Below are positions 1 to 64,000 of a stretch of 64,000 nt of DNA, in pieces; within the stretch, counting starts at the first letter, position 1, and each line of letters starts with the position of its first letter. Below the pieces are notes generated by a model that saw nothing but the letters and a program-made list of their open reading frames with translations, was not told the origin of the DNA and made no database searches. The DNA lies in NCBI RefSeq assembly GCF_000719955.1, contig NZ_JOII01000010.1, forward strand, positions 1-64,000, written 5' to 3'. This DNA is from Streptomyces albidoflavus. Its GTDB lineage: Bacteria; Actinomycetota; Actinomycetes; Streptomycetales; Streptomycetaceae. The translations under genes were made by a program, and so were the position numbers.

Positions 1-8
1 ACGCAAAA

Positions 9-36
9 CGCTCGGCTGGAAAACACCAGCCGAGCG
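9..36 (-). terminator. Rho-independent terminator of the aldo/keto reductase gene
   Basis: An 11-bp perfect stem (9-19 with 26-36) closes on a 6-nt loop. Read on the minus strand, the stem is followed by TTTTGCGT (8-1), a short T-run. It lies about 105 nt past the stop of the minus-strand reductase gene, so it most simply ends that transcript. Confidence 0.75.
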
Positions 37-141
37 CCTGCGTGATCTACTGACGGCCACATAAGCCATCAGGTGTTGCGAGGACCCCAAGAATCTGCCG
101 ACGGCGGTACGGGGCACTCGCGCGCCGGGGAGCGCGGCCGC

Positions 142-975
142 TCAGCCCTCGTTGAACTCGGCCGGGTCCGGGCCCAGCCGGCGGTCCTCGTTGAGGGCCC
201 TGATCGCGGCCATGTCCTCCTCGTCCAGCTCGAAGCTGAAGATGTCGATGTTCTCCACGATCCGGGACGGGGTCACGGACTTCGGGATGGCGACGTTGCC
301 CAGCTGGACGTGCCAGCGCAGCACCACCTGGGCGGGGGTGACGTTGTGCTTCCGCGCGATGGCGACGATCGCGGGCACCTCCAGCAGGCCCTTGCCCTGG
401 CCGAGCGGGGACCACGCCTCGGTGGTGATGCCCTGCTCGTCGTGGTACTCGCGGGCGGCCCGCTGCTGGAGGTGCGGGTGGAGCTCGATCTGGTTGACCG
501 CGGGGGTGACCGAGGTCGCGTCGATCAGCCGCTCCAGGTGCTCCGGGAGGAAGTTGGAGACGCCGATGGCGCGGGCACGGCCCTCGGAGTAGATCTTCTC
601 CAGCGCCTTGTAGGTGTCGACGGCGGTGTCCTTGGCCGGCAGCGGCCAGTGGATCAGGTACAGGTCGACGTGGTCCAGGCCCAGCTTCTCCAGCGAGGAG
701 TCGAAGGCGCGCAGCGCCGCGTCGTACCCGTGGTCGCTGTTCCACAGCTTGGTGGTGACGAAGAGTTCCTCACGGGGGATGCCGGAGCGGGCGATCGCCT
801 TGCCGGTGCCCTCTTCGTTCCCGTAGGCGGCGGCGGTGTCGATGGAGCGGTAACCCGCGTCCAGGGCCGCGCCGACAGCGGTGAACGCCTCGTCGTCCGG
901 TACCTGCCAGACCCCGAAGCCGAGCTGGGGCATCTGGACGCCGTTGTTCAGGATGATCGGGGGAACCTTGCTCAC
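142..975 (-). CDS. Aldo/keto reductase (AKR5-like)
   Basis: This 277-residue cytosolic NADPH-dependent oxidoreductase would reduce aldehydes or ketones; the natural substrate cannot be read from sequence. The AKR catalytic tetrad is visible as D46, Y51, K76 and H109 in the GYRSIDTAAAYGN, TTKLWN and LIHWP contexts. The family NADPH-binding segments (GQGKG, IPKSV) follow near the C-terminus. Length fits the family. The start is GTG (GTGAGCAAG), with AGGACC upstream. The gene stands alone on the minus strand downstream of an acyl-CoA ligase gene and has its own terminator. Confidence 0.9.
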   Translation of the reverse strand: MSKVPPIILNNGVQMPQLGFGVWQVPDDEAFTAVGAALDAGYRSIDTAAAYGNEEGTGKAIARSGIPREELFVTTKLWNSDHGYDAALRAFDSSLEKLGLDHVDLYLIHWPLPAKDTAVDTYKALEKIYSEGRARAIGVSNFLPEHLERLIDATSVTPAVNQIELHPHLQQRAAREYHDEQGITTEAWSPLGQGKGLLEVPAIVAIARKHNVTPAQVVLRWHVQLGNVAIPKSVTPSRIVENIDIFSFELDEEDMAAIRALNEDRRLGPDPAEFNEG

Positions 976-1112
976 GAGCGATTGGTCCTAACGTGGTCGG
1001 TGGGAACTCCCATGGTCAACTATGACCCGCCCGCACGCATTCCCACCGGCGGACCTGCTCACGCCCCCGCGAGTTCCCCCGCCCGGCCGCTCACCGGCGC
1101 CCGGACACCACG

Positions 1113-2939
1113 TCAGCCCCGGTACAACGCCGCCAGCTCGGTGGCGTACGACTCCTCTATCGCCTTGCGCTTCAGCTTCAGTGACGGGGTGAGCAGTCCG
1201 CGCTCCTCGGTGAACTGGTGGCCCAGGATGCGGAAGGTGCGGATCGACTCGGCCTGCGAGACGAGGGTGTTGGCGGCGATGACGGCCCGCCGCACCTCCG
1301 TCTCCAGATCCGGGTCGCGGACCAGCTCGGCCGGGGTCAGCTCCGGCTTGCCGCGCATCGCCAGCCAGTGGCTCACCGCCTCGGCGTCCAGAGTGACCAG
1401 CGCCGCGATGTAGGGCCGGTCGTTGCCGACCACGACGCACTGGGCCACCAGCGGATGGTCGCGGACCCGCTCCTCCAGCGGCCCCGGCGAGACGCTCTTG
1501 CCGCCGGAGGTCACCAGGATCTCCTTCTTGCGGCCGGTGATCGTCAGATAGCCGTCCTCGTCGAGCCGGCCGATGTCCCCGGTCGCCAGCCAGCCCTCGC
1601 GCACCGCGTTACGGGTGGCCTGCGGCGCGTTGAGATAGCCCCGGAAGACGTGCTCGCCGTGGAGCCAGACCTCGCCGTCGTCCGCGATACGCACCGTGGT
1701 CCCCGGCAGCGGCAGGCCCACGGTGCCGTACCGGGTCCGCTCGGGCGGGTTGGCGGTGGCGGCGGCGGTCGACTCGGTCAGGCCGTACCCCTCGTAGATG
1801 GTGATGCCGGCGCCGGCGAAGAAGAGGCCGAGCCGCCGGTTCATCCCCGAGCCGCCCGACATGGCGTGCCGCACCCGGCCGCCGAGCGCGGCCCGGACCC
1901 GCGAGTAGACCAGCTTGTCGTAGAGCTGGTGCTGCATCCGCAGCCCCGCCGCCGGGCCGGGACCGGTGCCGAAGGCGCGGGCCTCCATCGCCTCCGCGTA
2001 CCGCACGGCCACCTCCACCGCCTTGTCGAAGGGGCCCGACCGCCCGTCCCGTTCGGCCTTGCGCCGTGCCGCGTGGAAGACCTTCTCGAAGATGTACGGG
2101 ACGGCGAGCACGAAGGTCGGCCGGAAGGCGGCCAGGTCCGGCAGGAGCGCCGCCGCGTTCAGCTGCGGCTGGTGGCCGAGTTTGACCCGGCCCCGGACGG
2201 CCGCCACCTGCACCATGCGGCCGAAGACGTGCGCCAGCGGCAGGAAGAGCAGGGTGGACGCCTGGTCGCCGGGGCGGGAGTGGAAGACCGGCTCCCAGCG
2301 GCTGATCGCGGTGTCCGTCTCGAACATCAGGTTGGCGTGGGAGATGACGCAGCCCTTGGGCCGGCCGGTGGTGCCCGAGGTGTAGATGAGGGTCGCGGTG
2401 GTGTCGGGGGTGACGGCCCGCCGGTGCCGGTGGACCGTCTCGTCGGTGATGTCCGCGCCCGCCTTGACCAGGTGCGTCACCGCGTCCCCGTCCAGCTGCC
2501 ACAGCCGGCGCAGCCCCGGCAGCCGGTCCACCACCGAACCGATCGTCATCGCGTGGTCCTCGTGCTCGACCATCGCCGCCGACACCTGCGCGTCGTGCAG
2601 CATCCACGCGACCTGCTCGGCCGAGGAGGTCGGATAGACCGGCACCACCTGCGCGCCGACCGTCCACAGCGCGTAGTCGAAGAGCGTCCACTCGTACCGG
2701 GTACGGCACATGATGGCGACCCGGTCGCCGAACCGCACGCCGTCCGCCAGCAGCCCCTTGGCCAGGGCCAGCACCTCGTCCCGGAACCGCGCCGAGGTCA
2801 CGTCCCGCCAGACCCCGTCCGCGCCCTTGCGGGCCAGCGCGACCCGGTCCGGGCCGGTCTCGGCGTGGTCGAAGACGACATCGGCGAGACCGCCCACCGG
2901 CGGGGCCGACGCCGTCGGGGGAGAGGTGAACTCGCGCAC
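1113..2939 (-). CDS. Long-chain fatty acid-CoA ligase (AMP-forming)
   Basis: An ANL-superfamily adenylate-forming enzyme of 608 residues, predicted to activate fatty acids to acyl-CoA through an acyl-adenylate. The P-loop-like motif YTSGTTGRPKG lies at residues 186-196. The YEGYGLTES and YLTITGRKKE signatures of the FadD-like subgroup follow in the expected order. I place the start at a GTG preceded by AGGAG with 6-nt spacing; an ATG 38 codons upstream has no ribosome site and adds non-family sequence. It may act in fatty acid breakdown or precursor supply. Chain-length preference is not visible. Confidence 0.9.
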   Translation of the reverse strand: MREFTSPPTASAPPVGGLADVVFDHAETGPDRVALARKGADGVWRDVTSARFRDEVLALAKGLLADGVRFGDRVAIMCRTRYEWTLFDYALWTVGAQVVPVYPTSSAEQVAWMLHDAQVSAAMVEHEDHAMTIGSVVDRLPGLRRLWQLDGDAVTHLVKAGADITDETVHRHRRAVTPDTTATLIYTSGTTGRPKGCVISHANLMFETDTAISRWEPVFHSRPGDQASTLLFLPLAHVFGRMVQVAAVRGRVKLGHQPQLNAAALLPDLAAFRPTFVLAVPYIFEKVFHAARRKAERDGRSGPFDKAVEVAVRYAEAMEARAFGTGPGPAAGLRMQHQLYDKLVYSRVRAALGGRVRHAMSGGSGMNRRLGLFFAGAGITIYEGYGLTESTAAATANPPERTRYGTVGLPLPGTTVRIADDGEVWLHGEHVFRGYLNAPQATRNAVREGWLATGDIGRLDEDGYLTITGRKKEILVTSGGKSVSPGPLEERVRDHPLVAQCVVVGNDRPYIAALVTLDAEAVSHWLAMRGKPELTPAELVRDPDLETEVRRAVIAANTLVSQAESIRTFRILGHQFTEERGLLTPSLKLKRKAIEESYATELAALYRG

Positions 2940-3519
2940 GCACTGCTCCTGAGGGGACGCCCTGCCTGAAAGCCCTGACAGCGCGGTGACGCTACCCCAG
3001 TCGTGCCCCGCGCGGGAGAGGCGGCACACAACCGGCCTCCACGGCATCTGCACTGGTCAGCCGGGGAAATACGGCCACAAGGGGGAAGGGCGGGACAGAA
3101 TACTGACTCACCGGTAGCCAGAATCGGGCCGATCTGCACCGGATCTGTACAGGACGGTCACCGGTGGGAGCCGGCGGTCCCGCGATCCTGCTGAGGCGCC
3201 GAGGGCGGGTGCTCCACCTCGTACCGGCGTGGGTGTTCGCTCAGGGGAAGCTCAGATCCGGATAACGATCGTGTCAACGGCTGTACGAAATGCCCTCCGA
3301 CGCCTTCCCTGGTGTGATTCACGCCACGACGGTGAGGAGGTGGTGCGTGCTATCAATGCGCAACTTCGCCCACCGGCCCGCCTCGACGTCACCCCTCGGG
3401 GAGCCGTCCCGGCGGGCCAGGCGGACGGCTGCGGTCATGGCCGGACGATGTTGTCCGTTCCCTTTCGCAACGCCCCGCGTGCCAGTCGCGCCCCCCCCAC
3501 GCGTTCCCAGAGGAGCCTG
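2940..3519. other. Intergenic region between divergent acyl-CoA ligase and alanine symporter genes
   Basis: 580 bases with no supported gene. Open frames run through it, but none has a ribosome site or family sequence. It must hold the promoters of both flanking genes. Candidate boxes exist (for example TTCGCT near 3236 with GATAAC about 19 nt on), but none is convincing. A short GTG-N5-CAC palindrome lies near 3312. No terminator-like hairpin was seen. Confidence 0.5.
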
Positions 3520-5070
3520 ATGTCACTCGACTCCATCACCCGCACGATCGATGAATCGGTCGGCGGTTTCTTCGAACCGATAGCGACGTGGCTCGGCGAC
3601 GTCATCTTCTACGCCGTCGACATCAACGGGGCCGAGGTGCCCCTCATCGTTGCCTGGCTGGTCGTCGCCGGCCTGGTCTTCAGCTGCTGGTTCGGCCTGA
3701 TCCAGTTCCGCAAGTTCGGCCTCGCGCTGCGCGTCGTGCGCGGCAAGTACGACGAGAAGGGCGCGGAGGGCGAGGTCAGCCACTTCCAGGCGCTGACCGC
3801 CGCGGTCTCCGGAACGGTCGGCCTCGGCAACATAGCCGGTGTGGCCGTCGCCGTCAGCATCGGCGGCCCCGGCGCCACCTTCTGGATGATCGTCTGCGGC
3901 CTGCTCGGCATGGCCACCAAGTTCGTCGAGGTCACTCTCGGCGTGAAGTACCGAGAGGTGCACGCCGACGGCACCGTCTCGGGCGGCCCCATGCACTACC
4001 TGCCGAAGGGCCTCGCCGAGCGCTTCGGCGCGGGCGGCGCCAAGCTGGGCAAGGTCCTCGCCGTGCTGGCCTCCGCGATGATCCTCTTCTTCGGCCTCTT
4101 CGGCGGCAACCTCTTCCAGGTCAACCAGTCCTACGCGCAGCTCACCGCCGTCACCGGCGGCGAGGAGGGGCTCATGGGCTCCTCGGGCGGAGCGCTCCTG
4201 TTCGGCATCGTCATCGCCGCCCTGGTCGGTGTGGTCCTGCTCGGCGGCATCAAGTCGATCGCCTCGGTCACCAGCCGCCTGGTCCCGGCCATGGCCGCGA
4301 TCTACGTCACCGCCTGCCTGGTCGTCATCCTCGTCAACATCACCGCCGTCCCGGCCGCCTTCGGCACGATCGTCGATGAGGCCTTCAACCCCCAGGGCGT
4401 CGCGGGCGGCATCCTCGGCGCGCTGATCGTCGGCTTCAAGCGCGCCGCCTTCTCCAACGAGGCCGGACTCGGCTCGGCCCCGATCGCCCACTCCGCCGCC
4501 AAGACGCGGCACCCCGCGAGTGAGGGGCTGGTGGCTCTCCTCGAGCCCTTCATCGACACCGTGATCGTCTGCACCATGACGGCGCTCACCATCGTCATCG
4601 CCAACCCGGCGAGCTGGGACGAGGCGCGGAACGGCGAGTCCATCGGGGGCGTGACCATCACCTCGGACGCCTTCGCCACGGTGCTCCCGTGGTTCCCGTA
4701 CATCCTCACCGTCGCCGTGCTGCTCTTCGCCTTCTCGACCGTGCTGACCTGGGGCTACTACGGCCTGAAGGCGTGGACGTACCTCTTCGGGCGCAGCCGG
4801 GCCAGTGAGCTGATCTTCAAGGTGCTCTACACGGTCTTCGCCGTCGCCGGGTCGCTGCTCACCCTCCAGACCCTGATCGACCTGGCCGACGCCGTTCTGT
4901 TCACCCTCGCGGTCATCAACATCATCGGGCTGTACCTGCTGGCGCCGGTCGTCAAGCGGGAGCTGAGCTCCTTCCTCCAGTTCGTCCGGACCAGGGACCG
5001 TGGTGCGGACACCGGGGCGGGCGACGCCGAGCCCGAGCCCGGTGAGGAGACCGTGGCGCGGACGCGCTGA
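3520..5070 (+). CDS. Sodium:alanine symporter family protein (AGCS)
   Basis: A 516-residue inner-membrane transporter that should couple uptake of alanine or glycine to sodium (or proton) influx. The AGCS features are clear: SGTVGLGNIAGVA near residues 100-112, many hydrophobic segments from about residue 38 onward, FSNEAGLGSAPIAHS mid-protein, and TWGYYGLKAW near the C-terminal helices. The acidic C-terminal tail is hydrophilic. The start is the ATG after AGAGGAG; the reading frame stays open for 97 codons upstream but without family sequence. It stands alone, divergent from the acyl-CoA ligase and convergent with the LysR gene. Confidence 0.93.
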   Translation: MSLDSITRTIDESVGGFFEPIATWLGDVIFYAVDINGAEVPLIVAWLVVAGLVFSCWFGLIQFRKFGLALRVVRGKYDEKGAEGEVSHFQALTAAVSGTVGLGNIAGVAVAVSIGGPGATFWMIVCGLLGMATKFVEVTLGVKYREVHADGTVSGGPMHYLPKGLAERFGAGGAKLGKVLAVLASAMILFFGLFGGNLFQVNQSYAQLTAVTGGEEGLMGSSGGALLFGIVIAALVGVVLLGGIKSIASVTSRLVPAMAAIYVTACLVVILVNITAVPAAFGTIVDEAFNPQGVAGGILGALIVGFKRAAFSNEAGLGSAPIAHSAAKTRHPASEGLVALLEPFIDTVIVCTMTALTIVIANPASWDEARNGESIGGVTITSDAFATVLPWFPYILTVAVLLFAFSTVLTWGYYGLKAWTYLFGRSRASELIFKVLYTVFAVAGSLLTLQTLIDLADAVLFTLAVINIIGLYLLAPVVKRELSSFLQFVRTRDRGADTGAGDAEPEPGEETVARTR

Positions 5071-5088
5071 CCGACGCGCCCGACCAGC

Positions 5089-5130
5089 AGGGCCCGCACC
5101 GCGGCCACCAGGCCGTGCGGTGCGGGCCCT
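5089..5130. terminator. Bidirectional terminator between symporter and LysR genes
   Basis: The arms 5089-5102 and 5117-5130 form a 14-bp perfect GC stem, extended into the loop by GGCC/GGCC pairing. It lies between two convergent stop codons (5070 and 5135) and probably serves both genes. There is no T-run, as is usual for streptomycete hairpin terminators. Confidence 0.65.
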
Positions 5131-5134
5131 CGCG

Positions 5135-6016
5135 TCACTGTCCGGGCCCCCGCAACCGGTCCCCGCCCTCCAGGATGGCCCGGGCCAGTGCCTGGGCCGG
5201 GGCCGGGTCGCCGGCGGCGCGTGCCTCGCCGTGGGCGAGGACGAACTCCACCTCGCCCAGTTCCGGGAGGCCGGCGCGTTCGGGGACGCGGACCAGGCCG
5301 GGCGGGATCAGGCCCCGGGCGTGGGCCATCACGCCGAGTCCGGCGCGGGCGGCGGCCAGGAGGCCGTTGAGGCTGCCGCTGGTGCAGGCGATCCGCCAGG
5401 GCCGGCCGTGGCGCTCCAGGGCGTCCAGCGCCCGGGCCCGCGAGATGCCGGGCACCGGGTAGACGATGAGCGGGACCGGGTCCTCCGGGTCGAGCCGCAG
5501 CCGGTCCGCGCCGATCCACACCAGCCGGTCGCGGCGGACCAGCGGCGCGGGCGGGTCCGCGGGGCGGCGTTTGGCGAGGACCAGGTCGAGCTTGCCCGCC
5601 GCCAGCCGCTCGTGGAGCGTGCCGGAGAGTTCCACGGTCAGCTCCAGCTCCACCTCGGGATGGTCGCGGCGGAACGCCTCCAGGATCTCCGGCAGCCGGG
5701 TCAGCACGAAGTCCTCCGAGGCGCCGAACCGCAGCCGCCCGCGCAGCCGGGGCCCGCCGAAGTAGGCGGCCGCCTGCTCCTGGACCTCCAGGATGCGGCG
5801 GGCGAAACCGAGCATGGCCGCCCCGTCGCCGGTCAGCTCCACGGTGTGGGTGTCCCGCAGGAAGAGCGTCCGTCCCACCTGTTCCTCCAGCCGCCGCACG
5901 TGCTGGCTGACGGTGGACTGGCGCACGCCGAGCCGCCGGGCCGCCTGGGTGAAGCTCAGGGTCTGCGCGACGGCGAGGAAGGTGCGCAGCAGCGCGGGAT
6001 CGTACACACCGCGCAT
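5135..6016 (-). CDS. LysR-family transcriptional regulator
   Basis: A 293-residue LTTR. Its N-terminal winged helix-turn-helix (about residues 5-63) carries the typical FTQAARRLGVRQSTVSQHVRRLE signature, and a periplasmic-binding-like co-inducer domain follows. The start is an ATG giving MRGVYDPALL; the frame stays open 57 codons further upstream, but that part overlaps the divergent transporter gene and is not family sequence. The divergent layout with the SBF-like transporter at 6181 suggests that it controls that gene and its own expression. The effector is unknown. Confidence 0.88.
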   Translation of the reverse strand: MRGVYDPALLRTFLAVAQTLSFTQAARRLGVRQSTVSQHVRRLEEQVGRTLFLRDTHTVELTGDGAAMLGFARRILEVQEQAAAYFGGPRLRGRLRFGASEDFVLTRLPEILEAFRRDHPEVELELTVELSGTLHERLAAGKLDLVLAKRRPADPPAPLVRRDRLVWIGADRLRLDPEDPVPLIVYPVPGISRARALDALERHGRPWRIACTSGSLNGLLAAARAGLGVMAHARGLIPPGLVRVPERAGLPELGEVEFVLAHGEARAAGDPAPAQALARAILEGGDRLRGPGQ

Positions 6017-6023
6017 GTTATCG

Positions 6024-6039
6024 CTGTCCGTGATGACAG
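6024..6039. promoter_or_regulatory. Candidate operator (CTGTC-N6-GACAG) in the LysR/transporter divergent region
   Basis: A short inverted repeat just upstream of the LysR start codon. It does not fit the T-N11-A box exactly (the spacing is T-N12-A), so assignment to the LysR protein is tentative. Confidence 0.3.
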
Positions 6040-6180
6040 TCAGAGCGGTGTGCGGGATTCCCGATCGCGGGGGAGCGGGGGATGCTGGAGGCGCCCTCCG
6101 GCGCCGCGCTCCCACGCCGGTGACCGGCCCTTTCGTGCCGTCCGCGCCCCGGACGGCACCCGTACCGACCGAGGAACACC

Positions 6181-7194
6181 GTGACACGCCCGCGCCGGCG
6201 GCTGAGGCTGCCCGTCGACCCGTACATCCTGGCGCTGCTCGGGATGGTCGTCCTCGCGACGCTGCTGCCCGCCCGCGGGGCGGCCGCCGAGGCCGCCTCC
6301 GGCGCCTCCACCGTCGTGGTCGGGCTGCTCTTCTTCCTCTACGGCGCCAAGCTCTCCACCCGCGAGGCGCTGGACGGGGTGCGCCACTGGCGGCTCCACA
6401 CCACCGTGCTGGCCTGCACCTTCGTCGTCTTCCCGCTGCTCGGGCTGGCGGCCAGGGGACTGGTGCCGTGGCTGCTGACCCCGGCGCTGTACGGCGGGTT
6501 CCTCTTCCTGTGCCTGGTCCCCTCCACCATCCAGTCCTCGATCGCCTTCACCTCGATGGCCAAGGGCAACGTGCCGGCCGCCATCTGCGCCGGGTCGTTC
6601 TCCTCGCTGCTGGGGATGGTGCTGACGCCGCTGCTCGCGGTGGTGCTGCTGGGCTCCTCCGGCGGCGGCTTCTCGGCCGACTCCGCGCTCAAGATCGCCC
6701 TCCAGCTCCTCGTGCCCTTCCTCGCCGGGCAGCTCCTGCGGCGGTGGATCGGCGGCTTCCTCGCCCGGCACCGGCGGATCATCGGCTTCGTCGACCGGGG
6801 CTCGATCCTGCTCGTCGTCTACACCGCCTTCAGCCAGGGCGTCGTCGCCGGCATCTGGCAGCAGGTGACCTGGCCGCGGCTGCTTGCGCTGCTCGCCGCC
6901 GAGGCCGTCCTGCTCGCCGTGATGCTCTCGCTGACCTGGTACGGGGCGGCGCGGATGGGCTTCGGCCGGGCGGACCGGATCGCCATCCAGTTCGCCGGCT
7001 CGAAGAAGTCGCTGGCGGCCGGACTGCCGATGGCCACGGTGCTCTTCGCCTCGCACGCCTCGCTGGCGGTGCTGCCGCTGATGCTCTTCCACCAGATGCA
7101 GCTGATGGTCTGCGCCGTCATCGCCAAGCGCCGCTCCCGCGACCCGGAGGCGGTCGCCGAACCGGTCCCGGTGGCGGGCCCCGGCGCGGCCTGA
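6181..7194 (+). CDS. SBF-like/bile acid:sodium symporter-type transporter (DUF4137)
   Basis: A 337-residue membrane protein with roughly nine or ten hydrophobic segments, matching the prokaryotic SBF-like family (the YfeH/PF13593 type). Recognisable parts are LPVDPYILALLGMV at the N-terminus, FFLYGAKLS, the CLVPSTIQSS segment near residue 115, and FAGSKKSLAAGLPMA, which corresponds to the conserved crossover region. Such proteins move organic anions by sodium symport; the substrate here is unknown. The GTG start follows GAGGAACACC. It is divergent from the LysR gene, its likely regulator. Confidence 0.85.
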   Translation: MTRPRRRLRLPVDPYILALLGMVVLATLLPARGAAAEAASGASTVVVGLLFFLYGAKLSTREALDGVRHWRLHTTVLACTFVVFPLLGLAARGLVPWLLTPALYGGFLFLCLVPSTIQSSIAFTSMAKGNVPAAICAGSFSSLLGMVLTPLLAVVLLGSSGGGFSADSALKIALQLLVPFLAGQLLRRWIGGFLARHRRIIGFVDRGSILLVVYTAFSQGVVAGIWQQVTWPRLLALLAAEAVLLAVMLSLTWYGAARMGFGRADRIAIQFAGSKKSLAAGLPMATVLFASHASLAVLPLMLFHQMQLMVCAVIAKRRSRDPEAVAEPVPVAGPGAA

Positions 7195-7209
7195 CCGCCC
7201 GGGCGCCGC

Positions 7210-8052
7210 TCAGCCGGCGTCGACCGGCAGGGCGATCCGCTCCTCGCCCGCGTACACGTTCATCGACGTCCCGCGCAGGAAGCCGACCAGCGTCATCCCG
7301 CTCTCCCGGGCCAGTTCGACGGCGAGGGAGGAGGGCGCGGAGACCGCCGCCAGCATCGGGATGCCCGCCATCACCGCCTTCTGCACCAGCTCGAAGGAGG
7401 CGCGCCCGGACACCAGCAGCACCGAGTCGCCCAGCGGCAGCCGCCCCTGCTGGAGGGCGCGCCCCACCACCTTGTCGACGGCGTTGTGCCGCCCCACGTC
7501 CTCGCGGAGGTCGACCAGCTCGCCCTCCGGGGTGAACAGCGCCGCCCCGTGCAGCCCGCCGGTGCGGTCGAAGACCTGCTGGGCCGCGCGCAGCCGGTCG
7601 GGGAGGACGGAGAGCTGGGCGGGGGAGAGGCGGACCCCGTCCTGGCCGGTCAGCGGGTGGCGGGTCTTGGTGCGGACCGCGTCCAGGCTGGCCTTGCCGC
7701 ACAGGCCGCAGGAGGACGAGGTGTAGACGTTCCGCTCCAGGGAGATGTCCGGCAGTACGACGCCCTCGGCGAGCCGCACGTCCACCACGTTGTACGTGTT
7801 GGAGCCGTCGGCGGTGGCGCCGGCGCAGTACACGACCGAGGCCAGCTCCGAGGCGTCGGCCAGCACCCCCTCGCTGACCAGGAAACCCACGGCGAGCGCG
7901 AAGTCGTCGCCCGGGGTGCGCATGGTGATCGCCAGCGGTTTGCCGTTCAGCCGGATCTCCAGGGGCTCCTCGGCGACCAGGGTGTCCGCCCGCGCGGAGA
8001 CGGCACCGTCCCGGATGCGGAGGACGCGGCGGCGTTCGGTGACTCGGCCCAT
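7210..8052 (-). CDS. fdhD: Formate dehydrogenase accessory sulfurtransferase FdhD
   Basis: A 280-residue cytosolic protein that passes sulfur to the molybdenum or tungsten bis-MGD cofactor before it is inserted into formate dehydrogenase. The conserved Cys pair is C115/C118 in SSCGLCGK. The DDFALAVGFLVSEG and ITAFC-type regions (KAVMAGIPMLAAVSAPS) fit the family. I chose the ATG giving MGRVTERRR; the longer open frame upstream is unrelated sequence. No formate dehydrogenase structural gene is in the window. The divergent oxalate/formate-type antiporter gives a loose functional link. Confidence 0.93.
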   Translation of the reverse strand: MGRVTERRRVLRIRDGAVSARADTLVAEEPLEIRLNGKPLAITMRTPGDDFALAVGFLVSEGVLADASELASVVYCAGATADGSNTYNVVDVRLAEGVVLPDISLERNVYTSSSCGLCGKASLDAVRTKTRHPLTGQDGVRLSPAQLSVLPDRLRAAQQVFDRTGGLHGAALFTPEGELVDLREDVGRHNAVDKVVGRALQQGRLPLGDSVLLVSGRASFELVQKAVMAGIPMLAAVSAPSSLAVELARESGMTLVGFLRGTSMNVYAGEERIALPVDAG

Positions 8053-8265
8053 GGAGCGGTCCTGGTTCTGTGCGTACGGCGGCCCGGTCGGCCCTGCGCG
8101 GAGAGAGCGCGGGGCGCCCGGCCGGGGCGGGGAACGCCCGGTCTCCACCCTGCCATTCTTCTCCAGGACCGCCGTCGCGAACCCGGCCGGGTCAGAGACA
8201 CGCCTGCCGGAGGCCACGGACGGTGTCCGGGCAGGCAGCAGCCCGTACCCGCCTGGTCAAGACTC

Positions 8266-8294
8266 TTCCCAACGTCGCAACCGGTTCCTAGGGT
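8266..8294 (+). promoter_or_regulatory. Predicted promoter of the OFA antiporter; transcript probably leaderless
   Basis: TTCCCA (8266-8271), a 17-nt spacer and TAGGGT (8289-8294) fit a housekeeping-sigma promoter. The ATG at 8303 begins 9 nt after the -10 box, where transcription would start. No Shine-Dalgarno sequence lies between, so translation probably starts on a leaderless mRNA. Confidence 0.55.
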
Positions 8295-8302
8295 TCCGCT
8301 TC

Positions 8303-9694
8303 ATGACGACTCCCTCCACCCCCGCTCGCCGCGGCGGCCCGGTCGCGCCACCCGGCTGGAGCCGGTGGCTGGTCCCGCCGGCCGCACTCTCGATCCACCT
8401 CTCCATCGGCCAGGCGTACGCCTGGAGCGTCTTCAAGCCCGCCCTGGAGTCAGGGCTCGACCTGACCGGCACCCAGAGTGCCCTGCCCTTCCAGCTCGCC
8501 ATCGTGATGCTCGGCCTCTCCGCGGCCTTCGGCGGCACCCTCGTCGAACGCAACGGGCCCCGCTGGGCCATGACCGTCTCCCTGCTCTGCTTCTCCTCCG
8601 GCTTCCTGATCTCCGCGCTCGGCGCCGCCACCAGCCAGTACTGGCTGATTGTTCTCGGCTACGGCTTCGTGGGCGGTATCGGCCTGGGCATCGGCTACAT
8701 CTCGCCCGTCTCGACCCTGATGAAGTGGTTCCCCGACCGTCCGGGCATGGCCACCGGCATCGCCATCATGGGCTTCGGCGGCGGCGCCCTCATCGCCTCG
8801 CCCTGGTCGGCCGCGATGCTCGACTCCTTCGGCAGCGACAGCCGGGGCATCGCCCTCGCCTTCCTCGTCCACGGCCTGGCCTACGCCGTCTTCATGAGCC
8901 TGGGCGTGCTGCTGATCCGTACCCCGGCCGCCCGGGTGAAGGACGAGGATAGCGGCGAGAGCGCCCGGGTGCCGATCACCGGTCACGGCGTCTCCGCCCG
9001 CTCCGCCCTGCGCACCCCGCAGTTCTGGTGCCTGTGGGTGGTCCCGTGCATGAACGTCACCGCGGGCATCGGCATCCTGGAGAAGGCCGCGCCGATGATC
9101 TCCGACTTCTTCGCGGAGACCGACACCCCGGTCTCGGTCGCGGCCGCCGCCGGCTTCGTCGCCCTGCTCTCCGCCGCCAACATGGCCGGGCGGATCGGCT
9201 GGTCGAGCACCTCCGACCTGATCGGCCGCAAGAACATCTACCGCGTCTACCTGGGCGTCGGCGCCGTGATGTACCTGCTCATCTCGCAGTTCGGGGACGC
9301 CTCCAAGCCACTGTTCATCCTCTGCGCGCTGGTGCTGCTCTCCTTCTACGGCGGCGGCTTCGCCACCATCCCCGCCTACCTGAAGGACCTCTTCGGCACC
9401 TACCAGGTCGGGGCCATCCACGGCCGCCTGCTGACCGCCTGGTCCACCGCCGGCGTCCTCGGCCCGCTCATCGTCAACCAGATCGCCGACCGCCAGGCCG
9501 CCGCCGGACACAGCGGTCCCGAGCTGTACGGGCTCTCGCTGACCGTCATGACCGGGCTGCTCGTCGTCGGCTTCATCGCCAACGAGCTGGTCCGCCCGGT
9601 CCACCCCCGCCACCACGTCACCCCGCCCGACGCGGCCCCGGCCGCCCCGGTGCCCGCCCAGAAGGAGGCCGCCGCCCATGACGACGCCCGCTGA
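8303..9694 (+). CDS. Oxalate/formate antiporter-type MFS transporter (OFA family)
   Basis: A 463-residue, 12-helix MFS protein of the OxlT/OFA subgroup. Supporting sequence is SIGQAYAWSVFKPAL in helix 1, GYISPVSTLMKWFPDRPGMATGIAIMG around helices 4-5 (written here only as family context), and a central hydrophilic loop near residues 210-235. It would exchange dicarboxylates or monocarboxylates across the membrane. It is divergent from fdhD and overlaps the small-subunit gene by 17 nt, so the two are probably made together. Substrate assignment to oxalate or formate is inference. Confidence 0.85.
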   Translation: MTTPSTPARRGGPVAPPGWSRWLVPPAALSIHLSIGQAYAWSVFKPALESGLDLTGTQSALPFQLAIVMLGLSAAFGGTLVERNGPRWAMTVSLLCFSSGFLISALGAATSQYWLIVLGYGFVGGIGLGIGYISPVSTLMKWFPDRPGMATGIAIMGFGGGALIASPWSAAMLDSFGSDSRGIALAFLVHGLAYAVFMSLGVLLIRTPAARVKDEDSGESARVPITGHGVSARSALRTPQFWCLWVVPCMNVTAGIGILEKAAPMISDFFAETDTPVSVAAAAGFVALLSAANMAGRIGWSSTSDLIGRKNIYRVYLGVGAVMYLLISQFGDASKPLFILCALVLLSFYGGGFATIPAYLKDLFGTYQVGAIHGRLLTAWSTAGVLGPLIVNQIADRQAAAGHSGPELYGLSLTVMTGLLVVGFIANELVRPVHPRHHVTPPDAAPAAPVPAQKEAAAHDDAR

Positions 9695-9815
9695 CACCAC
9701 GGCGCCGCCCCCGCGCCGCGCCCTGACCGCCTTCGCCTGGTTCTGGGTGGGAGCACCGCTCTGCTGGGGCCTGTACGAGCTGGGCGTCAAGGCCGCACAG
9801 CTGTTCACCGGCTGA
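9678..9815 (+). CDS. MFS transporter small subunit (45 residues)
   Basis: A short gene starting inside the last codons of the antiporter gene in another frame, with a GAAGGAGGCC ribosome site ahead of its ATG. The product is a single-span membrane protein with a basic N-terminal part (PPPRRAL) followed by FAWFWVGAPLCWGLYE. Small subunits of this type are known next to OFA-type MFS genes in actinobacteria, and their role is unclear. The overlap and shared transcription suggest that it assembles with the antiporter. Confidence 0.75.
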   Translation: MTTPADTTAPPPRRALTAFAWFWVGAPLCWGLYELGVKAAQLFTG

Positions 9816-9966
9816 CCCCCGCGCGGGAACGCGGGCCCTGCGGGGTGGGTGATGTCTCCAAGGGTCGAGCCCGAATCCTGTGGCATCACCTGCCCCGCTA
9901 CCCGTGAGTCGCTGACCAGACTGGAGGGTCCCGTTCGCCATCCGGACACAAGGGGGACCCCGTTCC

Positions 9967-10917
9967 ATGATCGGCACCCGCATCGCCGCCGTCGGCCACT
10001 ACCAGCCCGCCCGCGTGCTCACCAACGAGGAGCTGGAGGAGATGGTCGACACCAGCGACGCGTGGATCCGCAGCCGGGTCGGCATCCGCACCCGGCGGAT
10101 CGCGGGCCCCGACGAGCCGGTGGACGAACTGGCGGCGCACGCCGCCGCCAAGGCGCTGGCCTCCGCGGGGATCGAGCCGGCCGCCGTCGACCTGGTCGTG
10201 GTCGCCACCTCCACCGCCATCGACCGCTCCCCGAACACCGCCGCCCGCCTCGCCGCGCGGCTCGGCATGGTCTCCCCGGCCACCCTCGACCTCAACGTGG
10301 TCTGCGCCGGGTTCACCCACGCCCTGGCCACCGCCGACCACGCGGTGCGCGCCGGTGCCGCCGAGCGCGCCGTGGTCGTCGGCGCCGACAAGATGTCGCA
10401 GGTCGCCGACTGGACCGACCGGGGCACCTGCGTCCTGGTCGGTGACGGGGCGGGCGCCGCCGTCGTCACCGCCGACCACGCCGGGAGCGGCGGCGCGGGC
10501 ATCGGCCCCGTCCTGTGGGGCTCGGTCCCCGGCCTCGGCCACGCCGTCCGCATCGAGGGCACCCCGCCCCGCTTCGCCCAGGAGGGCCAGAGCGTCTACC
10601 GCTGGGCGACCACCACGCTGCCGCCGATCGCCCGCAAGGTCTGCGAGCGCGCCGGGACCACCCCCGAGGAGCTGGCCGCCGTCGTCCTCCACCAGGCCAA
10701 CCTGCGCATCATCGAACCGGTCGCCGCCAAGCTCGGCGCGGTCAACGCCGTGGTCGCCAAGGACGTCGTGGAGTCCGGCAACACCTCCGCCGCCTCCATC
10801 CCGCTCGCCCTCTCCAAGCTCGTCGAGCGCGGCGAGATCAGCACCGGCGACCCCGTCCTCCTCTTCGGCTTCGGCGGCAACCTCTCCTACGCGGGCCAGG
10901 TCGTCCGCTGCCCCTGA
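9967..10917 (+). CDS. Beta-ketoacyl-ACP synthase III (KASIII) paralogue
   Basis: A 316-residue FabH-type thiolase-fold enzyme that would condense an acyl-CoA starter with malonyl-ACP. The triad is intact: C116 in NVVCAGF, H242 in VVLHQANL and N272 in ESGNTS. Length matches FabH. There is no ACP, FabD or FabF next to it, so it is a stand-alone paralogue rather than part of the core fatty acid cluster; it could prime a special starter or act on CoA esters. The ATG follows AGGGGGACC. Confidence 0.9.
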   Translation: MIGTRIAAVGHYQPARVLTNEELEEMVDTSDAWIRSRVGIRTRRIAGPDEPVDELAAHAAAKALASAGIEPAAVDLVVVATSTAIDRSPNTAARLAARLGMVSPATLDLNVVCAGFTHALATADHAVRAGAAERAVVVGADKMSQVADWTDRGTCVLVGDGAGAAVVTADHAGSGGAGIGPVLWGSVPGLGHAVRIEGTPPRFAQEGQSVYRWATTTLPPIARKVCERAGTTPEELAAVVLHQANLRIIEPVAAKLGAVNAVVAKDVVESGNTSAASIPLALSKLVERGEISTGDPVLLFGFGGNLSYAGQVVRCP

Positions 10918-10994
10918 CCTCCGCCGCCACCTGGGCGGACGGTCCGGGAGCCGGGGGTGCGGGAGAGGGCGCCACGGGAGACCCGCCCTCCCGG

Positions 10995-11071
10995 CTTTGT
11001 CCTGTGAATGGAAAAAGTCGGGGGTAATTCCCGCTCAACTTCTTCCCACACCCGGCAGGCACTGCTACGTT
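10995..11071 (+). promoter_or_regulatory. Promoter and upstream element of the ROK regulator gene
   Basis: TTCCCA (11044-11048 region) and TACGTT (11066-11071), about 17 nt apart, make a plausible promoter. Upstream, CTTTGTCCT at 10995-11003 and GGAAAAAGT at 11010-11018 recur, at the same distance from the -10 box, before the secreted dehydrogenase gene (18881-18957). A GGGAAGAAGTT block lies inverted at 11037-11047. These are candidate operator sequences for the ROK protein. Confidence 0.5.
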
Positions 11072-11182
11072 CCCCTCGAAAGCGCGAGCGGCGAGTCCGG
11101 CCGGCCCCGGCAAGGGAGGCCCGTGGCACCGCCGTTCGCAGAGGTTTCCCCGCACCGTCAGGCCAGGGGGAGGGAGGGGCGC

Positions 11183-12373
11183 GTGAGACGCATGACCGCA
11201 AGACCCGCCAACGCACACCAGGCGCGCCTGCTGCGGCTGCTCCGCGACGGCGGTGCCCACTCCCGCGCCCAGCTCGGCGAGGAGGTCGACCTCTCCCGCT
11301 CCAAACTCGCCGTCGAGGTCGACCGGTTGCTGGAGACCGGCCTCGTCGTCGCCGACGGCCTCGCCGCCTCGCGCGGCGGACGCCGTTCGCACAACATCCG
11401 CCTCGCGCCCCACCTGCGCTTCCTCGGCGTCGACATCGGCGCCACCTCGGTCGACGTGGCCGTCACCAACGCCGAGCTGGAGGTGCTGGGCCACATCACC
11501 CAGCCGATGGACGTCCGCGAAGGGCCGGTCGCCGTCTTCGAGCAGGTTCTCGACATGGCCGAGAAGCTCAAGGCGTCCGGCCTCGCCGAAGGGTTCGACG
11601 GCGCCGGCATCGGCGTGCCCGGCCCGGTCCGCTTCCCCGAGGGCATCCCCGTCGCCCCGCCGATCATGCCCGGCTGGGACGGCTTCCCGGTCCGCGAGGC
11701 GCTCAGCCAGGAACTGGGCTGCCCCGTCATGGTCGACAACGACGTGAACCTCATGGCGATGGGCGAACAGCACGCCGGGGTCGCCCGCACCGCCCGTGAC
11801 TTCCTCTGCGTCAAGATCGGCACCGGCATCGGCTGCGGCATCGTGGTCGGCTCCACCGTCTACCGCGGCACCACCGGCAGCGCCGGCGACATCGGCCACA
11901 TCCAGGTCGAGCCGGACGGACTGCCCTGCGCCTGCGGCAACCAGGGGTGCCTGGAGGCCCACTTCAGCGGCTCCGCCCTGGCCCGCGACGCCGAACAGGT
12001 GGCGCGCGAGGGCCGCTCCGCGGAACTGGCCGCCCGGCTGGAGGCCGGCGGCCGGCTCAGCGCCGCCGACGTGGCCGCCGCCGCCTCCGGCGGGGACACC
12101 GCCGCCCTCGAACTGATCCGGCGCGGAGGCCGCCACACCGGCCAGGTCATCGCCGGCCTCGTCTCCTTCTTCAACCCCGGGCTCGTGGTGATCGGCGGCG
12201 GGGTGACCGGCCTCGGCCACACCCTGCTCGCCGCCATCCGCACCCAGGTCTACCGCCAGTCGCTGCCGCTCGCGACCGGCAACCTGCCCATCGTCCTGGG
12301 CGAGTTGGGGCCCGCCGCCGGAGTCATCGGCGGCGCCCGGCTCATCAGCGACCACCTGTTCTCGCCGGCCTGA
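11183..12373 (+). CDS. ROK-family transcriptional regulator
   Basis: A repressor-type ROK protein of 396 residues. A winged HTH covers about residues 12-60 (HSRAQLGEEVDLSRSKL). The sugar-kinase-like domain follows, with phosphate-1 motif GVDIGATSVDVAV, NDVNLMAMGE and the ROK zinc site C249, C251, C256 in CACGNQGC. It probably senses a sugar and controls the downstream ABC importer genes. The GTG at 11183 has GGAGG 5 nt upstream; an ATG three codons later is possible but spaced 14 nt from it. It is co-oriented with the importer but separated by a 405-nt C-rich gap. Confidence 0.88.
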   Translation: MRRMTARPANAHQARLLRLLRDGGAHSRAQLGEEVDLSRSKLAVEVDRLLETGLVVADGLAASRGGRRSHNIRLAPHLRFLGVDIGATSVDVAVTNAELEVLGHITQPMDVREGPVAVFEQVLDMAEKLKASGLAEGFDGAGIGVPGPVRFPEGIPVAPPIMPGWDGFPVREALSQELGCPVMVDNDVNLMAMGEQHAGVARTARDFLCVKIGTGIGCGIVVGSTVYRGTTGSAGDIGHIQVEPDGLPCACGNQGCLEAHFSGSALARDAEQVAREGRSAELAARLEAGGRLSAADVAAAASGGDTAALELIRRGGRHTGQVIAGLVSFFNPGLVVIGGGVTGLGHTLLAAIRTQVYRQSLPLATGNLPIVLGELGPAAGVIGGARLISDHLFSPA

Positions 12374-12778
12374 CAGGCCCGGCGCGCACCACCCCGCCCG
12401 GCCCCGCCGGACGGACGCACCACCGGCACCACCCGCACCACCCGCAAGGCCGCACCACCGCAAGGCGCACCACCCGCCCCGGCCGAGCCGCGCCGGGACC
12501 GGGCCGCACCCCGAGCCGTACGTACCCAGGCACCACCGCACCACCGAGCCGCACCACCCGCGCCCGCTCCGGGCGCCCGCACGGGACCGCCGTGCCCGCG
12601 CCCGCCCGTACGAAGCAGCATCCGCAGCAGCCCTGCCCCTGACCCGTTCCGCACCACCGGCACCGTCAGCACCCGTACCCGCAGCAGCTCCGCACCGCCC
12701 ACGCACCGCACCACCGCGCCGTCGGCGCGCGGTCCGCCCTGCCCGCTCACCGGCCGTCATCCGCCGAGGGGAACCGCC
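12374..12778 (+). repeat. CACC-rich, G-poor gap between ROK regulator and ABC importer
   Basis: 405 bases with no supported gene. The plus strand is strongly C-biased and carries about ten irregular copies of GCACCACC, with TACG and CAGCAG islands between. Copies are not evenly spaced, so this is not a CRISPR array. C-rich, G-poor RNA without structure is the kind of sequence Rho can load on, so an attenuation role is possible but unproven. A ribosome site (GAGGGGAAC) for the importer lies at its end. Confidence 0.5.
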
Positions 12779-14302
12779 ATGGCACCAGAACCACCCCTGC
12801 TCACCATGTCCGGCATCGCCAAGTCCTTCCCGGGCGTCCGCGCCCTCGACGGGGTGGACCTGGAGGTCGCCGCCGGTGAGGTCCACTGCCTCCTCGGCCA
12901 GAACGGCGCCGGGAAGTCCACACTCATCAAGGTGCTCGCCGGAGCCCACCAGCCCGACGAGGGCACCATCACCTGGCAGGGCGAGCCGGTCACCCTCAAG
13001 TCGCCCATCGCCGCGATGCGCCTGGGCATCGCCACCATCTACCAGGAACTCGACCTGGTGGAGGGGCTCAGCGTCGCCGAGAACGTCTACCTCGGCCACG
13101 AGCCGACCAGCGCCGGCTTCGTCGTCAAGGGCGGCGAGGCCCGCCGGCGCGCGGCCGCCCTGCTGCGCCGCCTGGGCCACCCCGAGATCGACGCCGGCAC
13201 GCTCGTCGGCGACCTCTCCGCCGCCCACCAGCAGATCGTCTCGATGGCCCGCGCCCTCTCCCACGACGTGCGCCTCATCGTCATGGACGAGCCCTCCGCC
13301 GCCCTCGACCCCGACGAGGTCGCCAACCTCTTCCGGATCGTCTCCTCGCTCACCGCCGAGGGCGTCGCCATCGTCTACATCTCCCACCGGCTGGAGGAGA
13401 TCCGCCAGATCGGCGACCGGGTCACCGTCCTCAAGGACGGCCGGGCCGTCGCCCAGTCGCTCTCGGCGGACGACACCCCCACCCGTGACATCGTTGCCCT
13501 CATGACGGGCCGCACCGTCGAGTACGTCTTCCCGCCCCGGCCCGAACAGCCCGCCCCGGCGGGGACGGCGCCGGTGCTCACGGTCGAGAACCTCTCCAGG
13601 GAGGGCGAGTTCGAGCCCCTCGACCTCCAGGTGCGGCCCGGCGAGATCGTCGGCCTCGCCGGACTGGTCGGCTCCGGCCGCTCCGAGATCCTGGAGACCG
13701 TCTACGGCGCCCGCAAGCCCGCCACCGGCCGCGTCGCCGTCGACGGGAACTGGCTGCGCACCGGCAGCGTCCGCGCCGCCGTCCGGGCCGGGGTGGGCCT
13801 CGCCCCCGAGGAGCGCAAGGCGCAGGGCCTGCTGATGCTGGAGTCGGTCACCCGCAACGTCTCCGTCTCCACCCTCTCCCGCTTCTCCCGGGCCGGCTGG
13901 GTCGACCGGAGCCGCGAACGCGCCGACGCCCGCGCCGCCACCCGCGAACTGTCGCTGCGCCCCGACAACCCCGAGACCCCGATCCGCACCCTCTCCGGCG
14001 GCAACCAGCAGAAGGCGGTCCTCGCCCGCTGGCTGCTGCGCGGCTGCCGGGTGCTGCTGCTGGACGAACCGACCCGAGGCGTCGACGTGGGCGCCCGCGC
14101 CGAGCTGTACGCGGTGATCCGCCGGCTCGCCGACGACGGCCTCGCCGTCCTCCTCGTCTCCAGCGAGGTCCCCGAAGTGCTGGGCCTCGCCGACCGTGTC
14201 CTGGTGCTCCGCGAGGGGCGGGTCGTCCACGAGGCGCCCGCGACGGAACTCGACGAACACCGCGTACTGGATCTAGTGATGGAAGGGACCCCGACGACAT
14301 GA
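12779..14302 (+). CDS. Monosaccharide ABC transporter, ATP-binding subunit
   Basis: A CUT2-type (RbsA/XylG/MglA-like) protein of 507 residues with two ATPase halves. The first half has Walker A GQNGAGKST and Walker B VMDEPSAAL. The second has a degenerate P-loop (GLVGSGRSE), the signature LSGGNQQKA and Walker B LLLDEPTRGVD. It would drive sugar import with the next two genes. The start is ATG after GAGGGGAAC, and the end overlaps the permease start by 4 nt (ATGA). The substrate is unknown; neighbouring dehydrogenase and isomerase genes suggest a hexose, inositol-like or 3-keto sugar. Confidence 0.92.
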   Translation: MAPEPPLLTMSGIAKSFPGVRALDGVDLEVAAGEVHCLLGQNGAGKSTLIKVLAGAHQPDEGTITWQGEPVTLKSPIAAMRLGIATIYQELDLVEGLSVAENVYLGHEPTSAGFVVKGGEARRRAAALLRRLGHPEIDAGTLVGDLSAAHQQIVSMARALSHDVRLIVMDEPSAALDPDEVANLFRIVSSLTAEGVAIVYISHRLEEIRQIGDRVTVLKDGRAVAQSLSADDTPTRDIVALMTGRTVEYVFPPRPEQPAPAGTAPVLTVENLSREGEFEPLDLQVRPGEIVGLAGLVGSGRSEILETVYGARKPATGRVAVDGNWLRTGSVRAAVRAGVGLAPEERKAQGLLMLESVTRNVSVSTLSRFSRAGWVDRSRERADARAATRELSLRPDNPETPIRTLSGGNQQKAVLARWLLRGCRVLLLDEPTRGVDVGARAELYAVIRRLADDGLAVLLVSSEVPEVLGLADRVLVLREGRVVHEAPATELDEHRVLDLVMEGTPTT

Positions 14303-15345
14303 CGCAGCCTGCCCCCTCGGATCAGCTGGGCGGGCCCGGTGCCGGCCCGCCGCTCGAACTCGGCAAGGACGACCCCGGCCCCGCCGCCCCGGGCGGAACG
14401 CGGTTCTTCCGCCCGGACCTGCGCACTCTCGCGCTGCTCGGGGTGCTCGCCGCCCTGATCCTGGTCGGCGGCCTCACCCGCCCCGACGAGTTCCTCGCCA
14501 CCACCAACCTCCAGCTGGTGCTGGTCCAGTCCTCGGTGATCGGCGTGGTCACCGTCGGCATGACCTTCGTGATCATGTCCGGCGGCATCGACCTCTCGGT
14601 GGGCGCCGTCGTCGCCCTCTCCTCGGTCTGGGCCACCACCGTCGCCACCCAGGACTTCGGTTTCACCGGCATCCTCTTCACCGCCGTCCTGGTCGGCCTC
14701 GGCTGCGGCCTGGTCAACGGCGTGCTCATCGCGTACGGCCAGATGGTGCCGTTCATCGCGACGCTCGCCATGATGGTCTCGGCGCGCGGTCTCGCCCTGC
14801 TGATCACCGACGGCAACACCCAGATCGTCACCGTCGAGTCGGTGCTCGACCTCGGTTCCCGCAGCTCCTACGTCCTGGGCATCCCGCCGCTGGTGATGGT
14901 CTTCGCCCTGGTCACCGTCGTCGGCTGGCTGGTGCTCAACCGCACCACCTTCGGCCGCCGCACCGTCGCCGTCGGCGGCAACGCGGAGGCCGCCCGGCTC
15001 GCCGGGATCGACGTCCGCCGCCAGCGCCTCTACCTCTACCTGCTCTCCGGCCTGTGCTGCGGCATCGCCGCCTTCCTGCTGGTGGTCCTCTCCGGCTCCG
15101 GCCAGAACACCAACGGCAACCTCTACGAACTCGACGCCATCGCCGCCGCGATCATCGGCGGGACCCTGCTCACCGGCGGCCGCGGCACCATCGTCGGCTC
15201 CGTCCTCGGCGTCCTGATCTTCACCACGATCACCAACATCTTCGCGCTCAACAACCTCCAGAGCGACGTCCAGCAGATCGCCAAGGGCGCCATCATCGTC
15301 GTCGCCGTCCTGGTCCAGCGCCGCTCCGCCCAGCACACCACCTAG
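14299..15345 (+). CDS. Monosaccharide ABC transporter, permease subunit
   Basis: A 348-residue RbsC-like permease with about 8-10 transmembrane helices after a hydrophilic N-terminal stretch of about 45 residues. The family segments MSGGIDLSVGAVVAL, LVNGVLIAYGQMVPFIATL and NTNGNLYELDAIAAAIIGG are all present. It forms the membrane channel with the upstream ATPase, whose stop codon overlaps its ATG. A run of ten C residues follows its stop before the binding-protein gene. Confidence 0.92.
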   Translation: MTQPAPSDQLGGPGAGPPLELGKDDPGPAAPGGTRFFRPDLRTLALLGVLAALILVGGLTRPDEFLATTNLQLVLVQSSVIGVVTVGMTFVIMSGGIDLSVGAVVALSSVWATTVATQDFGFTGILFTAVLVGLGCGLVNGVLIAYGQMVPFIATLAMMVSARGLALLITDGNTQIVTVESVLDLGSRSSYVLGIPPLVMVFALVTVVGWLVLNRTTFGRRTVAVGGNAEAARLAGIDVRRQRLYLYLLSGLCCGIAAFLLVVLSGSGQNTNGNLYELDAIAAAIIGGTLLTGGRGTIVGSVLGVLIFTTITNIFALNNLQSDVQQIAKGAIIVVAVLVQRRSAQHTT

Positions 15346-15411
15346 CGCACCGCTCTTCCCCCCCCCCAGCCGAGCACCGCCCACGAGCCGCATCCCGAAA
15401 GGGCCACCACC

Positions 15412-16455
15412 ATGCCAGAGATCCCCAGCCGCAGAGGACTGCTCCTCGGTACCGCCGCCCTCGGCGCCGGCGCCTTCCTCACCGCCTGCACCAGCAACGA
15501 GACGAAGGAGGCCGCGGGTTCCACCGACAACCAGGCGGCCGCCGCCGACGACAAGCCCGGCAAGAAGGTCACCATCGGCTTCGCCGGCCCCCAGGCCGAC
15601 CACGGCTGGCTCAACGCCATCAACGTCAACGCCCGCGAGCGCGCCAAGAAGTACTCCGACGTCACCCTCGACATCACCGAGGGCTCCAACGACACCGCCG
15701 CCCAGATCGGCCAGATCGACACGCTGATCAACAAGAAGGTCGACGTCCTGGTCATCCTGCCCGCCGACGGCAAGGCGATGACCCAGGCCGGGCTGAAGGC
15801 GATGCGGGCCGGGATACCCGTCGTCAACCTCGACCGCGTCTTCGCCAGCCCGCAGGCGTACCGCTGCTGGGTCGGCGGCGACAACTACGGCATGGGGCTC
15901 AACGCCGGCCACTACATCGGCGAACTCCTCAAGGACAAGAAGAACGCCAAGGTCGTCGAGTTGTCCGGCCCCGACAACCTGGAGCTGACCAAGCAGCGCA
16001 CCCAGGGCTTCGACGACGCCCTGAAGAACTACCCGAACATCAAGAAGGTCGCCCGCCAGCAGGCCGAGTTCACCGTGGAGACCGGGCAGGCCAAGATGGC
16101 CCAGATCCTCCAGGCGCAGAAGAGCTTCGACGCCATGTGGAACCACGACGACGACCAGGGCGTCGGCGCGCTGCGCGCCATCGACCAGGCCGGCCGCGAC
16201 GACTTCGTGATGGTCGGCGGCGCCGGCGCGCTCTCCGCGATGGAGGCCATCCAGTCCGACAACAGCGTCCTGAAGGCGACCGTGCTCTACCCGCCGACCA
16301 TGGCGGCCTCCGCCATCGACCTGGCCCGCGCGCTGGGCCAGGGCAAGGGCGTCAGCGGCCTCGCCGAGCACGAGATCCCCACCTCGCTGACGCTCTACTC
16401 GGCCGTCGTCACCAAGGACAACGTCAAGGAATACCTGCCGACCGGCTTCAAGTAG
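15412..16455 (+). CDS. Sugar ABC transporter substrate-binding lipoprotein
   Basis: A 347-residue periplasmic-binding-protein-like sugar receptor (LacI/RbsB fold). The N-terminus has SRRG, a hydrophobic core and the lipobox LTAC with C26, so it is a lipoprotein, possibly Tat-exported. The mature part begins with a linker (SNETKEAAG) and then KVTIGFAGPQADHGW. Fold-1 motifs such as DTLINKKVDVLVILPAD and WNHDDDQGVGALRAI are visible. It delivers the sugar to the preceding ATPase/permease pair. A strong hairpin follows at 16501-16528. Confidence 0.9.
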   Translation: MPEIPSRRGLLLGTAALGAGAFLTACTSNETKEAAGSTDNQAAAADDKPGKKVTIGFAGPQADHGWLNAINVNARERAKKYSDVTLDITEGSNDTAAQIGQIDTLINKKVDVLVILPADGKAMTQAGLKAMRAGIPVVNLDRVFASPQAYRCWVGGDNYGMGLNAGHYIGELLKDKKNAKVVELSGPDNLELTKQRTQGFDDALKNYPNIKKVARQQAEFTVETGQAKMAQILQAQKSFDAMWNHDDDQGVGALRAIDQAGRDDFVMVGGAGALSAMEAIQSDNSVLKATVLYPPTMAASAIDLARALGQGKGVSGLAEHEIPTSLTLYSAVVTKDNVKEYLPTGFK

Positions 16456-16500
16456 GCCGAGAGCACCGCGTACCCAGGACGGCCCCCAGCCCTTACCGAA

Positions 16501-16528
16501 GGCCCCCGCGGCGCGCGCCGCGGGGGCC
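16501..16528 (+). terminator. Hairpin downstream of the binding-protein gene
   Basis: A 12-bp perfect GC stem (16501-16512 with 16517-16528) with a GCGC loop and no T-run. It lies between the binding-protein stop and the oxidoreductase start. It may end the transporter transcript, or stabilise the 3' end while allowing read-through. Confidence 0.55.
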
Positions 16529-16563
16529 CGGGGCCGCCCCATTCCCAGGAGGAGGAAGACTGC

Positions 16564-17796
16564 ATGCGAGAGACGGAGCAGGAGGCGGCCGGCGGCCGCC
16601 CGGCACCGCCCGGGACCCCGCGTCTCGGTGTGGGCATGGTCGGTTACGCGTTCATGGGCGCCGCCCACTCCCACGGGTGGCGGACCGCCGGACGCGTCTT
16701 CGACCTGCCGCTCCAGCCGCATCTGGCCGCGGTCTGCGGCCGCGACCCCGAGGCGGTGCGCACGGCCGCGGCCAGGCTCGGCTGGGACGCGGCCGAGACC
16801 GACTGGCGGGCGCTTATCGCCCGCGAGGACGTCCAGCTGGTCGACATCTGCACCCCGGGTGACAGCCACGCCGAGATCGCCATCGCCGCCCTGGAGGCGG
16901 GCAAGCACGTGCTGTGCGAGAAGCCGCTCGCCAACACCGTCGAGGAGGCCGAGGCGATGGTGGCCGCGGCCGGCCGGGCCGAGGCGCGCGGCCAGGTCGC
17001 CATGGTCGGCTTCAACTACCGGCGTGTCCCGGCCGCCGCCTACGCCCGTTCGCTGGTGGCCGAGGGGCGCCTGGGCAGGCTGCGCCACGTGCGGGTCCGC
17101 TACCTCCAGGACTGGCTGGTCGACCCGGCCTCCCCGCTGACCTGGCGGCTGCGCAAGGAGAGCGCGGGCTCGGGGGCGCTCGGCGACCTCGGCGCGCACG
17201 CCGTCGACCTCGCGCAGTACCTCACCGGTGAGGCGGTCGCCGGGGTCTCGGCGCTCACCGAGACCTTCGTCAAGGAGCGGCCGCTGCTCGCCGGGGCCTC
17301 CTCGGGGCTGAGCGGCACCGGCTCCACCGAGACCGGGCCCGTCACCGTGGACGACGCGGCGGTCTTCACCGCCCGGTTCACCTCCGGGGCGCTCGGCACC
17401 TTCGAGGCCACCCGGTACGCCACCGGACGCAAGAACTCCCTCCAGGTCGAGCTGAACGGCGAACTCGGCTCCCTCGCCTTCGACCTGGAGCGGCTCAACG
17501 AACTCTCCTTCCACGACGAGACCGAGCCCGCGGTCACCAGCGGCTTCCGCCGCATCCTGGTGACCGAGCCGGAGCACCCGTACCTGGAGGGCTGGTGGCC
17601 GCCGGGCCACGGCCTCGGCTACGACCACACCTTCGTCCACCAGGCCCGCGACCTGGTGCACGCGGTCGCGGCGGGCACGAGCCCCGCCCCCTCGTTCGCC
17701 GACGGGCTCCGCGTCCAGCGGGTGCTGGCCGCCGTGGAGGAGAGTGCCGCCAAGAACGCCGTCTACACCCCCGTACCGGACCTGGAGGCGTCCTGA
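16564..17796 (+). CDS. Gfo/Idh/MocA-family oxidoreductase
   Basis: A 410-residue NAD(P)-dependent sugar or cyclitol dehydrogenase. The Rossmann motif [13 protein letters not shown] is at about residues 21-33, and the family EKPLANT motif (with the catalytic Lys) is near residue 121. The C-terminal alpha/beta domain includes [14 protein letters not shown], carrying the conserved His region. Members oxidise sugars at C1, C2 or C3, or myo-inositol. The ATG is preceded by AGGAGGAAGA. Its stop lies 1 nt before the isomerase ATG, so the two are co-translated and probably act in sequence. Confidence 0.9.
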
Positions 17797-17797
17797 C

Positions 17798-18802
17798 ATG
17801 CCGCGCGAATTCACCCTCTTCACCGGGCAGTGGGCGGACCTCCCCCTGGAGGAGGTCTGCCGCCTGGCCCGCGACTTCGGCTACGACGGGCTGGAACTGG
17901 CCTGCTGGGGCGACCACTTCGAGGTCGACAAGGCACTGGCCGACCCGTCCTACGTCGCCGGGCGCCACCAGCTGCTCGACAAGTACGGGCTGAAGTGCCG
18001 GGCCATCTCCTACCACCTGGTCGGCCAGGCGGTCTGCGACGCCATCATCGACGAGCGGCACCAGAACATCCTGCCCGCCCGCATCTGGGGCGACGGCGAG
18101 CCCGAAGGGGTCCGGCAGCGGGCCGCCGCCGAGATCAAGGACACCGCGCGGGCCGCGGCCGCCTTCGGCGTCGACACCGTCATCGGCTTCACCGGCTCGG
18201 CCATCTGGCACCTGGTGGCGATGTTCCCGCCGGTCCCCGACGGCATGATCGACCGCGGCTACCAGGACTTCGCCGACCGCTGGAACCCGATCCTCGACGT
18301 CTTCGACGCCGAGGGCGTCCGGTTCGCCCACGAGGTCCACCCGGGCGAGATCGCGTACGACTACTGGACCACCCACCGGGCGCTGGAGGCCGTCGGCCAC
18401 CGGCCCGCCTTCGGGCTCAACTTCGACCCGAGCCACTTCGTGTGGCAGGACCTCGACCCGGTCGGCTTCCTGTGGGACTTCAAGGACCGGATCTACCACG
18501 TGGACTGCAAGGAGGCCCGCAAGCGCCTCGACGGGCGCAACGGGCGGCTCGGCTCCCACCTCCCGTGGGGCGACCCGCGGCGCGGCTGGGACTTCGTCTC
18601 GGCCGGCCACGGCGACGTGCCGTGGGAGGACGTCTTCCGGATGCTCCGCTCGATCGGCTACGAAGGGCCCGTCTCGGTCGAGTGGGAGGACGCCGGGATG
18701 GACCGGCTGACCGGTGCCCCCGAGGCGCTGGCCGCCCTGCGCAAGCTCGACTGGGACCCGCCCCAGGCCTCCTTCGACGCGGCCTTCGGCGGCCGCGACT
18801 GA
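17798..18802 (+). CDS. TIM-barrel sugar phosphate isomerase/epimerase (AP endonuclease 2 fold)
   Basis: A 334-residue xylose-isomerase-like enzyme. It begins with [20 protein letters not shown] and carries acidic/His metal ligands typical of the fold: [30 protein letters not shown] and SVEWED. Such enzymes isomerise, epimerise or dehydrate keto sugars or inosose. Paired Gfo/Idh/MocA and TIM-barrel enzymes also act in C-glycoside and 3-keto-glucoside breakdown, which fits the DUF1080/ThuA protein downstream. The 1-nt gap to the upstream gene shows tight coupling. A 19-bp hairpin terminator follows. Confidence 0.88.
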
Positions 18803-18825
18803 CCGGGACGGCCTGAGCGCGAGGC

Positions 18826-18866
18826 CCCTGACCGGCCCTCCGGCACTGCCGGAGGGCCGGTCAGGG
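18826..18866 (+). terminator. Strong hairpin terminator after the oxidoreductase/isomerase pair
   Basis: A 19-bp perfect stem (18826-18844 with 18848-18866) with a 3-nt ACT loop. It ends the operon just before the regulatory region of the secreted dehydrogenase gene. There is no T-run. Confidence 0.8.
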
Positions 18867-18880
18867 CTGCCCGCACACCC

Positions 18881-18957
18881 CTTTGTCCTCTGCCGGGAAG
18901 AAGTTCAAGTTACCTGCTGTGCAAGGGGTTTCCGGCGGGAACAAAGGTCGCTACGGT
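18881..18957 (+). promoter_or_regulatory. Promoter and upstream element of the secreted dehydrogenase/ThuA gene
   Basis: TTTCCG (18929-18934), a 17-nt spacer and TACGGT (18952-18957) form a likely promoter. Upstream, CTTTGTCCT (18881-18889), TG two bases on, and GGAAGAAGT (18896-18904) match the region before the ROK gene at the same spacing: 71 nt from the start of CTTTGT to the -10 box in both. This is a candidate ROK operator. Confidence 0.5.
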
Positions 18958-19043
18958 CCAGAGCGAGACCAGTACGGCTCCCCGGGGTGACGGCGCACCC
19001 CGGCAGCACCCCCACCCGCACGACGTCTTCCCGGAGGAACTCC

Positions 19044-22000
19044 GTGCACAGGAAACGTCCAAGATTCCGCCAGGCGGTGGCGCTCCTCACCGGCGCCCTC
19101 CTCACCAGCGCCTCACTGGGCCTGGCCGCGCTCCCCGCGAGCGCCGCCGACCCGGAGGCCCTCGACAAGCCCGCCGCCGCCCCCACCTTCCAGCAGGTCA
19201 CCCTCGCCAAGGGCGTGGAGGAGACCGGCGAGCCGATGACCATGGCCGTCCTGCCCGACGGCGGTGTCCTGCACACCGCCCGCGAGGGCGCCCTGCGCCT
19301 CACCGACGCGGGCGGCACCACCAAGGTCGCCGGCACCCTCGACGTGTACAGCCACGACGAGGAGGGGCTCCAGGGAGTCGGGATCGACCCCGGCTTCGAG
19401 GAGAACCGCTTCATCTACCTGTACTACGCCCCCAAGCTCGACACCCCGTCCGGCGACGCCCCCGAGAACGGCACCGCCGCCGACTTCGAGCCCTACGACG
19501 GCGTCAACCGCCTCTCCCGGTTCGTCCTGGCCGAGGACGGCACGCTCGACAAGGCCAGCGAGCAGAAGATCCTCGACATCCCCGCCTCGCGCGGCATGTG
19601 CTGCCACGTCGGCGGCGACATCGCCTTCGACGCGGACGGCAACCTCTACCTGTCGACCGGCGACGACACCAATCCCTTCGCCTCCGACGGCTACACCCCC
19701 ATCGACGAGCGCGAGAACCGCAACCCGGCCTTCGACGCCCGCCGCAGCTCCGGCAACACCAACGACCTGCGCGGAAAGATCCTCCGCATCAAGGTCAAGG
19801 ACGACGGCTCGTACGACGTCCCCGAGGGCAACCTCTTCGCCCCCGGCACCGAGAAGACCCGTCCCGAGATCTACGCGATGGGCTTCCGCAACCCGTTCCG
19901 GATGAGCGTCGACCAGGCCACCGGCATCGTCTACGTCGGCGACTACGGCCCCGACGCCGGCTCCGCCGACCCGAACCGCGGTCCGGCCGGGCAGGTCGAG
20001 TTCGCCCGCGTCACCGAGGCCGGCAACTTCGGCTGGCCGTACTGCACCGGTGACAACGAGCCGTTCAACGACTACGACTTCGAGACCAAGGAGTCCGGCG
20101 AGCCCTTCGACTGCGACGCGCCGAAGAACACCTCGCGGCACAACACCGGCCTCACCGACCTGCCGCCGGCCCAGGCCGCCTGGATCCCGTACGACGGCGA
20201 CAGCGTCCCGGAGTTCGGCAACGGCTCGGAGTCGCCGATGGGCGGCCCGGTCTACCGCTACGACGCCTCTCTCGACTCGGCGGTGAAGTTCCCCGAGGAG
20301 TTCGACGGGAACTTCTTCGCCGGAGAGTTCGGCCGCCAGTGGATCAAGCGGATCGAGCAGGGCGAGGACGGCACCGTCGAGGCCATCAACGACTTCCCGT
20401 GGTCCGGCACCCAGGTCATGGACATGGAGTTCGGCCCGGACGGCGCCCTGTACGTCCTCGACTACGGCACCGGCTACTTCGGCGGCGACGCCAACTCGGC
20501 CGTCTATCGCATCGAGAACGCCACCGACGGCTACGCGCCGGTCGCGGTCGCCAAGGCCGACAAGACCTCGGGCCAGGGCCCGCTGGAGGTCACCTTCTCC
20601 TCCGAGGGCACCACGGACGCCGACGGCGACCCGCTCACCTACAGCTGGGACTTCGGTGACGGGGCCACCAGCGACGAGGAGAACCCCACCCACACCTTCG
20701 AGGAGAACGGGGTCTACTCGGCGACGCTGACCGCCACCGACCCGTCCGGCCTCAAGGGCACGGCCTCGGTCCAGGTGACCGTCGGCAACACCGCGCCGAC
20801 CGTCACCCTCCAGCAGCCGAAGGACGGCACACTCTTCAAGTTCGGTGACACGGTCTCCTTCAAGGTGGACGTGACCGACCCCGAGGACGAGTCCGTCGAC
20901 TGCTCCAAGGTCACCGTCCGCTACATCCTCGGCCACGACAACCACGGCCACCCGATCACCTCGGCAGAAGGCTGTGAGGGCACCCTCAACGTCCCCGCCG
21001 ACGGTGAGCACGACCCCAACGCCAACATCTTCGGCGTCATCGACGCCTCCTACACCGACACCGGCGCCAATGGCCAGCCCGCGCTGACCGGCTCCGACCA
21101 GATCCAGCTGCAGCCCCGCCACCGGCAGGCCGAGCACTACGGCGACTCCGAGGGCGTGGCCCCGCAGAACAAGTCCACCGCCCACGGCGGCAAGACCGTC
21201 GGCGACATCCACAACGGCGACTGGATCTCCTTCAAGCCGTACAACCTCTCCGGCGCCGACAAGTTCACCGCCCGTATCTCCTCCGGCGGCAGCGGCGGCA
21301 CCCTGGAGGTCCGCAGCGGATCGCCCACCGGCACCCTGCACGGCACCGCGACCGTCCCGGTCACCGGCGGCTGGGAGACCTTCGAGGACGTCGAGACCGA
21401 GCTGACCGACGTCGGCCCGGACACCACCGAACTCTTCCTCGTCTTCAAGGGCGAGGGCGACGGTGCCCTCTACGACGTGGACGACTTCGTCATCGACGGT
21501 GCCGCCCCGGCCGCCGCCGACAAGAAGCTCCTGGTCTTCTCCAAGACCGCCGGCTTCCGCCACGACTCCATCCCGGCCGGCATCGAGGCCCTGAAGGAGA
21601 TCGGCACGGAGAACGGCATCGAGGTCGACGCCACCGAGGACGCCGGCCAGTTCACCCCTCAGAAGCTCGCCGAGTACGACGCCGTCACCTTCCTCTCCAC
21701 CACCGGCGACGTCCTCGACGGCGACCAGCAGAAGGCGTTCGAGGAGTACGTGGCCGGGGGCGGCGGCTACGTCGGCGTCCACGCCGCCGCCGACACCGAG
21801 TACGAGTGGGAGTTCTACGGCGGCCTGGTCGGCGCCTACTTCGACTCCCACCCGCACATCCAGGAAGCCACCGTCGAGGTCGAGGACCACGACCACCCGG
21901 CCACCGCGCACCTCGGCGAGACCTGGGAGCGCACCGACGAGTGGTACAACTACCGCACCAACCCCCGTGAGCAGGCCCGCGTCCTCGCGACCCTGGACGA

Positions 22001-22769
22001 GTCCAGCTACGAGGGCGGCAACATGGACGGCGACCACCCGATCGCCTGGTGCCAGACCTACGAGGGCGGCCGCTCCTTCTACACCGGCGGCGGCCACACC
22101 GTCGAGTCCTTCGCCGAGGGCGACTTCCGCACCCACCTGGCCGGCGGCCTGAAGTACGCCACCGGCCTGGCCGACGCCGACTGCTCCCCGAAGGGCGGCG
22201 GCGAGGAGGAGGACGGCTACGAGCCGATCTTCGACGGAAAGACCCTCGACGGCTGGAAGCAGGCGGGCCCCGGCGAGTTCACCATCGACAACGGTGAACT
22301 GACGACCACCGGCGGCATGGGCCTGCTCTGGTACGAGGCCAAGGAGCTGTCCTCCTACTCCCTCAAGCTCGACTGGAAGATGGAGGGTGACGACAACTCC
22401 GGTGTCTTCGTGGGCTTCCCGGCCTCCGACGACCCCTGGTCGGCCGTGAACAACGGCTACGAGGTGCAGATCGACGCCACCGACGAACCCGACCGCACCA
22501 CCGGCGCCGTCTACACCTTCCAGTCCGCCGACATCGAGGCCCGCGACAAGGCCCTCAACCCGCCGGGGGAGTGGAACAGCTACGAGATCAAGGTCCAGGG
22601 CGAACGCCTCCAGGTCTTCCTCAACGGAGTCGAGATCAACGACTTCACCAACGAGGACCCGGCCCGCTCCCTGACCGACGGGTACGTCGGCCTCCAGAAC
22701 CACGGGGACGACGACCACGTGTCCTTCCGCGACATCCAGCTGAAGGAACTGCCCGCCCAGGGCGACTGA
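19044..22769 (+). CDS. Secreted multidomain PQQ-type sugar dehydrogenase / PKD / CBM6 / ThuA / DUF1080 protein
   Basis: A 1,241-residue exported protein starting at GTG after GGAGGAAC. A Sec signal peptide (residues 1-35, ending PASA-ADP) is clear. Domains in order: a glucose/sorbosone-dehydrogenase beta-propeller (about 45-490, with GMCCHVGGDIAFD and GFRNPFRM), a PKD domain (about 497-585, SWDFGDG), a CBM6-like domain (about 688-820), a ThuA-like domain (about 827-1045, with VGVHAAADTEYEW and a HTVESF segment), and a DUF1080/3-keto-disaccharide hydrolase domain (about 1058-1241, FDGKTLDGWK). ThuA and DUF1080 families act on 3-keto sugars, so this may be an extracellular saccharide-processing machine. 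No PQQ synthesis genes are in the window. Confidence 0.9.
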   Translation: MHRKRPRFRQAVALLTGALLTSASLGLAALPASAADPEALDKPAAAPTFQQVTLAKGVEETGEPMTMAVLPDGGVLHTAREGALRLTDAGGTTKVAGTLDVYSHDEEGLQGVGIDPGFEENRFIYLYYAPKLDTPSGDAPENGTAADFEPYDGVNRLSRFVLAEDGTLDKASEQKILDIPASRGMCCHVGGDIAFDADGNLYLSTGDDTNPFASDGYTPIDERENRNPAFDARRSSGNTNDLRGKILRIKVKDDGSYDVPEGNLFAPGTEKTRPEIYAMGFRNPFRMSVDQATGIVYVGDYGPDAGSADPNRGPAGQVEFARVTEAGNFGWPYCTGDNEPFNDYDFETKESGEPFDCDAPKNTSRHNTGLTDLPPAQAAWIPYDGDSVPEFGNGSESPMGGPVYRYDASLDSAVKFPEEFDGNFFAGEFGRQWIKRIEQGEDGTVEAINDFPWSGTQVMDMEFGPDGALYVLDYGTGYFGGDANSAVYRIENATDGYAPVAVAKADKTSGQGPLEVTFSSEGTTDADGDPLTYSWDFGDGATSDEENPTHTFEENGVYSATLTATDPSGLKGTASVQVTVGNTAPTVTLQQPKDGTLFKFGDTVSFKVDVTDPEDESVDCSKVTVRYILGHDNHGHPITSAEGCEGTLNVPADGEHDPNANIFGVIDASYTDTGANGQPALTGSDQIQLQPRHRQAEHYGDSEGVAPQNKSTAHGGKTVGDIHNGDWISFKPYNLSGADKFTARISSGGSGGTLEVRSGSPTGTLHGTATVPVTGGWETFEDVETELTDVGPDTTELFLVFKGEGDGALYDVDDFVIDGAAPAAADKKLLVFSKTAGFRHDSIPAGIEALKEIGTENGIEVDATEDAGQFTPQKLAEYDAVTFLSTTGDVLDGDQQKAFEEYVAGGGGYVGVHAAADTEYEWEFYGGLVGAYFDSHPHIQEATVEVEDHDHPATAHLGETWERTDEWYNYRTNPREQARVLATLDESSYEGGNMDGDHPIAWCQTYEGGRSFYTGGGHTVESFAEGDFRTHLAGGLKYATGLADADCSPKGGGEEEDGYEPIFDGKTLDGWKQAGPGEFTIDNGELTTTGGMGLLWYEAKELSSYSLKLDWKMEGDDNSGVFVGFPASDDPWSAVNNGYEVQIDATDEPDRTTGAVYTFQSADIEARDKALNPPGEWNSYEIKVQGERLQVFLNGVEINDFTNEDPARSLTDGYVGLQNHGDDDHVSFRDIQLKELPAQGD

Positions 22770-22771
22770 GC

Positions 22772-22809
22772 GACGGCGGGCGGCGGACGCCGGACCTCCG
22801 CCCGCCGTC
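22772..22809 (+). terminator. Hairpin terminator after the secreted dehydrogenase gene
   Basis: Arms 22772-22783 and 22798-22809 pair perfectly over 12 bp around a 14-nt loop, starting 3 nt after the stop codon. The remaining bases to 23059 hold no supported gene and must contain the promoter of the Ebo-type cluster, although no convincing boxes were seen. Confidence 0.7.
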
Positions 22810-23059
22810 TCACCCCTTTCCGGCACCCACCCACTCACCCCCACCGGGGACGGGCGGCCACCCGCCGCCCGTCCCCCGACCGGGGCCCGGTCCCGCCACG
22901 CGGACCCCGCCCCCTCCGGTTCCGCTTCCCGTTCCGGATGCTCACCCCCGGCCTCGTGGAGGCCCCGGCCGGCCCGGCGGCGGACGACCGCCGAGTCCCG
23001 GCCCCACGCACCACCGCCCCATCGGATCACTGCTGTTCGCTGGTAACAGGAGGCTGCCT

Positions 23060-24262
23060 GTGTCCACCGAGTCGTTCCCCACTCACACCCCCGCTCCCGC
23101 TCCCGCCCACGACCCCGGGCAGGCGCCCGCCGGACCCCGTACCGGCGTCTGGCTGATCGGCGCCAGAGGCTCCGTCGCCACCACCGCCGTCGCCGACTGC
23201 GCCGCCACGGTCGCCGGGCTCCATCCGCCGACCGGGCTCGTCACCGAGACCCGGCCCTTCGCCGGAGCGGGCCTCGCCCCGCTCTCCTCCCTGGTCTTCG
23301 GCGGCCACGACACCGCCGACTGCCCGCTGCCCAAGCGCGCCGAGGCGCTCGCCGAGGGCGGCGTCCTGCCGCACGGGCTGCCCACCGCCGTCCGCGCCGA
23401 ACTGGAGGCCGCCGACCGCGCCATCCGCCCCGGCGGCCCGCAGTCCGGAGACCCCCGCTCCACCGAGGAACTGGTCGACGCCTTCGCCGCCGACCTCACC
23501 GCCTTCCGCGAGGAGCACGGCCTCGCCCGCGTCGTCGTGATCAACGTCGCCTCCACCGAGCCCGCCCCCGCCGACGGCACCCTCCCCGCCAGCTCCCTCT
23601 ACGCCGCCGCCGCCCTGCGCGCCGGCTGCCCGTACGCCAACTTCACGCCCTCCACCGGCATCCACCACCCCGCCCTCGCCGAGCAGGCGCGCGCCTCGGG
23701 GCTGCCGTACGCCGGGCGGGACGGCAAGACCGGGCAGACCCTGCTGCGCTCGGTGCTCGGCCCGATGTTCCGCGACCGGGCCCTCGCGGTGCGCGCCTGG
23801 TCCGGCTCCAACCTGCTCGGCGGCGGGGACGGCGCGGCCCTGGCCGACCCGGCGGCCGCCGCGGCCAAGAACGCCGGCAAGGAACGCGTCCTCGCCGACA
23901 CCCTGCCCACCGTCCCCGAGGGCGAGGTGCACATCGACGACGTGCCGGCCCTCGGCGACTGGAAGACCGCCTGGGACCACATCGCCTTCGACGGCTTCCT
24001 CGGCACCCGCATGGTCCTCCAGACCATCTGGCAGGGGTGCGACTCCGCCCTCGCCGCGCCCCTCGTCCTCGACCTGGCCCGGCTCCTCGCCCGCGCCCAC
24101 GAGGCCGGGATCGGCGGCCCCCTCGGCGAACTGGCCTTCTACTTCAAGGACCCCGACGCCCTCCAGGCCCCGGACGGCGTCTCCCCCGCCACCCCCGCCG
24201 GCCTCGCCGAGCAGTACCAGCTCCTCCTGGGCTTCGCCCGCCGCCTGGGGGCCGCCGCGTGA
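23060..24262 (+). CDS. Inositol-3-phosphate synthase-like protein (INO1 family), first gene of an Ebo-type cluster
   Basis: A 400-residue homologue of myo-inositol-1-phosphate synthase, which turns glucose-6-phosphate into a carbocycle by NAD-dependent oxidation, aldol closure and reduction. The N-terminal Rossmann motif is GARGSVATT (about residues 34-42). The family's NFTPSTGIHHPAL-type and DGKTGQTLLRSVL regions, and WSGSNLLGGGDG, follow in order. These match the conserved NFTPS and GDDFKSGQT regions of INO1. The GTG start follows AGGAGGCTGCC. It overlaps the UbiA-like gene (GTGA). Its substrate could be another sugar phosphate. Confidence 0.82.
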   Translation: MSTESFPTHTPAPAPAHDPGQAPAGPRTGVWLIGARGSVATTAVADCAATVAGLHPPTGLVTETRPFAGAGLAPLSSLVFGGHDTADCPLPKRAEALAEGGVLPHGLPTAVRAELEAADRAIRPGGPQSGDPRSTEELVDAFAADLTAFREEHGLARVVVINVASTEPAPADGTLPASSLYAAAALRAGCPYANFTPSTGIHHPALAEQARASGLPYAGRDGKTGQTLLRSVLGPMFRDRALAVRAWSGSNLLGGGDGAALADPAAAAAKNAGKERVLADTLPTVPEGEVHIDDVPALGDWKTAWDHIAFDGFLGTRMVLQTIWQGCDSALAAPLVLDLARLLARAHEAGIGGPLGELAFYFKDPDALQAPDGVSPATPAGLAEQYQLLLGFARRLGAAA

Positions 24263-25215
24263 CCCCGCCCCGCACCCCGGGCGGCCGGCTCGCCGCCTGG
24301 GCCGAACTCCTGCGCGTCTCGGCCGCGTTCAGTGTCCCCGGCGACGCCCTCGCGGGCGCCGCCGCCTCGGGCGCGCGCCCCGGCCGTCGCACCCTGCTCG
24401 CCGCCGGCTCCTCGCTCTGCCTCTACGAGGCCGGGATGGCCCTCAACGACTGGGCCGACCGCGAGGAGGACCGGGCCGAACGCCCGCACCGCCCGCTGCC
24501 CTCCGGCCGGATCAGCCCCACCGCCGCCCTCACCGCGGCCGCCGGACTGACCGCCGCCGGGCTCGGCCTCGCCGCCGCCGCCGGACGCCCCGCCCTCGCC
24601 ACCGCCTCCGCCCTGGCCGGCACCGTCTGGCTCTACGACCTGAGACTGGCCGGTACGCCGGCGGGCCCGGCCGGGATGGCCGCCGCCCGCACCCTCGACG
24701 TGCTCCTCGGCGCCACCGCCACCGCCCGCACCGGCGCGGCGGCCCGCACGGCGCTGCCCGCCGCCGCCCTGCTCGGCGCGCACACCTACGCCGTGACATC
24801 GGTGTCACGCCACGAGACCCGCGGCGGCTCCACCCGCGCCCCGCTCGCCGCCCTCGCCACCACCGCGGCCACCGCCGCCACCGTGGCCGGGCTGCGGCGC
24901 GGCGCGCCCACCCGACTCCCGGCGGACCGGCGGGAAGCAGCCGCCCCCGGTCCGCCGGGTCCTCGTGCGGCGAGGACCGCCGCCCGGGTCGGCCTCGCCG
25001 CCCTGTACGGCACCACGGCCGCCGTGCCCTACCTGCACGCCGCGCTCAACCCCTCGCCGCCGCTCACCCAGCGGGCCGTCGGCGGCGGCATCCGCGCCAT
25101 GATCCCCCTCCAGGCGGCCCTCTCCGCCCGCGCCGGAGCCCTCGGCGGGGCGCTCGCCACCCTCGCGCTGGTGCCACTCGCCCGCCTCGCCGGAAAGAAG
25201 GTGAGCGCCACATGA
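24259..25215 (+). CDS. eboC: UbiA-type prenyltransferase, EboC-like
   Basis: A 318-residue membrane prenyltransferase of the UbiA superfamily with about eight hydrophobic segments. The first Asp-rich motif is NDWADREED (about residues 64-72), followed by RPHRPLPSG, which together bind the prenyl diphosphate through magnesium. The usual second Asp motif is weak (VWLYDLRLAG). EboC proteins are UbiA-like members of Ebo clusters. The GTG start overlaps the upstream stop and its own stop overlaps the next ATG, so the gene is translationally coupled on both sides. The prenyl acceptor is unknown, possibly a cyclitol. Confidence 0.8.
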   Translation: MTPPRTPGGRLAAWAELLRVSAAFSVPGDALAGAAASGARPGRRTLLAAGSSLCLYEAGMALNDWADREEDRAERPHRPLPSGRISPTAALTAAAGLTAAGLGLAAAAGRPALATASALAGTVWLYDLRLAGTPAGPAGMAAARTLDVLLGATATARTGAAARTALPAAALLGAHTYAVTSVSRHETRGGSTRAPLAALATTAATAATVAGLRRGAPTRLPADRREAAAPGPPGPRAARTAARVGLAALYGTTAAVPYLHAALNPSPPLTQRAVGGGIRAMIPLQAALSARAGALGGALATLALVPLARLAGKKVSAT

Positions 25216-26102
25216 CCGCCGCCTCCGCCCCGCTCCGCCTCGGCTACGGCACCAACGGCCTCACCGACCTCCGCCTCGACGACGCCCTCGCCCTCCTCGC
25301 CGGCCTCGGCTACGACGGCGTGGGACTGACCCTCGACCACATGCACCACGACCCGCTCGCCCCCGGCCTCGCCGCCCGCACCGCCCGCATCGCCGGACGC
25401 CTCGCGGAACTGGGCCTCGCGGTGACCGTCGAGACCGGCGCCCGGTACGTCCTGGACCCGCGCGAGAAGCACGGCCCCGGCCTGCTCGACCCCGACCCGG
25501 ACCGGCGGGCCCGGCGCACCGGCCTGCTCGCCACCGCCGCCCAGGTCGCCGCCGACCTCGGCGCGCACGCCCTGCACTGCTTCACCGGGGCCCCGCCGCC
25601 CGGCGTCACCACGGAGGAGGCGTGGGCCGCGCTGCCCGACGCCCTCGCACCGGTCCTGGAGGCGTCCCGGACCACCGGCGTCCCCCTCGCACTGGAGCCC
25701 GAACCCGGCCACCTGGTCGCCACCCTCGCCGACTTCCACCGGCTGCGCACCCTGCTGGGCGACCCCGGCGAACTCGGCCTGACCCTGGACATCGGCCACT
25801 GCCAGTGCCTGGAGCCCGAGCCGCCCGCCGCCTGCGTGCGCGAGGCCGCGCCCTGGCTGCGGCACGTCCAGATCGAGGACATGCGGCGCGGCGTCCACGA
25901 GCATCTGCCCTTCGGTGAGGGCGAGATCGACTTCCCCCCGGTCCTCGCCGCCCTCGCCGCCACCGGCTACCAGGGGCTCACCGTCGTCGAACTGCCCCGC
26001 CACTCGCACGCCGGGCCCACCCAGGCCGCCCACGCCCTGCCCTTCCTGCGGCGCGCCGCCCGCGAGGCCGGCGCCGCCCTCACCCCGGCCGGACCCGCAT
26101 GA
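25212..26102 (+). CDS. TIM-barrel sugar phosphate isomerase/epimerase in the Ebo-type cluster
   Basis: A 296-residue xylose-isomerase-like protein. Supporting segments are LGYGTNGLTDLRLDDAL, LEPEPGHLV, GLTLDIGHCQCLEPE, HVQIEDMRRGVHEHLPFGEGEIDF and VVELPRHSH. The E, D-H, D and E ligands follow the AP endonuclease 2 metal-site pattern. The ATG overlaps the upstream stop by 4 nt. It would isomerise or epimerise a sugar or cyclitol intermediate of the cluster. It differs from EboE, which has the same fold and lies three genes on. Confidence 0.85.
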   Translation: MTAASAPLRLGYGTNGLTDLRLDDALALLAGLGYDGVGLTLDHMHHDPLAPGLAARTARIAGRLAELGLAVTVETGARYVLDPREKHGPGLLDPDPDRRARRTGLLATAAQVAADLGAHALHCFTGAPPPGVTTEEAWAALPDALAPVLEASRTTGVPLALEPEPGHLVATLADFHRLRTLLGDPGELGLTLDIGHCQCLEPEPPAACVREAAPWLRHVQIEDMRRGVHEHLPFGEGEIDFPPVLAALAATGYQGLTVVELPRHSHAGPTQAAHALPFLRRAAREAGAALTPAGPA

Positions 26103-26151
26103 GGCGGCCCGCACTCCCCATCCGCGCCACGCCGCGACAGGAGGACCCCGC

Positions 26152-26829
26152 ATGAACCACCCCACCTCCGCCCCGCCGCAGCCCGACCCGGCCGCGATCC
26201 GCCGCACCCTCGCCGGACAGCTCGACGCCGACGCCCGCGTCTGGCTCGACACCGCCCTCACCGAGGCCGCCGAGGACCCCGGCACCGGGCCCCTGCCCGT
26301 CTGGGAGCGCCGCTTCGCCGAGGCCGGACGCGTGGTCGGCGCCGACCACGCCGACACCGCCCGCGTCCTGCTGCTCCACGCGGCCGGCGCCGGCACCGCC
26401 ACGCTCACCCGCCTCTACCAGGAGGGCAGCGGCGCCGAACGCCGCGCCGTGCTCGACGCGCTGGCCCTCACCGTGGCAGGACCCGACGCCGTCGGCCTGG
26501 TCGAGGACGCCCTGCGCGCCAACGACACCGGCATCGTCGCCGCCGCCGTCGGCCCGTACGCCGCCCGTCACCTGGACGCGCACGCCTGGCGGCACGCCGT
26601 CCTCAAGTGCCTGTTCACCGGCGTCCCGCTGACCGCCGTCGCCCAGCTCGCCGAACGCGCCGCCGGCGACGGCGAACTCGACCGGATGCTGGCCGACTTC
26701 GCCGCCGAACGCGCCGCCGCGGGCCGCGCCGTCCCCGCGGACCTCACCGCCGCCCGGGCCCTCACCGAGGCCGCGCCCCCCGGCCGTACCACGACCCCGC
26801 CCGCCGGCGGCGGCGCCAAGGAGAACTGA
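26152..26829 (+). CDS. eboA: EboA domain-containing protein
   Basis: A 225-residue soluble protein built almost wholly of helices. The EboA signature is visible in DADARVWLDTAL at the N-terminus, GRVVGADHADTARVLLLHAA, RHLDAHAWRHAVLKCLFTG (about residues 142-160) and a C-terminal ER-x-A-GR-x-VP-x-D segment. EboA is a family marker of ebo clusters; no biochemical activity is established for it, and in cyanobacteria ebo genes are needed to move the scytonemin monomer to the periplasm. A good ribosome site (GACAGGAGGA) precedes the ATG after a 49-nt gap, the largest gap within the cluster. Confidence 0.85.
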   Translation: MNHPTSAPPQPDPAAIRRTLAGQLDADARVWLDTALTEAAEDPGTGPLPVWERRFAEAGRVVGADHADTARVLLLHAAGAGTATLTRLYQEGSGAERRAVLDALALTVAGPDAVGLVEDALRANDTGIVAAAVGPYAARHLDAHAWRHAVLKCLFTGVPLTAVAQLAERAAGDGELDRMLADFAAERAAAGRAVPADLTAARALTEAAPPGRTTTPPAGGGAKEN

Positions 26830-27701
26830 TGCGCATCTTCGACCCCCACATCCACATGACCTCCCGCACCACCGACGACTACCAGGCCATGTACGACGCC
26901 GGAGTGCGCGCCCTCGTCGAACCCGCCTTCTGGCTCGGCCAGCCCCGCACCTCGCCCGAGAGCTTCCGCGACTACTTCGACGCGCTGCTCGGCTGGGAGC
27001 CCTTCCGCGCCGCCCAGTACGGCATCGCCCACCGCTGCACCCTCGCCCTCAACCCCAAGGAGGCCAACGACCCGCGCTGCACCCCGGTCCTCGACCTCCT
27101 GCCGCGCTACCTCCTCAAGGACAACGTGGTCGCCGTCGGGGAGATCGGCTACGACTCCATGACCCCGGCCGAGGACGCCGCCCTCACCGCGCAGCTCCAG
27201 CTCGCCGCCGACCACGGCCTGCCCGCCATGGTCCACACCCCGCACCGGGACAAGCTCAGCGGGCTGCGCCGCACCCTCGACGTGGTCCGCGAGTCCGCCC
27301 TCGACGTCGAACGCGTCCTCATCGACCACCTCAACGAGACCACCGTCAAGGAGGCCAAGGCCTCCGGCGCCTGGCTCGGCTTCTCCATCTACCCCGACAC
27401 CAAGATGGACGAGGAGCGCATGGTCGCCGTCCTCACCGAGTACGGCCCCGAGAAGGTCCTGGTCAACTCCGCCGCCGACTGGGGCAAGAGCGACCCGCTG
27501 AAGACCCGCGCCGTCGGCGACGCCCTGCTCGCCGCCGGCTTCGACGAGGACACCGTCGACCAGGTGCTGTGGCGCAACCCGGTCGCCTTCTACGGCCTCA
27601 GCGGCCGCCTCGGCGACCTGACCGTGCCCGCCCCCACCGGCCCCGCCGAGCACGAGGGCAACAGCATCCAGCGGGGCGCGCCCCGCACGGCGGGGGAGTG
27701 A
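26829..27701 (+). CDS. TatD-family metal-dependent hydrolase (EboB-like)
   Basis: A 290-residue amidohydrolase-fold enzyme. The HxH metal motif is H7/H9 in FDPHIHM. E105 lies in VGEIGYD, His ligands in MVHTPHRD and LIDHLNE, and the terminal Asp in NSAADWG. The TatD-like protein of ebo clusters is called EboB and its substrate is unknown. The ATG overlaps the eboA stop by 1 nt (TGATG). Despite the TatD name, a DNase role is not implied here. Confidence 0.83.
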   Translation: MRIFDPHIHMTSRTTDDYQAMYDAGVRALVEPAFWLGQPRTSPESFRDYFDALLGWEPFRAAQYGIAHRCTLALNPKEANDPRCTPVLDLLPRYLLKDNVVAVGEIGYDSMTPAEDAALTAQLQLAADHGLPAMVHTPHRDKLSGLRRTLDVVRESALDVERVLIDHLNETTVKEAKASGAWLGFSIYPDTKMDEERMVAVLTEYGPEKVLVNSAADWGKSDPLKTRAVGDALLAAGFDEDTVDQVLWRNPVAFYGLSGRLGDLTVPAPTGPAEHEGNSIQRGAPRTAGE

Positions 27702-27705
27702 GCCG

Positions 27706-28881
27706 ATGCGCTTCCGCCACCCCGACGGCTCCACCGTCCACCTCGCCTACTGCACCAACGTCCATCCCGCCGAGACCCTCGACGGGGTCCGCGCCCAGCT
27801 CCGCGACCACTGCGAGCCCATCCGCAAGCGCCTGGGCCGCGACCGGCTCGGCATCGGGCTGTGGCTCGCCCGCGACGCGGCCTCCGCCCTCGTCGCCGAC
27901 CCCGCCGCCCTGCGCACCCTCCGCGGCGACCTAGACCGGCGCGGCCTCGAGGTCGTCACCCTCAACGGCTTCCCCTACGAGGGATTCGGCGAGGCCGAGG
28001 TCAAGTACCGCGTCTACCGGCCCGACTGGACCGAGCGCACCCGCCTCACCCACACCACCGACCTCGCCCGCCTCCTCGCCTCCCTGCTCCCCGACGACGT
28101 CACCGAGGGCTCCGTCTCCACCCTTCCCTTCGCCTGGCGCACCGACTACGACAGCGGCCGCCACCGCACCGCGCTGGGCGCCCTCACCACCCTCGCCGAA
28201 CGGCTCGACGCCCTCGCCGACCTCACCGGCCGCTCCATCCGCATCGGCCTGGAGCCCGAACCGGGCTGCACCGTCGAGACCACCGCCGACGCCGTCGCCG
28301 CCCTCGCCCCGCTCGGCGACACCACCGCCCACCGCATCGGCGTCTGCCTCGACACCTGCCACCTCGCCACCTCCTTCGAGAACCCCGCCCGGGCGCTGGG
28401 CACCCTGGAGGCGGGCGGCGTCCGCATCGTCAAGGCCCAGCTCTCCGCCGCCCTGCACGCCGAGGAACCCCACCGGGCCGAGGTCCGCGAGGCCCTCGCC
28501 GCCTTCGACGAACCCCGCTTCCTCCACCAGACCCGCACCACCACCCCGGCCGGACTGCGCGGCACCGACGACCTCGACGAGGCCCTCACCGGCGGCCTCC
28601 CCGACACCGGACCGTGGCGCTCCCACTTCCACATCCCGCTCCACGCCGACCCCGAACCGCCCCTCACCTCCACCCTCCCGGTGCTCCGCGAGACCCTCGC
28701 CGGCCTCGTCGGCGGCCCCGTGCCGCGCACCCACCACCTGGAGGTCGAGACGTACACCTGGCAGGCCCTGCCGCCCGCGCTGCGCCCCAAGGCCCGCGCC
28801 CGCCTCACCGAGGGCATCGCCGCCGAACTCACCCTCGCCCGCGATCTCCTCATCGACCTGGGCCTCAAGGAGCTGCCGTGA
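27706..28881 (+). CDS. eboE: Metabolite traffic protein EboE (TIM-barrel)
   Basis: A 391-residue member of the EboE family, an AP-endonuclease/xylose-isomerase-like fold. It starts with the typical LAYCTNVHPAETLDGV, continues with LNGFPYEGFGEAEVKY and YRPDW, and has the metal-site regions GLEPEPGCTVE, GVCLDTCHLATSFE and VKAQLSAAL. The ATG lies 4 nt after the TatD-like stop with GGGGGAGTGAG ahead of it. EboE is a diagnostic member of ebo clusters and is proposed to take part in processing or moving a small metabolite. The alternative, a plain sugar epimerase, is not excluded. Confidence 0.87.
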   Translation: MRFRHPDGSTVHLAYCTNVHPAETLDGVRAQLRDHCEPIRKRLGRDRLGIGLWLARDAASALVADPAALRTLRGDLDRRGLEVVTLNGFPYEGFGEAEVKYRVYRPDWTERTRLTHTTDLARLLASLLPDDVTEGSVSTLPFAWRTDYDSGRHRTALGALTTLAERLDALADLTGRSIRIGLEPEPGCTVETTADAVAALAPLGDTTAHRIGVCLDTCHLATSFENPARALGTLEAGGVRIVKAQLSAALHAEEPHRAEVREALAAFDEPRFLHQTRTTTPAGLRGTDDLDEALTGGLPDTGPWRSHFHIPLHADPEPPLTSTLPVLRETLAGLVGGPVPRTHHLEVETYTWQALPPALRPKARARLTEGIAAELTLARDLLIDLGLKELP

Positions 28882-30308
28882 CCGCCGACCGACCCCAGCC
28901 GCTCCTCGTCCTCGACGTCGTCGGCCTCACCCCGCGCCTGCTGGAGCACATGCCGCGCCTCGCCGCCCTCGGCGCCCGCGGCAGCCGCTCCCCGCTCGGC
29001 ACCGTCCTGCCCGCCGTCACCTGCTCCGCCCAGTCGACCTTCCTCACCGGCACCCTCCCCGCCGACCACGGCATCGTCGGCAACGGCTGGTACTTCCGCG
29101 AACTCGGCGACGTCCTCCTGTGGCGCCAGCACAACGGCCTCGTCAGCGGCGACCGCCTCTGGGACGCCGCCCGCCGCGCCCACCCCGGCTACACCGTCGC
29201 CAACATCTGCTGGTGGTACGCGATGGGCGCCGACACCGACTGGACCGTCACCCCGCGCCCCGTCTACTACGCCGACGGCCGCAAGGAACCCGACTGCTAC
29301 ACCCGCCCGCCCGAGCTCCACGACGAACTCACCGAGAAACTCGGCACCTTCCCCCTCTTCCACTTCTGGGGCCCCGGCGCCGACCTCGTCTCCTCCCAGT
29401 GGATCATCGACGCCACCCGCCACGTCATGGCCACCCGCGACCCCGACCTCACCCTCGCCTACCTGCCCCACCTCGACTACGACCTCCAGCGGTTCGGCCC
29501 CGACGACCCCCGCTCGCACGCCGCCGCCCGCGAACTCGACGAGGCCGTCGGCCCGCTGCTGGACCAGGCCGAGGCGTCCGGCCGCACCGTCGTCGTCCTC
29601 TCCGAGTACGGCATCACCTCCGTCAGCCGCCCCGTCCACCTCAACCGGGTGCTGCGCGAGGCGGGGCTGCTGGAGGTCCACACCCAGGACGGCATGGAGT
29701 ACCTCGACACGATGGCCTCCCGCGCCTTCGCCGTCGCCGACCACCAGCTCGCCCACGTCTACGTCAAGCGCCCCGAGGACCTCGACACGGTCCGCGCCCT
29801 GCTCGCCGGCGTGCCCGGCGTCGACACCCTGCTGGACGAGGAGGGCAAGAAGGAGCAGGGCCTGGACCACCCGCGCTCCGGGGAGTTCGTCGCCGTCGCC
29901 GAACCGGACGCCTGGTTCACGTACTACTACTGGCTCGACGACGCCCGCGCCCCCGACTTCGCCCAGCTCGTCGAGATCCACCGCAAACCGGGCTACGACC
30001 CCGTCGAGCTCTTCATGGACCCGAACGACCCCTACGTGAAGCTCCGCGCGGGCGCCGCCGTCGCCCGCAAGAAGCTCGGCATGCGCTACCGGATGGCCGT
30101 CGTCCCGCTCGACGCCTCGCCCATCCGCGGCAGCCACGGCCGTCTGCCCGCCGACGAGGCCGACGGCCCGCTCCTCCTCAGCTCCCGCCCCGGAGCCACC
30201 GAAGGCCCCGTGGCGGCCACCGACGTCAAGGCGCTCCTGCTGCGCCTCGCCGGTCTCACCACCACCCCCGCACCCGACACCGCCCCTTCCCGGGAGGACC
30301 GTTCATGA
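28878..30308 (+). CDS. Alkaline-phosphatase-superfamily phosphodiesterase/nucleotide pyrophosphatase-like (EboF-like position)
   Basis: A 476-residue protein of the NPP branch. D13 (VLDVVG) and the nucleophile T48 (LPAVTCSAQST) fit the family, and a C-terminal RGSHGRLP supplies a metal His. The middle ligand sites differ: LDYDLQRFG replaces the usual D-x3-H, and LSEYGIT replaces the canonical S-D-H-G. Activity may therefore be altered. No signal peptide was seen, so it is cytosolic. The GTG start overlaps the eboE stop (GTGA) and its own stop overlaps the next ATG. It would remove phosphate or a nucleotide from the pathway intermediate. Confidence 0.82.
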   Translation: MTADRPQPLLVLDVVGLTPRLLEHMPRLAALGARGSRSPLGTVLPAVTCSAQSTFLTGTLPADHGIVGNGWYFRELGDVLLWRQHNGLVSGDRLWDAARRAHPGYTVANICWWYAMGADTDWTVTPRPVYYADGRKEPDCYTRPPELHDELTEKLGTFPLFHFWGPGADLVSSQWIIDATRHVMATRDPDLTLAYLPHLDYDLQRFGPDDPRSHAAARELDEAVGPLLDQAEASGRTVVVLSEYGITSVSRPVHLNRVLREAGLLEVHTQDGMEYLDTMASRAFAVADHQLAHVYVKRPEDLDTVRALLAGVPGVDTLLDEEGKKEQGLDHPRSGEFVAVAEPDAWFTYYYWLDDARAPDFAQLVEIHRKPGYDPVELFMDPNDPYVKLRAGAAVARKKLGMRYRMAVVPLDASPIRGSHGRLPADEADGPLLLSSRPGATEGPVAATDVKALLLRLAGLTTTPAPDTAPSREDRS

Positions 30309-31384
30309 GCCGCACACCCCGCCACCTCCGCGACGTGACCGACCCCGAGCTGAGCAGCCGCCTCAGCCGCCGCAACATGCTCGGCGTCGCGGCCGGCACC
30401 GGCGCCGCCGCCCTGCTCGCCGCCGCGGCCTCCGCCTCCCCGGCCCTCGCCGCCGGCACCGACCTGGCCACCCAGGGCAAGGGCAAGCCCGGCAAGGGCG
30501 ACCCCGTGCTGCCCCCCGGCCGCCTCGGCATCCAGCTCTACAGCCTCCGCGACAAGGTCGCCACCCTCGGCTTCGCCACCGTCTTCAAGGAACTCGCCCT
30601 CTACGGCTACGACGAGATCGAGTTCGCCGGCTACACCCAGGGCGAGGCCGGCCCCCTCACCCTGCGCCAGCTCAAGCGCCTCGCCCGCGACCACGGCCTG
30701 AAGCCCATCGGCAGCCACGTCAACTACTACGACGACAACAACCCCGACGCCTACAGCTTCGCCCAGAACCTCGACAAGGTCCTCGACGAGGCCGCCGAAC
30801 TGGGCCTGCCGCACATCGGCACCGCCTCCGGCCCCTGGCGCTACGGCGACACCGTCGACGGCTGGAAGCGCTGCGCCGAGGAGTTCAACCACTACGGCGC
30901 CGAGGCGAAGAAGCGCGGCTTGAAGTTCTACCAGCACAACCACGCCGAGGAGTTCTCCTTCGCCTCCGACCGGCCCGACGTCCGCCTCTACGACGTCCTG
31001 CTCGCCGAGACCGACCCGGACCTGGTCCACCTGGAGATGGACATCTACTGGGCCTACTGCGCCCAGTTCCGCTTCTCCAAGCGCGCCGACGGCACCCCGG
31101 ACCCGCTCGACCCGCTGGCGTACGTCCTCAAGCAGCCCCACCGCTACCCGCTCTTCCACGTCAAGGACGGCGAGCACGACGAGACGACCACCGACGGCTA
31201 CCGCATGACCGACGTCGGTGACGGTGACATCGACTACCGGCACTTCATCTCCACCGTCACCGGCCTGCGCGGCCACCGCTACGCCCACCACTGGCAGACC
31301 GAGCACGACAACCCCACCGACTCCCTCCGCTTCGCCCGCCGCTCCAGCGCCCACCTGCACTCCCTCCGCAAGAAGAAGCACTGA
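30305..31384 (+). CDS. Tat-exported TIM-barrel sugar phosphate isomerase/epimerase
   Basis: A 359-residue protein with a twin-arginine signal (LSRRNMLGVAAG, then a hydrophobic stretch ending ASPALAA). An export role fits the periplasmic theme of ebo systems. The barrel domain from about residue 76 (GRLGIQLYSLRD) carries DEIEFAG, GSHVNYY, FYQHNHAEE, HLEMDIYWA and FHVKDGEHDE as metal/substrate regions. It is the last gene of the cluster, overlapping the phosphodiesterase stop by 4 nt, and is followed by a 17-bp hairpin. Cytosolic and exported barrel enzymes in one operon suggest steps on both sides of the membrane. Confidence 0.87.
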   Translation: MSRTPRHLRDVTDPELSSRLSRRNMLGVAAGTGAAALLAAAASASPALAAGTDLATQGKGKPGKGDPVLPPGRLGIQLYSLRDKVATLGFATVFKELALYGYDEIEFAGYTQGEAGPLTLRQLKRLARDHGLKPIGSHVNYYDDNNPDAYSFAQNLDKVLDEAAELGLPHIGTASGPWRYGDTVDGWKRCAEEFNHYGAEAKKRGLKFYQHNHAEEFSFASDRPDVRLYDVLLAETDPDLVHLEMDIYWAYCAQFRFSKRADGTPDPLDPLAYVLKQPHRYPLFHVKDGEHDETTTDGYRMTDVGDGDIDYRHFISTVTGLRGHRYAHHWQTEHDNPTDSLRFARRSSAHLHSLRKKKH

Positions 31385-31395
31385 CCCACCCCCGT

Positions 31396-31443
31396 CGGGA
31401 GGGCGCGGAAAGAGGCCGTGGGGGCCCTTTCCGCGCCCTCCCG
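31396..31443 (+). terminator. Terminator of the Ebo-type cluster
   Basis: A 17-bp perfect stem (31396-31412 with 31427-31443) with a 14-nt loop begins 11 nt after the last stop codon of the cluster. Confidence 0.8.
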
Positions 31444-31507
31444 GCACCCTGCGCACGCCCCCGCTCACCCTCCGTGCCACCCCGCCCCTGACCACCCGCT
31501 ATGCAGG

Positions 31508-31536
31508 TGAACAGCACCCCGAACCCCTGGTAGAGT
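31508..31536 (+). promoter_or_regulatory. Predicted promoter of tRNA-Leu
   Basis: TGAACA (31508-31513), a 17-nt spacer and TAGAGT (31531-31536) lie 45 nt ahead of the tRNA 5' end. Confidence 0.5.
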
Positions 31537-31580
31537 TTTCTCTGTCAGCGCGGGAAACGCCCCGCAACGACAGACACCTT

Positions 31581-31665
31581 GTCCGGGTGGCGGAATGGCA
31601 GACGCGCTAGCTTGAGGTGCTAGTGCCCTTTATCGGGCGTGGGGGTTCAAGTCCCCCCTCGGACA
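31581..31665 (+). tRNA. tRNA-Leu (anticodon GAG)
   Basis: An 85-nt class II tRNA. The acceptor arms GTCCGGG and CTCGGAC pair with one G-U, followed by discriminator A. The anticodon stem CTAGC/GCTAG encloses TTGAGGT, giving anticodon GAG (reads CUC and CUU). A long variable arm (TGCCC/GGGCG) is typical of tRNA-Leu. The T-arm has GGGGGTTCAAGTCCCCC. CCA is not encoded. A small hairpin (31667-31679) follows and overlaps the stop codon of the convergent gene. Confidence 0.95.
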
Positions 31666-31671
31666 ACCGCC

Positions 31672-32280
31672 TCAGGCGGCCGCTCCCGGGCGCGGGAAAC
31701 GGGCGCGTATCGCGTCGACGAAGAGGTCGCGTGAGGTGGGCCCGCCGAACCGGAGACGGTCGTAGGCGCAGAAGGCCGGCTCCAGCCGGTCCAGCTCGTC
31801 GACCAGCGCGTGCAGCCGCTCCGCCCACGGCCCCCGTGGATCGCCCGGTTCGTCCGCGGCGGCGGCGATCGCCGCCGTCAGCAGGCCCTTGCGCCGGATC
31901 GTGGCCGGGCTCACCGCGTGCAGGCAGACGTACTGCCCGCTCAGGTACGCCGCCCACTCCGCCTTCCCCTCGACGGGGTCGGCCCAGTGCCCGGTGAACC
32001 ACGCCTCCAGCCCGGCCTCGCCGCCCGCCTCGTCGGCGAGGGAGAACAGGTCGCGCGGCACCATCTCCGTTCCGTCGGAGCGCAGGTACCCCGGCAGCGG
32101 CAGTAGGCCCTCCAGCATCAGCCGGCGGGCCGCGTCGCCGCCGCCCCTCCCCACGCACACGGCCTCCAGCTCGGCGAACTGCTCACCGGCGTACGCGTCG
32201 TCGGCCGCGCTCATGGGGTGGTCGCCGTTGACCTCGCGAAAACGCGCGGCGAGCCGCTGCCTCAGCTCCGTGTCCGACAT
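31672..32280 (-). CDS. DUF6058-family protein
   Basis: A 202-residue soluble protein resembling the DUF6058 family, which databases associate with natural product loci without a known activity. Conserved-looking parts are LPLPGYLRSDGTEMVPRDLF, WFTGHWADP and YLSGQYVCLHAVSP. The sequence is acidic and has no signal peptide or membrane span. The ATG has GGAGG at good spacing (minus strand 32297-32281). The gene is convergent with the tRNA and divergent from the YihY gene. Function is unknown, and no biosynthetic genes adjoin it. Confidence 0.6.
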   Translation of the reverse strand: MSDTELRQRLAARFREVNGDHPMSAADDAYAGEQFAELEAVCVGRGGGDAARRLMLEGLLPLPGYLRSDGTEMVPRDLFSLADEAGGEAGLEAWFTGHWADPVEGKAEWAAYLSGQYVCLHAVSPATIRRKGLLTAAIAAAADEPGDPRGPWAERLHALVDELDRLEPAFCAYDRLRFGGPTSRDLFVDAIRARFPRPGAAA

Positions 32281-32435
32281 CGGGTGAACCTCCGGGGTTG
32301 TGCGGACCGTGCGGCTCTGTGCCGCACGGGTTCCCGCACGCTATCCACCGGACGTTTCGCCACGGACCGAACCGAGCCCGCGCCGGCCGCCAGGTGGGAC
32401 GTTCGGCGCGGCCGATACGGGTAACGCCTACGGGT

Positions 32436-33446
32436 ATGGCACCGAACAGGGATGGAACGACGGGCGGCACGTCGACGCCGGGCCCCGCACCCGAGGTCGA
32501 GCGGCAGGCGCCCGGGCAGCCCACCGAGCTGCGGAAGAAGTCGTGGAAAGCCGTGCTGCGGCGGACGGTGGCGGAGTTCCAGGACGACGAGCTGGCCGAC
32601 CGGGCGGCGGCGCTGACGTACTACGGGGTGCTCGCGTTGTTCCCGGGGTTGCTGGTGCTGGTGTCACTGCTCGGGGTGGCGGGGGAGTCGACCACGCGGC
32701 GGGTGCTGGAGAGCATCAAGAAGATGGCGCCGGGGCCCACGCGGGACGTGGTGACCAGTGCGGTCGAAGGGGTGCAGGGGGCCGGCGGGGTGGGCTCGTT
32801 GCTGGCCGTGGTGGGTGTGCTGGCGGCGCTCTGGTCGGCCTCCGGGTACGTGGGGGCGTTCATCCGCTCGTCCAACGCGGTGTACGACATGCCCGAGGGG
32901 CGCCCGGTGTGGAAGGTGCTCCCGGTGCGGGTCGGGATCACCGTGGCGCTGGTGGTCATGGCGGTCGGGAGCGCGCTGATCGTCGTGTTCACCGGGGACC
33001 TGGCCCGGCGCGCGGGGTCGCTGCTGGGGATCGGTGACACCGCGCTGACCGTGTGGTCGATCGCCAAGTGGCCGGTGCTGCTGCTCCTGGTGATCGGCAT
33101 GATCGCCCTGCTGTTCTGGGCCGCGCCCAACACCAAGGGCCCTGGCTTCCGCTGGGTCACACCGGGCAGCTTCCTGGCGCTGGTGATCTGGCTGCTGGCC
33201 TCGGCGGGGTTCGCGGTGTACGTGGCCAACTTCGGTTCGTACAACAAGACGTACGGGGCGCTGGCGGGTGTCGTGGTCTTCCTCGTCTGGCTGTGGATCA
33301 GCAACATCGCGATCCTGCTGGGCTTGGAGTTCGACGCCGAGCTGGCGCGGGAGCGGGCCGTCGTCGGCGGGCATCCGGTCGACGAGGAGCCGTACGTGGA
33401 GCCGCGCGACACCCGGTCCTGGCCGGACGAGGAGAAGCCCGGCTGA
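32436..33446 (+). CDS. YihY/virulence factor BrkB family membrane protein
   Basis: A 336-residue integral membrane protein of the YihY/BrkB family with about six helices starting near residue 64. Family marks are DRAAALTYYGVLALFPGLL, LWSASGYVGAFIRSSNAVY and GSYNKTYGALAGVVVFLVWLW. The N-terminal 40 residues and the acidic C-terminus are hydrophilic. Despite the old names tRNase BN and serum resistance, the family is an inner-membrane protein of uncertain function. No clear ribosome site precedes the ATG. It lies upstream of two small membrane-associated genes, with which it often clusters in actinobacteria. Confidence 0.88.
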   Translation: MAPNRDGTTGGTSTPGPAPEVERQAPGQPTELRKKSWKAVLRRTVAEFQDDELADRAAALTYYGVLALFPGLLVLVSLLGVAGESTTRRVLESIKKMAPGPTRDVVTSAVEGVQGAGGVGSLLAVVGVLAALWSASGYVGAFIRSSNAVYDMPEGRPVWKVLPVRVGITVALVVMAVGSALIVVFTGDLARRAGSLLGIGDTALTVWSIAKWPVLLLLVIGMIALLFWAAPNTKGPGFRWVTPGSFLALVIWLLASAGFAVYVANFGSYNKTYGALAGVVVFLVWLWISNIAILLGLEFDAELARERAVVGGHPVDEEPYVEPRDTRSWPDEEKPG

Positions 33447-33560
33447 GAAGAGGGAGCGCGTGCCGGTCCGGGACACATCATGCGGGTTTCGGGGGGTACG
33501 CGGCCCTCACGTCGCGCCGAGCGGCACACGCACAGGCCAGACCGACCCCTGGAGGGAAGC

Positions 33561-33992
33561 ATGATCCGGCAACCCGGCAGTGACGACTCCACGCCGACCC
33601 CCGAGGAACTCCGCGCACGCGTGGAGGGCACCCGTGAGGAGCTCGGTATGGAGGTGGAGGAGGCGGCCGGCAAGACCGCCGACGTGAAGGAACAGGCGCA
33701 GGCCAAGGCGGCCGAGCTGAAGGAGACCGCCCAGGCCAAGGGAGCCGAGCTGAAGGCCCAGGCCCAGGTCAAGGGTGCGGAACTGAAGGGCCAGGCGCAG
33801 ACCAGGGCCGCCGGGGCGAAGGCGCAGGCGCAGGTCAAGGCGGCCGAGGTGCTGGAGCGGACGCCCCAGCCGGTGCGCGAGAGGGCGTACCAGGTGGGGG
33901 AGTCGGCGCGGACCAACGTGAAGCCGCTGATCGGCTTCGGCCTCGCCGTGCTCGCCGTCTGCGTGGTCGTCTCCCGTGCGGGGAGGCGCTGA
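33561..33992 (+). CDS. DUF3618 domain-containing protein
   Basis: A 143-residue membrane-anchored protein. The N-terminal DUF3618 signature (TPEELRARVEGTREELG) is followed by a highly charged Ala/Lys/Gln helix of about 60 residues made of imperfect 10-11-residue repeats of the AQVKGAELK type, probably coiled coil. One C-terminal transmembrane segment (LIGFGLAVLAVCVVV) ends in RAGRR. Such proteins resemble desiccation-type amphipathic helices, but no role is shown. The ATG follows GGAGGGAAGC. It overlaps the DUF4235 gene by 1 nt. Confidence 0.85.
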   Translation: MIRQPGSDDSTPTPEELRARVEGTREELGMEVEEAAGKTADVKEQAQAKAAELKETAQAKGAELKAQAQVKGAELKGQAQTRAAGAKAQAQVKAAEVLERTPQPVRERAYQVGESARTNVKPLIGFGLAVLAVCVVVSRAGRR

Positions 33993-34255
33993 TGCCGTCG
34001 GCCAAGGTGATGTACCGGCCGGTCGGCCTCGCCGTGGGCATGGGCGCCGGCGCCCTGGCCGGGCTCGCGTTCCGGAAGGTGTGGGCCCTCGTCAGCGACG
34101 AGGAGGCACCCGCGCCCACCGACGAGAACCGCCGCTGGCGCGAGGTGGTGCTCGCCGCCGCGATCCAGGGCGCCATCTTCACCGCCACCCGGGCGGTGGT
34201 GGACCGGGGCGGCGCGAAGGCCGTGAAGCGCGCCACCGGGACGTGGCCCGGCTGA
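33992..34255 (+). CDS. DUF4235 domain-containing membrane protein
   Basis: An 87-residue protein with two predicted membrane helices (PVGLAVGMGAGALAGLAF and the VVLAAAIQGAIFTATRAVV region) separated by a charged loop with DENRRWRE. This matches DUF4235, a small actinobacterial membrane family of unknown function. It is coupled to the DUF3618 gene by a TGATG overlap, so the two probably act together at the membrane. Confidence 0.85.
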   Translation: MPSAKVMYRPVGLAVGMGAGALAGLAFRKVWALVSDEEAPAPTDENRRWREVVLAAAIQGAIFTATRAVVDRGGAKAVKRATGTWPG

Positions 34256-34351
34256 CGAGTTTCTCTCCGACTCCCCGGCCCGGTCGGCTCATGACCGACC
34301 GTCGGGCGGTGGTGGGAGAGGTGAAGCCTCATCAGGGGTGATGAGAGCGAC

Positions 34352-34390
34352 GGGAGGGGCTTGGTCCGGTGGTCGGGCTTGGCCCCTCCC
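34352..34390. terminator. Hairpin between convergent DUF4235 and hypothetical genes
   Basis: Nine-base arms 34352-34360 and 34382-34390 pair around a 21-nt loop. A second 7-bp hairpin (34328-34345) lies just before it. Both sit between convergent stop codons. Confidence 0.5.
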
Positions 34391-34415
34391 TCGTGTGTGC
34401 GCCCGAACTCGGTTG

Positions 34416-34847
34416 TCAGAGCTGGTAGTCCTGGGCCAGTTCCTCCCAGGCGATGCCGAGCAGCGACGGGTCCGCGTCCTCGGCCGAGGGGACTCGCGGG
34501 TGGGGCTGGAACCAGGCGACGGTGAGGGCGGAGCGGTGCAGTGCCGGGTCGAGGTCCGGGGCGAGGGGGGTGGAGCGGAAGGTGCCGACGCAGGCCACCG
34601 CAGGCATGACCTCCACCGGGCCGAACGGGCCGGCGGGCTGGTCCGGATACCGGCGGGAGGGTTCCACGAGGTGTACCGGCGTGGTGGGGGAGGTGCCCTC
34701 CGCCTCCGCGCGTACCGCTCTGACCTGCATGTCGTTGAGGAACTTGCAGGGGTATCCCTCCAGCTGGCCCGCGTAGGTGGAGCTCATCCGCACCTGGACG
34801 AGGTCGAGCGGGCGACCGGAGGGGAGCACGAGGCGGCTCAGTGGCAT
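34416..34847 (-). CDS. Hypothetical protein, 143 residues
   Basis: I do not recognise the family. The product is a soluble, proline-rich and acidic protein with no signal or membrane segment. Compact segments such as SSTYAGQLEGYPCKFLNDMQV and FGPVEVMPAVACVGTFRS look like beta-strand sequence. It ends in WEELAQDYQL. There is no clear ribosome site before the ATG. It lies between convergent DUF4235 and divergent rbsR. Codon use is typical of the window, which supports a real gene. Confidence 0.65.
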   Translation of the reverse strand: MPLSRLVLPSGRPLDLVQVRMSSTYAGQLEGYPCKFLNDMQVRAVRAEAEGTSPTTPVHLVEPSRRYPDQPAGPFGPVEVMPAVACVGTFRSTPLAPDLDPALHRSALTVAWFQPHPRVPSAEDADPSLLGIAWEELAQDYQL

Positions 34848-34958
34848 GGCGGCACTCTACGGGGGCGCCGCCGAGAGGGTGAGCCGCCTTCTCCGCTCAT
34901 CTGAGCGCGCTCATCACGATCTGATTTCTCACAGCGGCACCCCCTTGCCTTCCGCCCC

Positions 34959-34994
34959 TGTAATCGTTTCCAATCCTCCTTGTAATCGTTTCCA
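34959..34994. promoter_or_regulatory. Twin LacI-type operators upstream of rbsR
   Basis: TGTAATCGTTTCCA occurs twice, exactly, at 34959-34972 and 34981-34994, 22 bp apart (about two helical turns). The reverse, TGGAAACGATTACA, has the central CG and A-rich half-sites of LacI/GalR operators. The encoded LacI-family protein starts 72 nt downstream and probably binds here to repress the ribose operon. Confidence 0.75.
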
Positions 34995-35065
34995 TGCCCC
35001 GTGGTCCCTCAGCTCCGTGCTGACGGTCGCCACGGTGGACGGAGCCACAAGGAGGTGGTCCGGAC

Positions 35066-36100
35066 ATGGCGGGCATCAAAGATGTCGCCGCGGCGGCGGG
35101 GCTTTCCGTCGCCACGGTCTCCCGGGTGCTCAACGGGCACCCGTCGGTGAGCGAGGACGCCCGTGCGCGGGTGACGGCCGCCGTGGAGGGGCTCGGGTAC
35201 CGGCCCAACGCCGTCGCCCGGTCGCTGCGCACCGACCAGACGCGCACCCTCGGCCTGGTCATCAGCGACGTGCTCAACCCGTACTTCACGGAGCTGGCCC
35301 GGTCGGTGGAGGAGGAGGCGCGGGCGCTCGGCTACAGCGTCGTCATCGGCAACGCCAACGAGCGGCCCGAACTCCAGGACCACCATGTGCGGACCCTGCT
35401 CGACCGGCGGATCGACGGACTCCTCGTCTCACCCGCCGACGGCAGCTCCCCGCTGATGCGGCAGACCGCCGAGGGCCCCACGCCGATGGTCTTCGTCGAC
35501 CGCTGGATGCCCGGCCTCGACGTCCCCGTGGTCCGGGCCGACGGCACCGGTGCCATCCGCGACCTCGTCGCCCACCTGCACGGCCTCGGCCACCGCAGGC
35601 TCGCCATCATCGCCGGGCCCGCCGCGACCACCACCGGCCACGAGCGCGTCGAGGCCTTCCGCGAGGCGCTGCACGCCTACGGCATCCCGCTCCCCGCCGA
35701 ACTCGTCGGCCAGGGCGACTTCCAGGCGGACAGCGGGCGGCGGGTCACCGAGGGGTTCCTCGCCCTGCCCGAGCCGCCCGACGTGGTCTTCGCCGCCGAC
35801 AACCTGATGGCGCTCGGCGCGCTCGACGCGATCCGCGCCCGGGGCCTCGCCGTCCCGGACGACATCGGGCTGGCGGCCTTCGACGACATCCCCTGGTTCG
35901 TGCACACCGGGCCGCCGATCACCGCGATCGCCCAGCCCACCGCCGAACTCGGCCGGGCCGCCGTGCACGCCCTGACCGACCTGATCGAGGGCAGACCCCC
36001 GCAGTCGGTCACCCTCCCCTCCCGCCTCGTCGTCCGCCGTTCCTGCGGCGAGCCCGACACGGCGGCACCCGACCCCCGCGACCCCAGGAGCCAGCTGTGA
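35066..36100 (+). CDS. rbsR: LacI-family repressor of the ribose operon
   Basis: A 344-residue regulator with an N-terminal HTH (about residues 3-48: IKDVAAAAGLSVATVSRVLNG), a hinge helix ending near residue 60, and a ribose-binding-protein-like sensor domain (from TLGLVISDVLNPYF). It should release DNA on binding ribose or a derivative. It is the first gene of the rbs operon, and its stop overlaps the rbsA GTG start by 4 nt. The ATG follows AAGGAGGTGG. Twin operators lie just upstream, suggesting autoregulation. Confidence 0.9.
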   Translation: MAGIKDVAAAAGLSVATVSRVLNGHPSVSEDARARVTAAVEGLGYRPNAVARSLRTDQTRTLGLVISDVLNPYFTELARSVEEEARALGYSVVIGNANERPELQDHHVRTLLDRRIDGLLVSPADGSSPLMRQTAEGPTPMVFVDRWMPGLDVPVVRADGTGAIRDLVAHLHGLGHRRLAIIAGPAATTTGHERVEAFREALHAYGIPLPAELVGQGDFQADSGRRVTEGFLALPEPPDVVFAADNLMALGALDAIRARGLAVPDDIGLAAFDDIPWFVHTGPPITAIAQPTAELGRAAVHALTDLIEGRPPQSVTLPSRLVVRRSCGEPDTAAPDPRDPRSQL

Positions 36101-37635
36101 GCAACCCGGACGAGTTGCTGCGCATCGAGAACATCCGCAAGACCTTCCCCGGCGTCGTCGCCCTCGACTCGGTCGACTTCGACCTGCGGCGCGGCGAGGT
36201 GCACGTGCTGCTCGGCGAGAACGGGGCCGGCAAGAGCACGCTGATCAAGATGCTCTCCGGCGCCTACCGCCCCGACAGCGGCACCATCTACGCCGAGGGC
36301 CGCGAGGTGCGCATCCAGAGCGCCCAGGACGCCGAGCGCCTGGGCATCGCCACCATCTACCAGGAGTTCAACCTGGTACCGGACCTCACGGTCGCCGAGA
36401 ACATCTTCCTCGGCCGCCAGCCGCGCCGGTTCGGTCTCATCGACCGTAAGAAGATGGAGGCGGACGCCGAGGAGCTGCTGGCCCGCGTCGGCGTCCAGGT
36501 CTCCCCGCGCGCCCGCGTCCGCGACCTCGGTATCGCCCGCCTCCAGATGGTGGAGATCGCCAAGGCGCTCAGCCTCGACGCACGTGTCCTGATCATGGAC
36601 GAGCCGACCGCCGTGCTCACCTCCGAGGAGGTGGAGAAGCTCTTCGCCATCGTGCGGCAGCTGCGCGCCGACGGCGTCGGGATCGTCTTCATCACCCACC
36701 ACCTGGAGGAGATCGCCGCCCTCGGCGACCGCGTCACCGTGCTGCGCGACGGCCGCTCCGTCGAGCAGGTCCCCGCCTCCACCCCGGAGGACGAGCTGGT
36801 CCGCCTGATGGTCGGCCGCAGCATCGACCAGCAGTACCCGCGCGAGCACCCGGAACAGGGCGAGCCGCTGCTGACCGTGCGCGGCCTCACCCGGGACGGC
36901 GTCTTCCAGGACGTCGGCTTCGAGGTCCGCGCGGGCGAGATCGTCGGGCTCGCCGGACTGGTCGGCGCCGGGCGCACCGAGGTGGCCCGCGCCGTCTTCG
37001 GCGCCGACCCCTACGACCGGGGCAGCGTCGAGGTGCTCGGGCGCGAGCTGCCCCGCCACGACGTCAACGCCGCGATGACGGCCGGGCTCGGCCTGGTCCC
37101 CGAGGACCGCAAGGGCCAGGGCCTGGTGCTCGACGCCTCCGTGCAGGAGAACCTCGGCCTGGTCACCCTCAAGGCCGCCTCGCGCGGCGGCCTGGTCGAC
37201 CTCAAGGGCCAGCGCACCGCCGCCGCCCGCATCGCCGAACAGCTCGGCGTGCGGATGGCCGGCCTCGGCCAGCATGTGCGCACCCTCTCCGGCGGCAACC
37301 AGCAGAAGGTCGTCATCGGCAAGTGGCTGCTGGCCGACACCAAGGTGCTCATTCTCGACGAGCCCACCCGCGGCATCGACGTCGGCGCCAAGGTCGAGAT
37401 CTACCAGCTGATGAACGAGCTGACCGCCTCCGGCCACGCCGTGCTGATGATCTCCAGCGACCTGCCCGAGGTCCTCGGCATGAGCGACCGCGTCCTCGTC
37501 ATGGCCCAGGGCCGCGTCGCCGGTGAACTCGCCGGTGACGCCGCCACCCAGGACGCCGTGATGGCCCTCGCCGTCACCACACCCCCCTCGAACGACCCCG
37601 CAGTGAAGGAAGTGGAGGCCCCCCGTGGCCACTGA
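36097..37635 (+). CDS. rbsA: Ribose ABC transporter ATP-binding protein
   Basis: A 512-residue CUT2-type double ATPase. The first half has GENGAGKST and IMDEPTAVL; the second has a degenerate P-loop (GLVGAGRTE), LSGGNQQKV and LDEPTRGIDVG. It powers ribose import with the downstream permease/binding-protein fusion. The GTG start overlaps the rbsR stop, and the gene runs 11 nt into the fusion gene. It is paralogous to the importer ATPase at 12779. Confidence 0.93.
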   Translation: MSNPDELLRIENIRKTFPGVVALDSVDFDLRRGEVHVLLGENGAGKSTLIKMLSGAYRPDSGTIYAEGREVRIQSAQDAERLGIATIYQEFNLVPDLTVAENIFLGRQPRRFGLIDRKKMEADAEELLARVGVQVSPRARVRDLGIARLQMVEIAKALSLDARVLIMDEPTAVLTSEEVEKLFAIVRQLRADGVGIVFITHHLEEIAALGDRVTVLRDGRSVEQVPASTPEDELVRLMVGRSIDQQYPREHPEQGEPLLTVRGLTRDGVFQDVGFEVRAGEIVGLAGLVGAGRTEVARAVFGADPYDRGSVEVLGRELPRHDVNAAMTAGLGLVPEDRKGQGLVLDASVQENLGLVTLKAASRGGLVDLKGQRTAAARIAEQLGVRMAGLGQHVRTLSGGNQQKVVIGKWLLADTKVLILDEPTRGIDVGAKVEIYQLMNELTASGHAVLMISSDLPEVLGMSDRVLVMAQGRVAGELAGDAATQDAVMALAVTTPPSNDPAVKEVEAPRGH

Positions 37636-39586
37636 CACCGTCAAGAACAACACGGGCAGCGGCGGCGGCTCCGCCTCGGCACTGCGCCGCGTCCTGCTCG
37701 ACAACGGCGCCCTCAGCGCGCTCGTGGTCCTGGTCATCGCGATGTCGGTGCTCTCCGGCGACTTCCTGACCACCGACAACCTGCTCAACGTCGGCGTCCA
37801 GGCCGCGGTCACCGCGATCCTCGCCTTCGGCGTCACCTTCGTCATCGTCTCGGCCGGCATCGACCTCTCGGTCGGCTCGGTCGCGGCCCTCTCCGCCACC
37901 GTGCTGGCCTGGCTCGCCACCAGCGAGGGCGTCCCCGTGGTGATCGCGGTGCTGCTCGCCGCCGCCACCGGCCTCGCCTGCGGCCTGGTCAACGGCGCGC
38001 TCATCTCGTACGGCAAACTCCCGCCGTTCATCGCGACGCTGGCCATGCTCTCCATCGGGCGCGGTCTCTCGCTGGTCATCTCGCAGGGCAGCCCGATCGC
38101 CTTCCCCGACTCGGTCTCCAAGCTCGGTGACACCCTCGGCGGCTGGCTGCCGGTGCCCGTGCTGGTCATGATCGTGATGGGTCTGATCACCGCCCTCCTG
38201 CTGCGCCGCACCTACATCGGCCGCTCGATGTACGCGATCGGCGGCAACGAGGAGGCGGCCCGCCTCTCCGGCATCCGCGTCAAGCGCCAGAAGCTCGTCA
38301 TCTACGCCCTCTCCGGCCTCTTCGCGGCCGTCGCCGGTGTCGTCCTCGCCTCCCGCCTCTCCTCCGCGCAGCCGCAGGCCGCCCAGGGGTACGAGCTGGA
38401 CGCCATCGCCGCCGTCGTCATCGGCGGCGCCAGCCTCGCCGGCGGTGTCGGCAAGGCGTCCGGCACCCTCATCGGCGCGCTGATCCTCGCCGTGCTCCGC
38501 AACGGCCTCAATCTCCTGTCGGTCTCCGCCTTCTGGCAGCAGGTCGTCATCGGCGTCGTCATCGCGCTCGCCGTCCTCCTCGACACGCTGCGCCGCCGCA
38601 CCGGCTCCACGGCCGGCGCCGCGGGGGCACCGGGAGCGCCCGGCTCCGGCGGCAGGAAGAAGAACGCGGCCAAGTTCGGTATGGCCGCCCTCGTCGTGGC
38701 CGCCGTGGTCGCCGCCGTCTCGGTGCTCAACCCGGGCTCGTCGTCGACCAGCACCAAGATCGGCATGTCGCTCTCCACCCTCAACAACCCCTTCTTCGTC
38801 CAGATGAAGGAGGGCGCCCAGGCCGAGGCGAAGGCCGCCGGGGTCGAACTGACCGTCACCGACGCCCAGAACGACGCCTCCCAGCAGGCCAACCAGCTCC
38901 AGAACTTCACCAGCTCCGGCGTGTCCTCGGTCATCGTCAACCCGGTCGACTCCGACGCCGTGGGCCCCGCCGTGCGCGGCGCCAACAAGGCGGAGATCCC
39001 GGTGATCGCCGCCGACCGCGGGGTCAACAAGGCCGACACGGCCGCGTTTGTCGCCTCCGACAACGTCGAGGGCGGCAAGCTCGCCGCCCGCTCGCTCGCC
39101 GAGGAGCTGGGCGGCAAGGGCAAGATCGTCGTCCTCCAGGGCACGGCCGGCACCTCCGCCAGCCGTGAGCGCGGCGCCGGCTTCGCCGAGGGGCTCAAGG
39201 AGTTCCCGGACATCAAGGTCGTCGCCAAGCAGCCGGCCGACTTCGACCGCTCCAAGGGCCTGGACGTCATGACCAACCTGCTCCAGGGCAACGGCGACAT
39301 CGACGGCGTCTTCGCCGAGAACGACGAGATGGCGCTCGGCGCGGCGAAGGCGCTCGGCGCCAAGGCGGGCAAGGATGTCGCCGTGGTCGGCTTCGACGGG
39401 ACCCCGGACGGGCTGAAGGCGGTCGAGGCGGGCACCCTGTTCGCCTCCGTCGCCCAGCAGCCCGCCGAACTCGGCAAGACCGCCGTGCAGAACGCCGTCA
39501 AGGCAGCGCGCGGGGAGAAGACCGAGGCCCAGGTGATGGTGCCGGTCAAGGTCGTCACCGCGAAGAACGTCGCCGACTTCTCCTGA
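37625..39586 (+). CDS. Ribose ABC permease fused to its substrate-binding protein (RbsC-RbsB fusion)
   Basis: One continuous 653-residue frame joins two normally separate subunits. Residues about 25-325 are an RbsC-type permease (VSAGIDLSVGSVAAL, LISYGKLPPFIATLAML, YELDAIAAVVIGGASLAGG). A Gly/Ala/Pro linker with GRKKN follows, then an extra transmembrane anchor at about 352-370. Residues about 376-653 are an RbsB-like receptor (IGMSLSTLNNPFF, VNPVDSDAVGP, ADRGVNKADTAAF). The receptor therefore needs no lipoprotein signal and is tethered outside by the anchor. The GTG start overlaps rbsA by 11 nt. Similar bifunctional proteins occur in other streptomycetes. Confidence 0.92.
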   Translation: MATDTVKNNTGSGGGSASALRRVLLDNGALSALVVLVIAMSVLSGDFLTTDNLLNVGVQAAVTAILAFGVTFVIVSAGIDLSVGSVAALSATVLAWLATSEGVPVVIAVLLAAATGLACGLVNGALISYGKLPPFIATLAMLSIGRGLSLVISQGSPIAFPDSVSKLGDTLGGWLPVPVLVMIVMGLITALLLRRTYIGRSMYAIGGNEEAARLSGIRVKRQKLVIYALSGLFAAVAGVVLASRLSSAQPQAAQGYELDAIAAVVIGGASLAGGVGKASGTLIGALILAVLRNGLNLLSVSAFWQQVVIGVVIALAVLLDTLRRRTGSTAGAAGAPGAPGSGGRKKNAAKFGMAALVVAAVVAAVSVLNPGSSSTSTKIGMSLSTLNNPFFVQMKEGAQAEAKAAGVELTVTDAQNDASQQANQLQNFTSSGVSSVIVNPVDSDAVGPAVRGANKAEIPVIAADRGVNKADTAAFVASDNVEGGKLAARSLAEELGGKGKIVVLQGTAGTSASRERGAGFAEGLKEFPDIKVVAKQPADFDRSKGLDVMTNLLQGNGDIDGVFAENDEMALGAAKALGAKAGKDVAVVGFDGTPDGLKAVEAGTLFASVAQQPAELGKTAVQNAVKAARGEKTEAQVMVPVKVVTAKNVADFS

Positions 39587-39597
39587 GGAAGGCCGAG

Positions 39598-40536
39598 TTG
39601 AGGAAGCGGGAAACCATCGTGCAGGAAGAGCACGCGGGCCACGACCTGCTGGTCGTCGGTTCGGCCAACGCCGACCTGGTGATCGGCGTCGAGCGCAGGC
39701 CGGCCCCCGGCGAGACGGTGCTCGGCTCCGACCTCGCCGTCCACCCCGGCGGCAAGGGCGGCAACCAGGCCGTCGCCGCCGCCCGCCTCGGCGCCCGTAC
39801 GGCGCTGCTGGCCCGGGTCGGCGACGACGCCCACGGCCGGCTGCTGCTCGACGCGCAGCGCGCGGCCGGCACCGACACCACCGGGGTGCTGGTCGGCGGG
39901 GCCCCCACCGGGGTCGCCCTGATCACCGTGGACCCCTCGGGCGACAACAGCATCGTCGTCTCCCCGGGGGCCAACGCCCGGCTCACCCCGGCCGACGTCC
40001 GGGCCGCCGCGCCCCTGGTGGCCGGTGCCCGGGTGGTCTCCACCATGCTGGAGATCCCGCTGGAGACGGTGGCGGAGCTGACGGCGGTCCTGCCCGCCGG
40101 GGGGCGGCTGGTGCTCAACCCGTCGCCGCCCGCGCCGCTGCCCGCCGGGGTGCTGGCCGCCTGCGACCCGCTGGTGGTCAACGAGCACGAGGCCCGGTTC
40201 ATCCTGGGCGAGCAGGCGGGTGAGCTGCCCGAGGAGTGGGCGCGGGGGCTGCTGGCCCTCGGCCCGCGCTCGGTGGTCGTCACTCTCGGCGCCGAAGGCG
40301 CGCTGGTCGCCGACGGCGCCGGTGCGGAGTCCACGCGCGTGCCGAGCCTCAAGGTCGAGGCGGTCGACACCACCGGCGCGGGCGACGCCTTCACGGCCGC
40401 CCTCGCCTGGCGGCTCGGCCTCGGCGAAAGCCTGGTCGAGGCGGCCCGGTACGCGGTGCGGGTCGGCGCCGCCGCCGTCACCCGGCCCGGCGCCCAGGCC
40501 TCGTACCCGACCGCCGAGGAGGTGCCGGCCCCGTGA
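39598..40536 (+). CDS. rbsK: Ribokinase
   Basis: A PfkB-family sugar kinase of 312 residues that converts ribose to ribose-5-phosphate with ATP. Signature 1 is HPGGKGGNQAVAAARLG and signature 2 is DTTGAGDAFTAAL, holding the catalytic Asp. NANADLV-like residues (GSANADLVI) form the substrate edge. The start is either TTG at 39598, with GAGGAAGG 5 nt upstream, or GTG seven codons later. The stop overlaps the rbsD start (GTGA). Confidence 0.93.
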   Translation: MRKRETIVQEEHAGHDLLVVGSANADLVIGVERRPAPGETVLGSDLAVHPGGKGGNQAVAAARLGARTALLARVGDDAHGRLLLDAQRAAGTDTTGVLVGGAPTGVALITVDPSGDNSIVVSPGANARLTPADVRAAAPLVAGARVVSTMLEIPLETVAELTAVLPAGGRLVLNPSPPAPLPAGVLAACDPLVVNEHEARFILGEQAGELPEEWARGLLALGPRSVVVTLGAEGALVADGAGAESTRVPSLKVEAVDTTGAGDAFTAALAWRLGLGESLVEAARYAVRVGAAAVTRPGAQASYPTAEEVPAP

Positions 40537-40922
40537 AGCGCTCCGGCATCCTCAACCGGCACCTCGCCGGGGCACTGGCCGAACTCGGCCACGGCGACGA
40601 ACTCCTCGTCTGCGACGCGGGCATGCCGATACCCGCCGGCCCGCGCGTGGTCGACCTGGCCTTCACCGCCGGGATCCCCTCCTTCGCCGAGGTCCTGGAC
40701 GGGCTCCTCGCGGAGCTGGTGGTGGAGGGCGCGACGGCCGCCGAGGAGGTGCGCACCGCCGCACCCGCCACGGCCGGGCTGCTCGCCGAGCGGCTTCCCC
40801 AGCTGGCCTACGTCAGCCACGAGGAGCTGAAGGCCCGTACCGCCCGGGCCCGCCTGGTGGTCCGCACCGGCGAGGCGACGCCGTACGCCAACGTCTCGCT
40901 GCGGTGCGGGGTCTTCTTCTGA
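40533..40922 (+). CDS. rbsD: D-ribose pyranase
   Basis: A 129-residue RbsD that interconverts the beta-pyranose and furanose forms of ribose so that ribokinase can use it. The MKxxGILN-type start (VKRSGILNRHLAGAL) with the catalytic His, CDAGMPIP and the C-terminal GEATPYANVSLRCGV are diagnostic. The GTG start overlaps the rbsK stop. It is the last gene of the operon and is followed by a terminator. Confidence 0.93.
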   Translation: MKRSGILNRHLAGALAELGHGDELLVCDAGMPIPAGPRVVDLAFTAGIPSFAEVLDGLLAELVVEGATAAEEVRTAAPATAGLLAERLPQLAYVSHEELKARTARARLVVRTGEATPYANVSLRCGVFF

Positions 40923-40940
40923 CCCGGCCCCGCCCGGCCC

Positions 40941-40977
40941 CGCGTCCCGTACCCCTTCCCCGGGGGTGCGGGACGCG
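40941..40977. terminator. Bidirectional terminator after rbsD
   Basis: A 15-bp stem (40941-40955 with 40963-40977, one G-U) with a 7-nt loop lies between the convergent rbsD and amidohydrolase stops, and probably serves both. Confidence 0.75.
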
Positions 40978-40994
40978 CCGCGTCGCGGGCCCGT

Positions 40995-41798
40995 TCAGCC
41001 GGAGACCCGGTCGACCAGGTCGGCGAGGGACTTGGCGAGCGTGGTGAGGCCCGCGTGGGTGGGCCCGGCGGGCTCGGTGAGGTAGGTGTCGCGGCGCAGT
41101 TCCAGCATGAGGGCGGTGACGCGGGCGTCGGTGCCGTGGAAGCGGAGCGGTACGTACGCCCCGGCGAACGGGGTGTCGAGCCCGCTGGTGGGCGCCTCTC
41201 CGAAGGCGGCGCGGGCATGGGCGAGCAGCGAGGGCGGGGTGTGGAAGGCGTCGGTGCCCAGGCAGACCGGCGGGCGGGGCGTGGCCGGCGGCAGCTCGTA
41301 AGGGAGCACCCGCGACGGGTAGGAGTGCACGTCGAGGACGACGGCACGGCCGGTGGCGTCGAGGCGGTCCTGCACGGCCGCGGTCATCGCCTCGGCGTAC
41401 GGGTGGAAGTAGCGGCCGAGCAGCGGGGCCGGGTCGAAGCCGTCGGGGCGCAGCGGGGCGCGGTGCGCCGTGCGGGTGTAGACGGCGCCCATGCCGACGG
41501 CGGTCATCTCCTCGCGGTCGTCGGGGAACCGCTCGGGGTCGACGACGAGCCGGGAGAGCCCGTTGACGAACCGCCACGGGGTGTGCGGCGCCAGCGCGGT
41601 GGCGAGGGCGGCCAGCTCGGCGGTGTGCGCGTCCGTCATCAGGTCCAGCTCGGCCGCGAGCGCCGCGTCGTCCAGCAACAGCTCGCGCCGCACCTCGGGC
41701 GGAACGGCCCGCGAGGAGTGCGGTACGTGGAGTAGTACGGGGGAGTCCTCGGCGCCGGGGAGGAGTCGGTACGGGGCGGGGGCCGGTGTCGGGGTCAT
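40995..41798 (-). CDS. N-formylglutamate amidohydrolase
   Basis: A 267-residue FGase-fold zinc hydrolase, predicted to cleave N-formylglutamate or a related N-acyl amino acid. Supporting motifs are VLLHVPHSSRAVP at the N-terminus, LDLMTDAHTAELA, RFVNGLSRLVVDPERFPDD and VVLDVHSYPSR. The ATG at 41798 (MTPTPAPAP) is preferred; another ATG six codons upstream is possible, and neither has a clear ribosome site. No histidine-utilisation genes are nearby. The gene stands alone between the ribose operon and doxX. Confidence 0.85.
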   Translation of the reverse strand: MTPTPAPAPYRLLPGAEDSPVLLHVPHSSRAVPPEVRRELLLDDAALAAELDLMTDAHTAELAALATALAPHTPWRFVNGLSRLVVDPERFPDDREEMTAVGMGAVYTRTAHRAPLRPDGFDPAPLLGRYFHPYAEAMTAAVQDRLDATGRAVVLDVHSYPSRVLPYELPPATPRPPVCLGTDAFHTPPSLLAHARAAFGEAPTSGLDTPFAGAYVPLRFHGTDARVTALMLELRRDTYLTEPAGPTHAGLTTLAKSLADLVDRVSG

Positions 41799-41891
41799 GA
41801 GGTGGGTGTACCCCATGACGGGTGCCGGGCAGTCCGGGCGCGCGGGCGGCCGCCCGGGACCGACGGTGCGGCCCCGGGCGGTCCGGGCAGG

Positions 41892-42446
41892 TCAGCCGCG
41901 CAGCAGCAGGACGACGCCCGCGGTGATCACGGCCAGCGCGAGGGCGCCGACGCCGTGCGTGGTGCGGTGCTCGCGCAGCGGCGGCAGGGCACGGTCGGCG
42001 GCGAGGCGGCCGGGGCCGGTGAGGGCGAGGGCGGCCGAGGCGGCGACGAGGAGCAGTTCGTACTCGACCCCGTCCGGGGAGAAGAAGCCGCCGTTCCACT
42101 TGACCGCGAGGGCGTTGATCATGGTGCCGGTGACCGCGGCGGCGGCCAGCGGGGTGAGCAGGCCGAGGATCAGGGCCAGGCCGCCGAAGGTCTCGGTGAG
42201 CGCGGCGACCGTGGCCATCGCCTCCCCGGCCGGATAGCCGACGGAGGTGAAGAACTGGGCGGTCCCGTCGATCCCGCCACCGCCGAACCAGCCGAACAGC
42301 TTCTGCGTGCCGTGCGCGGCCATGATCGCGCCGACCGCGATCCGGAGCAGCAGCAGTCCGGCGTCGAGACCGGCCCCGCGCGGGCCGGCCCCGGCGGGAC
42401 CATCGGTGTCGAGCGGACGGGTGGGGGAGGTGCTGGGGGCCGTCAT
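41892..42446 (-). CDS. DoxX family membrane protein
   Basis: A 184-residue protein with four predicted membrane helices starting near residue 30 (GLLLLRIAVGAIMAAHG). The DoxX signature GTQKLFGWFGGGGIDGTAQFF follows. DoxX-family proteins are linked to thiol-redox or quinone-related stress defence, but the activity is uncertain. The chosen ATG (MTAPSTSPTRP) is preferred to one 22 codons upstream that would lie in the operator region. Two MarR-type inverted repeats upstream suggest that it is induced by a small molecule through a MarR repressor encoded elsewhere. Confidence 0.85.
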   Translation of the reverse strand: MTAPSTSPTRPLDTDGPAGAGPRGAGLDAGLLLLRIAVGAIMAAHGTQKLFGWFGGGGIDGTAQFFTSVGYPAGEAMATVAALTETFGGLALILGLLTPLAAAAVTGTMINALAVKWNGGFFSPDGVEYELLLVAASAALALTGPGRLAADRALPPLREHRTTHGVGALALAVITAGVVLLLRG

Positions 42447-42488
42447 GGAGGGGTACTCCCGCGTGGTGTGGGGGCAGGCGGACACAGC

Positions 42489-42516
42489 AGCCTTGCTTGA
42501 AAGCTCAAGCAAGGCT
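42489..42516. promoter_or_regulatory. MarR-type operator 1 upstream of doxX
   Basis: A perfect 12-bp inverted repeat (42489-42500 with 42505-42516) with a 4-nt spacer AAGC. The core TTGA-N4-TCAA is the common MarR-family operator shape. It lies about 45-70 nt before the doxX start. Confidence 0.65.
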
Positions 42517-42536
42517 CGGCCCGAGCATAACGGATG

Positions 42537-42550
42537 CTTGAGAGTTCAAG
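42537..42550. promoter_or_regulatory. MarR-type operator 2 upstream of doxX
   Basis: CTTGA-GAGT-TCAAG is a second copy of the TTGA-N4-TCAA core. The centre is about 41 bp from that of operator 1, close to four helical turns, which would favour cooperative binding on one DNA face. Confidence 0.6.
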
Positions 42551-42640
42551 TGAAGAGTTCCGGTGGGTGGGACGTGGGGGAGCGGGATGTGGGGGAGGGG
42601 CGTCCGGTCGTCGGGCTGACGGGAGTCCTGGGACGGAAAG

Positions 42641-42667
42641 GCCCCGCGCGGCGGTACCGCGCGGGGC
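42641..42667 (-). terminator. Terminator of the MFS transporter gene
   Basis: An 11-bp perfect stem (42641-42651 with 42657-42667) with a 5-nt loop. On the minus strand it is followed by CTTTCC, and it lies 32 nt beyond the MFS stop codon. Confidence 0.7.
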
Positions 42668-42698
42668 TCGGGTCGGGCGCCCGGGAGGGGCCGTGGGG

Positions 42699-44063
42699 TC
42701 AGGAGTTCAGCTCCTCCAGGGTCTTGCCCTTGGTCTCGACGGCGAAGAAGGCGATCACCGCGCCGACTGCCGCGACCACGGCGAGCTGGGCGAAGACCAG
42801 GCGGAGGCTGCCGCCGGCCGCGATGATGCCGCCGACCACGACGGGGCCGATGATGACGCCGAGGCGGTTCCACAGGCCGCCGAAGGCGGCGCCCTTGGCG
42901 CGGTTGCGGGTGGGGTACAGCTCGGGGGAGTAGAGGTAGAGCCCGGCGTTGATGGCGAAGATGCAGAAGGTGGTGCAGGAGGCGAAGAGTGCGACCTGCG
43001 GGCCGGAGGAGGCGCCGACGATCGCGAGGACCGCGAGGGCCACCGAGGCGCCGGTGAGGGCGGCGATCAGGGAGGGCCGGCGGCCGATCCGGTCGATGAA
43101 GAGCGCCATCAGGAAGTTGCCGAGCAGGCCGGTGGCGTTGCTGATCAGGGAGAAGGTCAGCGCCGTGGTCAGGTCGAGGCCGAAGGTGTCGGTGTAGAGC
43201 GAGGGCAGCCAGGTGGCGATGCCGTGGTTGACGTAGTAGGCGACGAACCAGAGGCCGGAGAGGACGGCGGTGCGGCGCAGGTAGCGGCCCCTGAAGAGGT
43301 CCGCGAGGCGGCCCGTGCCCTTCTCGTCGGGGATCTCGGCGCGGGGTGCGGGCAGCGGCTCGCGGGTGGACTCCTCGACCTCGCGCTCGATCTGCGCGAT
43401 GACCGCCTCCGCCTCCTCGGTCCGGCCCTTCGCCAGCAGCCAGCGGGGCGACTCGGGGACCTTGCGGGGGAGCAGGGCGGCGATCAGGACCGGCAGGGCG
43501 CCGATGAGGAACATGGCCCGCCAGCCGTAGTGCGGGATGACCCAGACCGCGACCAGGGTGGCGGCCGAGAGTCCGGCCGGGAAGATCATCTCGTAGAGGA
43601 GGACGAAGCGGCCGCGGTTGTCGGAGCGGGCGATCTCGTTGATGTAGGTGGCGGCGACGGGGACCACGCCGCCGATGCCGAGCCCTTGCAGGAAGCGGAA
43701 GAGCGCGAACATCTCGATGTTGCCGGAGGCGGCCACGGCGAGGGAGGCGAGGCCGGTCAGGGCGACACCGAGGGCGACGGTGCGGACCCGGCCGATCCGG
43801 TCGCCGAGCCAGCCGGCGCCCAGCGCGCCGAAGAGCATGCCGATCGAGCCGGTGGTGACGGCCATGGTCGCCTGGCCGGTGGAGAGGTTCCACTCGTCCA
43901 TGAGGACCGGCAGGGCGGAGGCGGCGAGCAGTTGGTCGAACGCCTCGAAGAAGGTGACGGCGCCGATGAGGACGCGGACCTTGACGTGCCAGCGGGAATG
44001 GGGCAGCCGTTCCAGCCGGGCGGCGATTGAGCCCACAACGGGGTTGTTGGCCACGGTCGACAT
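42699..44063 (-). CDS. MFS transporter (sugar-porter/aromatic-acid type)
   Basis: A 454-residue, 12-helix MFS protein. The helix 2-3 loop motif GWLGDRIGRVRTVALG, the helix 4-5 RFLQGLGIGGVVPVAATYINE, PESPRWLLAKGR after helix 6 and the ELYPTRNRAKGAAFGG motif before helix 10 fit the sugar porter/metabolite:proton symporter group. It probably imports the substrate of the adjacent catabolic genes. The ATG follows GGAAGGAACC. Its own operator-like repeat (44134-44160) lies upstream, so it can be expressed apart from the hydroxylase genes that precede it on the same strand. Confidence 0.88.
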   Translation of the reverse strand: MSTVANNPVVGSIAARLERLPHSRWHVKVRVLIGAVTFFEAFDQLLAASALPVLMDEWNLSTGQATMAVTTGSIGMLFGALGAGWLGDRIGRVRTVALGVALTGLASLAVAASGNIEMFALFRFLQGLGIGGVVPVAATYINEIARSDNRGRFVLLYEMIFPAGLSAATLVAVWVIPHYGWRAMFLIGALPVLIAALLPRKVPESPRWLLAKGRTEEAEAVIAQIEREVEESTREPLPAPRAEIPDEKGTGRLADLFRGRYLRRTAVLSGLWFVAYYVNHGIATWLPSLYTDTFGLDLTTALTFSLISNATGLLGNFLMALFIDRIGRRPSLIAALTGASVALAVLAIVGASSGPQVALFASCTTFCIFAINAGLYLYSPELYPTRNRAKGAAFGGLWNRLGVIIGPVVVGGIIAAGGSLRLVFAQLAVVAAVGAVIAFFAVETKGKTLEELNS

Positions 44064-44133
44064 GGGGTTCCTTCCGCGAGCAGAAGAGGAGGTGCGGAAT
44101 TGCGGGGGATGCGGCGACCCTAGGAGGAGTTAT

Positions 44134-44160
44134 CTAAGTACTCAATATGTAAGTGCTTAG
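44134..44160. promoter_or_regulatory. Candidate operator upstream of the MFS gene
   Basis: CTAAGTACT (44134-44142) and AAGTGCTTAG (44151-44160) form an imperfect inverted repeat. Each half is itself near-palindromic (TAAGTACTCA, TAAGTGCTTA). TAAGNNCTTA recurs before the aldehyde dehydrogenase gene (48195-48204). The MarR protein encoded at 59322 is a candidate binder. Confidence 0.55.
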
Positions 44161-44261
44161 AATTTACGGCGGGGAAACTCACGGACGGGAAGGGGCACTT
44201 GGCGTGTCCGGGGCACGCCGACGGCCCCGACCACGGGGGATCGGGGTGCCGGGGCGCGGGG

Positions 44262-46565
44262 TCACTCCGCGGGCGCGGCCGCGGACTCCCTGAGGGCGTG
44301 GAAGACCCGCTCCGGGGTGAGCGGCAGGGTGCGGACGCGGGCGCCGACAGCGTCGTGGACCGCGTTGGCCACGGCGGCGGCGACCGGGACCATCGGCCCC
44401 TCCCCCGCGCCCTTGGAGCCGAACGGGCCCGGCCCGTGGCCCTGTTCCTGGGTGATCGAGACGAACTGCCCGGGCAGGTCCTCGGCCATCGGGACGCGGT
44501 ACTCCAGCGCCTCGCCGTTGACCAGCACGCCGTTGTCGTACCGCATCTCCTCGAAGAGGGCCTGGGCGTACCCCATCAGGGCCGAGCCCTCGTCCTGGCC
44601 GCGGCAGACCAGCTTGTTGACGGCGCGGCCCACGTCGCCGCTGGCGACCAGCTTCAGGACGGTGACCTTGCCGGTGTCCGGGTCCACCTCGACCTCGGCG
44701 CCCGCCCAGCCGATCTCCCAGAAGACACAGGGGGATTCGAGCGGCGCCTCGGCGGAGTTGGGCGCCTTGAAGAAGCCCTCGCCGGTGAACTCGTACCCGG
44801 TGCCGCCGAAGACGGGCGCGACCAGGGAGGGGAGCGGAACCGTCTCGCAGCCGTCCTTGCGGACGCCCCAGTCGACCAGTTCCAAGGCCTCGGGCGCGCA
44901 GCCGAGCCGGGAGGCGGCGAAGGCGAGGACGCGGTCGCGGGCGTCCTCGGCGGCCAGCTGCACGGCGCGGCCGGTGACGACCATGCCGGAGGAGGCGTTG
45001 GTGCCCTGGTCCCACGGGGTGGTGTCGGTGTCGATCGCCGCGTACGTGACGCGCTCGGCGGGCACCCCTAGGACCTCGGCGGCGACCTGGCAGAGCGCGG
45101 TGGAGATGCCCTGGCCCATCTCGACCGACCCGGCGTTGACGTACACCTCGCCGGTGGCGGTCACCTTGACCCGGGCCTGGGCGGGCTTGTTGACCCCGCC
45201 GCCGTCCTTGAAGCCGATGGCCAGGCCCATGCCGCGGTGCGGGTGCGCGGGCCGCTCGTGGTAGCCCAGCTCGTCCGCGACGGCGTCCAGTCCCTGGACC
45301 AGGTCGCTGTCGATGCCGCCGTCCCCGGGTATGAACGGCTCGCCCAGCCCCTTGAGGTTCTTCACCCGCAGCGCGTACGGGTCCATCCCGAGCCGGCGCG
45401 CGATCATGTCGACCTGGCTCTCGCTCGCCCAGGTCGCCTGGGTGGCGCCGAAGCCGCGGTACGGCCCGGCCGGGGTGGTCGTCGTCATCACCGCCGAGCA
45501 GGTGGAGTTGACGTGCTCCCAGCGGTAGGGGCCGGGTATCCGGTAGCAGGCCTTCTCGGCGACCAGCGGGGAGCCGTCGGTGTAGGCCCCGGCGTCGAGC
45601 AGGATCTCGGAGTCGCGGGCGACGAAGGTGCCGTCGGCCATGACGCCGGTCCGCACCCGCAGCAGCGCGGCGTGCTGGCTGAGGGTCAGGAAGGCCTCCT
45701 CGGTGGTGAGGCAGTAGCGGACCGGGCGGCCCGCCATCCGGGAGAGCAGCGCGGCGACCGGCTCGGTCTTGCAGTTGTTCTTGGCGCCGAAGCCGCCGCC
45801 GACGAACGGCACGTGGACACGGACGCGGCTCTCGTCCGTGGCGAGGACGCGGGCCAGTTCCTTGCGGAGCGGGAAGGGGTTCTGGGTGGAGCTCCACAGC
45901 TCGACACGGTCGCCCCGGACGTCGGCGACGGTGACGAAGGGCTCCAGGTGGAAGTGGTTCATCCGGGAGAAGGCGAAGGTGTCCTCGAAGACGTGGTCGC
46001 ACCCCTCCCAGACCTCCTCCGAGCCGGTGGCGTACCGGAACTCGTAGCAGACGTTCGGGCGCGGCCACAGGTGGCCACTGGCCCCGGTGCCGTACGGCGG
46101 GACGATGCCCGGGGGCTTGTCGCCGGGGAAGAGTTCGGGGGCGTCTTCGGCGAGGGCGGCCGGGACGTCCGGGAGCGGGGGGAGCTCCTCGTAGACCACG
46201 TCGATGACGGCGAGGGCCGCCAGAGCCGCGGCCTCGTCGTCGGCGGCGACCGCGGCGACCACGTCGCCCGCGTACCGCACACGGTCGCGGGCGACCACCG
46301 GCTGGTCCTTGATGAAGAAGCCGTAGCCCGGGGTCTCGCCGAGTTCGTCGCGGGTCAGCACGGCGCGGACGCCGGGCGTCGCGCGGGCCCGCGAGGCGTC
46401 GAGCGAGACGATCCGGGCGTGGGCGTGCGGGCTGCGCAGCACCTTGGCGTGGAGCATGCCCGGGAGGGTGATGTCGGCGGTGTACCGGGCGGCGCCGGTG
46501 GTCTTCAGGACCGCGTCGTGCCGGCGTTTCGTGCGGCCGACGGAGGTCAGGGGGCGGTCGCTCAC
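44262..46565 (-). CDS. Molybdenum hydroxylase, molybdopterin-binding large subunit (xanthine dehydrogenase family)
   Basis: A 767-residue catalytic subunit of a xanthine-oxidase-type enzyme that hydroxylates aldehydes or N-heteroaromatic carbons with water-derived oxygen. The fold starts with RTKRRHDAVLKTTGAARYTADI. VGGGFGAKN and SVEMGQGISTALCQ bind the cofactor, and KGAGEGPMVP near the C-terminus carries the catalytic Glu. The GTG start overlaps the 2Fe-2S gene stop by 4 nt; the frame is open far upstream, but that sequence is antisense-like and not family. With the next two genes it forms a complete three-subunit enzyme. The substrate is unknown. Confidence 0.92.
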   Translation of the reverse strand: MSDRPLTSVGRTKRRHDAVLKTTGAARYTADITLPGMLHAKVLRSPHAHARIVSLDASRARATPGVRAVLTRDELGETPGYGFFIKDQPVVARDRVRYAGDVVAAVAADDEAAALAALAVIDVVYEELPPLPDVPAALAEDAPELFPGDKPPGIVPPYGTGASGHLWPRPNVCYEFRYATGSEEVWEGCDHVFEDTFAFSRMNHFHLEPFVTVADVRGDRVELWSSTQNPFPLRKELARVLATDESRVRVHVPFVGGGFGAKNNCKTEPVAALLSRMAGRPVRYCLTTEEAFLTLSQHAALLRVRTGVMADGTFVARDSEILLDAGAYTDGSPLVAEKACYRIPGPYRWEHVNSTCSAVMTTTTPAGPYRGFGATQATWASESQVDMIARRLGMDPYALRVKNLKGLGEPFIPGDGGIDSDLVQGLDAVADELGYHERPAHPHRGMGLAIGFKDGGGVNKPAQARVKVTATGEVYVNAGSVEMGQGISTALCQVAAEVLGVPAERVTYAAIDTDTTPWDQGTNASSGMVVTGRAVQLAAEDARDRVLAFAASRLGCAPEALELVDWGVRKDGCETVPLPSLVAPVFGGTGYEFTGEGFFKAPNSAEAPLESPCVFWEIGWAGAEVEVDPDTGKVTVLKLVASGDVGRAVNKLVCRGQDEGSALMGYAQALFEEMRYDNGVLVNGEALEYRVPMAEDLPGQFVSITQEQGHGPGPFGSKGAGEGPMVPVAAAVANAVHDAVGARVRTLPLTPERVFHALRESAAAPAE

Positions 46566-47047
46566 GCGGATTCCTCCTTGAGCAGCGCGGCGGCGCGGTG
46601 CACCGAATCGATGATCATCTGGTAGCCGGTGCACCGGCAGATGTTGGAGGAGATCCACTCGCGGACCTGGGCGTCGTCCGGCTCCGGGTGCTCGCGCAGC
46701 AGTGCGGTGGTCAGCATGATCATGCCCGGGGTGCAGTAGCCGCACTGGAACCCGCCGCACTCGGCGAAGGCCCGCTGCACCGGCCCCGGCACCCCGCCCG
46801 GGGACTGCCCGGCCACCGTCTCCACCGAGCTGCCGTCGGCGCTGAAGGCGAACATGCTGCACGAGGCGGTCGGGACGCCGTCGACCAGCGTGGTGCAGGC
46901 GTCGCAGACGCCGCGCTCGCAGGAGGCCTTGACGCCGGTCAGCCCGTGCCGTTCGCGCAGCAGGTCGAGCAGGACGGTGCGCGGCTCGATCTCCTCGGTG
47001 TGCGGCCTGCCGTCGATCTCCAGGCCGATGGTCAGCTGCTCGCTCAT
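46562..47047 (-). CDS. Molybdenum hydroxylase, 2Fe-2S subunit
   Basis: A 161-residue subunit with two [2Fe-2S] clusters. The plant-type N-terminal cluster uses CERGVCDAC and a later Cys (TASC). The helical C-terminal cluster uses CGGFQCGYC and CRC in NICRCTGY. It passes electrons from the molybdenum site to FAD. The ATG overlaps the stop of the FAD subunit gene by 4 nt, and its stop overlaps the large-subunit GTG. Confidence 0.95.
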   Translation of the reverse strand: MSEQLTIGLEIDGRPHTEEIEPRTVLLDLLRERHGLTGVKASCERGVCDACTTLVDGVPTASCSMFAFSADGSSVETVAGQSPGGVPGPVQRAFAECGGFQCGYCTPGMIMLTTALLREHPEPDDAQVREWISSNICRCTGYQMIIDSVHRAAALLKEESA

Positions 47048-47874
47048 CGTTTCTCCTTCTCACGGCCGGTCTCGGCGGCGTGCCGCCCGAGCAGGCGGCC
47101 CAGCAGCACCCCCGCCAGATGTCTGCGGTACGGGGCGCCGCCCGCCACGTCGCCGATCTCCTCGGGCAGCCGCGCGGCCGCCTCGGCGGGGTCGGCGCCG
47201 AGCCCGGTGGTCACGGCGTACGGGCGGCCGTACTCGGAGCCGACCGCCAGGCGCACCCGCTCCCCGCGCACCGCGACGGCGGCCGTCATCAGCGGGCGCA
47301 TCGAGCGGTCGTACCCGAACCAGGTCCCGGCGGCGTCCGGCACGGTCACCGAGGTGAGCAGGGCACCGGGCGGCTCCGCCCGCTCCCACAGGGCGGGGGC
47401 GGTCAGGGTGCGGGGGCCTTCGGGGGTGAGGAGGTCGAGGCGGGCGACGAGGGCGTCGGCCATGACGGACATCTCGTAGCGGGTGCGGCGGGCCATCAGG
47501 TTGCCGCCGAGGGTGGCGCGCCGGCGGATGCGCTCGTTGGCTATCCGGCCCCAGCCCTCGGCGAGGCCGGGAAGGGTGGTGCGGACCGTGCGGTCGCGGG
47601 CGCCGTCGTGGTGGGCGACCCCGGCGCCGATCCGCAGGGCGTCGCCCTCGCGGGTGACGGCGCGCAGCTCCGGCAGGTCTTCCAGCGAGACGAGGGTGTC
47701 GCAGCGCAGCCCCTCGCGGAACTGGGCGAAGAGGTCGCTGCACCCCTGGGCGTAGACGGCGCCGGGGCGGGAGCCGGCCGTCACCGCCTCGGCGAGGGTG
47801 GCGGGGCGGCTCAGGGAGAAGGGCGGGATGGTGCGTTGACTGGGGGCTACCAGTCCGTGGGAAAGCAGGAGCAT
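47044..47874 (-). CDS. Molybdenum hydroxylase, FAD-binding subunit
   Basis: A 276-residue CoxM/XdhB-type subunit. FSLSRPATLAEAV begins the fold, followed by AQGCSDLFAQFREGL, RIGAGVAHHD, and the FAD-binding RRRATLGGNLMARRTRYE segment (the T-x-GGN motif). The chosen ATG (MLLLSHGLVAPS) has AGGAGG 9 nt upstream; a longer start 17 codons earlier has none. It is the first gene of the minus-strand hydroxylase operon and is divergent from the aldehyde dehydrogenase. Confidence 0.9.
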   Translation of the reverse strand: MLLLSHGLVAPSQRTIPPFSLSRPATLAEAVTAGSRPGAVYAQGCSDLFAQFREGLRCDTLVSLEDLPELRAVTREGDALRIGAGVAHHDGARDRTVRTTLPGLAEGWGRIANERIRRRATLGGNLMARRTRYEMSVMADALVARLDLLTPEGPRTLTAPALWERAEPPGALLTSVTVPDAAGTWFGYDRSMRPLMTAAVAVRGERVRLAVGSEYGRPYAVTTGLGADPAEAAARLPEEIGDVAGGAPYRRHLAGVLLGRLLGRHAAETGREKEKR

Positions 47875-48248
47875 GCGCAGGAGCCTCCTGGCCTGGGGGC
47901 GGAGCCCGGAGTGGGGCCCGGACACAGAGAGTTATCTCATGTGTGAACAAACGATTGCTGAGATTTCTAGCACCCGTGGTCCGAGCGCCACAAGGGATCG
48001 CGGGCGGTGATCCGGCGGATCTCCCGAATCCGGCTACTTGCCCGTTTCCGGGTGATCCGAGGGGGGCTCGCGGGCCGGTCGGTCCGCCCTCGCGTGCGGG
48101 GGTGGGCGCGCGAAAGGGTGTGCCCGGAAAGGAAGTTGAGCCTCGGCGGTGGTTGCGCGGAGTGACGGCGGCCGAACCCTTGCGTCTGAATGATTAAGCC
48201 CTTAGATTTTTTCCACCAAGCCAATCCCGGCGCCGAAAGGGGCGTGCC
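47875..48248. promoter_or_regulatory. Divergent control region of the catabolic island
   Basis: 374 bases without a gene, between the hydroxylase operon (minus) and the dehydrogenase operon (plus). GTTATCTCA at 47931 and TGAGATTTC at 47959 form an ATCTCA/TGAGAT inverted repeat about 20 nt apart, just upstream of the hydroxylase start. TAAG-CC-CTTA followed by GATTTT lies at 48195-48210, just upstream of the dehydrogenase start. Both resemble the element at 44134-44160. The middle part is GC-rich with nothing recognisable. Confidence 0.5.
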
Positions 48249-49748
48249 ATGCCGTCGCAACCGCTGCCGTCCGGCGAAGAACCGCCGGCCGACGAAGTGC
48301 TCATCGGCGGTGTGTGGACCCGCGGTTCGGGCCACGCCAACGAGGTCACCGACCCCGCCACCGGCCGCGTCCTCACCACGCTGCACACCGCGAGCCCGAA
48401 GGACGTCGACACCGCCGCCCGCGCCGGGGCCCGCGCCGCCGCCGACCCCGCCTGGCGCGACCTCGCCCCGCACCGGCGCGCCCGTCACCTGCACCGCGTC
48501 GCCGACCTCATCGACCGCGACGCCGACCGGCTCTCCGCCGTGCAGACCGCCGACACCGGCAAGACCCGCGCCGAGACCGCGGCCCTCGCCGCCAGCGCCG
48601 CCGGGACCTTCCGCTACGCCGCGGCGCTGCTGGAGACGGCCGAGGACGCCATCACCCCCTCCCGGGGGCCCTGGACGACCTTCGCCACCCACGAACCCCT
48701 CGGCGTGGTCGGCGCCATCGCCCCCTGGAACTCGCCGATCGCCTCCGACGCCCAGAAGCTCGCCCCGGCCCTCGCCGCCGGGAACGCCGTCCTCCTCAAG
48801 CCCGCCGACTGGACCCCGCTCACCTCGCTCGCTCTCGGCCGGCTGCTCACCGAGGCCGGGCTGCCGCCGGGGCTGGTCTCGATCCTGCCGGGCCCCGGCC
48901 GCACCGTCGGCGACGCCATCGTCCGCCACCCGCTGGTCGCCAAGGTCAGCTTCACCGGCGGCACCGACACCGGCCGCGCCCTCGCCCGGACCGCCGCCGA
49001 CAAGCTGATGCCCGTCTCCCTCGAACTCGGCGGCAAGTCCCCGACGATCGTGCTCCCCGACGCCGACCGCGAACAGGCCCTCGCCGGAGTGCTGTTCGGC
49101 GTCTTCTCCTCCAGCGGGCAGAGCTGCGTGGCCGGTTCGCGGCTCTTCGTCGCCCGTGAGATCTTCGACGACTTCGTCGGCGAACTCGCCGCCCGCGCCG
49201 ACAAGCTGCGCATCGGCCCCGGCACCGACCCGCGCACCCAGGTCGCCCCCCTCGTCCACCACCGCCACCGCGACGCCGTCGCCGCCCACGTCGAGGCGGC
49301 CCGCGCCGAAGGCGGCCGCGTCCTGTGCGGCGGTGGCCCGCCCGAAGGGCCCGCGTACGCCGACGGTGCCTACTACCGCCCCACCGTGATCACCGGCCTG
49401 CCCAACTCGGCCCGCTCCTGCCAGGAGGAGATCTTCGGGCCCGTCCTGGTCGCCCTCCCCTTCGACGACGAGGACGACCTTCTCGCCCAGGCCAACGCCA
49501 CCGACTACGGCCTCGCCTGCGGCATCTGGACCCAGGACCTGGCCCGGGCCGGCCGCATCGCCCGGCGGATCGAGGCGGGCACCGTCTGGATCAACACGTA
49601 CAAGCAGTTCAGCTCCGCCACGCCCTTCAGCGGCTGGAAGGACAGCGGCCTCGGCAGCGAGAAGGGCCGCGACTGGCTCCGCGGCTACCAGCGGCAGAAG
49701 TCGCTCTACGTCGCCGACTCCACCACCCCGCTGCCCTGGGCGGGCTGA
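48249..49748 (+). CDS. Aldehyde dehydrogenase family protein
   Basis: A 499-residue NAD(P)-dependent ALDH. APWNSPIA and KPADWTPL form the cofactor region. FTGGTDTGRA is the dinucleotide motif, LELGGKSPTIV holds the catalytic Glu, and GQSCVAGSRLF holds the catalytic Cys. In the island it would oxidise an aldehyde formed after ring cleavage, such as a muconic semialdehyde, but betaine-aldehyde-type substrates are also possible. It is the first gene of the plus-strand operon, behind a candidate TAAGNNCTTA operator. The ATG follows AAAGGGGCG. Confidence 0.9.
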   Translation: MPSQPLPSGEEPPADEVLIGGVWTRGSGHANEVTDPATGRVLTTLHTASPKDVDTAARAGARAAADPAWRDLAPHRRARHLHRVADLIDRDADRLSAVQTADTGKTRAETAALAASAAGTFRYAAALLETAEDAITPSRGPWTTFATHEPLGVVGAIAPWNSPIASDAQKLAPALAAGNAVLLKPADWTPLTSLALGRLLTEAGLPPGLVSILPGPGRTVGDAIVRHPLVAKVSFTGGTDTGRALARTAADKLMPVSLELGGKSPTIVLPDADREQALAGVLFGVFSSSGQSCVAGSRLFVAREIFDDFVGELAARADKLRIGPGTDPRTQVAPLVHHRHRDAVAAHVEAARAEGGRVLCGGGPPEGPAYADGAYYRPTVITGLPNSARSCQEEIFGPVLVALPFDDEDDLLAQANATDYGLACGIWTQDLARAGRIARRIEAGTVWINTYKQFSSATPFSGWKDSGLGSEKGRDWLRGYQRQKSLYVADSTTPLPWAG

Positions 49749-49777
49749 CCGCCCCACCCGACGATCAGGAGAGCACC

Positions 49778-50734
49778 ATGGCTCCCTCGGAGCACCCCCC
49801 GATAGCCCGGCTGCGCAAACTGCGCGCCGTGGAACTGCGCGTCCCCACCCTCACCGAGTCCGCCGACTTCTACGCCGAGGTCTGGGGCCTGGAGGTGGTC
49901 GACCGCGACCAGGACACCGCCTGGCTGCGCGGGACCGGCGACGAACACCACATCCTCGGCCTCACCCGCGCCCCCCGCAACGGCCTCGGCAAGCTCTCCT
50001 TCGCCGTCGCCACCCGCGAGGAGATCGACGAGGCCGCCCGCCGCCTCCTCGCCCGGGGCATCACCCCGGTCGCCGGGCCCGGTCCGCTCGACCAGATCGG
50101 CGGCGGCTACGGCGTGCGCTTCACCGACCCCGAGGGCCGCCTGATCGAACTCAGCGCCCTGGTCGAGGCCGTCGCCCCGCGCCCCCAGGACGACGCGGTG
50201 CCCGTCGGCGTCACCCACACCGTCCTCAACACCGTGGACATCGACGCCACCGTCGCCTTCTACACCTCCGTCCTCGGTCTGCGCGTCTCCGACTGGTCCG
50301 AGCACCAGATGGCCTTCCTGCGCTGCAACAGCGACCACCACTGCGTCGCCTTCAACCAGGCCGCCTGGAGCAGCCTCAACCACGTCGCCTACGAGATGCG
50401 CTCCATCGACCACTTCATGCGCGGCCTCGGCCGGCTCCGCCACCACGGCGTCGGCCCGCACTGGGGCCCCGGCCGCCACGGGCCCGGCAACAACACCTTC
50501 TCCTACTTCGCCGACCCCGCCGGGCTGGTCTGCGAGTACACCTCCGAGGTCGCCCAGGTCGTCGAGGACCGGTGGATCGCCAAGGTCTGGAAGCGCGTCC
50601 CGGACCTCTCCGACCTGTGGGGCACCGCCGGGCCGCCCACCGAGGAGATCCGCTGCCACATGGCCGGCACCCCCGACCCCGGCCCGCTCGCCCCCGCCCC
50701 CGAGGCGGACGCCACCGAGGAGGCCGCCGCGTGA
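49778..50734 (+). CDS. Two-domain VOC protein, extradiol ring-cleavage dioxygenase-like
   Basis: A 318-residue protein with two vicinal-oxygen-chelate modules, the layout of type I extradiol dioxygenases. The C-terminal module carries the iron ligands H147 (VTHTVLN), H202 (SLNHVAYEM) and E253 (LVCEYTSE). The N-terminal module (residues 14-130) lacks them, as is usual. It would open a catechol-like ring meta to the hydroxyls using Fe(II) and oxygen. The C-terminal 40 residues are an acidic extension. The ATG follows CAGGAGAGC. Confidence 0.85.
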   Translation: MAPSEHPPIARLRKLRAVELRVPTLTESADFYAEVWGLEVVDRDQDTAWLRGTGDEHHILGLTRAPRNGLGKLSFAVATREEIDEAARRLLARGITPVAGPGPLDQIGGGYGVRFTDPEGRLIELSALVEAVAPRPQDDAVPVGVTHTVLNTVDIDATVAFYTSVLGLRVSDWSEHQMAFLRCNSDHHCVAFNQAAWSSLNHVAYEMRSIDHFMRGLGRLRHHGVGPHWGPGRHGPGNNTFSYFADPAGLVCEYTSEVAQVVEDRWIAKVWKRVPDLSDLWGTAGPPTEEIRCHMAGTPDPGPLAPAPEADATEEAAA

Positions 50735-51567
50735 CCACCACCCTTCCGCAGGCCGCGGCAGCCGCCGCCGGACACCGGCCCGTCCGGGACGTGGCCGTCG
50801 TCGGCTGGGGCGCCATCGGCCGTGTCGTCGGCACCGCCCTCGCCGAAGGCGCCCTGCCCGGGGCCCGCCTCACCCGTGTCGTCGACAATCGCCCGCTGCA
50901 CGGCGCCCCCGCCCCGCAGGCCGACCTCGCCGAGGCCCTCGCCCACTGCGACCTCGTCGTGGAGGCGGCGGGACAGGGCTTCGTCCGCGACCTCGGCACC
51001 ACCGTCCTCACCTCCGGCACCGACCTGCTCATCGCCTCCACCGGCGCCCTCACCGACCCGGAACTGGCCCGCGAGATCGCCGAGGCCGGACCCGGCCGCG
51101 TCTACTACACCGGCGGCGCCGTCGGCGGCCTCGACCTCCTCCAGGCCGTCCGCGGCCTCGGCGACCTCACCCGGGTCCGCCTCACCACCGCCAAACTCCC
51201 CGCCACCCTCCACCAGCCGTGGATGGACGCCGAGCTCACCGAACGGCTCCACACCGCCACCGGCCCCGTCGAGGTGATGCGCGGCACCGCCCGCGACGTC
51301 CCCGCCCGCTTCCCCCGCTCCACCAACGTCGCCGCCACCGTCGCCCTCGCCGTCGGCGACCCCGACCGCGTCGAGGTACGCGTCGTCGCCGACCCCGGCG
51401 CCACCCTCACCCGGCACGTCGTCGAGGCCGAAGGCCCGCACGGCCACTACCGGTTCGAGGTCAACCACGCCCCCGACGCCGCCAACCCCGCCACCAGCCA
51501 GGTCGTCCCGCACGCCGTGCTGCGCTCGCTGGCCGCCCTCACCGGACGCGGAGGCCAGATCCTGTGA
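50731..51567 (+). CDS. Aspartate dehydrogenase-like NAD(P)-binding protein
   Basis: A 278-residue member of the L-aspartate dehydrogenase (NadX/DUF108) family. The Rossmann motif is VVGWGAIGRVVG (about residues 23-34), with VVEAAGQGFVRD, the YYTGGAVGGLDLL region and FPRSTNVAATVALAVG typical of the family. It catalyses NAD(P)-dependent amination or deamination of oxaloacetate or a related oxo acid. In a catabolic island it more likely acts on an amino- or oxo-dicarboxylate intermediate. The GTG start overlaps the VOC stop by 4 nt. Confidence 0.85.
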   Translation: MTTTLPQAAAAAAGHRPVRDVAVVGWGAIGRVVGTALAEGALPGARLTRVVDNRPLHGAPAPQADLAEALAHCDLVVEAAGQGFVRDLGTTVLTSGTDLLIASTGALTDPELAREIAEAGPGRVYYTGGAVGGLDLLQAVRGLGDLTRVRLTTAKLPATLHQPWMDAELTERLHTATGPVEVMRGTARDVPARFPRSTNVAATVALAVGDPDRVEVRVVADPGATLTRHVVEAEGPHGHYRFEVNHAPDAANPATSQVVPHAVLRSLAALTGRGGQIL

Positions 51568-52358
51568 CCGCCCCCGCCACCCCCTACGTCACCGAGGCCG
51601 GCACCGAAGGCCCCCTCGTCCTCTGCCTGCACGGCATCGGCTCCTCCTCGTCCTCCTTCGCCGCCCAGCTCGCCGGGCTCTCCCCGGTTGCCCGCGTCGT
51701 CGCCTGGGACGCCCCCGGCTACGGCCGCTCCGCCGACCCCGACACCGCCCCCGGCCTGGACGGTTACGCCGACGCCGCCGCCGGACTCATCCGCGCCCGG
51801 GGCGGCAGCGCCCACGTCATCGGCGTCTCCTGGGGCGGCGTCATCGCCCTCAGGCTCGCCCTGCGCCACCCCGACCTGGTCGCCAGCCTCGTCGTCGCCG
51901 ACTCCACCCGGGGCTCCGGCGCCGACCCCGAGAAGGCCGCCGCCATGCGGGGCCGCGCCGCCGAACTGGCCGAGGCCGGACCCCGCGCCTTCGCCGAGGC
52001 CCGCGCGCCGAGGCTGCTCGCGCCCGGCGCCCCGGACGAGCTGGTCGAGGCCGTCACCGCCACCATGGCCGACTCGATCCGGCTGCCCGGCTACGGCCAC
52101 GCCGCCGCCTCCATGGCCGACACCGACCTCGGGCCCGAACTGGCCGCGATCACCCAGCCCGCCCTGGTGCTCTGCGGCGAGGAGGACCGGATCACCGGAG
52201 TCGCCGAGAGCCAGCTGATCGCCGGCGCCATGCCCAAGGGCGTCTTCGTGATCCTCTCCGGCGCCGGGCACCTCGCCAACCAGGAACAGCCCGCCGCCTT
52301 CAACGACTGGGTCCGCGCCCACCTGCGCATCGCCGCCCGCGTCCCCGAGTCCGCCTGA
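51564..52358 (+). CDS. Alpha/beta hydrolase (possible meta-cleavage product hydrolase)
   Basis: A 264-residue serine hydrolase. The oxyanion region is CLHGIGSSSSSF, the nucleophile S89 lies in GVSWGG, the acid in CGEEDRITG and the His in SGAGHLANQEQP. Next to an extradiol dioxygenase, enzymes of this family usually cleave the C-C bond of the ring-opened product. An esterase role is also possible. The GTG start overlaps the upstream stop by 4 nt. Confidence 0.85.
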   Translation: MTAPATPYVTEAGTEGPLVLCLHGIGSSSSSFAAQLAGLSPVARVVAWDAPGYGRSADPDTAPGLDGYADAAAGLIRARGGSAHVIGVSWGGVIALRLALRHPDLVASLVVADSTRGSGADPEKAAAMRGRAAELAEAGPRAFAEARAPRLLAPGAPDELVEAVTATMADSIRLPGYGHAAASMADTDLGPELAAITQPALVLCGEEDRITGVAESQLIAGAMPKGVFVILSGAGHLANQEQPAAFNDWVRAHLRIAARVPESA

Positions 52359-52450
52359 GACCCCGGCCCCCAGACCCCCGTACCGCCGACGCCCCGACGG
52401 GCCGTGCGCGGACGGCTTCCACCCCCATCCCCTTACGCAAGGAGCACCCC

Positions 52451-52972
52451 GTGCCCATCAGCACCGACCCCTACGTCCAGGGCGACGACCTCGCCGCCTA
52501 CACCGACTCCCTCATCGCCACCAAGGACTCCCGCGACGCCGACTTCGACACCCTCTCCTTCCAGACCAAGGCGGGGCCGCAGTACCGCCGCGCCCAGATC
52601 CGCTACGTCGGCTCCGGCGCCACCGGCAACCACGAGGGGGACAGCCGCATCCTGCCCTCCGGCGGCTTCACCTTCTCCAACATGCTGCTGCCGCCCGGCG
52701 CCGAAGGCCCCGAGCACACCCACCACGACGTGGAGGAAGCCTTCTTCGTCCTGGAGGGCCAGGTCCGCGTCGGCATCCACCGGGGCGACGGCGAGGCCGA
52801 GTACCGCACCCTCGGCTACCGCGACATGATCGTGGTGCCCGCCGGGGTCGCCCGCTCGCTGAAGAACGAGGGCGACACCGACGCCCTGTTCTGCGTCATC
52901 ATCGGCACGCGGAAGCCGCAGATCCCGACCTACCCCGAGCACTCGCCGATGCACGGCGTGACCCGCGACTGA
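52451..52972 (+). CDS. Cupin domain-containing protein
   Basis: A 173-residue single-domain cupin. Motif 1 is visible as EHTHHDVEEAFFVLEGQVRVG (His pair and Glu as metal ligands) and motif 2 as DMIVVPAGVARSLKNEG. The metal and reaction are not identifiable; it could be a dioxygenase, isomerase or sensor for the pathway. The GTG start follows AAGGAGCACC. It overlaps the next SDR by 1 nt (TGATG), so the two are co-translated. Confidence 0.82.
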   Translation: MPISTDPYVQGDDLAAYTDSLIATKDSRDADFDTLSFQTKAGPQYRRAQIRYVGSGATGNHEGDSRILPSGGFTFSNMLLPPGAEGPEHTHHDVEEAFFVLEGQVRVGIHRGDGEAEYRTLGYRDMIVVPAGVARSLKNEGDTDALFCVIIGTRKPQIPTYPEHSPMHGVTRD

Positions 52973-53721
52973 TGGCCGCCACCGCACCGGTGGTCGTCGT
53001 CACCGGCGCCGGCCGTGGCCTGGGACTGGCCACGGCCCGCCGGGTCGGCGCCGACGGCCACCGCGTCGTCCTCGCCGAACTCGACCCCGCCCGGGGCGAG
53101 GAGGCCGCCGACAGCCTGCGCCGCGACGGCCTCGACGCCCACTTCGTTCCCTGCGACGTGGCCGACCCCGGCTCCGTCGCCGCCATGGCGGAGGCCACCG
53201 CCGCCCTCGGCCCCGTCCACGGCCTCGTCAACAACGCCGGGCTCGCCGACGCGGTCGGCGGCAAGTACTTCCACGAGATCGACGTCGCCACCTGGGACCG
53301 CATCATGACGGTCAACGCCCGCGGCCCCTGGCTCGTCGCCCGCGCCCTCCTGCCCCACCTGCTCGCCGGCGGCGGCGGACGCATCGTCAACGTCGCCTCC
53401 GACGCCGCCCTCTACGGCTCACCACGGCTTGCCCACTACATCGCCTCCAAGGGCGCCCTCATCGCCCTGACCCGCGCCATGGCCCGCGAGACCGGGGAGC
53501 AGGGCGTCACCGTCAACGCCGTCGCCCCCGGCCTCACCGAGAGCGAGTCGGCCGAGCGCATCCCCGCCGAACGCCACGAGCTGTACCGGCTCAACCGCGC
53601 CATCCCGCGCCCCCAGCGGCCCGACGACCTCACCGGCCTCATCGCCTTCCTGATCGGCGAGGAGTCCCGCTACATCACCGGCCAGACCTTCGCCGTCAAC
53701 GGCGGCTTCACCATGCACTGA
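52972..53721 (+). CDS. Short-chain dehydrogenase/reductase
   Basis: A classical SDR of 249 residues. TGAGRGLG (residues 11-18) binds the cofactor, NNAG is present, and the active-site Tyr/Lys are in YIASK, with the Ser region upstream at NVASDAALYG. VAPGLTESE and YITGQTFAVNGGF complete the fold. It probably dehydrogenates a cis-diol or hydroxy acid in the island. It is coupled to the cupin gene. Confidence 0.9.
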   Translation: MAATAPVVVVTGAGRGLGLATARRVGADGHRVVLAELDPARGEEAADSLRRDGLDAHFVPCDVADPGSVAAMAEATAALGPVHGLVNNAGLADAVGGKYFHEIDVATWDRIMTVNARGPWLVARALLPHLLAGGGGRIVNVASDAALYGSPRLAHYIASKGALIALTRAMARETGEQGVTVNAVAPGLTESESAERIPAERHELYRLNRAIPRPQRPDDLTGLIAFLIGEESRYITGQTFAVNGGFTMH

Positions 53722-53737
53722 ACCAGGAGAACCCACC

Positions 53738-54508
53738 ATGGACCTAGGCTTCACCGGCCGCACGGTCCTCGTCACGGGCGGCAGCTCGGGCGTCGGACGC
53801 GCCACCGTCCGCATGCTCCTCGACGAGGGCGCGCAGGTCGCCACCTGCGGCCGCCGCCCGGAACCGCTGGCCGCCCTCGGCGACCACGACCGGCTGCACA
53901 CCGCCGTCTGCGACATCCGCGACCCCGAGGCGGTACGCCGCCTGGTCGACGGCGTACAGGACCGCTTCGGCGGGCTCGACGGCCTCGTCAACAACGCCGG
54001 CCAGTCCCGCATGAGGCCCTTCGCCGAGTGCACCACCACCGACTGGCGCGACGAGCTGGAGCTGAAGTTCGACGGCGTCCTCAACCCGCTGCACGCCGCC
54101 CTGCCGCTGCTGCGCGCCTCCGACGCCGCCGCCGTCGTCAACGTCAACGCCGTCCTCGCCCGCGAACCCTCCCCGCGCCTGATCACCACCAGCGCCGCCC
54201 GCGCCGGACTGCTCAACCTCTCCAAGTCCCTCTCCCGGGAACTGGCCCCCGACGGCATCCGCGTCAACTCCGTCTGCCTCGGCCTCGTCGACACCGGCCA
54301 GTGGGAGCGCCGCCACCGAGCCGAGGGCGGCCCCCTCGACTACGACCGGTGGCAGGCGGCCCTCGCCGCCGACCGGGGCATCGCCCTGGGCCGGCTCGGC
54401 CGCCCCGAGGAGGTCGCCTACGCCGTCACCGGGCTGCTCTCCCCACGGGCCTCCTACATCACCGGAACCAGCATCGACGTCTGCGGCGGCATCGGCCGCG
54501 GGATCTGA
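53738..54508 (+). CDS. SDR-family protein lacking the usual catalytic Tyr and Lys
   Basis: A 256-residue SDR fold. The cofactor motif TGGSSGVG is at about residues 13-20, NNAGQSR follows, and the fold ends with SPRASYITGTSIDVCGG. The YxxxK active site is replaced: the aligned stretch reads TTSAARAG, giving Thr for Tyr and Arg for Lys. The protein may be non-catalytic, or use another mechanism. It follows the canonical SDR by 16 nt, with ACCAGGAGAAC as ribosome site, and precedes the ThDP enzyme. Confidence 0.85.
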   Translation: MDLGFTGRTVLVTGGSSGVGRATVRMLLDEGAQVATCGRRPEPLAALGDHDRLHTAVCDIRDPEAVRRLVDGVQDRFGGLDGLVNNAGQSRMRPFAECTTTDWRDELELKFDGVLNPLHAALPLLRASDAAAVVNVNAVLAREPSPRLITTSAARAGLLNLSKSLSRELAPDGIRVNSVCLGLVDTGQWERRHRAEGGPLDYDRWQAALAADRGIALGRLGRPEEVAYAVTGLLSPRASYITGTSIDVCGGIGRGI

Positions 54509-54520
54509 AGGAGCCCCACC

Positions 54521-56158
54521 ATGTCCACCCCCAACGGCGGCGACCTCCTTGTCCGCGTACTGCGGGAACTCGGCGTCGACACCGTCTTCGGCATCGTCTC
54601 CGTCCACAACCTGCCCCTCGTCGAAGCCGTCGCCCGCGACCTGCGCTTCGTCCCCGTCCGCCACGAGGCCACCGCCGTCAGCGCCGCCGACGCCTACGGC
54701 CGGGCCCGGGGCACCCTCGGCTGCGCCCTGACCTCCACCGGTACCGGCGCCGGCAACGCCGCCGGCTCCCTCATCGAGGCACTCTCCGCCCAGACCGCCG
54801 TCCTGCACGTCACCGGCCAGATCGACAGCCCCTACCTCGGCCAGGGCCGCGGCTTCATCCACGAGACCAAGGACCAGCCCGGCATGCTGGCCGCCGTCTC
54901 CCACCACGCCGCCACCGTCACCGAAGCCGCCGACGCCGGCCGCGTCCTGCGCACCGCCGCCGCGGCCGCCCTCACCGCCCCGGGCGGCCCCGCCAGCGTC
55001 GAGTGGCCCATCGACCTCCAGTACGCGCCGCAGGACCTGGCCGCCGCACCGGCCCGCCCGGAGCCCGCCCCCGTCCCGCAGGCCGACGCCGACGCCCTGG
55101 ACCGGGCCGCCGCGCTGATCTCCCGCGCCCGGCGCCCCCTCGTCTGGGCCGGCGGCGGCGCCCGCCTCGCCGGCGCCGAACTGGGCGCCCTCCTCGACGC
55201 CACCGGCGCCGGAGTGCTCACCTCCAACTCCGGGCGCGGCACCCTCCCCGAGGACGACCCGCGCGTCCTCGGCAACTTCGCGAACGGCCCCACCGGCCGG
55301 GCCCTGCTCGCCGAGGCCGACCTGCTGATCAGCGTCGGCACCCACTTCCGCTCCAACGAGACCGGCGACTACACCCTGCCGCTGCCCGCCACCCACGTAC
55401 AGATCGACCTGGACGCCGCCGCCCTCGGCCGTGTCCACCCCGCCACCGCCGCCCTGCACGGCGAGGCCGCCGCCACCCTCGCGGCCCTCACCGCCCGGCT
55501 CGACGGGGCGGGCGCCGAGGAGGGCTGGGCCGCCCGGCTCACCGCCGTCCGGGACGGGGCCCGCGCCGCCCTGCGCGAGTCGATCGGGCCGCACGCCGCC
55601 GTCTGCGACGCCATCCGCGCCGCCCTGCCGCGCCGCGCCGTCGTCGCCCGGGACGTCACCATCGCCTCCTCCAGCTGGGGCAACCGCCTCCTGGAGCTGT
55701 ACGATCCGCGCGACAACCTCTTCCCCCGGGGCGGCGGCATCGGCCAGGGCCTCGGCATGGGCATCGGCGCCGCCCTCGCCGACCCGTCCCGGCCCACCCT
55801 CGTCATGGCCGGCGACGGCGGCCTCGCCGTCCACCTCGGCGAACTCCTCACCGTCGCCCAGGAACGCCCCCGCCTCACCCTCGTCGTCTTCAACGACGGC
55901 GGCTACGGCGTGCTCCGCAACATGCAGGACGCCCACTTCGGCCGCCGCTCCGGCGTCGACCTCACCACCCCCGACTTCGCCGCCCTCGCCGCCGCCGTCC
56001 ACCTGCCCTACGCCCGGATCGGCGCCGCCGACGAGGCCCACCAGGTCCTCGCCGAGGCCGTCGCCGCCGACGGGCCGGTCCTCGTCGAGGTCGACCTCGC
56101 GGCGCTCGGCCCGATGAAGTCCCCGTTCACCCCGCCGGTATCCCTGCCCGGCACCTGA
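54521..56158 (+). CDS. Thiamine diphosphate-dependent enzyme (acetolactate synthase/benzoylformate decarboxylase-like)
   Basis: A 545-residue ThDP protein. The catalytic Glu is E49 in VRHEATAVSAADAY. The central domain is present, and the ThDP-magnesium motif begins at about residue 431 (GDGGLA) and ends with NDGGYG. The pyrophosphate region matches the decarboxylase/carboligase superfamily. It would decarboxylate or ligate a 2-oxo acid from ring breakdown. The branch cannot be decided from sequence alone. The ATG follows AAGGAGCCC, 12 nt after the SDR-like gene. Confidence 0.87.
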   Translation: MSTPNGGDLLVRVLRELGVDTVFGIVSVHNLPLVEAVARDLRFVPVRHEATAVSAADAYGRARGTLGCALTSTGTGAGNAAGSLIEALSAQTAVLHVTGQIDSPYLGQGRGFIHETKDQPGMLAAVSHHAATVTEAADAGRVLRTAAAAALTAPGGPASVEWPIDLQYAPQDLAAAPARPEPAPVPQADADALDRAAALISRARRPLVWAGGGARLAGAELGALLDATGAGVLTSNSGRGTLPEDDPRVLGNFANGPTGRALLAEADLLISVGTHFRSNETGDYTLPLPATHVQIDLDAAALGRVHPATAALHGEAAATLAALTARLDGAGAEEGWAARLTAVRDGARAALRESIGPHAAVCDAIRAALPRRAVVARDVTIASSSWGNRLLELYDPRDNLFPRGGGIGQGLGMGIGAALADPSRPTLVMAGDGGLAVHLGELLTVAQERPRLTLVVFNDGGYGVLRNMQDAHFGRRSGVDLTTPDFAALAAAVHLPYARIGAADEAHQVLAEAVAADGPVLVEVDLAALGPMKSPFTPPVSLPGT

Positions 56159-56210
56159 GGCAGGCCCCCGTGACCCTGCCCGCCGCCCCCGCCGTACGAA
56201 GGAGGAGACC

Positions 56211-57191
56211 ATGACGCTGCCCCAGGAGCCCCCGCTCGACCTGCTGGTGCACCGGATGACCTGGGAGGCCGAGGAGGTCCTCTCCGTCGAGCTGACCCAC
56301 CCCGAGGGCAAGCCGCTGCCCGCCTGGGAACCCGGCGCCCACCTCGACCTGCACGCCGGCGGCCAGATCCGCCAGTACAGCCTCTGCGGCGACCCCGCCG
56401 ACACCGGCCGCTACCGGATCGCGGTCCTCAACGAACCCTCCTCGCGCGGCGGTTCCCGTCACGTCCACACCGTGCTGCGCCCCGGCGCCACCGTCACCGT
56501 CAAGGGCCCGCGCAACCACTTCGCACTCGCCGAGGCCCCCCGCTACGTCTTCCTCGCCGGCGGCATCGGCATCACCCCGGTCCTCGCCCAGGTCCGCGAG
56601 GCCGCCGCGCGGGGCACCGCCTGGACCCTGTGGCACGGCGGACGCACCGCCCGCTCCATGGCCTTCGGCGCCGAACTGACCCGCCTCGCCGACGCCTGCC
56701 CCACCGGCACCGTCCACTTCCGCCCCCAGGACCGCGACGGCCACCTCGACATCCCGGCCGCCCTCGACGGGGTCGTCCCGGGCGACGGCACCCTCGTCTA
56801 CTGCTGCGGGCCCGAACCGCTGCTCGCCGCCGTCGAGGAGGCGTGCGCCACGCGCGGGCTCGGCGGGCAGCTGCGCCTCGAACGGTTCGCCGCCGTGCCC
56901 GTCGCCGCGCCGCCCGGCGGGGAGAGCGGCTTCGAGGTGGAGTGCGCCCGCTCCGGCGTCACCGTCACCGTCGGCCCCGACGAGGCCGTCGTCGACGCGC
57001 TGGAACGCTCCGGCGTCCAGGTCGAGACCTCCTGCCGCGACGGCATCTGCGGCACCTGCGAGACCCGCGTCCTGGGCGGCGTCCCCGACCACCGCGACAT
57101 GCTCCTGTCCACCGAGGAACAGGCCGCCGGACGCACCATGATGGTCTGCGTCTCGCGCTGCGCCTCGAACCGCCTCGTCCTGGACCTCTGA
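56211..57191 (+). CDS. PDR/VanB-family oxygenase reductase
   Basis: A 326-residue electron-transfer protein of the phthalate dioxygenase reductase type. It has an N-terminal flavin domain (RQYSLCGDPADTGRYRIAV), an NAD domain (FLAGGIGITPVLAQ) and a C-terminal plant-type [2Fe-2S] domain (CRDGICGTCETRV, later Cys in MMVCVS). It passes electrons from NADH to the Rieske oxygenase encoded two genes downstream. The ATG follows AAGGAGGAGACC, a strong ribosome site. Confidence 0.92.
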   Translation: MTLPQEPPLDLLVHRMTWEAEEVLSVELTHPEGKPLPAWEPGAHLDLHAGGQIRQYSLCGDPADTGRYRIAVLNEPSSRGGSRHVHTVLRPGATVTVKGPRNHFALAEAPRYVFLAGGIGITPVLAQVREAAARGTAWTLWHGGRTARSMAFGAELTRLADACPTGTVHFRPQDRDGHLDIPAALDGVVPGDGTLVYCCGPEPLLAAVEEACATRGLGGQLRLERFAAVPVAAPPGGESGFEVECARSGVTVTVGPDEAVVDALERSGVQVETSCRDGICGTCETRVLGGVPDHRDMLLSTEEQAAGRTMMVCVSRCASNRLVLDL

Positions 57192-57220
57192 CCCGTCCCG
57201 GCCCTCCGCGAAGGAACCCC

Positions 57221-57436
57221 ATGACCCTCTACGTCGAGGTGCACCAGACCCGCACCCACGAGCCCACCCCCTACGAGCACAAGCTCGCCGCCGTCCTGGA
57301 GGAGGTGTACGCCACCGGCGCCCACACCCTTCCCGAACTGGTCCGGGGGCTCAACGAGCGCACCGTCTACCCGCCCGACGGCGGTGCGTGGACCGAGGAG
57401 AACTTCACCGCCGAGATCGCCCGCCTGGGAGCGTGA
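57221..57436 (+). CDS. Small recombinase-like HTH-domain protein linked to the Rieske oxygenase
   Basis: A 71-residue protein beginning MTLYVEVHQTRTHEPTPYEHKL and containing TLPELVRGLNERTVYPPDG and WTEENFTAEIARLGA. This resembles the helix-turn-helix end domain of serine recombinases, a pattern seen in short genes beside aromatic oxygenases. It may be a small assembly or regulatory factor rather than a recombinase, since no catalytic domain is present. The ATG follows GAAGGAACC. It lies between the reductase and the oxygenase, whose ATG comes 1 nt after its stop. Confidence 0.72.
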   Translation: MTLYVEVHQTRTHEPTPYEHKLAAVLEEVYATGAHTLPELVRGLNERTVYPPDGGAWTEENFTAEIARLGA

Positions 57437-57437
57437 G

Positions 57438-58493
57438 ATGACCACCACCACCGCCACCACCGACCCGGTCGCCGAGGCCGCCGACCACCTCCACGCCACC
57501 GGCCTGCGCAACCAGTGGTACCCCGTCCTGCCCTCGCACTTCGTGGCGAACGGCGAGATGAAACGCGTCGTGCGCCTCGGCGAACCCTGGCTGCTCTTCC
57601 GCCGCCCCACCGGCGAACTCCACATGATCGCCGACCGCTGCCCGCACCGCAGTGCCCCGCTCTCCCTCGGCCAGCACCTCGGCGACCGCGTCGCCTGCCT
57701 CTACCACGGCGTGCAGGTCGACGGGGAGGGCACCGTCGTCAAGGTCCCCGGCCTGCCCGGCTGCAACCTGGAGGGCAAGCGCCTGGTCACCAGCCTCCCG
57801 GTCCGCGAGGAACACGGCGCCGTCTTCGCCTGGTTCGGCGACGAGGCCCACCCCGAGCCCGCGCCGCTGGTCCTGCCCGAACGGCTGACCGACCCGGACA
57901 CCGCGGGCTTCCTCAACTACGCCGAGTGGGGCGCCCCCTGGCGCTTCTACATCGACAACGTCCTCGACCCGATGCACGGCGCCTTCCTGCACGGCACCTC
58001 GCACTCGATGGCCGGCGGCGCCAAGTCCGCCCGGTTCCGCATCCGCGAGACCGGCCACGGCTTCTTCTTCGAGAAGACCGACCAGGTCGGCGTCAACTTC
58101 GACTGGGTCGAGTTCGGCCGGACCGGCGTCGACTGGGTCGACCTGGAGATCCCCTACCAGCCGTACGCGGGCCCCGGCGGAGCCTTCGGCATCGTCGGCA
58201 TGGTCACCCCGATCACCGCCACCGAGTCGGCGATCTTCCACTGGCGCACCCGGGCCGTCCAGGGCTGGGAGCGCGACTCCTGGCGCTTCCTGTACCGGAT
58301 GACGCTGGAGGCCCGCCACCACGAGGTGCTGGAGCAGGACCGCACCATGCTGGAGGAGATGCCCGAGGACGCCGACACCGGCGAGAACCTCTACCAGCAC
58401 GACCTGGGCGTGGTCCGCATCCGCCGCATGTACCGCGCCGACGCCGCCCGCCAGGCCGCCGAACTCGCCGCGCACCGGGGCGAAGCCGGATGA
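57438..58493 (+). CDS. Rieske non-heme iron oxygenase, alpha subunit
   Basis: A 351-residue oxygenase. The Rieske cluster is bound by C68, H70, C87 and H90 (CPHRSAP ... CLYHG). The mononuclear iron is held by H180 and H185 in LDPMHGAFLHGTSH, with D177 likely bridging. Length and the PDR-type partner fit the single-component-alpha group (VanA, TsaM, phthalate type), which demethylate or hydroxylate aromatic acids. There is no beta subunit. It starts 1 nt after the small HTH gene and overlaps the RidA-fusion gene by 4 nt. Confidence 0.92.
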   Translation: MTTTTATTDPVAEAADHLHATGLRNQWYPVLPSHFVANGEMKRVVRLGEPWLLFRRPTGELHMIADRCPHRSAPLSLGQHLGDRVACLYHGVQVDGEGTVVKVPGLPGCNLEGKRLVTSLPVREEHGAVFAWFGDEAHPEPAPLVLPERLTDPDTAGFLNYAEWGAPWRFYIDNVLDPMHGAFLHGTSHSMAGGAKSARFRIRETGHGFFFEKTDQVGVNFDWVEFGRTGVDWVDLEIPYQPYAGPGGAFGIVGMVTPITATESAIFHWRTRAVQGWERDSWRFLYRMTLEARHHEVLEQDRTMLEEMPEDADTGENLYQHDLGVVRIRRMYRADAARQAAELAAHRGEAG

Positions 58494-59248
58494 GCAGCGA
58501 CGGCACCGTGCTGCTCACGGTCCTCCTCAAGCACGACCAGTCGCAGAACCTCGACCAGATCCAGTCCACCCTGGGCGAACGCGCCTGGTGGGAGAGGTTC
58601 CCGCCCGGCGACGCCGAGATCGTCTCCTGGGTGGTGGCGATGGGCATCGGCCAGATCGTCACCCTGCGCCTGCCCGCCGACCAGATCAACCTGGTCAACG
58701 TCGAGCTGGAGCGCAGCGCCTGGGGCGTCTTCCGCACCGAGTTCTACCCGACGTACGACTTCGTGCCGGTCCGCGAGCGGCTCGCCCGCGAGTGGGGCGA
58801 GAGCCGGGCCGGGGGAGGGGAGCCGGAGCCGGGGCGCGACGGCACGGCTCGGGCCGTCGACAGTGAGGAGGTGGCCGGGCCGCCGCGCCCCGGCATGTTC
58901 TCCCATGCCAAGGTGGTCGGCGACCGCTTCTCCCTCTCCGGGATGCACGCGGGCGACGGGCGCGGCGGCGTGCTCGGCGACGGCTCCGCCTACGACCAGG
59001 CCCGGCGCGCCCTCATCAAGGTCAAGGCGCTGGTCGAGGCGGCCGGGGGCGTCATGGACGACGTCCAGAACCTGCGCGTCTACCTCACGGACATCCAGGA
59101 CAAGGGCGAAGTAGGCCGCGCCCGCACCGAGTTCTTCACCGGTGACTTCCCCTGCTCCACCCTGGTCGAGGTCTCCGCGCTCGTCGAGCCGGGGCTCACC
59201 GTCGAGATCGAGGCCGAGGGCGTGATCGGCTCCGCCCCGCGCACCTGA
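58490..59248 (+). CDS. Fusion of an unknown N-terminal domain with a RidA-family deaminase domain
   Basis: A 252-residue protein in two parts. Residues 1-100 form a domain I do not recognise (LLTVLLKHDQSQNLDQIQ, ERAWWERFPP, LRLPADQINLVNVELER). A Gly/Glu-rich linker spans about 104-125. Residues 135-252 are a RidA/YjgF domain (FSLSGMHAGDGRGG, ALIKVKALVEAAGG, VSALVEPGLTVEIEAEG). RidA proteins deaminate enamine or imine intermediates; some relatives are 2-aminomuconate deaminases, which would suit a nitrogen-containing aromatic pathway. The frame is continuous, so no frameshift is needed. It is the last gene of the plus-strand operon. Confidence 0.82.
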   Translation: MSSDGTVLLTVLLKHDQSQNLDQIQSTLGERAWWERFPPGDAEIVSWVVAMGIGQIVTLRLPADQINLVNVELERSAWGVFRTEFYPTYDFVPVRERLAREWGESRAGGGEPEPGRDGTARAVDSEEVAGPPRPGMFSHAKVVGDRFSLSGMHAGDGRGGVLGDGSAYDQARRALIKVKALVEAAGGVMDDVQNLRVYLTDIQDKGEVGRARTEFFTGDFPCSTLVEVSALVEPGLTVEIEAEGVIGSAPRT

Positions 59249-59265
59249 CCGGCGCGGGCAGGAGG

Positions 59266-59311
59266 AACAGGAAGAGGGGGTGCCCGTCGACGGGCACCCC
59301 CTCTTCCTGTT
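59266..59311. terminator. Bidirectional terminator of the catabolic island
   Basis: A 21-bp perfect stem (59266-59286 with 59291-59311) with a TCGA loop lies between the convergent RidA-fusion and MarR stops. It is the longest perfect hairpin seen in the window. Confidence 0.85.
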
Positions 59312-59321
59312 GCGTCCGGCG

Positions 59322-59870
59322 TCAGTCCGTCTCCGCCAGCTCCTCCAGCGAGCGTTCCAGCTTGGCCAGCAAGGCGCCCAGCTGCGCCGACTCCTCGCCG
59401 CTCAGCCCGGCCAGCATCCGCCGCTCGTTGTCCAGGTGGACGGTGAACAGCTCGTCGATCAGCGCCAGCCCGGCCGGGGTCAGCCGGCAGTGCACCACCC
59501 GCCGGTCCTGCCCGTCCCGCTCCCGGACGATCAGCCCGTCCTTCTCCAGCCGGTCCAGCCGGAGCGTCACCCCGGCCGAGCTGATCAGCCCGCTCGCCGC
59601 CAGCTCACCCGCGGTCAGCTGGTACGGCGCGCCCGCCCGGCGCAGCGCCGTCAGCACGTCGAAGCCGGCCATCGACAGGCCCCGCTCGGCCAGCGGGCGG
59701 CTGGTCCGCGTCTGGTACAGCAGGAAGGTCCGGTGCAGCCGCGCGAGGACGTGCAGGGGCGCCGTGTCGAGCCCGGGGCGCTCGCGCCGCCAGTCGGCGA
59801 TGATGCGCGCCACCGCGTCGTCGGTCTCCTGCCGGGGGGCGGTGGCCGCCGCCTTGTCCTTGCCGGGCAA
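59322..59870 (-). CDS. MarR-family transcriptional regulator
   Basis: A 182-residue dimeric winged-helix regulator. The helical part HVLARLHRTFLLYQTRTSRPL precedes the HTH (QLTAGELAASGLISSAGVTLRLDRLEKDGLI) and the wing (RERDGQDRRVVHCRLTPAG), as in PecS/HpcR-type members. It probably represses the catabolic island until a phenolic or carboxylic inducer binds. Candidate sites are the TAAGNNCTTA repeats at 44134 and 48195. The start is TTG with GGGAGA upstream. It is convergent with the island operon. Confidence 0.88.
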   Translation of the reverse strand: MPGKDKAAATAPRQETDDAVARIIADWRRERPGLDTAPLHVLARLHRTFLLYQTRTSRPLAERGLSMAGFDVLTALRRAGAPYQLTAGELAASGLISSAGVTLRLDRLEKDGLIVRERDGQDRRVVHCRLTPAGLALIDELFTVHLDNERRMLAGLSGEESAQLGALLAKLERSLEELAETD

Positions 59871-59948
59871 CTCGCGTCTCCCTCGACTCGTACTCCGGGG
59901 TGAGGGAAGCCTACCCGCCGGGCGGCGGGAGGAGAGCGGCCAGGACCC

Positions 59949-62786
<2,838 letters not shown>

Positions 62787-62787
62787 C

Positions 62788-64000
62788 TCACTTCTCCTCG
62801 ACCAGGGCCGCGTACGCGCCGCCCCGGGCGACCAGTGCGGCGTGGCGCCCGCGTTCCACGACCCGGCCGCCGTCCAGCACCACGATCTCGTCGCTGTCGC
62901 GCACGGTGGAGAGGCGGTGCGCGATGATCACGCAGGCGCAGCCGCGCCGCCTGAGCGCCGCCATCACCCGCTGCTCGGTCTCCGCGTCCAGCGCGCTGGT
63001 CACCTCGTCCAGCACCAGCACGCTGGGGCGGCGCACCAGGGCCCGGGCGATCTCCAGCCGCTGCCGCTGGCCGCCGGAGAAGTTCCGCCCGTCCTGCTCG
63101 ACCCGGGCGTGGATGCCGTCGGGGCGGCGGGCGATCACCTCCTCCAGCCCGGCGTCGCGCAGCGCGGTACGGACCGCCTCGTCGGGCAGCGAGGGGTCCC
63201 AGAGCGTGACGTTCTCCCGCACCGTGCCCTCGAAGAGGAAGACGTCCTGGTCGACGAAGGAGACCGAGGCGGCCAGCGCGGAGCGCGGGATCTCGGTGAG
63301 CGGCTGCCCGTCGATGCGGATGGTGCCCTCCCACGGCTGGTACAGGCCCGCGAGCAGCCGGGAGACCGTCGACTTGCCGCTGCCCGACCCGCCGACCAGC
63401 GCCACCTGCCGCCCCGGCCCGACCGTCAGCGAGAACTCCGTCAGCAGCGGCGCGTCCAGCGGGCTGTAACCGAAGGTCAGCCCTTCCAGCTCCACCCGGC
63501 CCGCCAGCCGCCGGGTGTCCGCCTCGCCGCCGCCGGCCCCCTCCCGCCGGTACAGCCCGTCCGCCGGGAACGCCTCGACGTCCCGCAGCCGGGTCACGTC
63601 GGCCGCGAAGTCCTGGATGCGGCCCGCGACGCCGTTGAGCCGGGTCAGCGGCGCGGTGAACCGCACCATCAGCGCCTGGAACGCCACCAGCAGCCCGACC
63701 GACAGATGCCCCTCTACCGCCCGCAGCCCGCCGATCCACAGGATCAGCGCGCTGTTGAAGGTGGCGAGCGCCGGGGCCACCACCGACAGCACCGCCGTCG
63801 GCACCCCGAGCCGCTGCTGCTCCTCCAGCGTCGTCGCGTGCTGCCCCGCCCACCTGCGGAAGAACCCGTCCTCGCCGCCGGTCGCCTTCATCGTCTCGAT
63901 GAGCTGGAGCCCGGTGTACGCGGTGGTGGTGAGCCGCGCGTTGTCGGCCCGCAGCTTCTGCGTCCGGGTGGCCCGCAGGTGGATCACCACCCGCATCGCC
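62788..64000 (-). CDS. NHLP-type peptide export ABC transporter, probable peptidase/permease/ATPase subunit (5' end outside window)
   Basis: Only the C-terminal 404 residues are present; the frame stays open to the window edge. The visible part holds the last membrane helices (TAVLSVVAPALATFNSALILWIGG) and an ATPase with GGSGSGKST, SGGQRQRLEIARAL and LVLDEVTSALD. Together with the subunit downstream it fits the paired NHLP exporter, whose partner usually has an N-terminal C39 leader peptidase. That domain would lie beyond the edge and is not seen here. Confidence 0.85.
   Translation of the reverse strand, partial: AMRVVIHLRATRTQKLRADNARLTTTAYTGLQLIETMKATGGEDGFFRRWAGQHATTLEEQQRLGVPTAVLSVVAPALATFNSALILWIGGLRAVEGHLSVGLLVAFQALMVRFTAPLTRLNGVAGRIQDFAADVTRLRDVEAFPADGLYRREGAGGGEADTRRLAGRVELEGLTFGYSPLDAPLLTEFSLTVGPGRQVALVGGSGSGKSTVSRLLAGLYQPWEGTIRIDGQPLTEIPRSALAASVSFVDQDVFLFEGTVRENVTLWDPSLPDEAVRTALRDAGLEEVIARRPDGIHARVEQDGRNFSGGQRQRLEIARALVRRPSVLVLDEVTSALDAETEQRVMAALRRRGCACVIIAHRLSTVRDSDEIVVLDGGRVVERGRHAALVARGGAYAALVEEK

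Follow-up and report, generated by a model that had tools for sequence, protein, structure and literature searches.

Ebo operons (eboABCDEF) have been described from eustigmatophyte plastids, Bacteroidota and Cyanobacteria (PMC5133447), and ebo mutants lose scytonemin export in Nostoc punctiforme and nematode resistance in Pseudomonas (PMC6282210). A related operon in Streptomyces albidoflavus contains no gene for the ring-closing enzyme EboD and starts with an INO1-like gene instead. Does this enzyme act as the cyclase of the operon, and what would that say about the product? We analysed positions 1 to 64,000 (forward strand) of contig NZ_JOII01000010.1 from assembly GCF_000719955.1, a stretch hereafter called the window. 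What is new here is an INO1-type variant of the known ebo operon; an isoprenoid or prenyl cyclitol as the Ebo product, which the preliminary description of the locus also proposed, is an idea already in print (PMC5133447).

Layout of the operon and its gene products

The operon (23060-31384) consists of eight genes on the + strand in the order INO1-like, UbiA, TIM1, EboA, EboB/TatD, EboE, EboF and TIM2 (Table 1). From 5' to 3' the junctions measure -4, -4, +49, -1, +4, -4 and -4 nt, with overlaps at five of the seven and remaining gaps of 4 nt and 49 nt. The open frames, checked on the window sequence with start codons chosen by eye, agree with the limits given in the preliminary description and with its count of six junctions that overlap or nearly touch. 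The inverted repeat behind TIM2 is likely a terminator, and the two repeats ahead of INO1 are possibly the terminator of the upstream unit. These flanking repeats, two more xylose-isomerase-like TIM barrels and the placement of UbiA in a sister family of EboC add to what had been described before.

Table 1. Features of the operon and its upstream neighbourhood (positions in the window)
Feature	Position	Strand	Evidence and remarks
ABC importer ATPase	12779-14302	+	PF00005 177 bits, two stretches; conserved neighbour
ABC importer permease	14299-15345	+	PF02653 124 bits; conserved neighbour
ABC importer sugar-type substrate-binding protein	15412-16455	+	PF13407 160 bits; conserved neighbour
Gfo/Idh/MocA oxidoreductase	16564-17796	+	PF01408, PF22725, PF02894; conserved neighbour
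TIM3, xylose-isomerase-like TIM barrel	17798-18802	+	PF01261 148 bits; conserved neighbour
ORF with glucose/sorbosone dehydrogenase, PKD, CBM6, ThuA and 3-keto-disaccharide hydrolase domains	18714-22769	+	PF07995, PF18911, PF03422, PF06283, PF06439; true start further in, not fixed
Two inverted repeats	22772-22809, 22846-22876	+	15- and 13-nt arms, between upstream ThuA gene and INO1
INO1-like, myo-inositol-phosphate synthase family, Archaeoglobus type, 400 aa	23060-24262	+	GTG start; first gene of operon
UbiA-superfamily prenyltransferase, SCO3242 family, EboC-like, 318 aa	24259-25215	+	NF045897; NDxxDxxxD motif
TIM1, xylose-isomerase-like TIM barrel, 296 aa	25212-26102	+	PF01261 140 bits
EboA, 225 aa	26152-26829	+	NF035938 EboA domain 152 bits, cut-off 50
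EboB, TatD-like metal-dependent hydrolase, 290 aa	26829-27701	+	PF01026 45 bits
EboE, xylose-isomerase-like TIM barrel, 391 aa	27706-28881	+	NF035939 421 bits, cut-off 250; PF01261
EboF, type I phosphodiesterase / nucleotide pyrophosphatase family, 476 aa	28878-30308	+	PF01663 236 bits
TIM2, third xylose-isomerase-like TIM barrel of operon, 359 aa	30305-31384	+	PF01261 65 bits
Inverted repeat, putative terminator	31396-31443	+	22-nt arms, 91% complementary, 12 nt past last stop codon

Profile searches bear out EboA, EboE, the TatD-like hydrolase and the phosphodiesterase-like protein, all of which had been named before. EboA stays below the stricter EboA_family model NF035937 (56 bits against a cut-off of 320); its predicted structure (pLDDT 92.1) appears from fold comparisons to be an all-helical HEAT-like solenoid. 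No curated EboB model is matched by the operon's EboB, which matches PDB entry 3guw (AF_1765) with 92 bits; tblastn finds its relatives in the same slot of EboD-type loci, where EboF relatives are present as well. TIM1 weakly resembles hydroxypyruvate isomerase and IolE (TIGR03234 and TIGR04379, both below cut-off). The N-terminus of TIM2 is of twin-arginine type as judged by eye, and relatives are found at the same place in 10 other Streptomyces loci (at least 394 bits) and, more weakly (147-163 bits), in 3 more.

The second gene, earlier called a UbiA/EboC-like prenyltransferase, indeed belongs to the UbiA superfamily (PF01040), but by curated cut-offs it is not EboC: it reaches 103 bits with the EboC model NF035940 (cut-off 250) and 376 bits with the sister family NF045897 ("SCO3242 family", cut-off 260). 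This last cut-off is also exceeded by UbiA of the INO1-type-clade loci L012, L013, L033 and L037 (271 to 347 bits); UbiA of the EboD-type locus L021 remains under it (86 bits), and nothing exceeded it in 296 Bacteroidota and 247 Acidobacteriota, samples searched with NF045897 only. The prenyl-donor motif is common to SCO3242-type and EboC-type UbiA, and positions 22, 147, 175 and 285 differ by type (13 against 17 rows). With UbiA-297/EboC of Flavobacteria (PMC9235831) and archaeal DGGGP synthase (6m31) the operon's UbiA shares the fold, this motif and an invariant Arg144, although the sequence match to 6m31 appears only at E 0.0013.

Overall, the operon resembles eboABCDEF as presented in PMC5133447 in having EboA, EboB, EboE, EboF, a UbiA-superfamily prenyltransferase and a ring-closing sugar-phosphate enzyme on one strand. 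It differs by the INO1-like enzyme in place of EboD, the extra TIM barrel, the SCO3242-family prenyltransferase for EboC and another gene order.

The INO1-like enzyme

The preliminary description held that EboD is absent and that an INO1-like gene heads the cluster, which is confirmed: EboD, a DHQ-synthase-like enzyme (PF01761), has no match in the locus, and the only PF01761 gene of the genome is found on another contig (C13). An EboD encoded elsewhere as a second PF01761 gene was rejected on the same count. The INO1-like protein matches PF07994 (116 bits) and PF01658 (97 bits), both above curated cut-off. Its nearest solved structure is the myo-inositol-1-phosphate synthase (mIPS) of A. fulgidus (1u1i; 194 bits by single sequence, 325 bits by profile), with which, considering also its mutants, it has all checked active-site positions in common; the archaeal protein is a stand-alone enzyme of inositol phosphate synthesis, whereas the present gene sits in an ebo operon.

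Loss of active-site lysines had been raised as a concern and was not observed. K270, K274, K302 and K363 align with K274, K278, K306 and K367 of the A. fulgidus enzyme, which we take to be its active-site lysines, and are invariant in 15/15 INO1 proteins in one alignment and in 26/26 cluster-clade proteins in a larger one. The latter 26 also keep the mIPS positions D221, N251, D257 and D328. Since the four lysines are shared by 12 non-cluster INO1 rows, they mark a working enzyme type and not its product.

An ordinary actinobacterial INO1 can be rejected: the protein scores 36 bits with the mycothiol-type model TIGR03450 (cut-off 638), the cluster INO1s form their own clade apart from the resident INO1, and the window's genome has a second INO1 of mycothiol type (contig C9; 723 bits). 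Of the 25 genomes that contain a cluster-type INO1, 24 have another PF01658 gene elsewhere (these were not all typed). In the remaining one (G237) the cluster-type INO1 is the sole PF01658 gene and may thus do both jobs. A further genome (G335) has an in-cluster INO1 cut to its first 116 aa together with an intact cluster-clade INO1 elsewhere, which we count in favour of an INO1-type Ebo system.

Co-occurrence with EboE and the EboE tree

The window is no isolated case. Among 396 Actinomycetota genomes we found 29 EboE loci, with an intact INO1 in 25, a truncated INO1 in one, EboD in one and neither cyclase in two (L013 and L039). The order INO1-UbiA-TIM1-EboA-EboB-EboE-EboF is kept in 24 of the 25 intact-INO1 loci, across several families; only L018 lacks TIM1 in its cluster, the other 24 having it there. 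Cluster-type INO1, defined as a best segment with at least 50% identity (a cut set after the list was inspected), is present in 25/27 EboE-positive against 0/369 EboE-negative Actinomycetota genomes (Fisher p about 1e-37, uncorrected for kinship).

Routine presence of EboD beside INO1, which would undermine the idea of an exchange, was not seen: the pair occurs in none of the 29 Actinomycetota loci, none of 80 EboE loci of other origin and none of 6 Chloroflexota loci (two of which repeat L042 and L043; a seventh, sub-cut-off genome stands outside the count), so that EboD and INO1 in one locus is rejected as far as sampled. The 80 were selected as the best of 580 for similarity to an EboD-type EboE and their cyclase counts are consequently biased: 76 have EboD (two as short pieces at contig ends, L073 and L111, and with L040 being the same locus as L021), none INO1 and 4 neither; TIM1 has no match among these EboD-biased 80 either. 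INO1-type clusters were confined to Actinomycetota in the samples taken, Cyanobacteria, Pseudomonadota and Archaea lying outside the genome-wide surveys.

In a tree of EboE (59 rows) the INO1-type and EboD-type loci fall on opposite sides of a branch with SH-aLRT 100. The cyclase state changes once if the neither-cyclase rows are left aside and 5 times if they are treated as a third state. For this tree 32 loci were hand-picked for spread from wider samples, L059 was dropped by a length filter and the broken L039 was left out; the long branch of L037 and an uneven composition are flagged. On sequence grounds, EboE thus divides into two clades that differ in their cyclase, and the INO1-type Ebo system is distinct.

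This modifies the earlier claim that the cyclase had been replaced non-homologously. An INO1-like enzyme does occupy the slot of EboD, but the tree shows a single deep split to which no direction is assigned. Nor is it a simple swap: the cyclase difference goes together with TIM1 and with prenyltransferase residues specific to each type, and no TIM1 was found in EboD-type loci.

Candidate product and alternative explanations

Gene content, lack of EboD, conserved order, mIPS catalytic positions, co-occurrence with EboE and the single switch on the tree together suggest that the operon is probably an INO1-type Ebo system, in which an Archaeoglobus-type INO1 would serve as dedicated cyclase in place of EboD and the product would be a prenylated cyclitol. 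The two loci with neither cyclase and the cluster that lacks TIM1 speak against this reading. Two unrelated ring-closing enzymes in the same slot make a cyclitol more likely and independently support the guess made in PMC5133447. The in vitro preference of an EboC homologue for quinoline acids (PMC9235831) gives no pointer to a cyclitol.

A possible route can be sketched. INO1 would convert glucose 6-phosphate to inositol 3-phosphate for a membrane-bound pathway, and the SCO3242-type UbiA would prenylate it, much as archaeal DGGGP synthase does with its phosphorylated polyol. EboF might remove or rearrange the phosphate. The head group might be trimmed or isomerised by the hydrolase-like EboB and by TIM1 and EboE, which resemble metal-dependent isomerases/epimerases, with EboA as a possible scaffold or binding protein of HEAT-like build. 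The resulting membrane prenylated cyclitol would take the role that the ebo genes are reported to have in cyanobacteria, in metabolite traffic or protection.

It might further be argued that both Ebo kinds make a prenylated cyclitol and that the actinobacterial one is a prenyl-inositol lipid, an envelope carrier or cofactor that moves or processes glycosides along with the importer, Gfo/Idh and secreted 3-keto-glycoside enzymes; we consider this doubtful. No report of prenyl-inositol as a bacterial membrane lipid was found. Still, a candidate head group is now named, inositol phosphate, which is amenable to feeding, labelling and detection, and if the prenyl-inositol reading is true the EboD/INO1 exchange identifies the head group of the ebo lipid.

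INO1 yields a phosphorylated C6 ring. It retains the phosphate, and EboD has been proposed to act on a C7 sugar phosphate, sedoheptulose 7-phosphate (PMC5133447), so the two products need not match. The two types could accordingly be separate pathways that share ancestral EboA, EboB, EboE, EboF and UbiA and lead to different end products, which would make replacement the wrong picture. The deep EboE split without switching inside either clade, the restriction of TIM1 to INO1 loci, the type-specific UbiA residues and the differing neighbours all fit. Five common genes in tight clusters nevertheless imply shared chemistry after cyclisation, and both cyclases yield a carbocycle; we regard separate pathways as a real possibility, though not the expected outcome.

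Relatives of MIPS can make other rings, as in 6k96, a "five-membered-cyclitol-phosphate synthase". The cluster INO1s, being a clade of their own, might likewise form a carbocycle other than inositol 3-phosphate, such as a five-membered or differently substituted ring. This seems unlikely, as the A. fulgidus enzyme is far closer to the operon's protein than 6k96 is (41 bits by single sequence, 75 bits by profile).

The genes upstream bring in sugar catabolism, i.e. uptake of a glycoside and its opening via 3-keto or inosose intermediates, with prenylation as a side branch. In 12/12 extended window-type Streptomyces loci the operon is preceded by the importer, Gfo/Idh, TIM3 and ThuA/3-keto-disaccharide hydrolase genes; in both family f6 loci these are rearranged around it, and three or four xylose-isomerase-like barrels share one neighbourhood. 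However, L012, L015, L018, L035 and L037 keep INO1-UbiA-EboA-EboB-EboE-EboF although this set is absent from the sequence fetched for them, which was extended for the first three only. INO1 is moreover a biosynthetic enzyme, and UbiA is a prenyltransferase of the membrane, which leaves catabolism as the main function rather improbable.

That INO1 merely serves general inositol supply (mycothiol, phosphatidylinositol) from an incidental position would suit a genuine member of the MIPS family that retains every catalytic position checked, but is very improbable given the additional PF01658 genes, the resident TIGR03450 copy, the tracking of EboE and the same leading place in several families.

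NCBI named the prenyltransferase family NF045897 after SCO3242 of S. coelicolor, in whose locus SCO3237-SCO3241 are presumably further genes next to SCO3242 and SCO3243. PMC3610822 lists SCO3242 ("Putative transferase") and SCO3243 ("Myo-inositol phosphate synthase") among the CDA-cluster genes, a pair of the same two kinds as in the operon and adjacent by locus number; that listing carries no Ebo assignment. The INO1-type variant occurs in 16 of the 20 genomes of our sample that were assigned to Streptomyces from sequence hits, and is thereby open to testing in tractable laboratory strains.

Relatives of the ORF at 18714-22769 (at least 600 bits, same strand) accompany 17 of the 25 intact INO1-type loci, the window counted. 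The co-clustering of sugar importer, Gfo/Idh and 3-keto-glycoside genes in two families was unexpected.

Composition and layout of the Ebo unit

The preliminary description reported an Ebo cluster in which an INO1-like gene stands in the place of EboD, an observation borne out by the gene models, curated matches and our survey of EboE loci. The unit consists of eight genuine genes tightly packed on a single strand (INO1-like, UbiA, TIM1, EboA, EboB, EboE, EboF and TIM2), with junctions of -4, -4, +49, -1, +4, -4 and -4 nt from first to last. Inverted repeats are found in the 290-nt gap 5' of the first gene and 12 nt 3' of the last stop, an arrangement suggesting that all eight are transcribed as a single unit. 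In the downstream ABC system, permease and binding-protein domains share one 653-aa ORF, and relatives of the FabH-like gene lie upstream in 9 of 12 extended Streptomyces loci.

Coordinates of the Ebo unit and its flanking features in the window
Feature	Position	Remark
FabH-like 3-oxoacyl-ACP synthase III gene	9967-10917	
Sugar-related neighbour genes	12779-22769	upstream, same strand as the Ebo unit
Ebo unit	23060-31384	eight genes, + strand
EboB	26829-27701	within the Ebo unit
tRNA-Leu(gag)	31580-31668	downstream of the Ebo unit
BrkB/YihY-type membrane protein gene	32298-33446	past tRNA-Leu(gag)
Second sugar-type ABC system	34777-39586	downstream of the Ebo unit
653-aa ORF	37625-39586	part of the second ABC system

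EboE and EboA score over the cut-offs of curated NCBI models; the names of EboB, EboF and the unit's three TIM barrels come from Pfam. The INO1-like protein resembles A. fulgidus mIPS (1u1i, 194 bits against 41 for M. tuberculosis INO1, 1gr0), whereas the other INO1 of the genome shows the reverse pattern (1gr0 603, 1u1i 40). Only the latter passes the mycothiol-type model TIGR03450, and the two proteins are 25% identical across 197 positions. Active-site lysines had been named as a mark of true synthases: all four that align with Af K274, K278, K306 and K367, the catalytic lysines of A. fulgidus mIPS, are kept in 26/26 cluster-clade proteins together with D221, N251, D257 and D328, as they are in 12/12 other INO1 rows. 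EboA is predicted to be an all-helical solenoid with invariant charged residues (E96, R122, N124, K152, R169, E186, R187 and R192), and structural comparison of this model found no decisive structural relative. Among solved structures EboB is closest to AF_1765 (3guw, 92 bits), an uncharacterised A. fulgidus protein. A. fulgidus is thus the source of the closest solved relatives of both EboB and INO1, and an archaeal link of the Ebo system is possible.

Distribution of the two cyclase types

EboE matches were obtained in 27 of 396 Actinomycetota genomes (26 over the cut-off); of the Streptomyces sampled, 16/20 are positive. Together with the window this gives 29 EboE loci; for the remaining 28 a surrounding stretch of 20 kb was retrieved (some shortened by contig ends), and the loci were compared by tblastn. 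Intact INO1 without EboD occurs in 25 loci (including the window); one has a truncated INO1 (L019), only one has EboD (L021) and two have neither (L013 and L039, the latter with a broken EboE gene). PF01761, the family used for EboD, is near EboE in just 1 of the 27 positive genomes (G301). Of the 25 intact loci, 24 share the order INO1-UbiA-TIM1-EboA-EboB-EboE-EboF; the exception (L018) lacks TIM1 at its usual place.

As a control, the INO1 of the window was searched in the 396 genomes with the settings of the EboE search. Archaeoglobus-type relatives at 1e-25 are present in 84 genomes, and a best segment of at least 50% identity (a line set after the list was viewed) in exactly 25, spread over six families (f1, f3, f6, f8, f18 and f33) and every one EboE-positive; EboE-negative genomes reach at most 46%. 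The Fisher value for this co-occurrence (p about 1e-37) is too small because of kinship among Streptomyces.

The upstream neighbours comprise the genes of a sugar importer of the ABC type, followed by those for a Gfo/Idh/MocA oxidoreductase, for TIM3 and for a multidomain ThuA-type protein that looks secreted (GSDH, CBM6, ThuA and 3-keto-disaccharide hydrolase domains). The same set is found in unchanged order in 12/12 extended Streptomyces loci of the window's type and, differently arranged, around both loci of family f6; the stretches retrieved for L012, L015, L018, L035 and L037 lack it. Of the 25 loci with intact INO1, 17 have a strong ThuA-type gene on the same strand. PF06439 genes number three in the whole genome of the window.

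A scan of named genomes, leaning to the EboD type by design (the EboE of L021 being its first row), gave EboD 76 times, INO1 never and neither four times among the best 80 of 580 EboE loci, with no separate TIM1 match in these 80; TIM1 travels with INO1. All six EboE loci from 301 Chloroflexota genomes (two repeating L042 and L043) have EboD and none has INO1. The SCO3242-family prenyltransferase exceeds its cut-off in 0/296 Bacteroidota and 0/247 Acidobacteriota genomes, where EboC-like scores are 120-168 bits (24 genomes) and 157-186 bits (4 genomes), respectively. Among the phyla sampled, Actinomycetota alone yielded the INO1 type.

In the EboE tree (59 rows) a branch with SH-aLRT 100 parts 26 INO1-type rows and L013 from 29 EboD-type rows and three with neither cyclase. 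This implies one change of cyclase state leaving out the cyclase-less rows, or five if 'neither' is counted as a state. The cluster INO1s form one side of a branch (85/90) in the INO1 tree.

Prenyltransferase and proposed product

At 376 bits the UbiA protein of the window passes the SCO3242-family model; its 103 bits against the EboC model fall short of the cut-off. Comparing 13 SCO3242-type with 17 EboC-type rows, the donor motif (N63, D64, D67, D71, R75, R78) and R144 are common to both, whereas four positions differ by type (SCO3242-type residue first): 22 (Ala; Asn), 147 (Asp; Asn/Val), 175 (His; Tyr/Phe) and 285 (Gln; Asp/Asn). Taken together, this leads us to infer the same prenyl donor chemistry with a different acceptor. 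By spacing, 144/147 may equal the Arg142/Asp145 pair assigned to the acceptor in PMC6282210, an equation that is uncertain because the Nostoc row has Asn.

The preliminary description proposed a prenylated cyclitol or carba-sugar product, with the cyclase replaced non-homologously. This idea is strengthened overall and corrected as to EboC, the direction of the cyclase switch and the identity of the product. In our best reading, INO1 would form inositol 3-phosphate, UbiA would prenylate it, EboF would act on the phosphate, TIM1, EboE and EboB would edit the ring and EboA would hold or bind; the demonstrated part is gene content and its conservation alone.

In the portions available, PMC5133447 proposes an isoprenoid-cyclitol from EboD and EboC and describes EboD-less operons and an EboG variant, PMC6282210 presents Nostoc ebo mutants and cites others made in Pseudomonas, and PMC9235831 has an EboC farnesylating quinolines and compares Saccharomonospora loci, with INO1 unmentioned there. 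The word 'inositol' is absent from these three main texts. PMC3610822 lists SCO3242 and SCO3243, and according to PMC7581861 the S. coelicolor inositol enzyme is InoA (SCO3899/3900 operon). A search with subscription journals mostly outside its reach found no literature linking INO1 to ebo genes, and the INO1-type Ebo system is a real and conserved variant that apparently had not been described before.

Unusual actinobacterial loci

The sole actinobacterial EboD-type locus of the sample (L021:6977-11452, order EboD-EboB-EboE-UbiA-EboF, no match to EboA) belongs to a Solirubrobacteraceae MAG and shares its record with L040. Its EboE groups with Thermomicrobiota, Acidobacteriota and Herpetosiphon, a placement suggestive of transfer. 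Genome G237 (L012) has no PF01658 gene besides the cluster INO1, which may therefore also supply inositol. Genome G335 retains UbiA to EboF at L019, where INO1 is reduced to its first 116 residues, and has an intact cluster-clade INO1 with TIM2-like (163 bits) and ThuA-like (645 bits) genes at L120. Both loci come with permease, binding protein, Gfo/Idh and TIM3, and the pair looks like a superlocus duplication with complementary loss, one intact INO1 being retained. Streptomyces genome G123 carries a full INO1-type cluster (L014) and elsewhere a second, ebo-like cluster without cyclase (L013); upstream in the latter, inositol-monophosphatase-like and amine-oxidase-like ORFs were read by eye.
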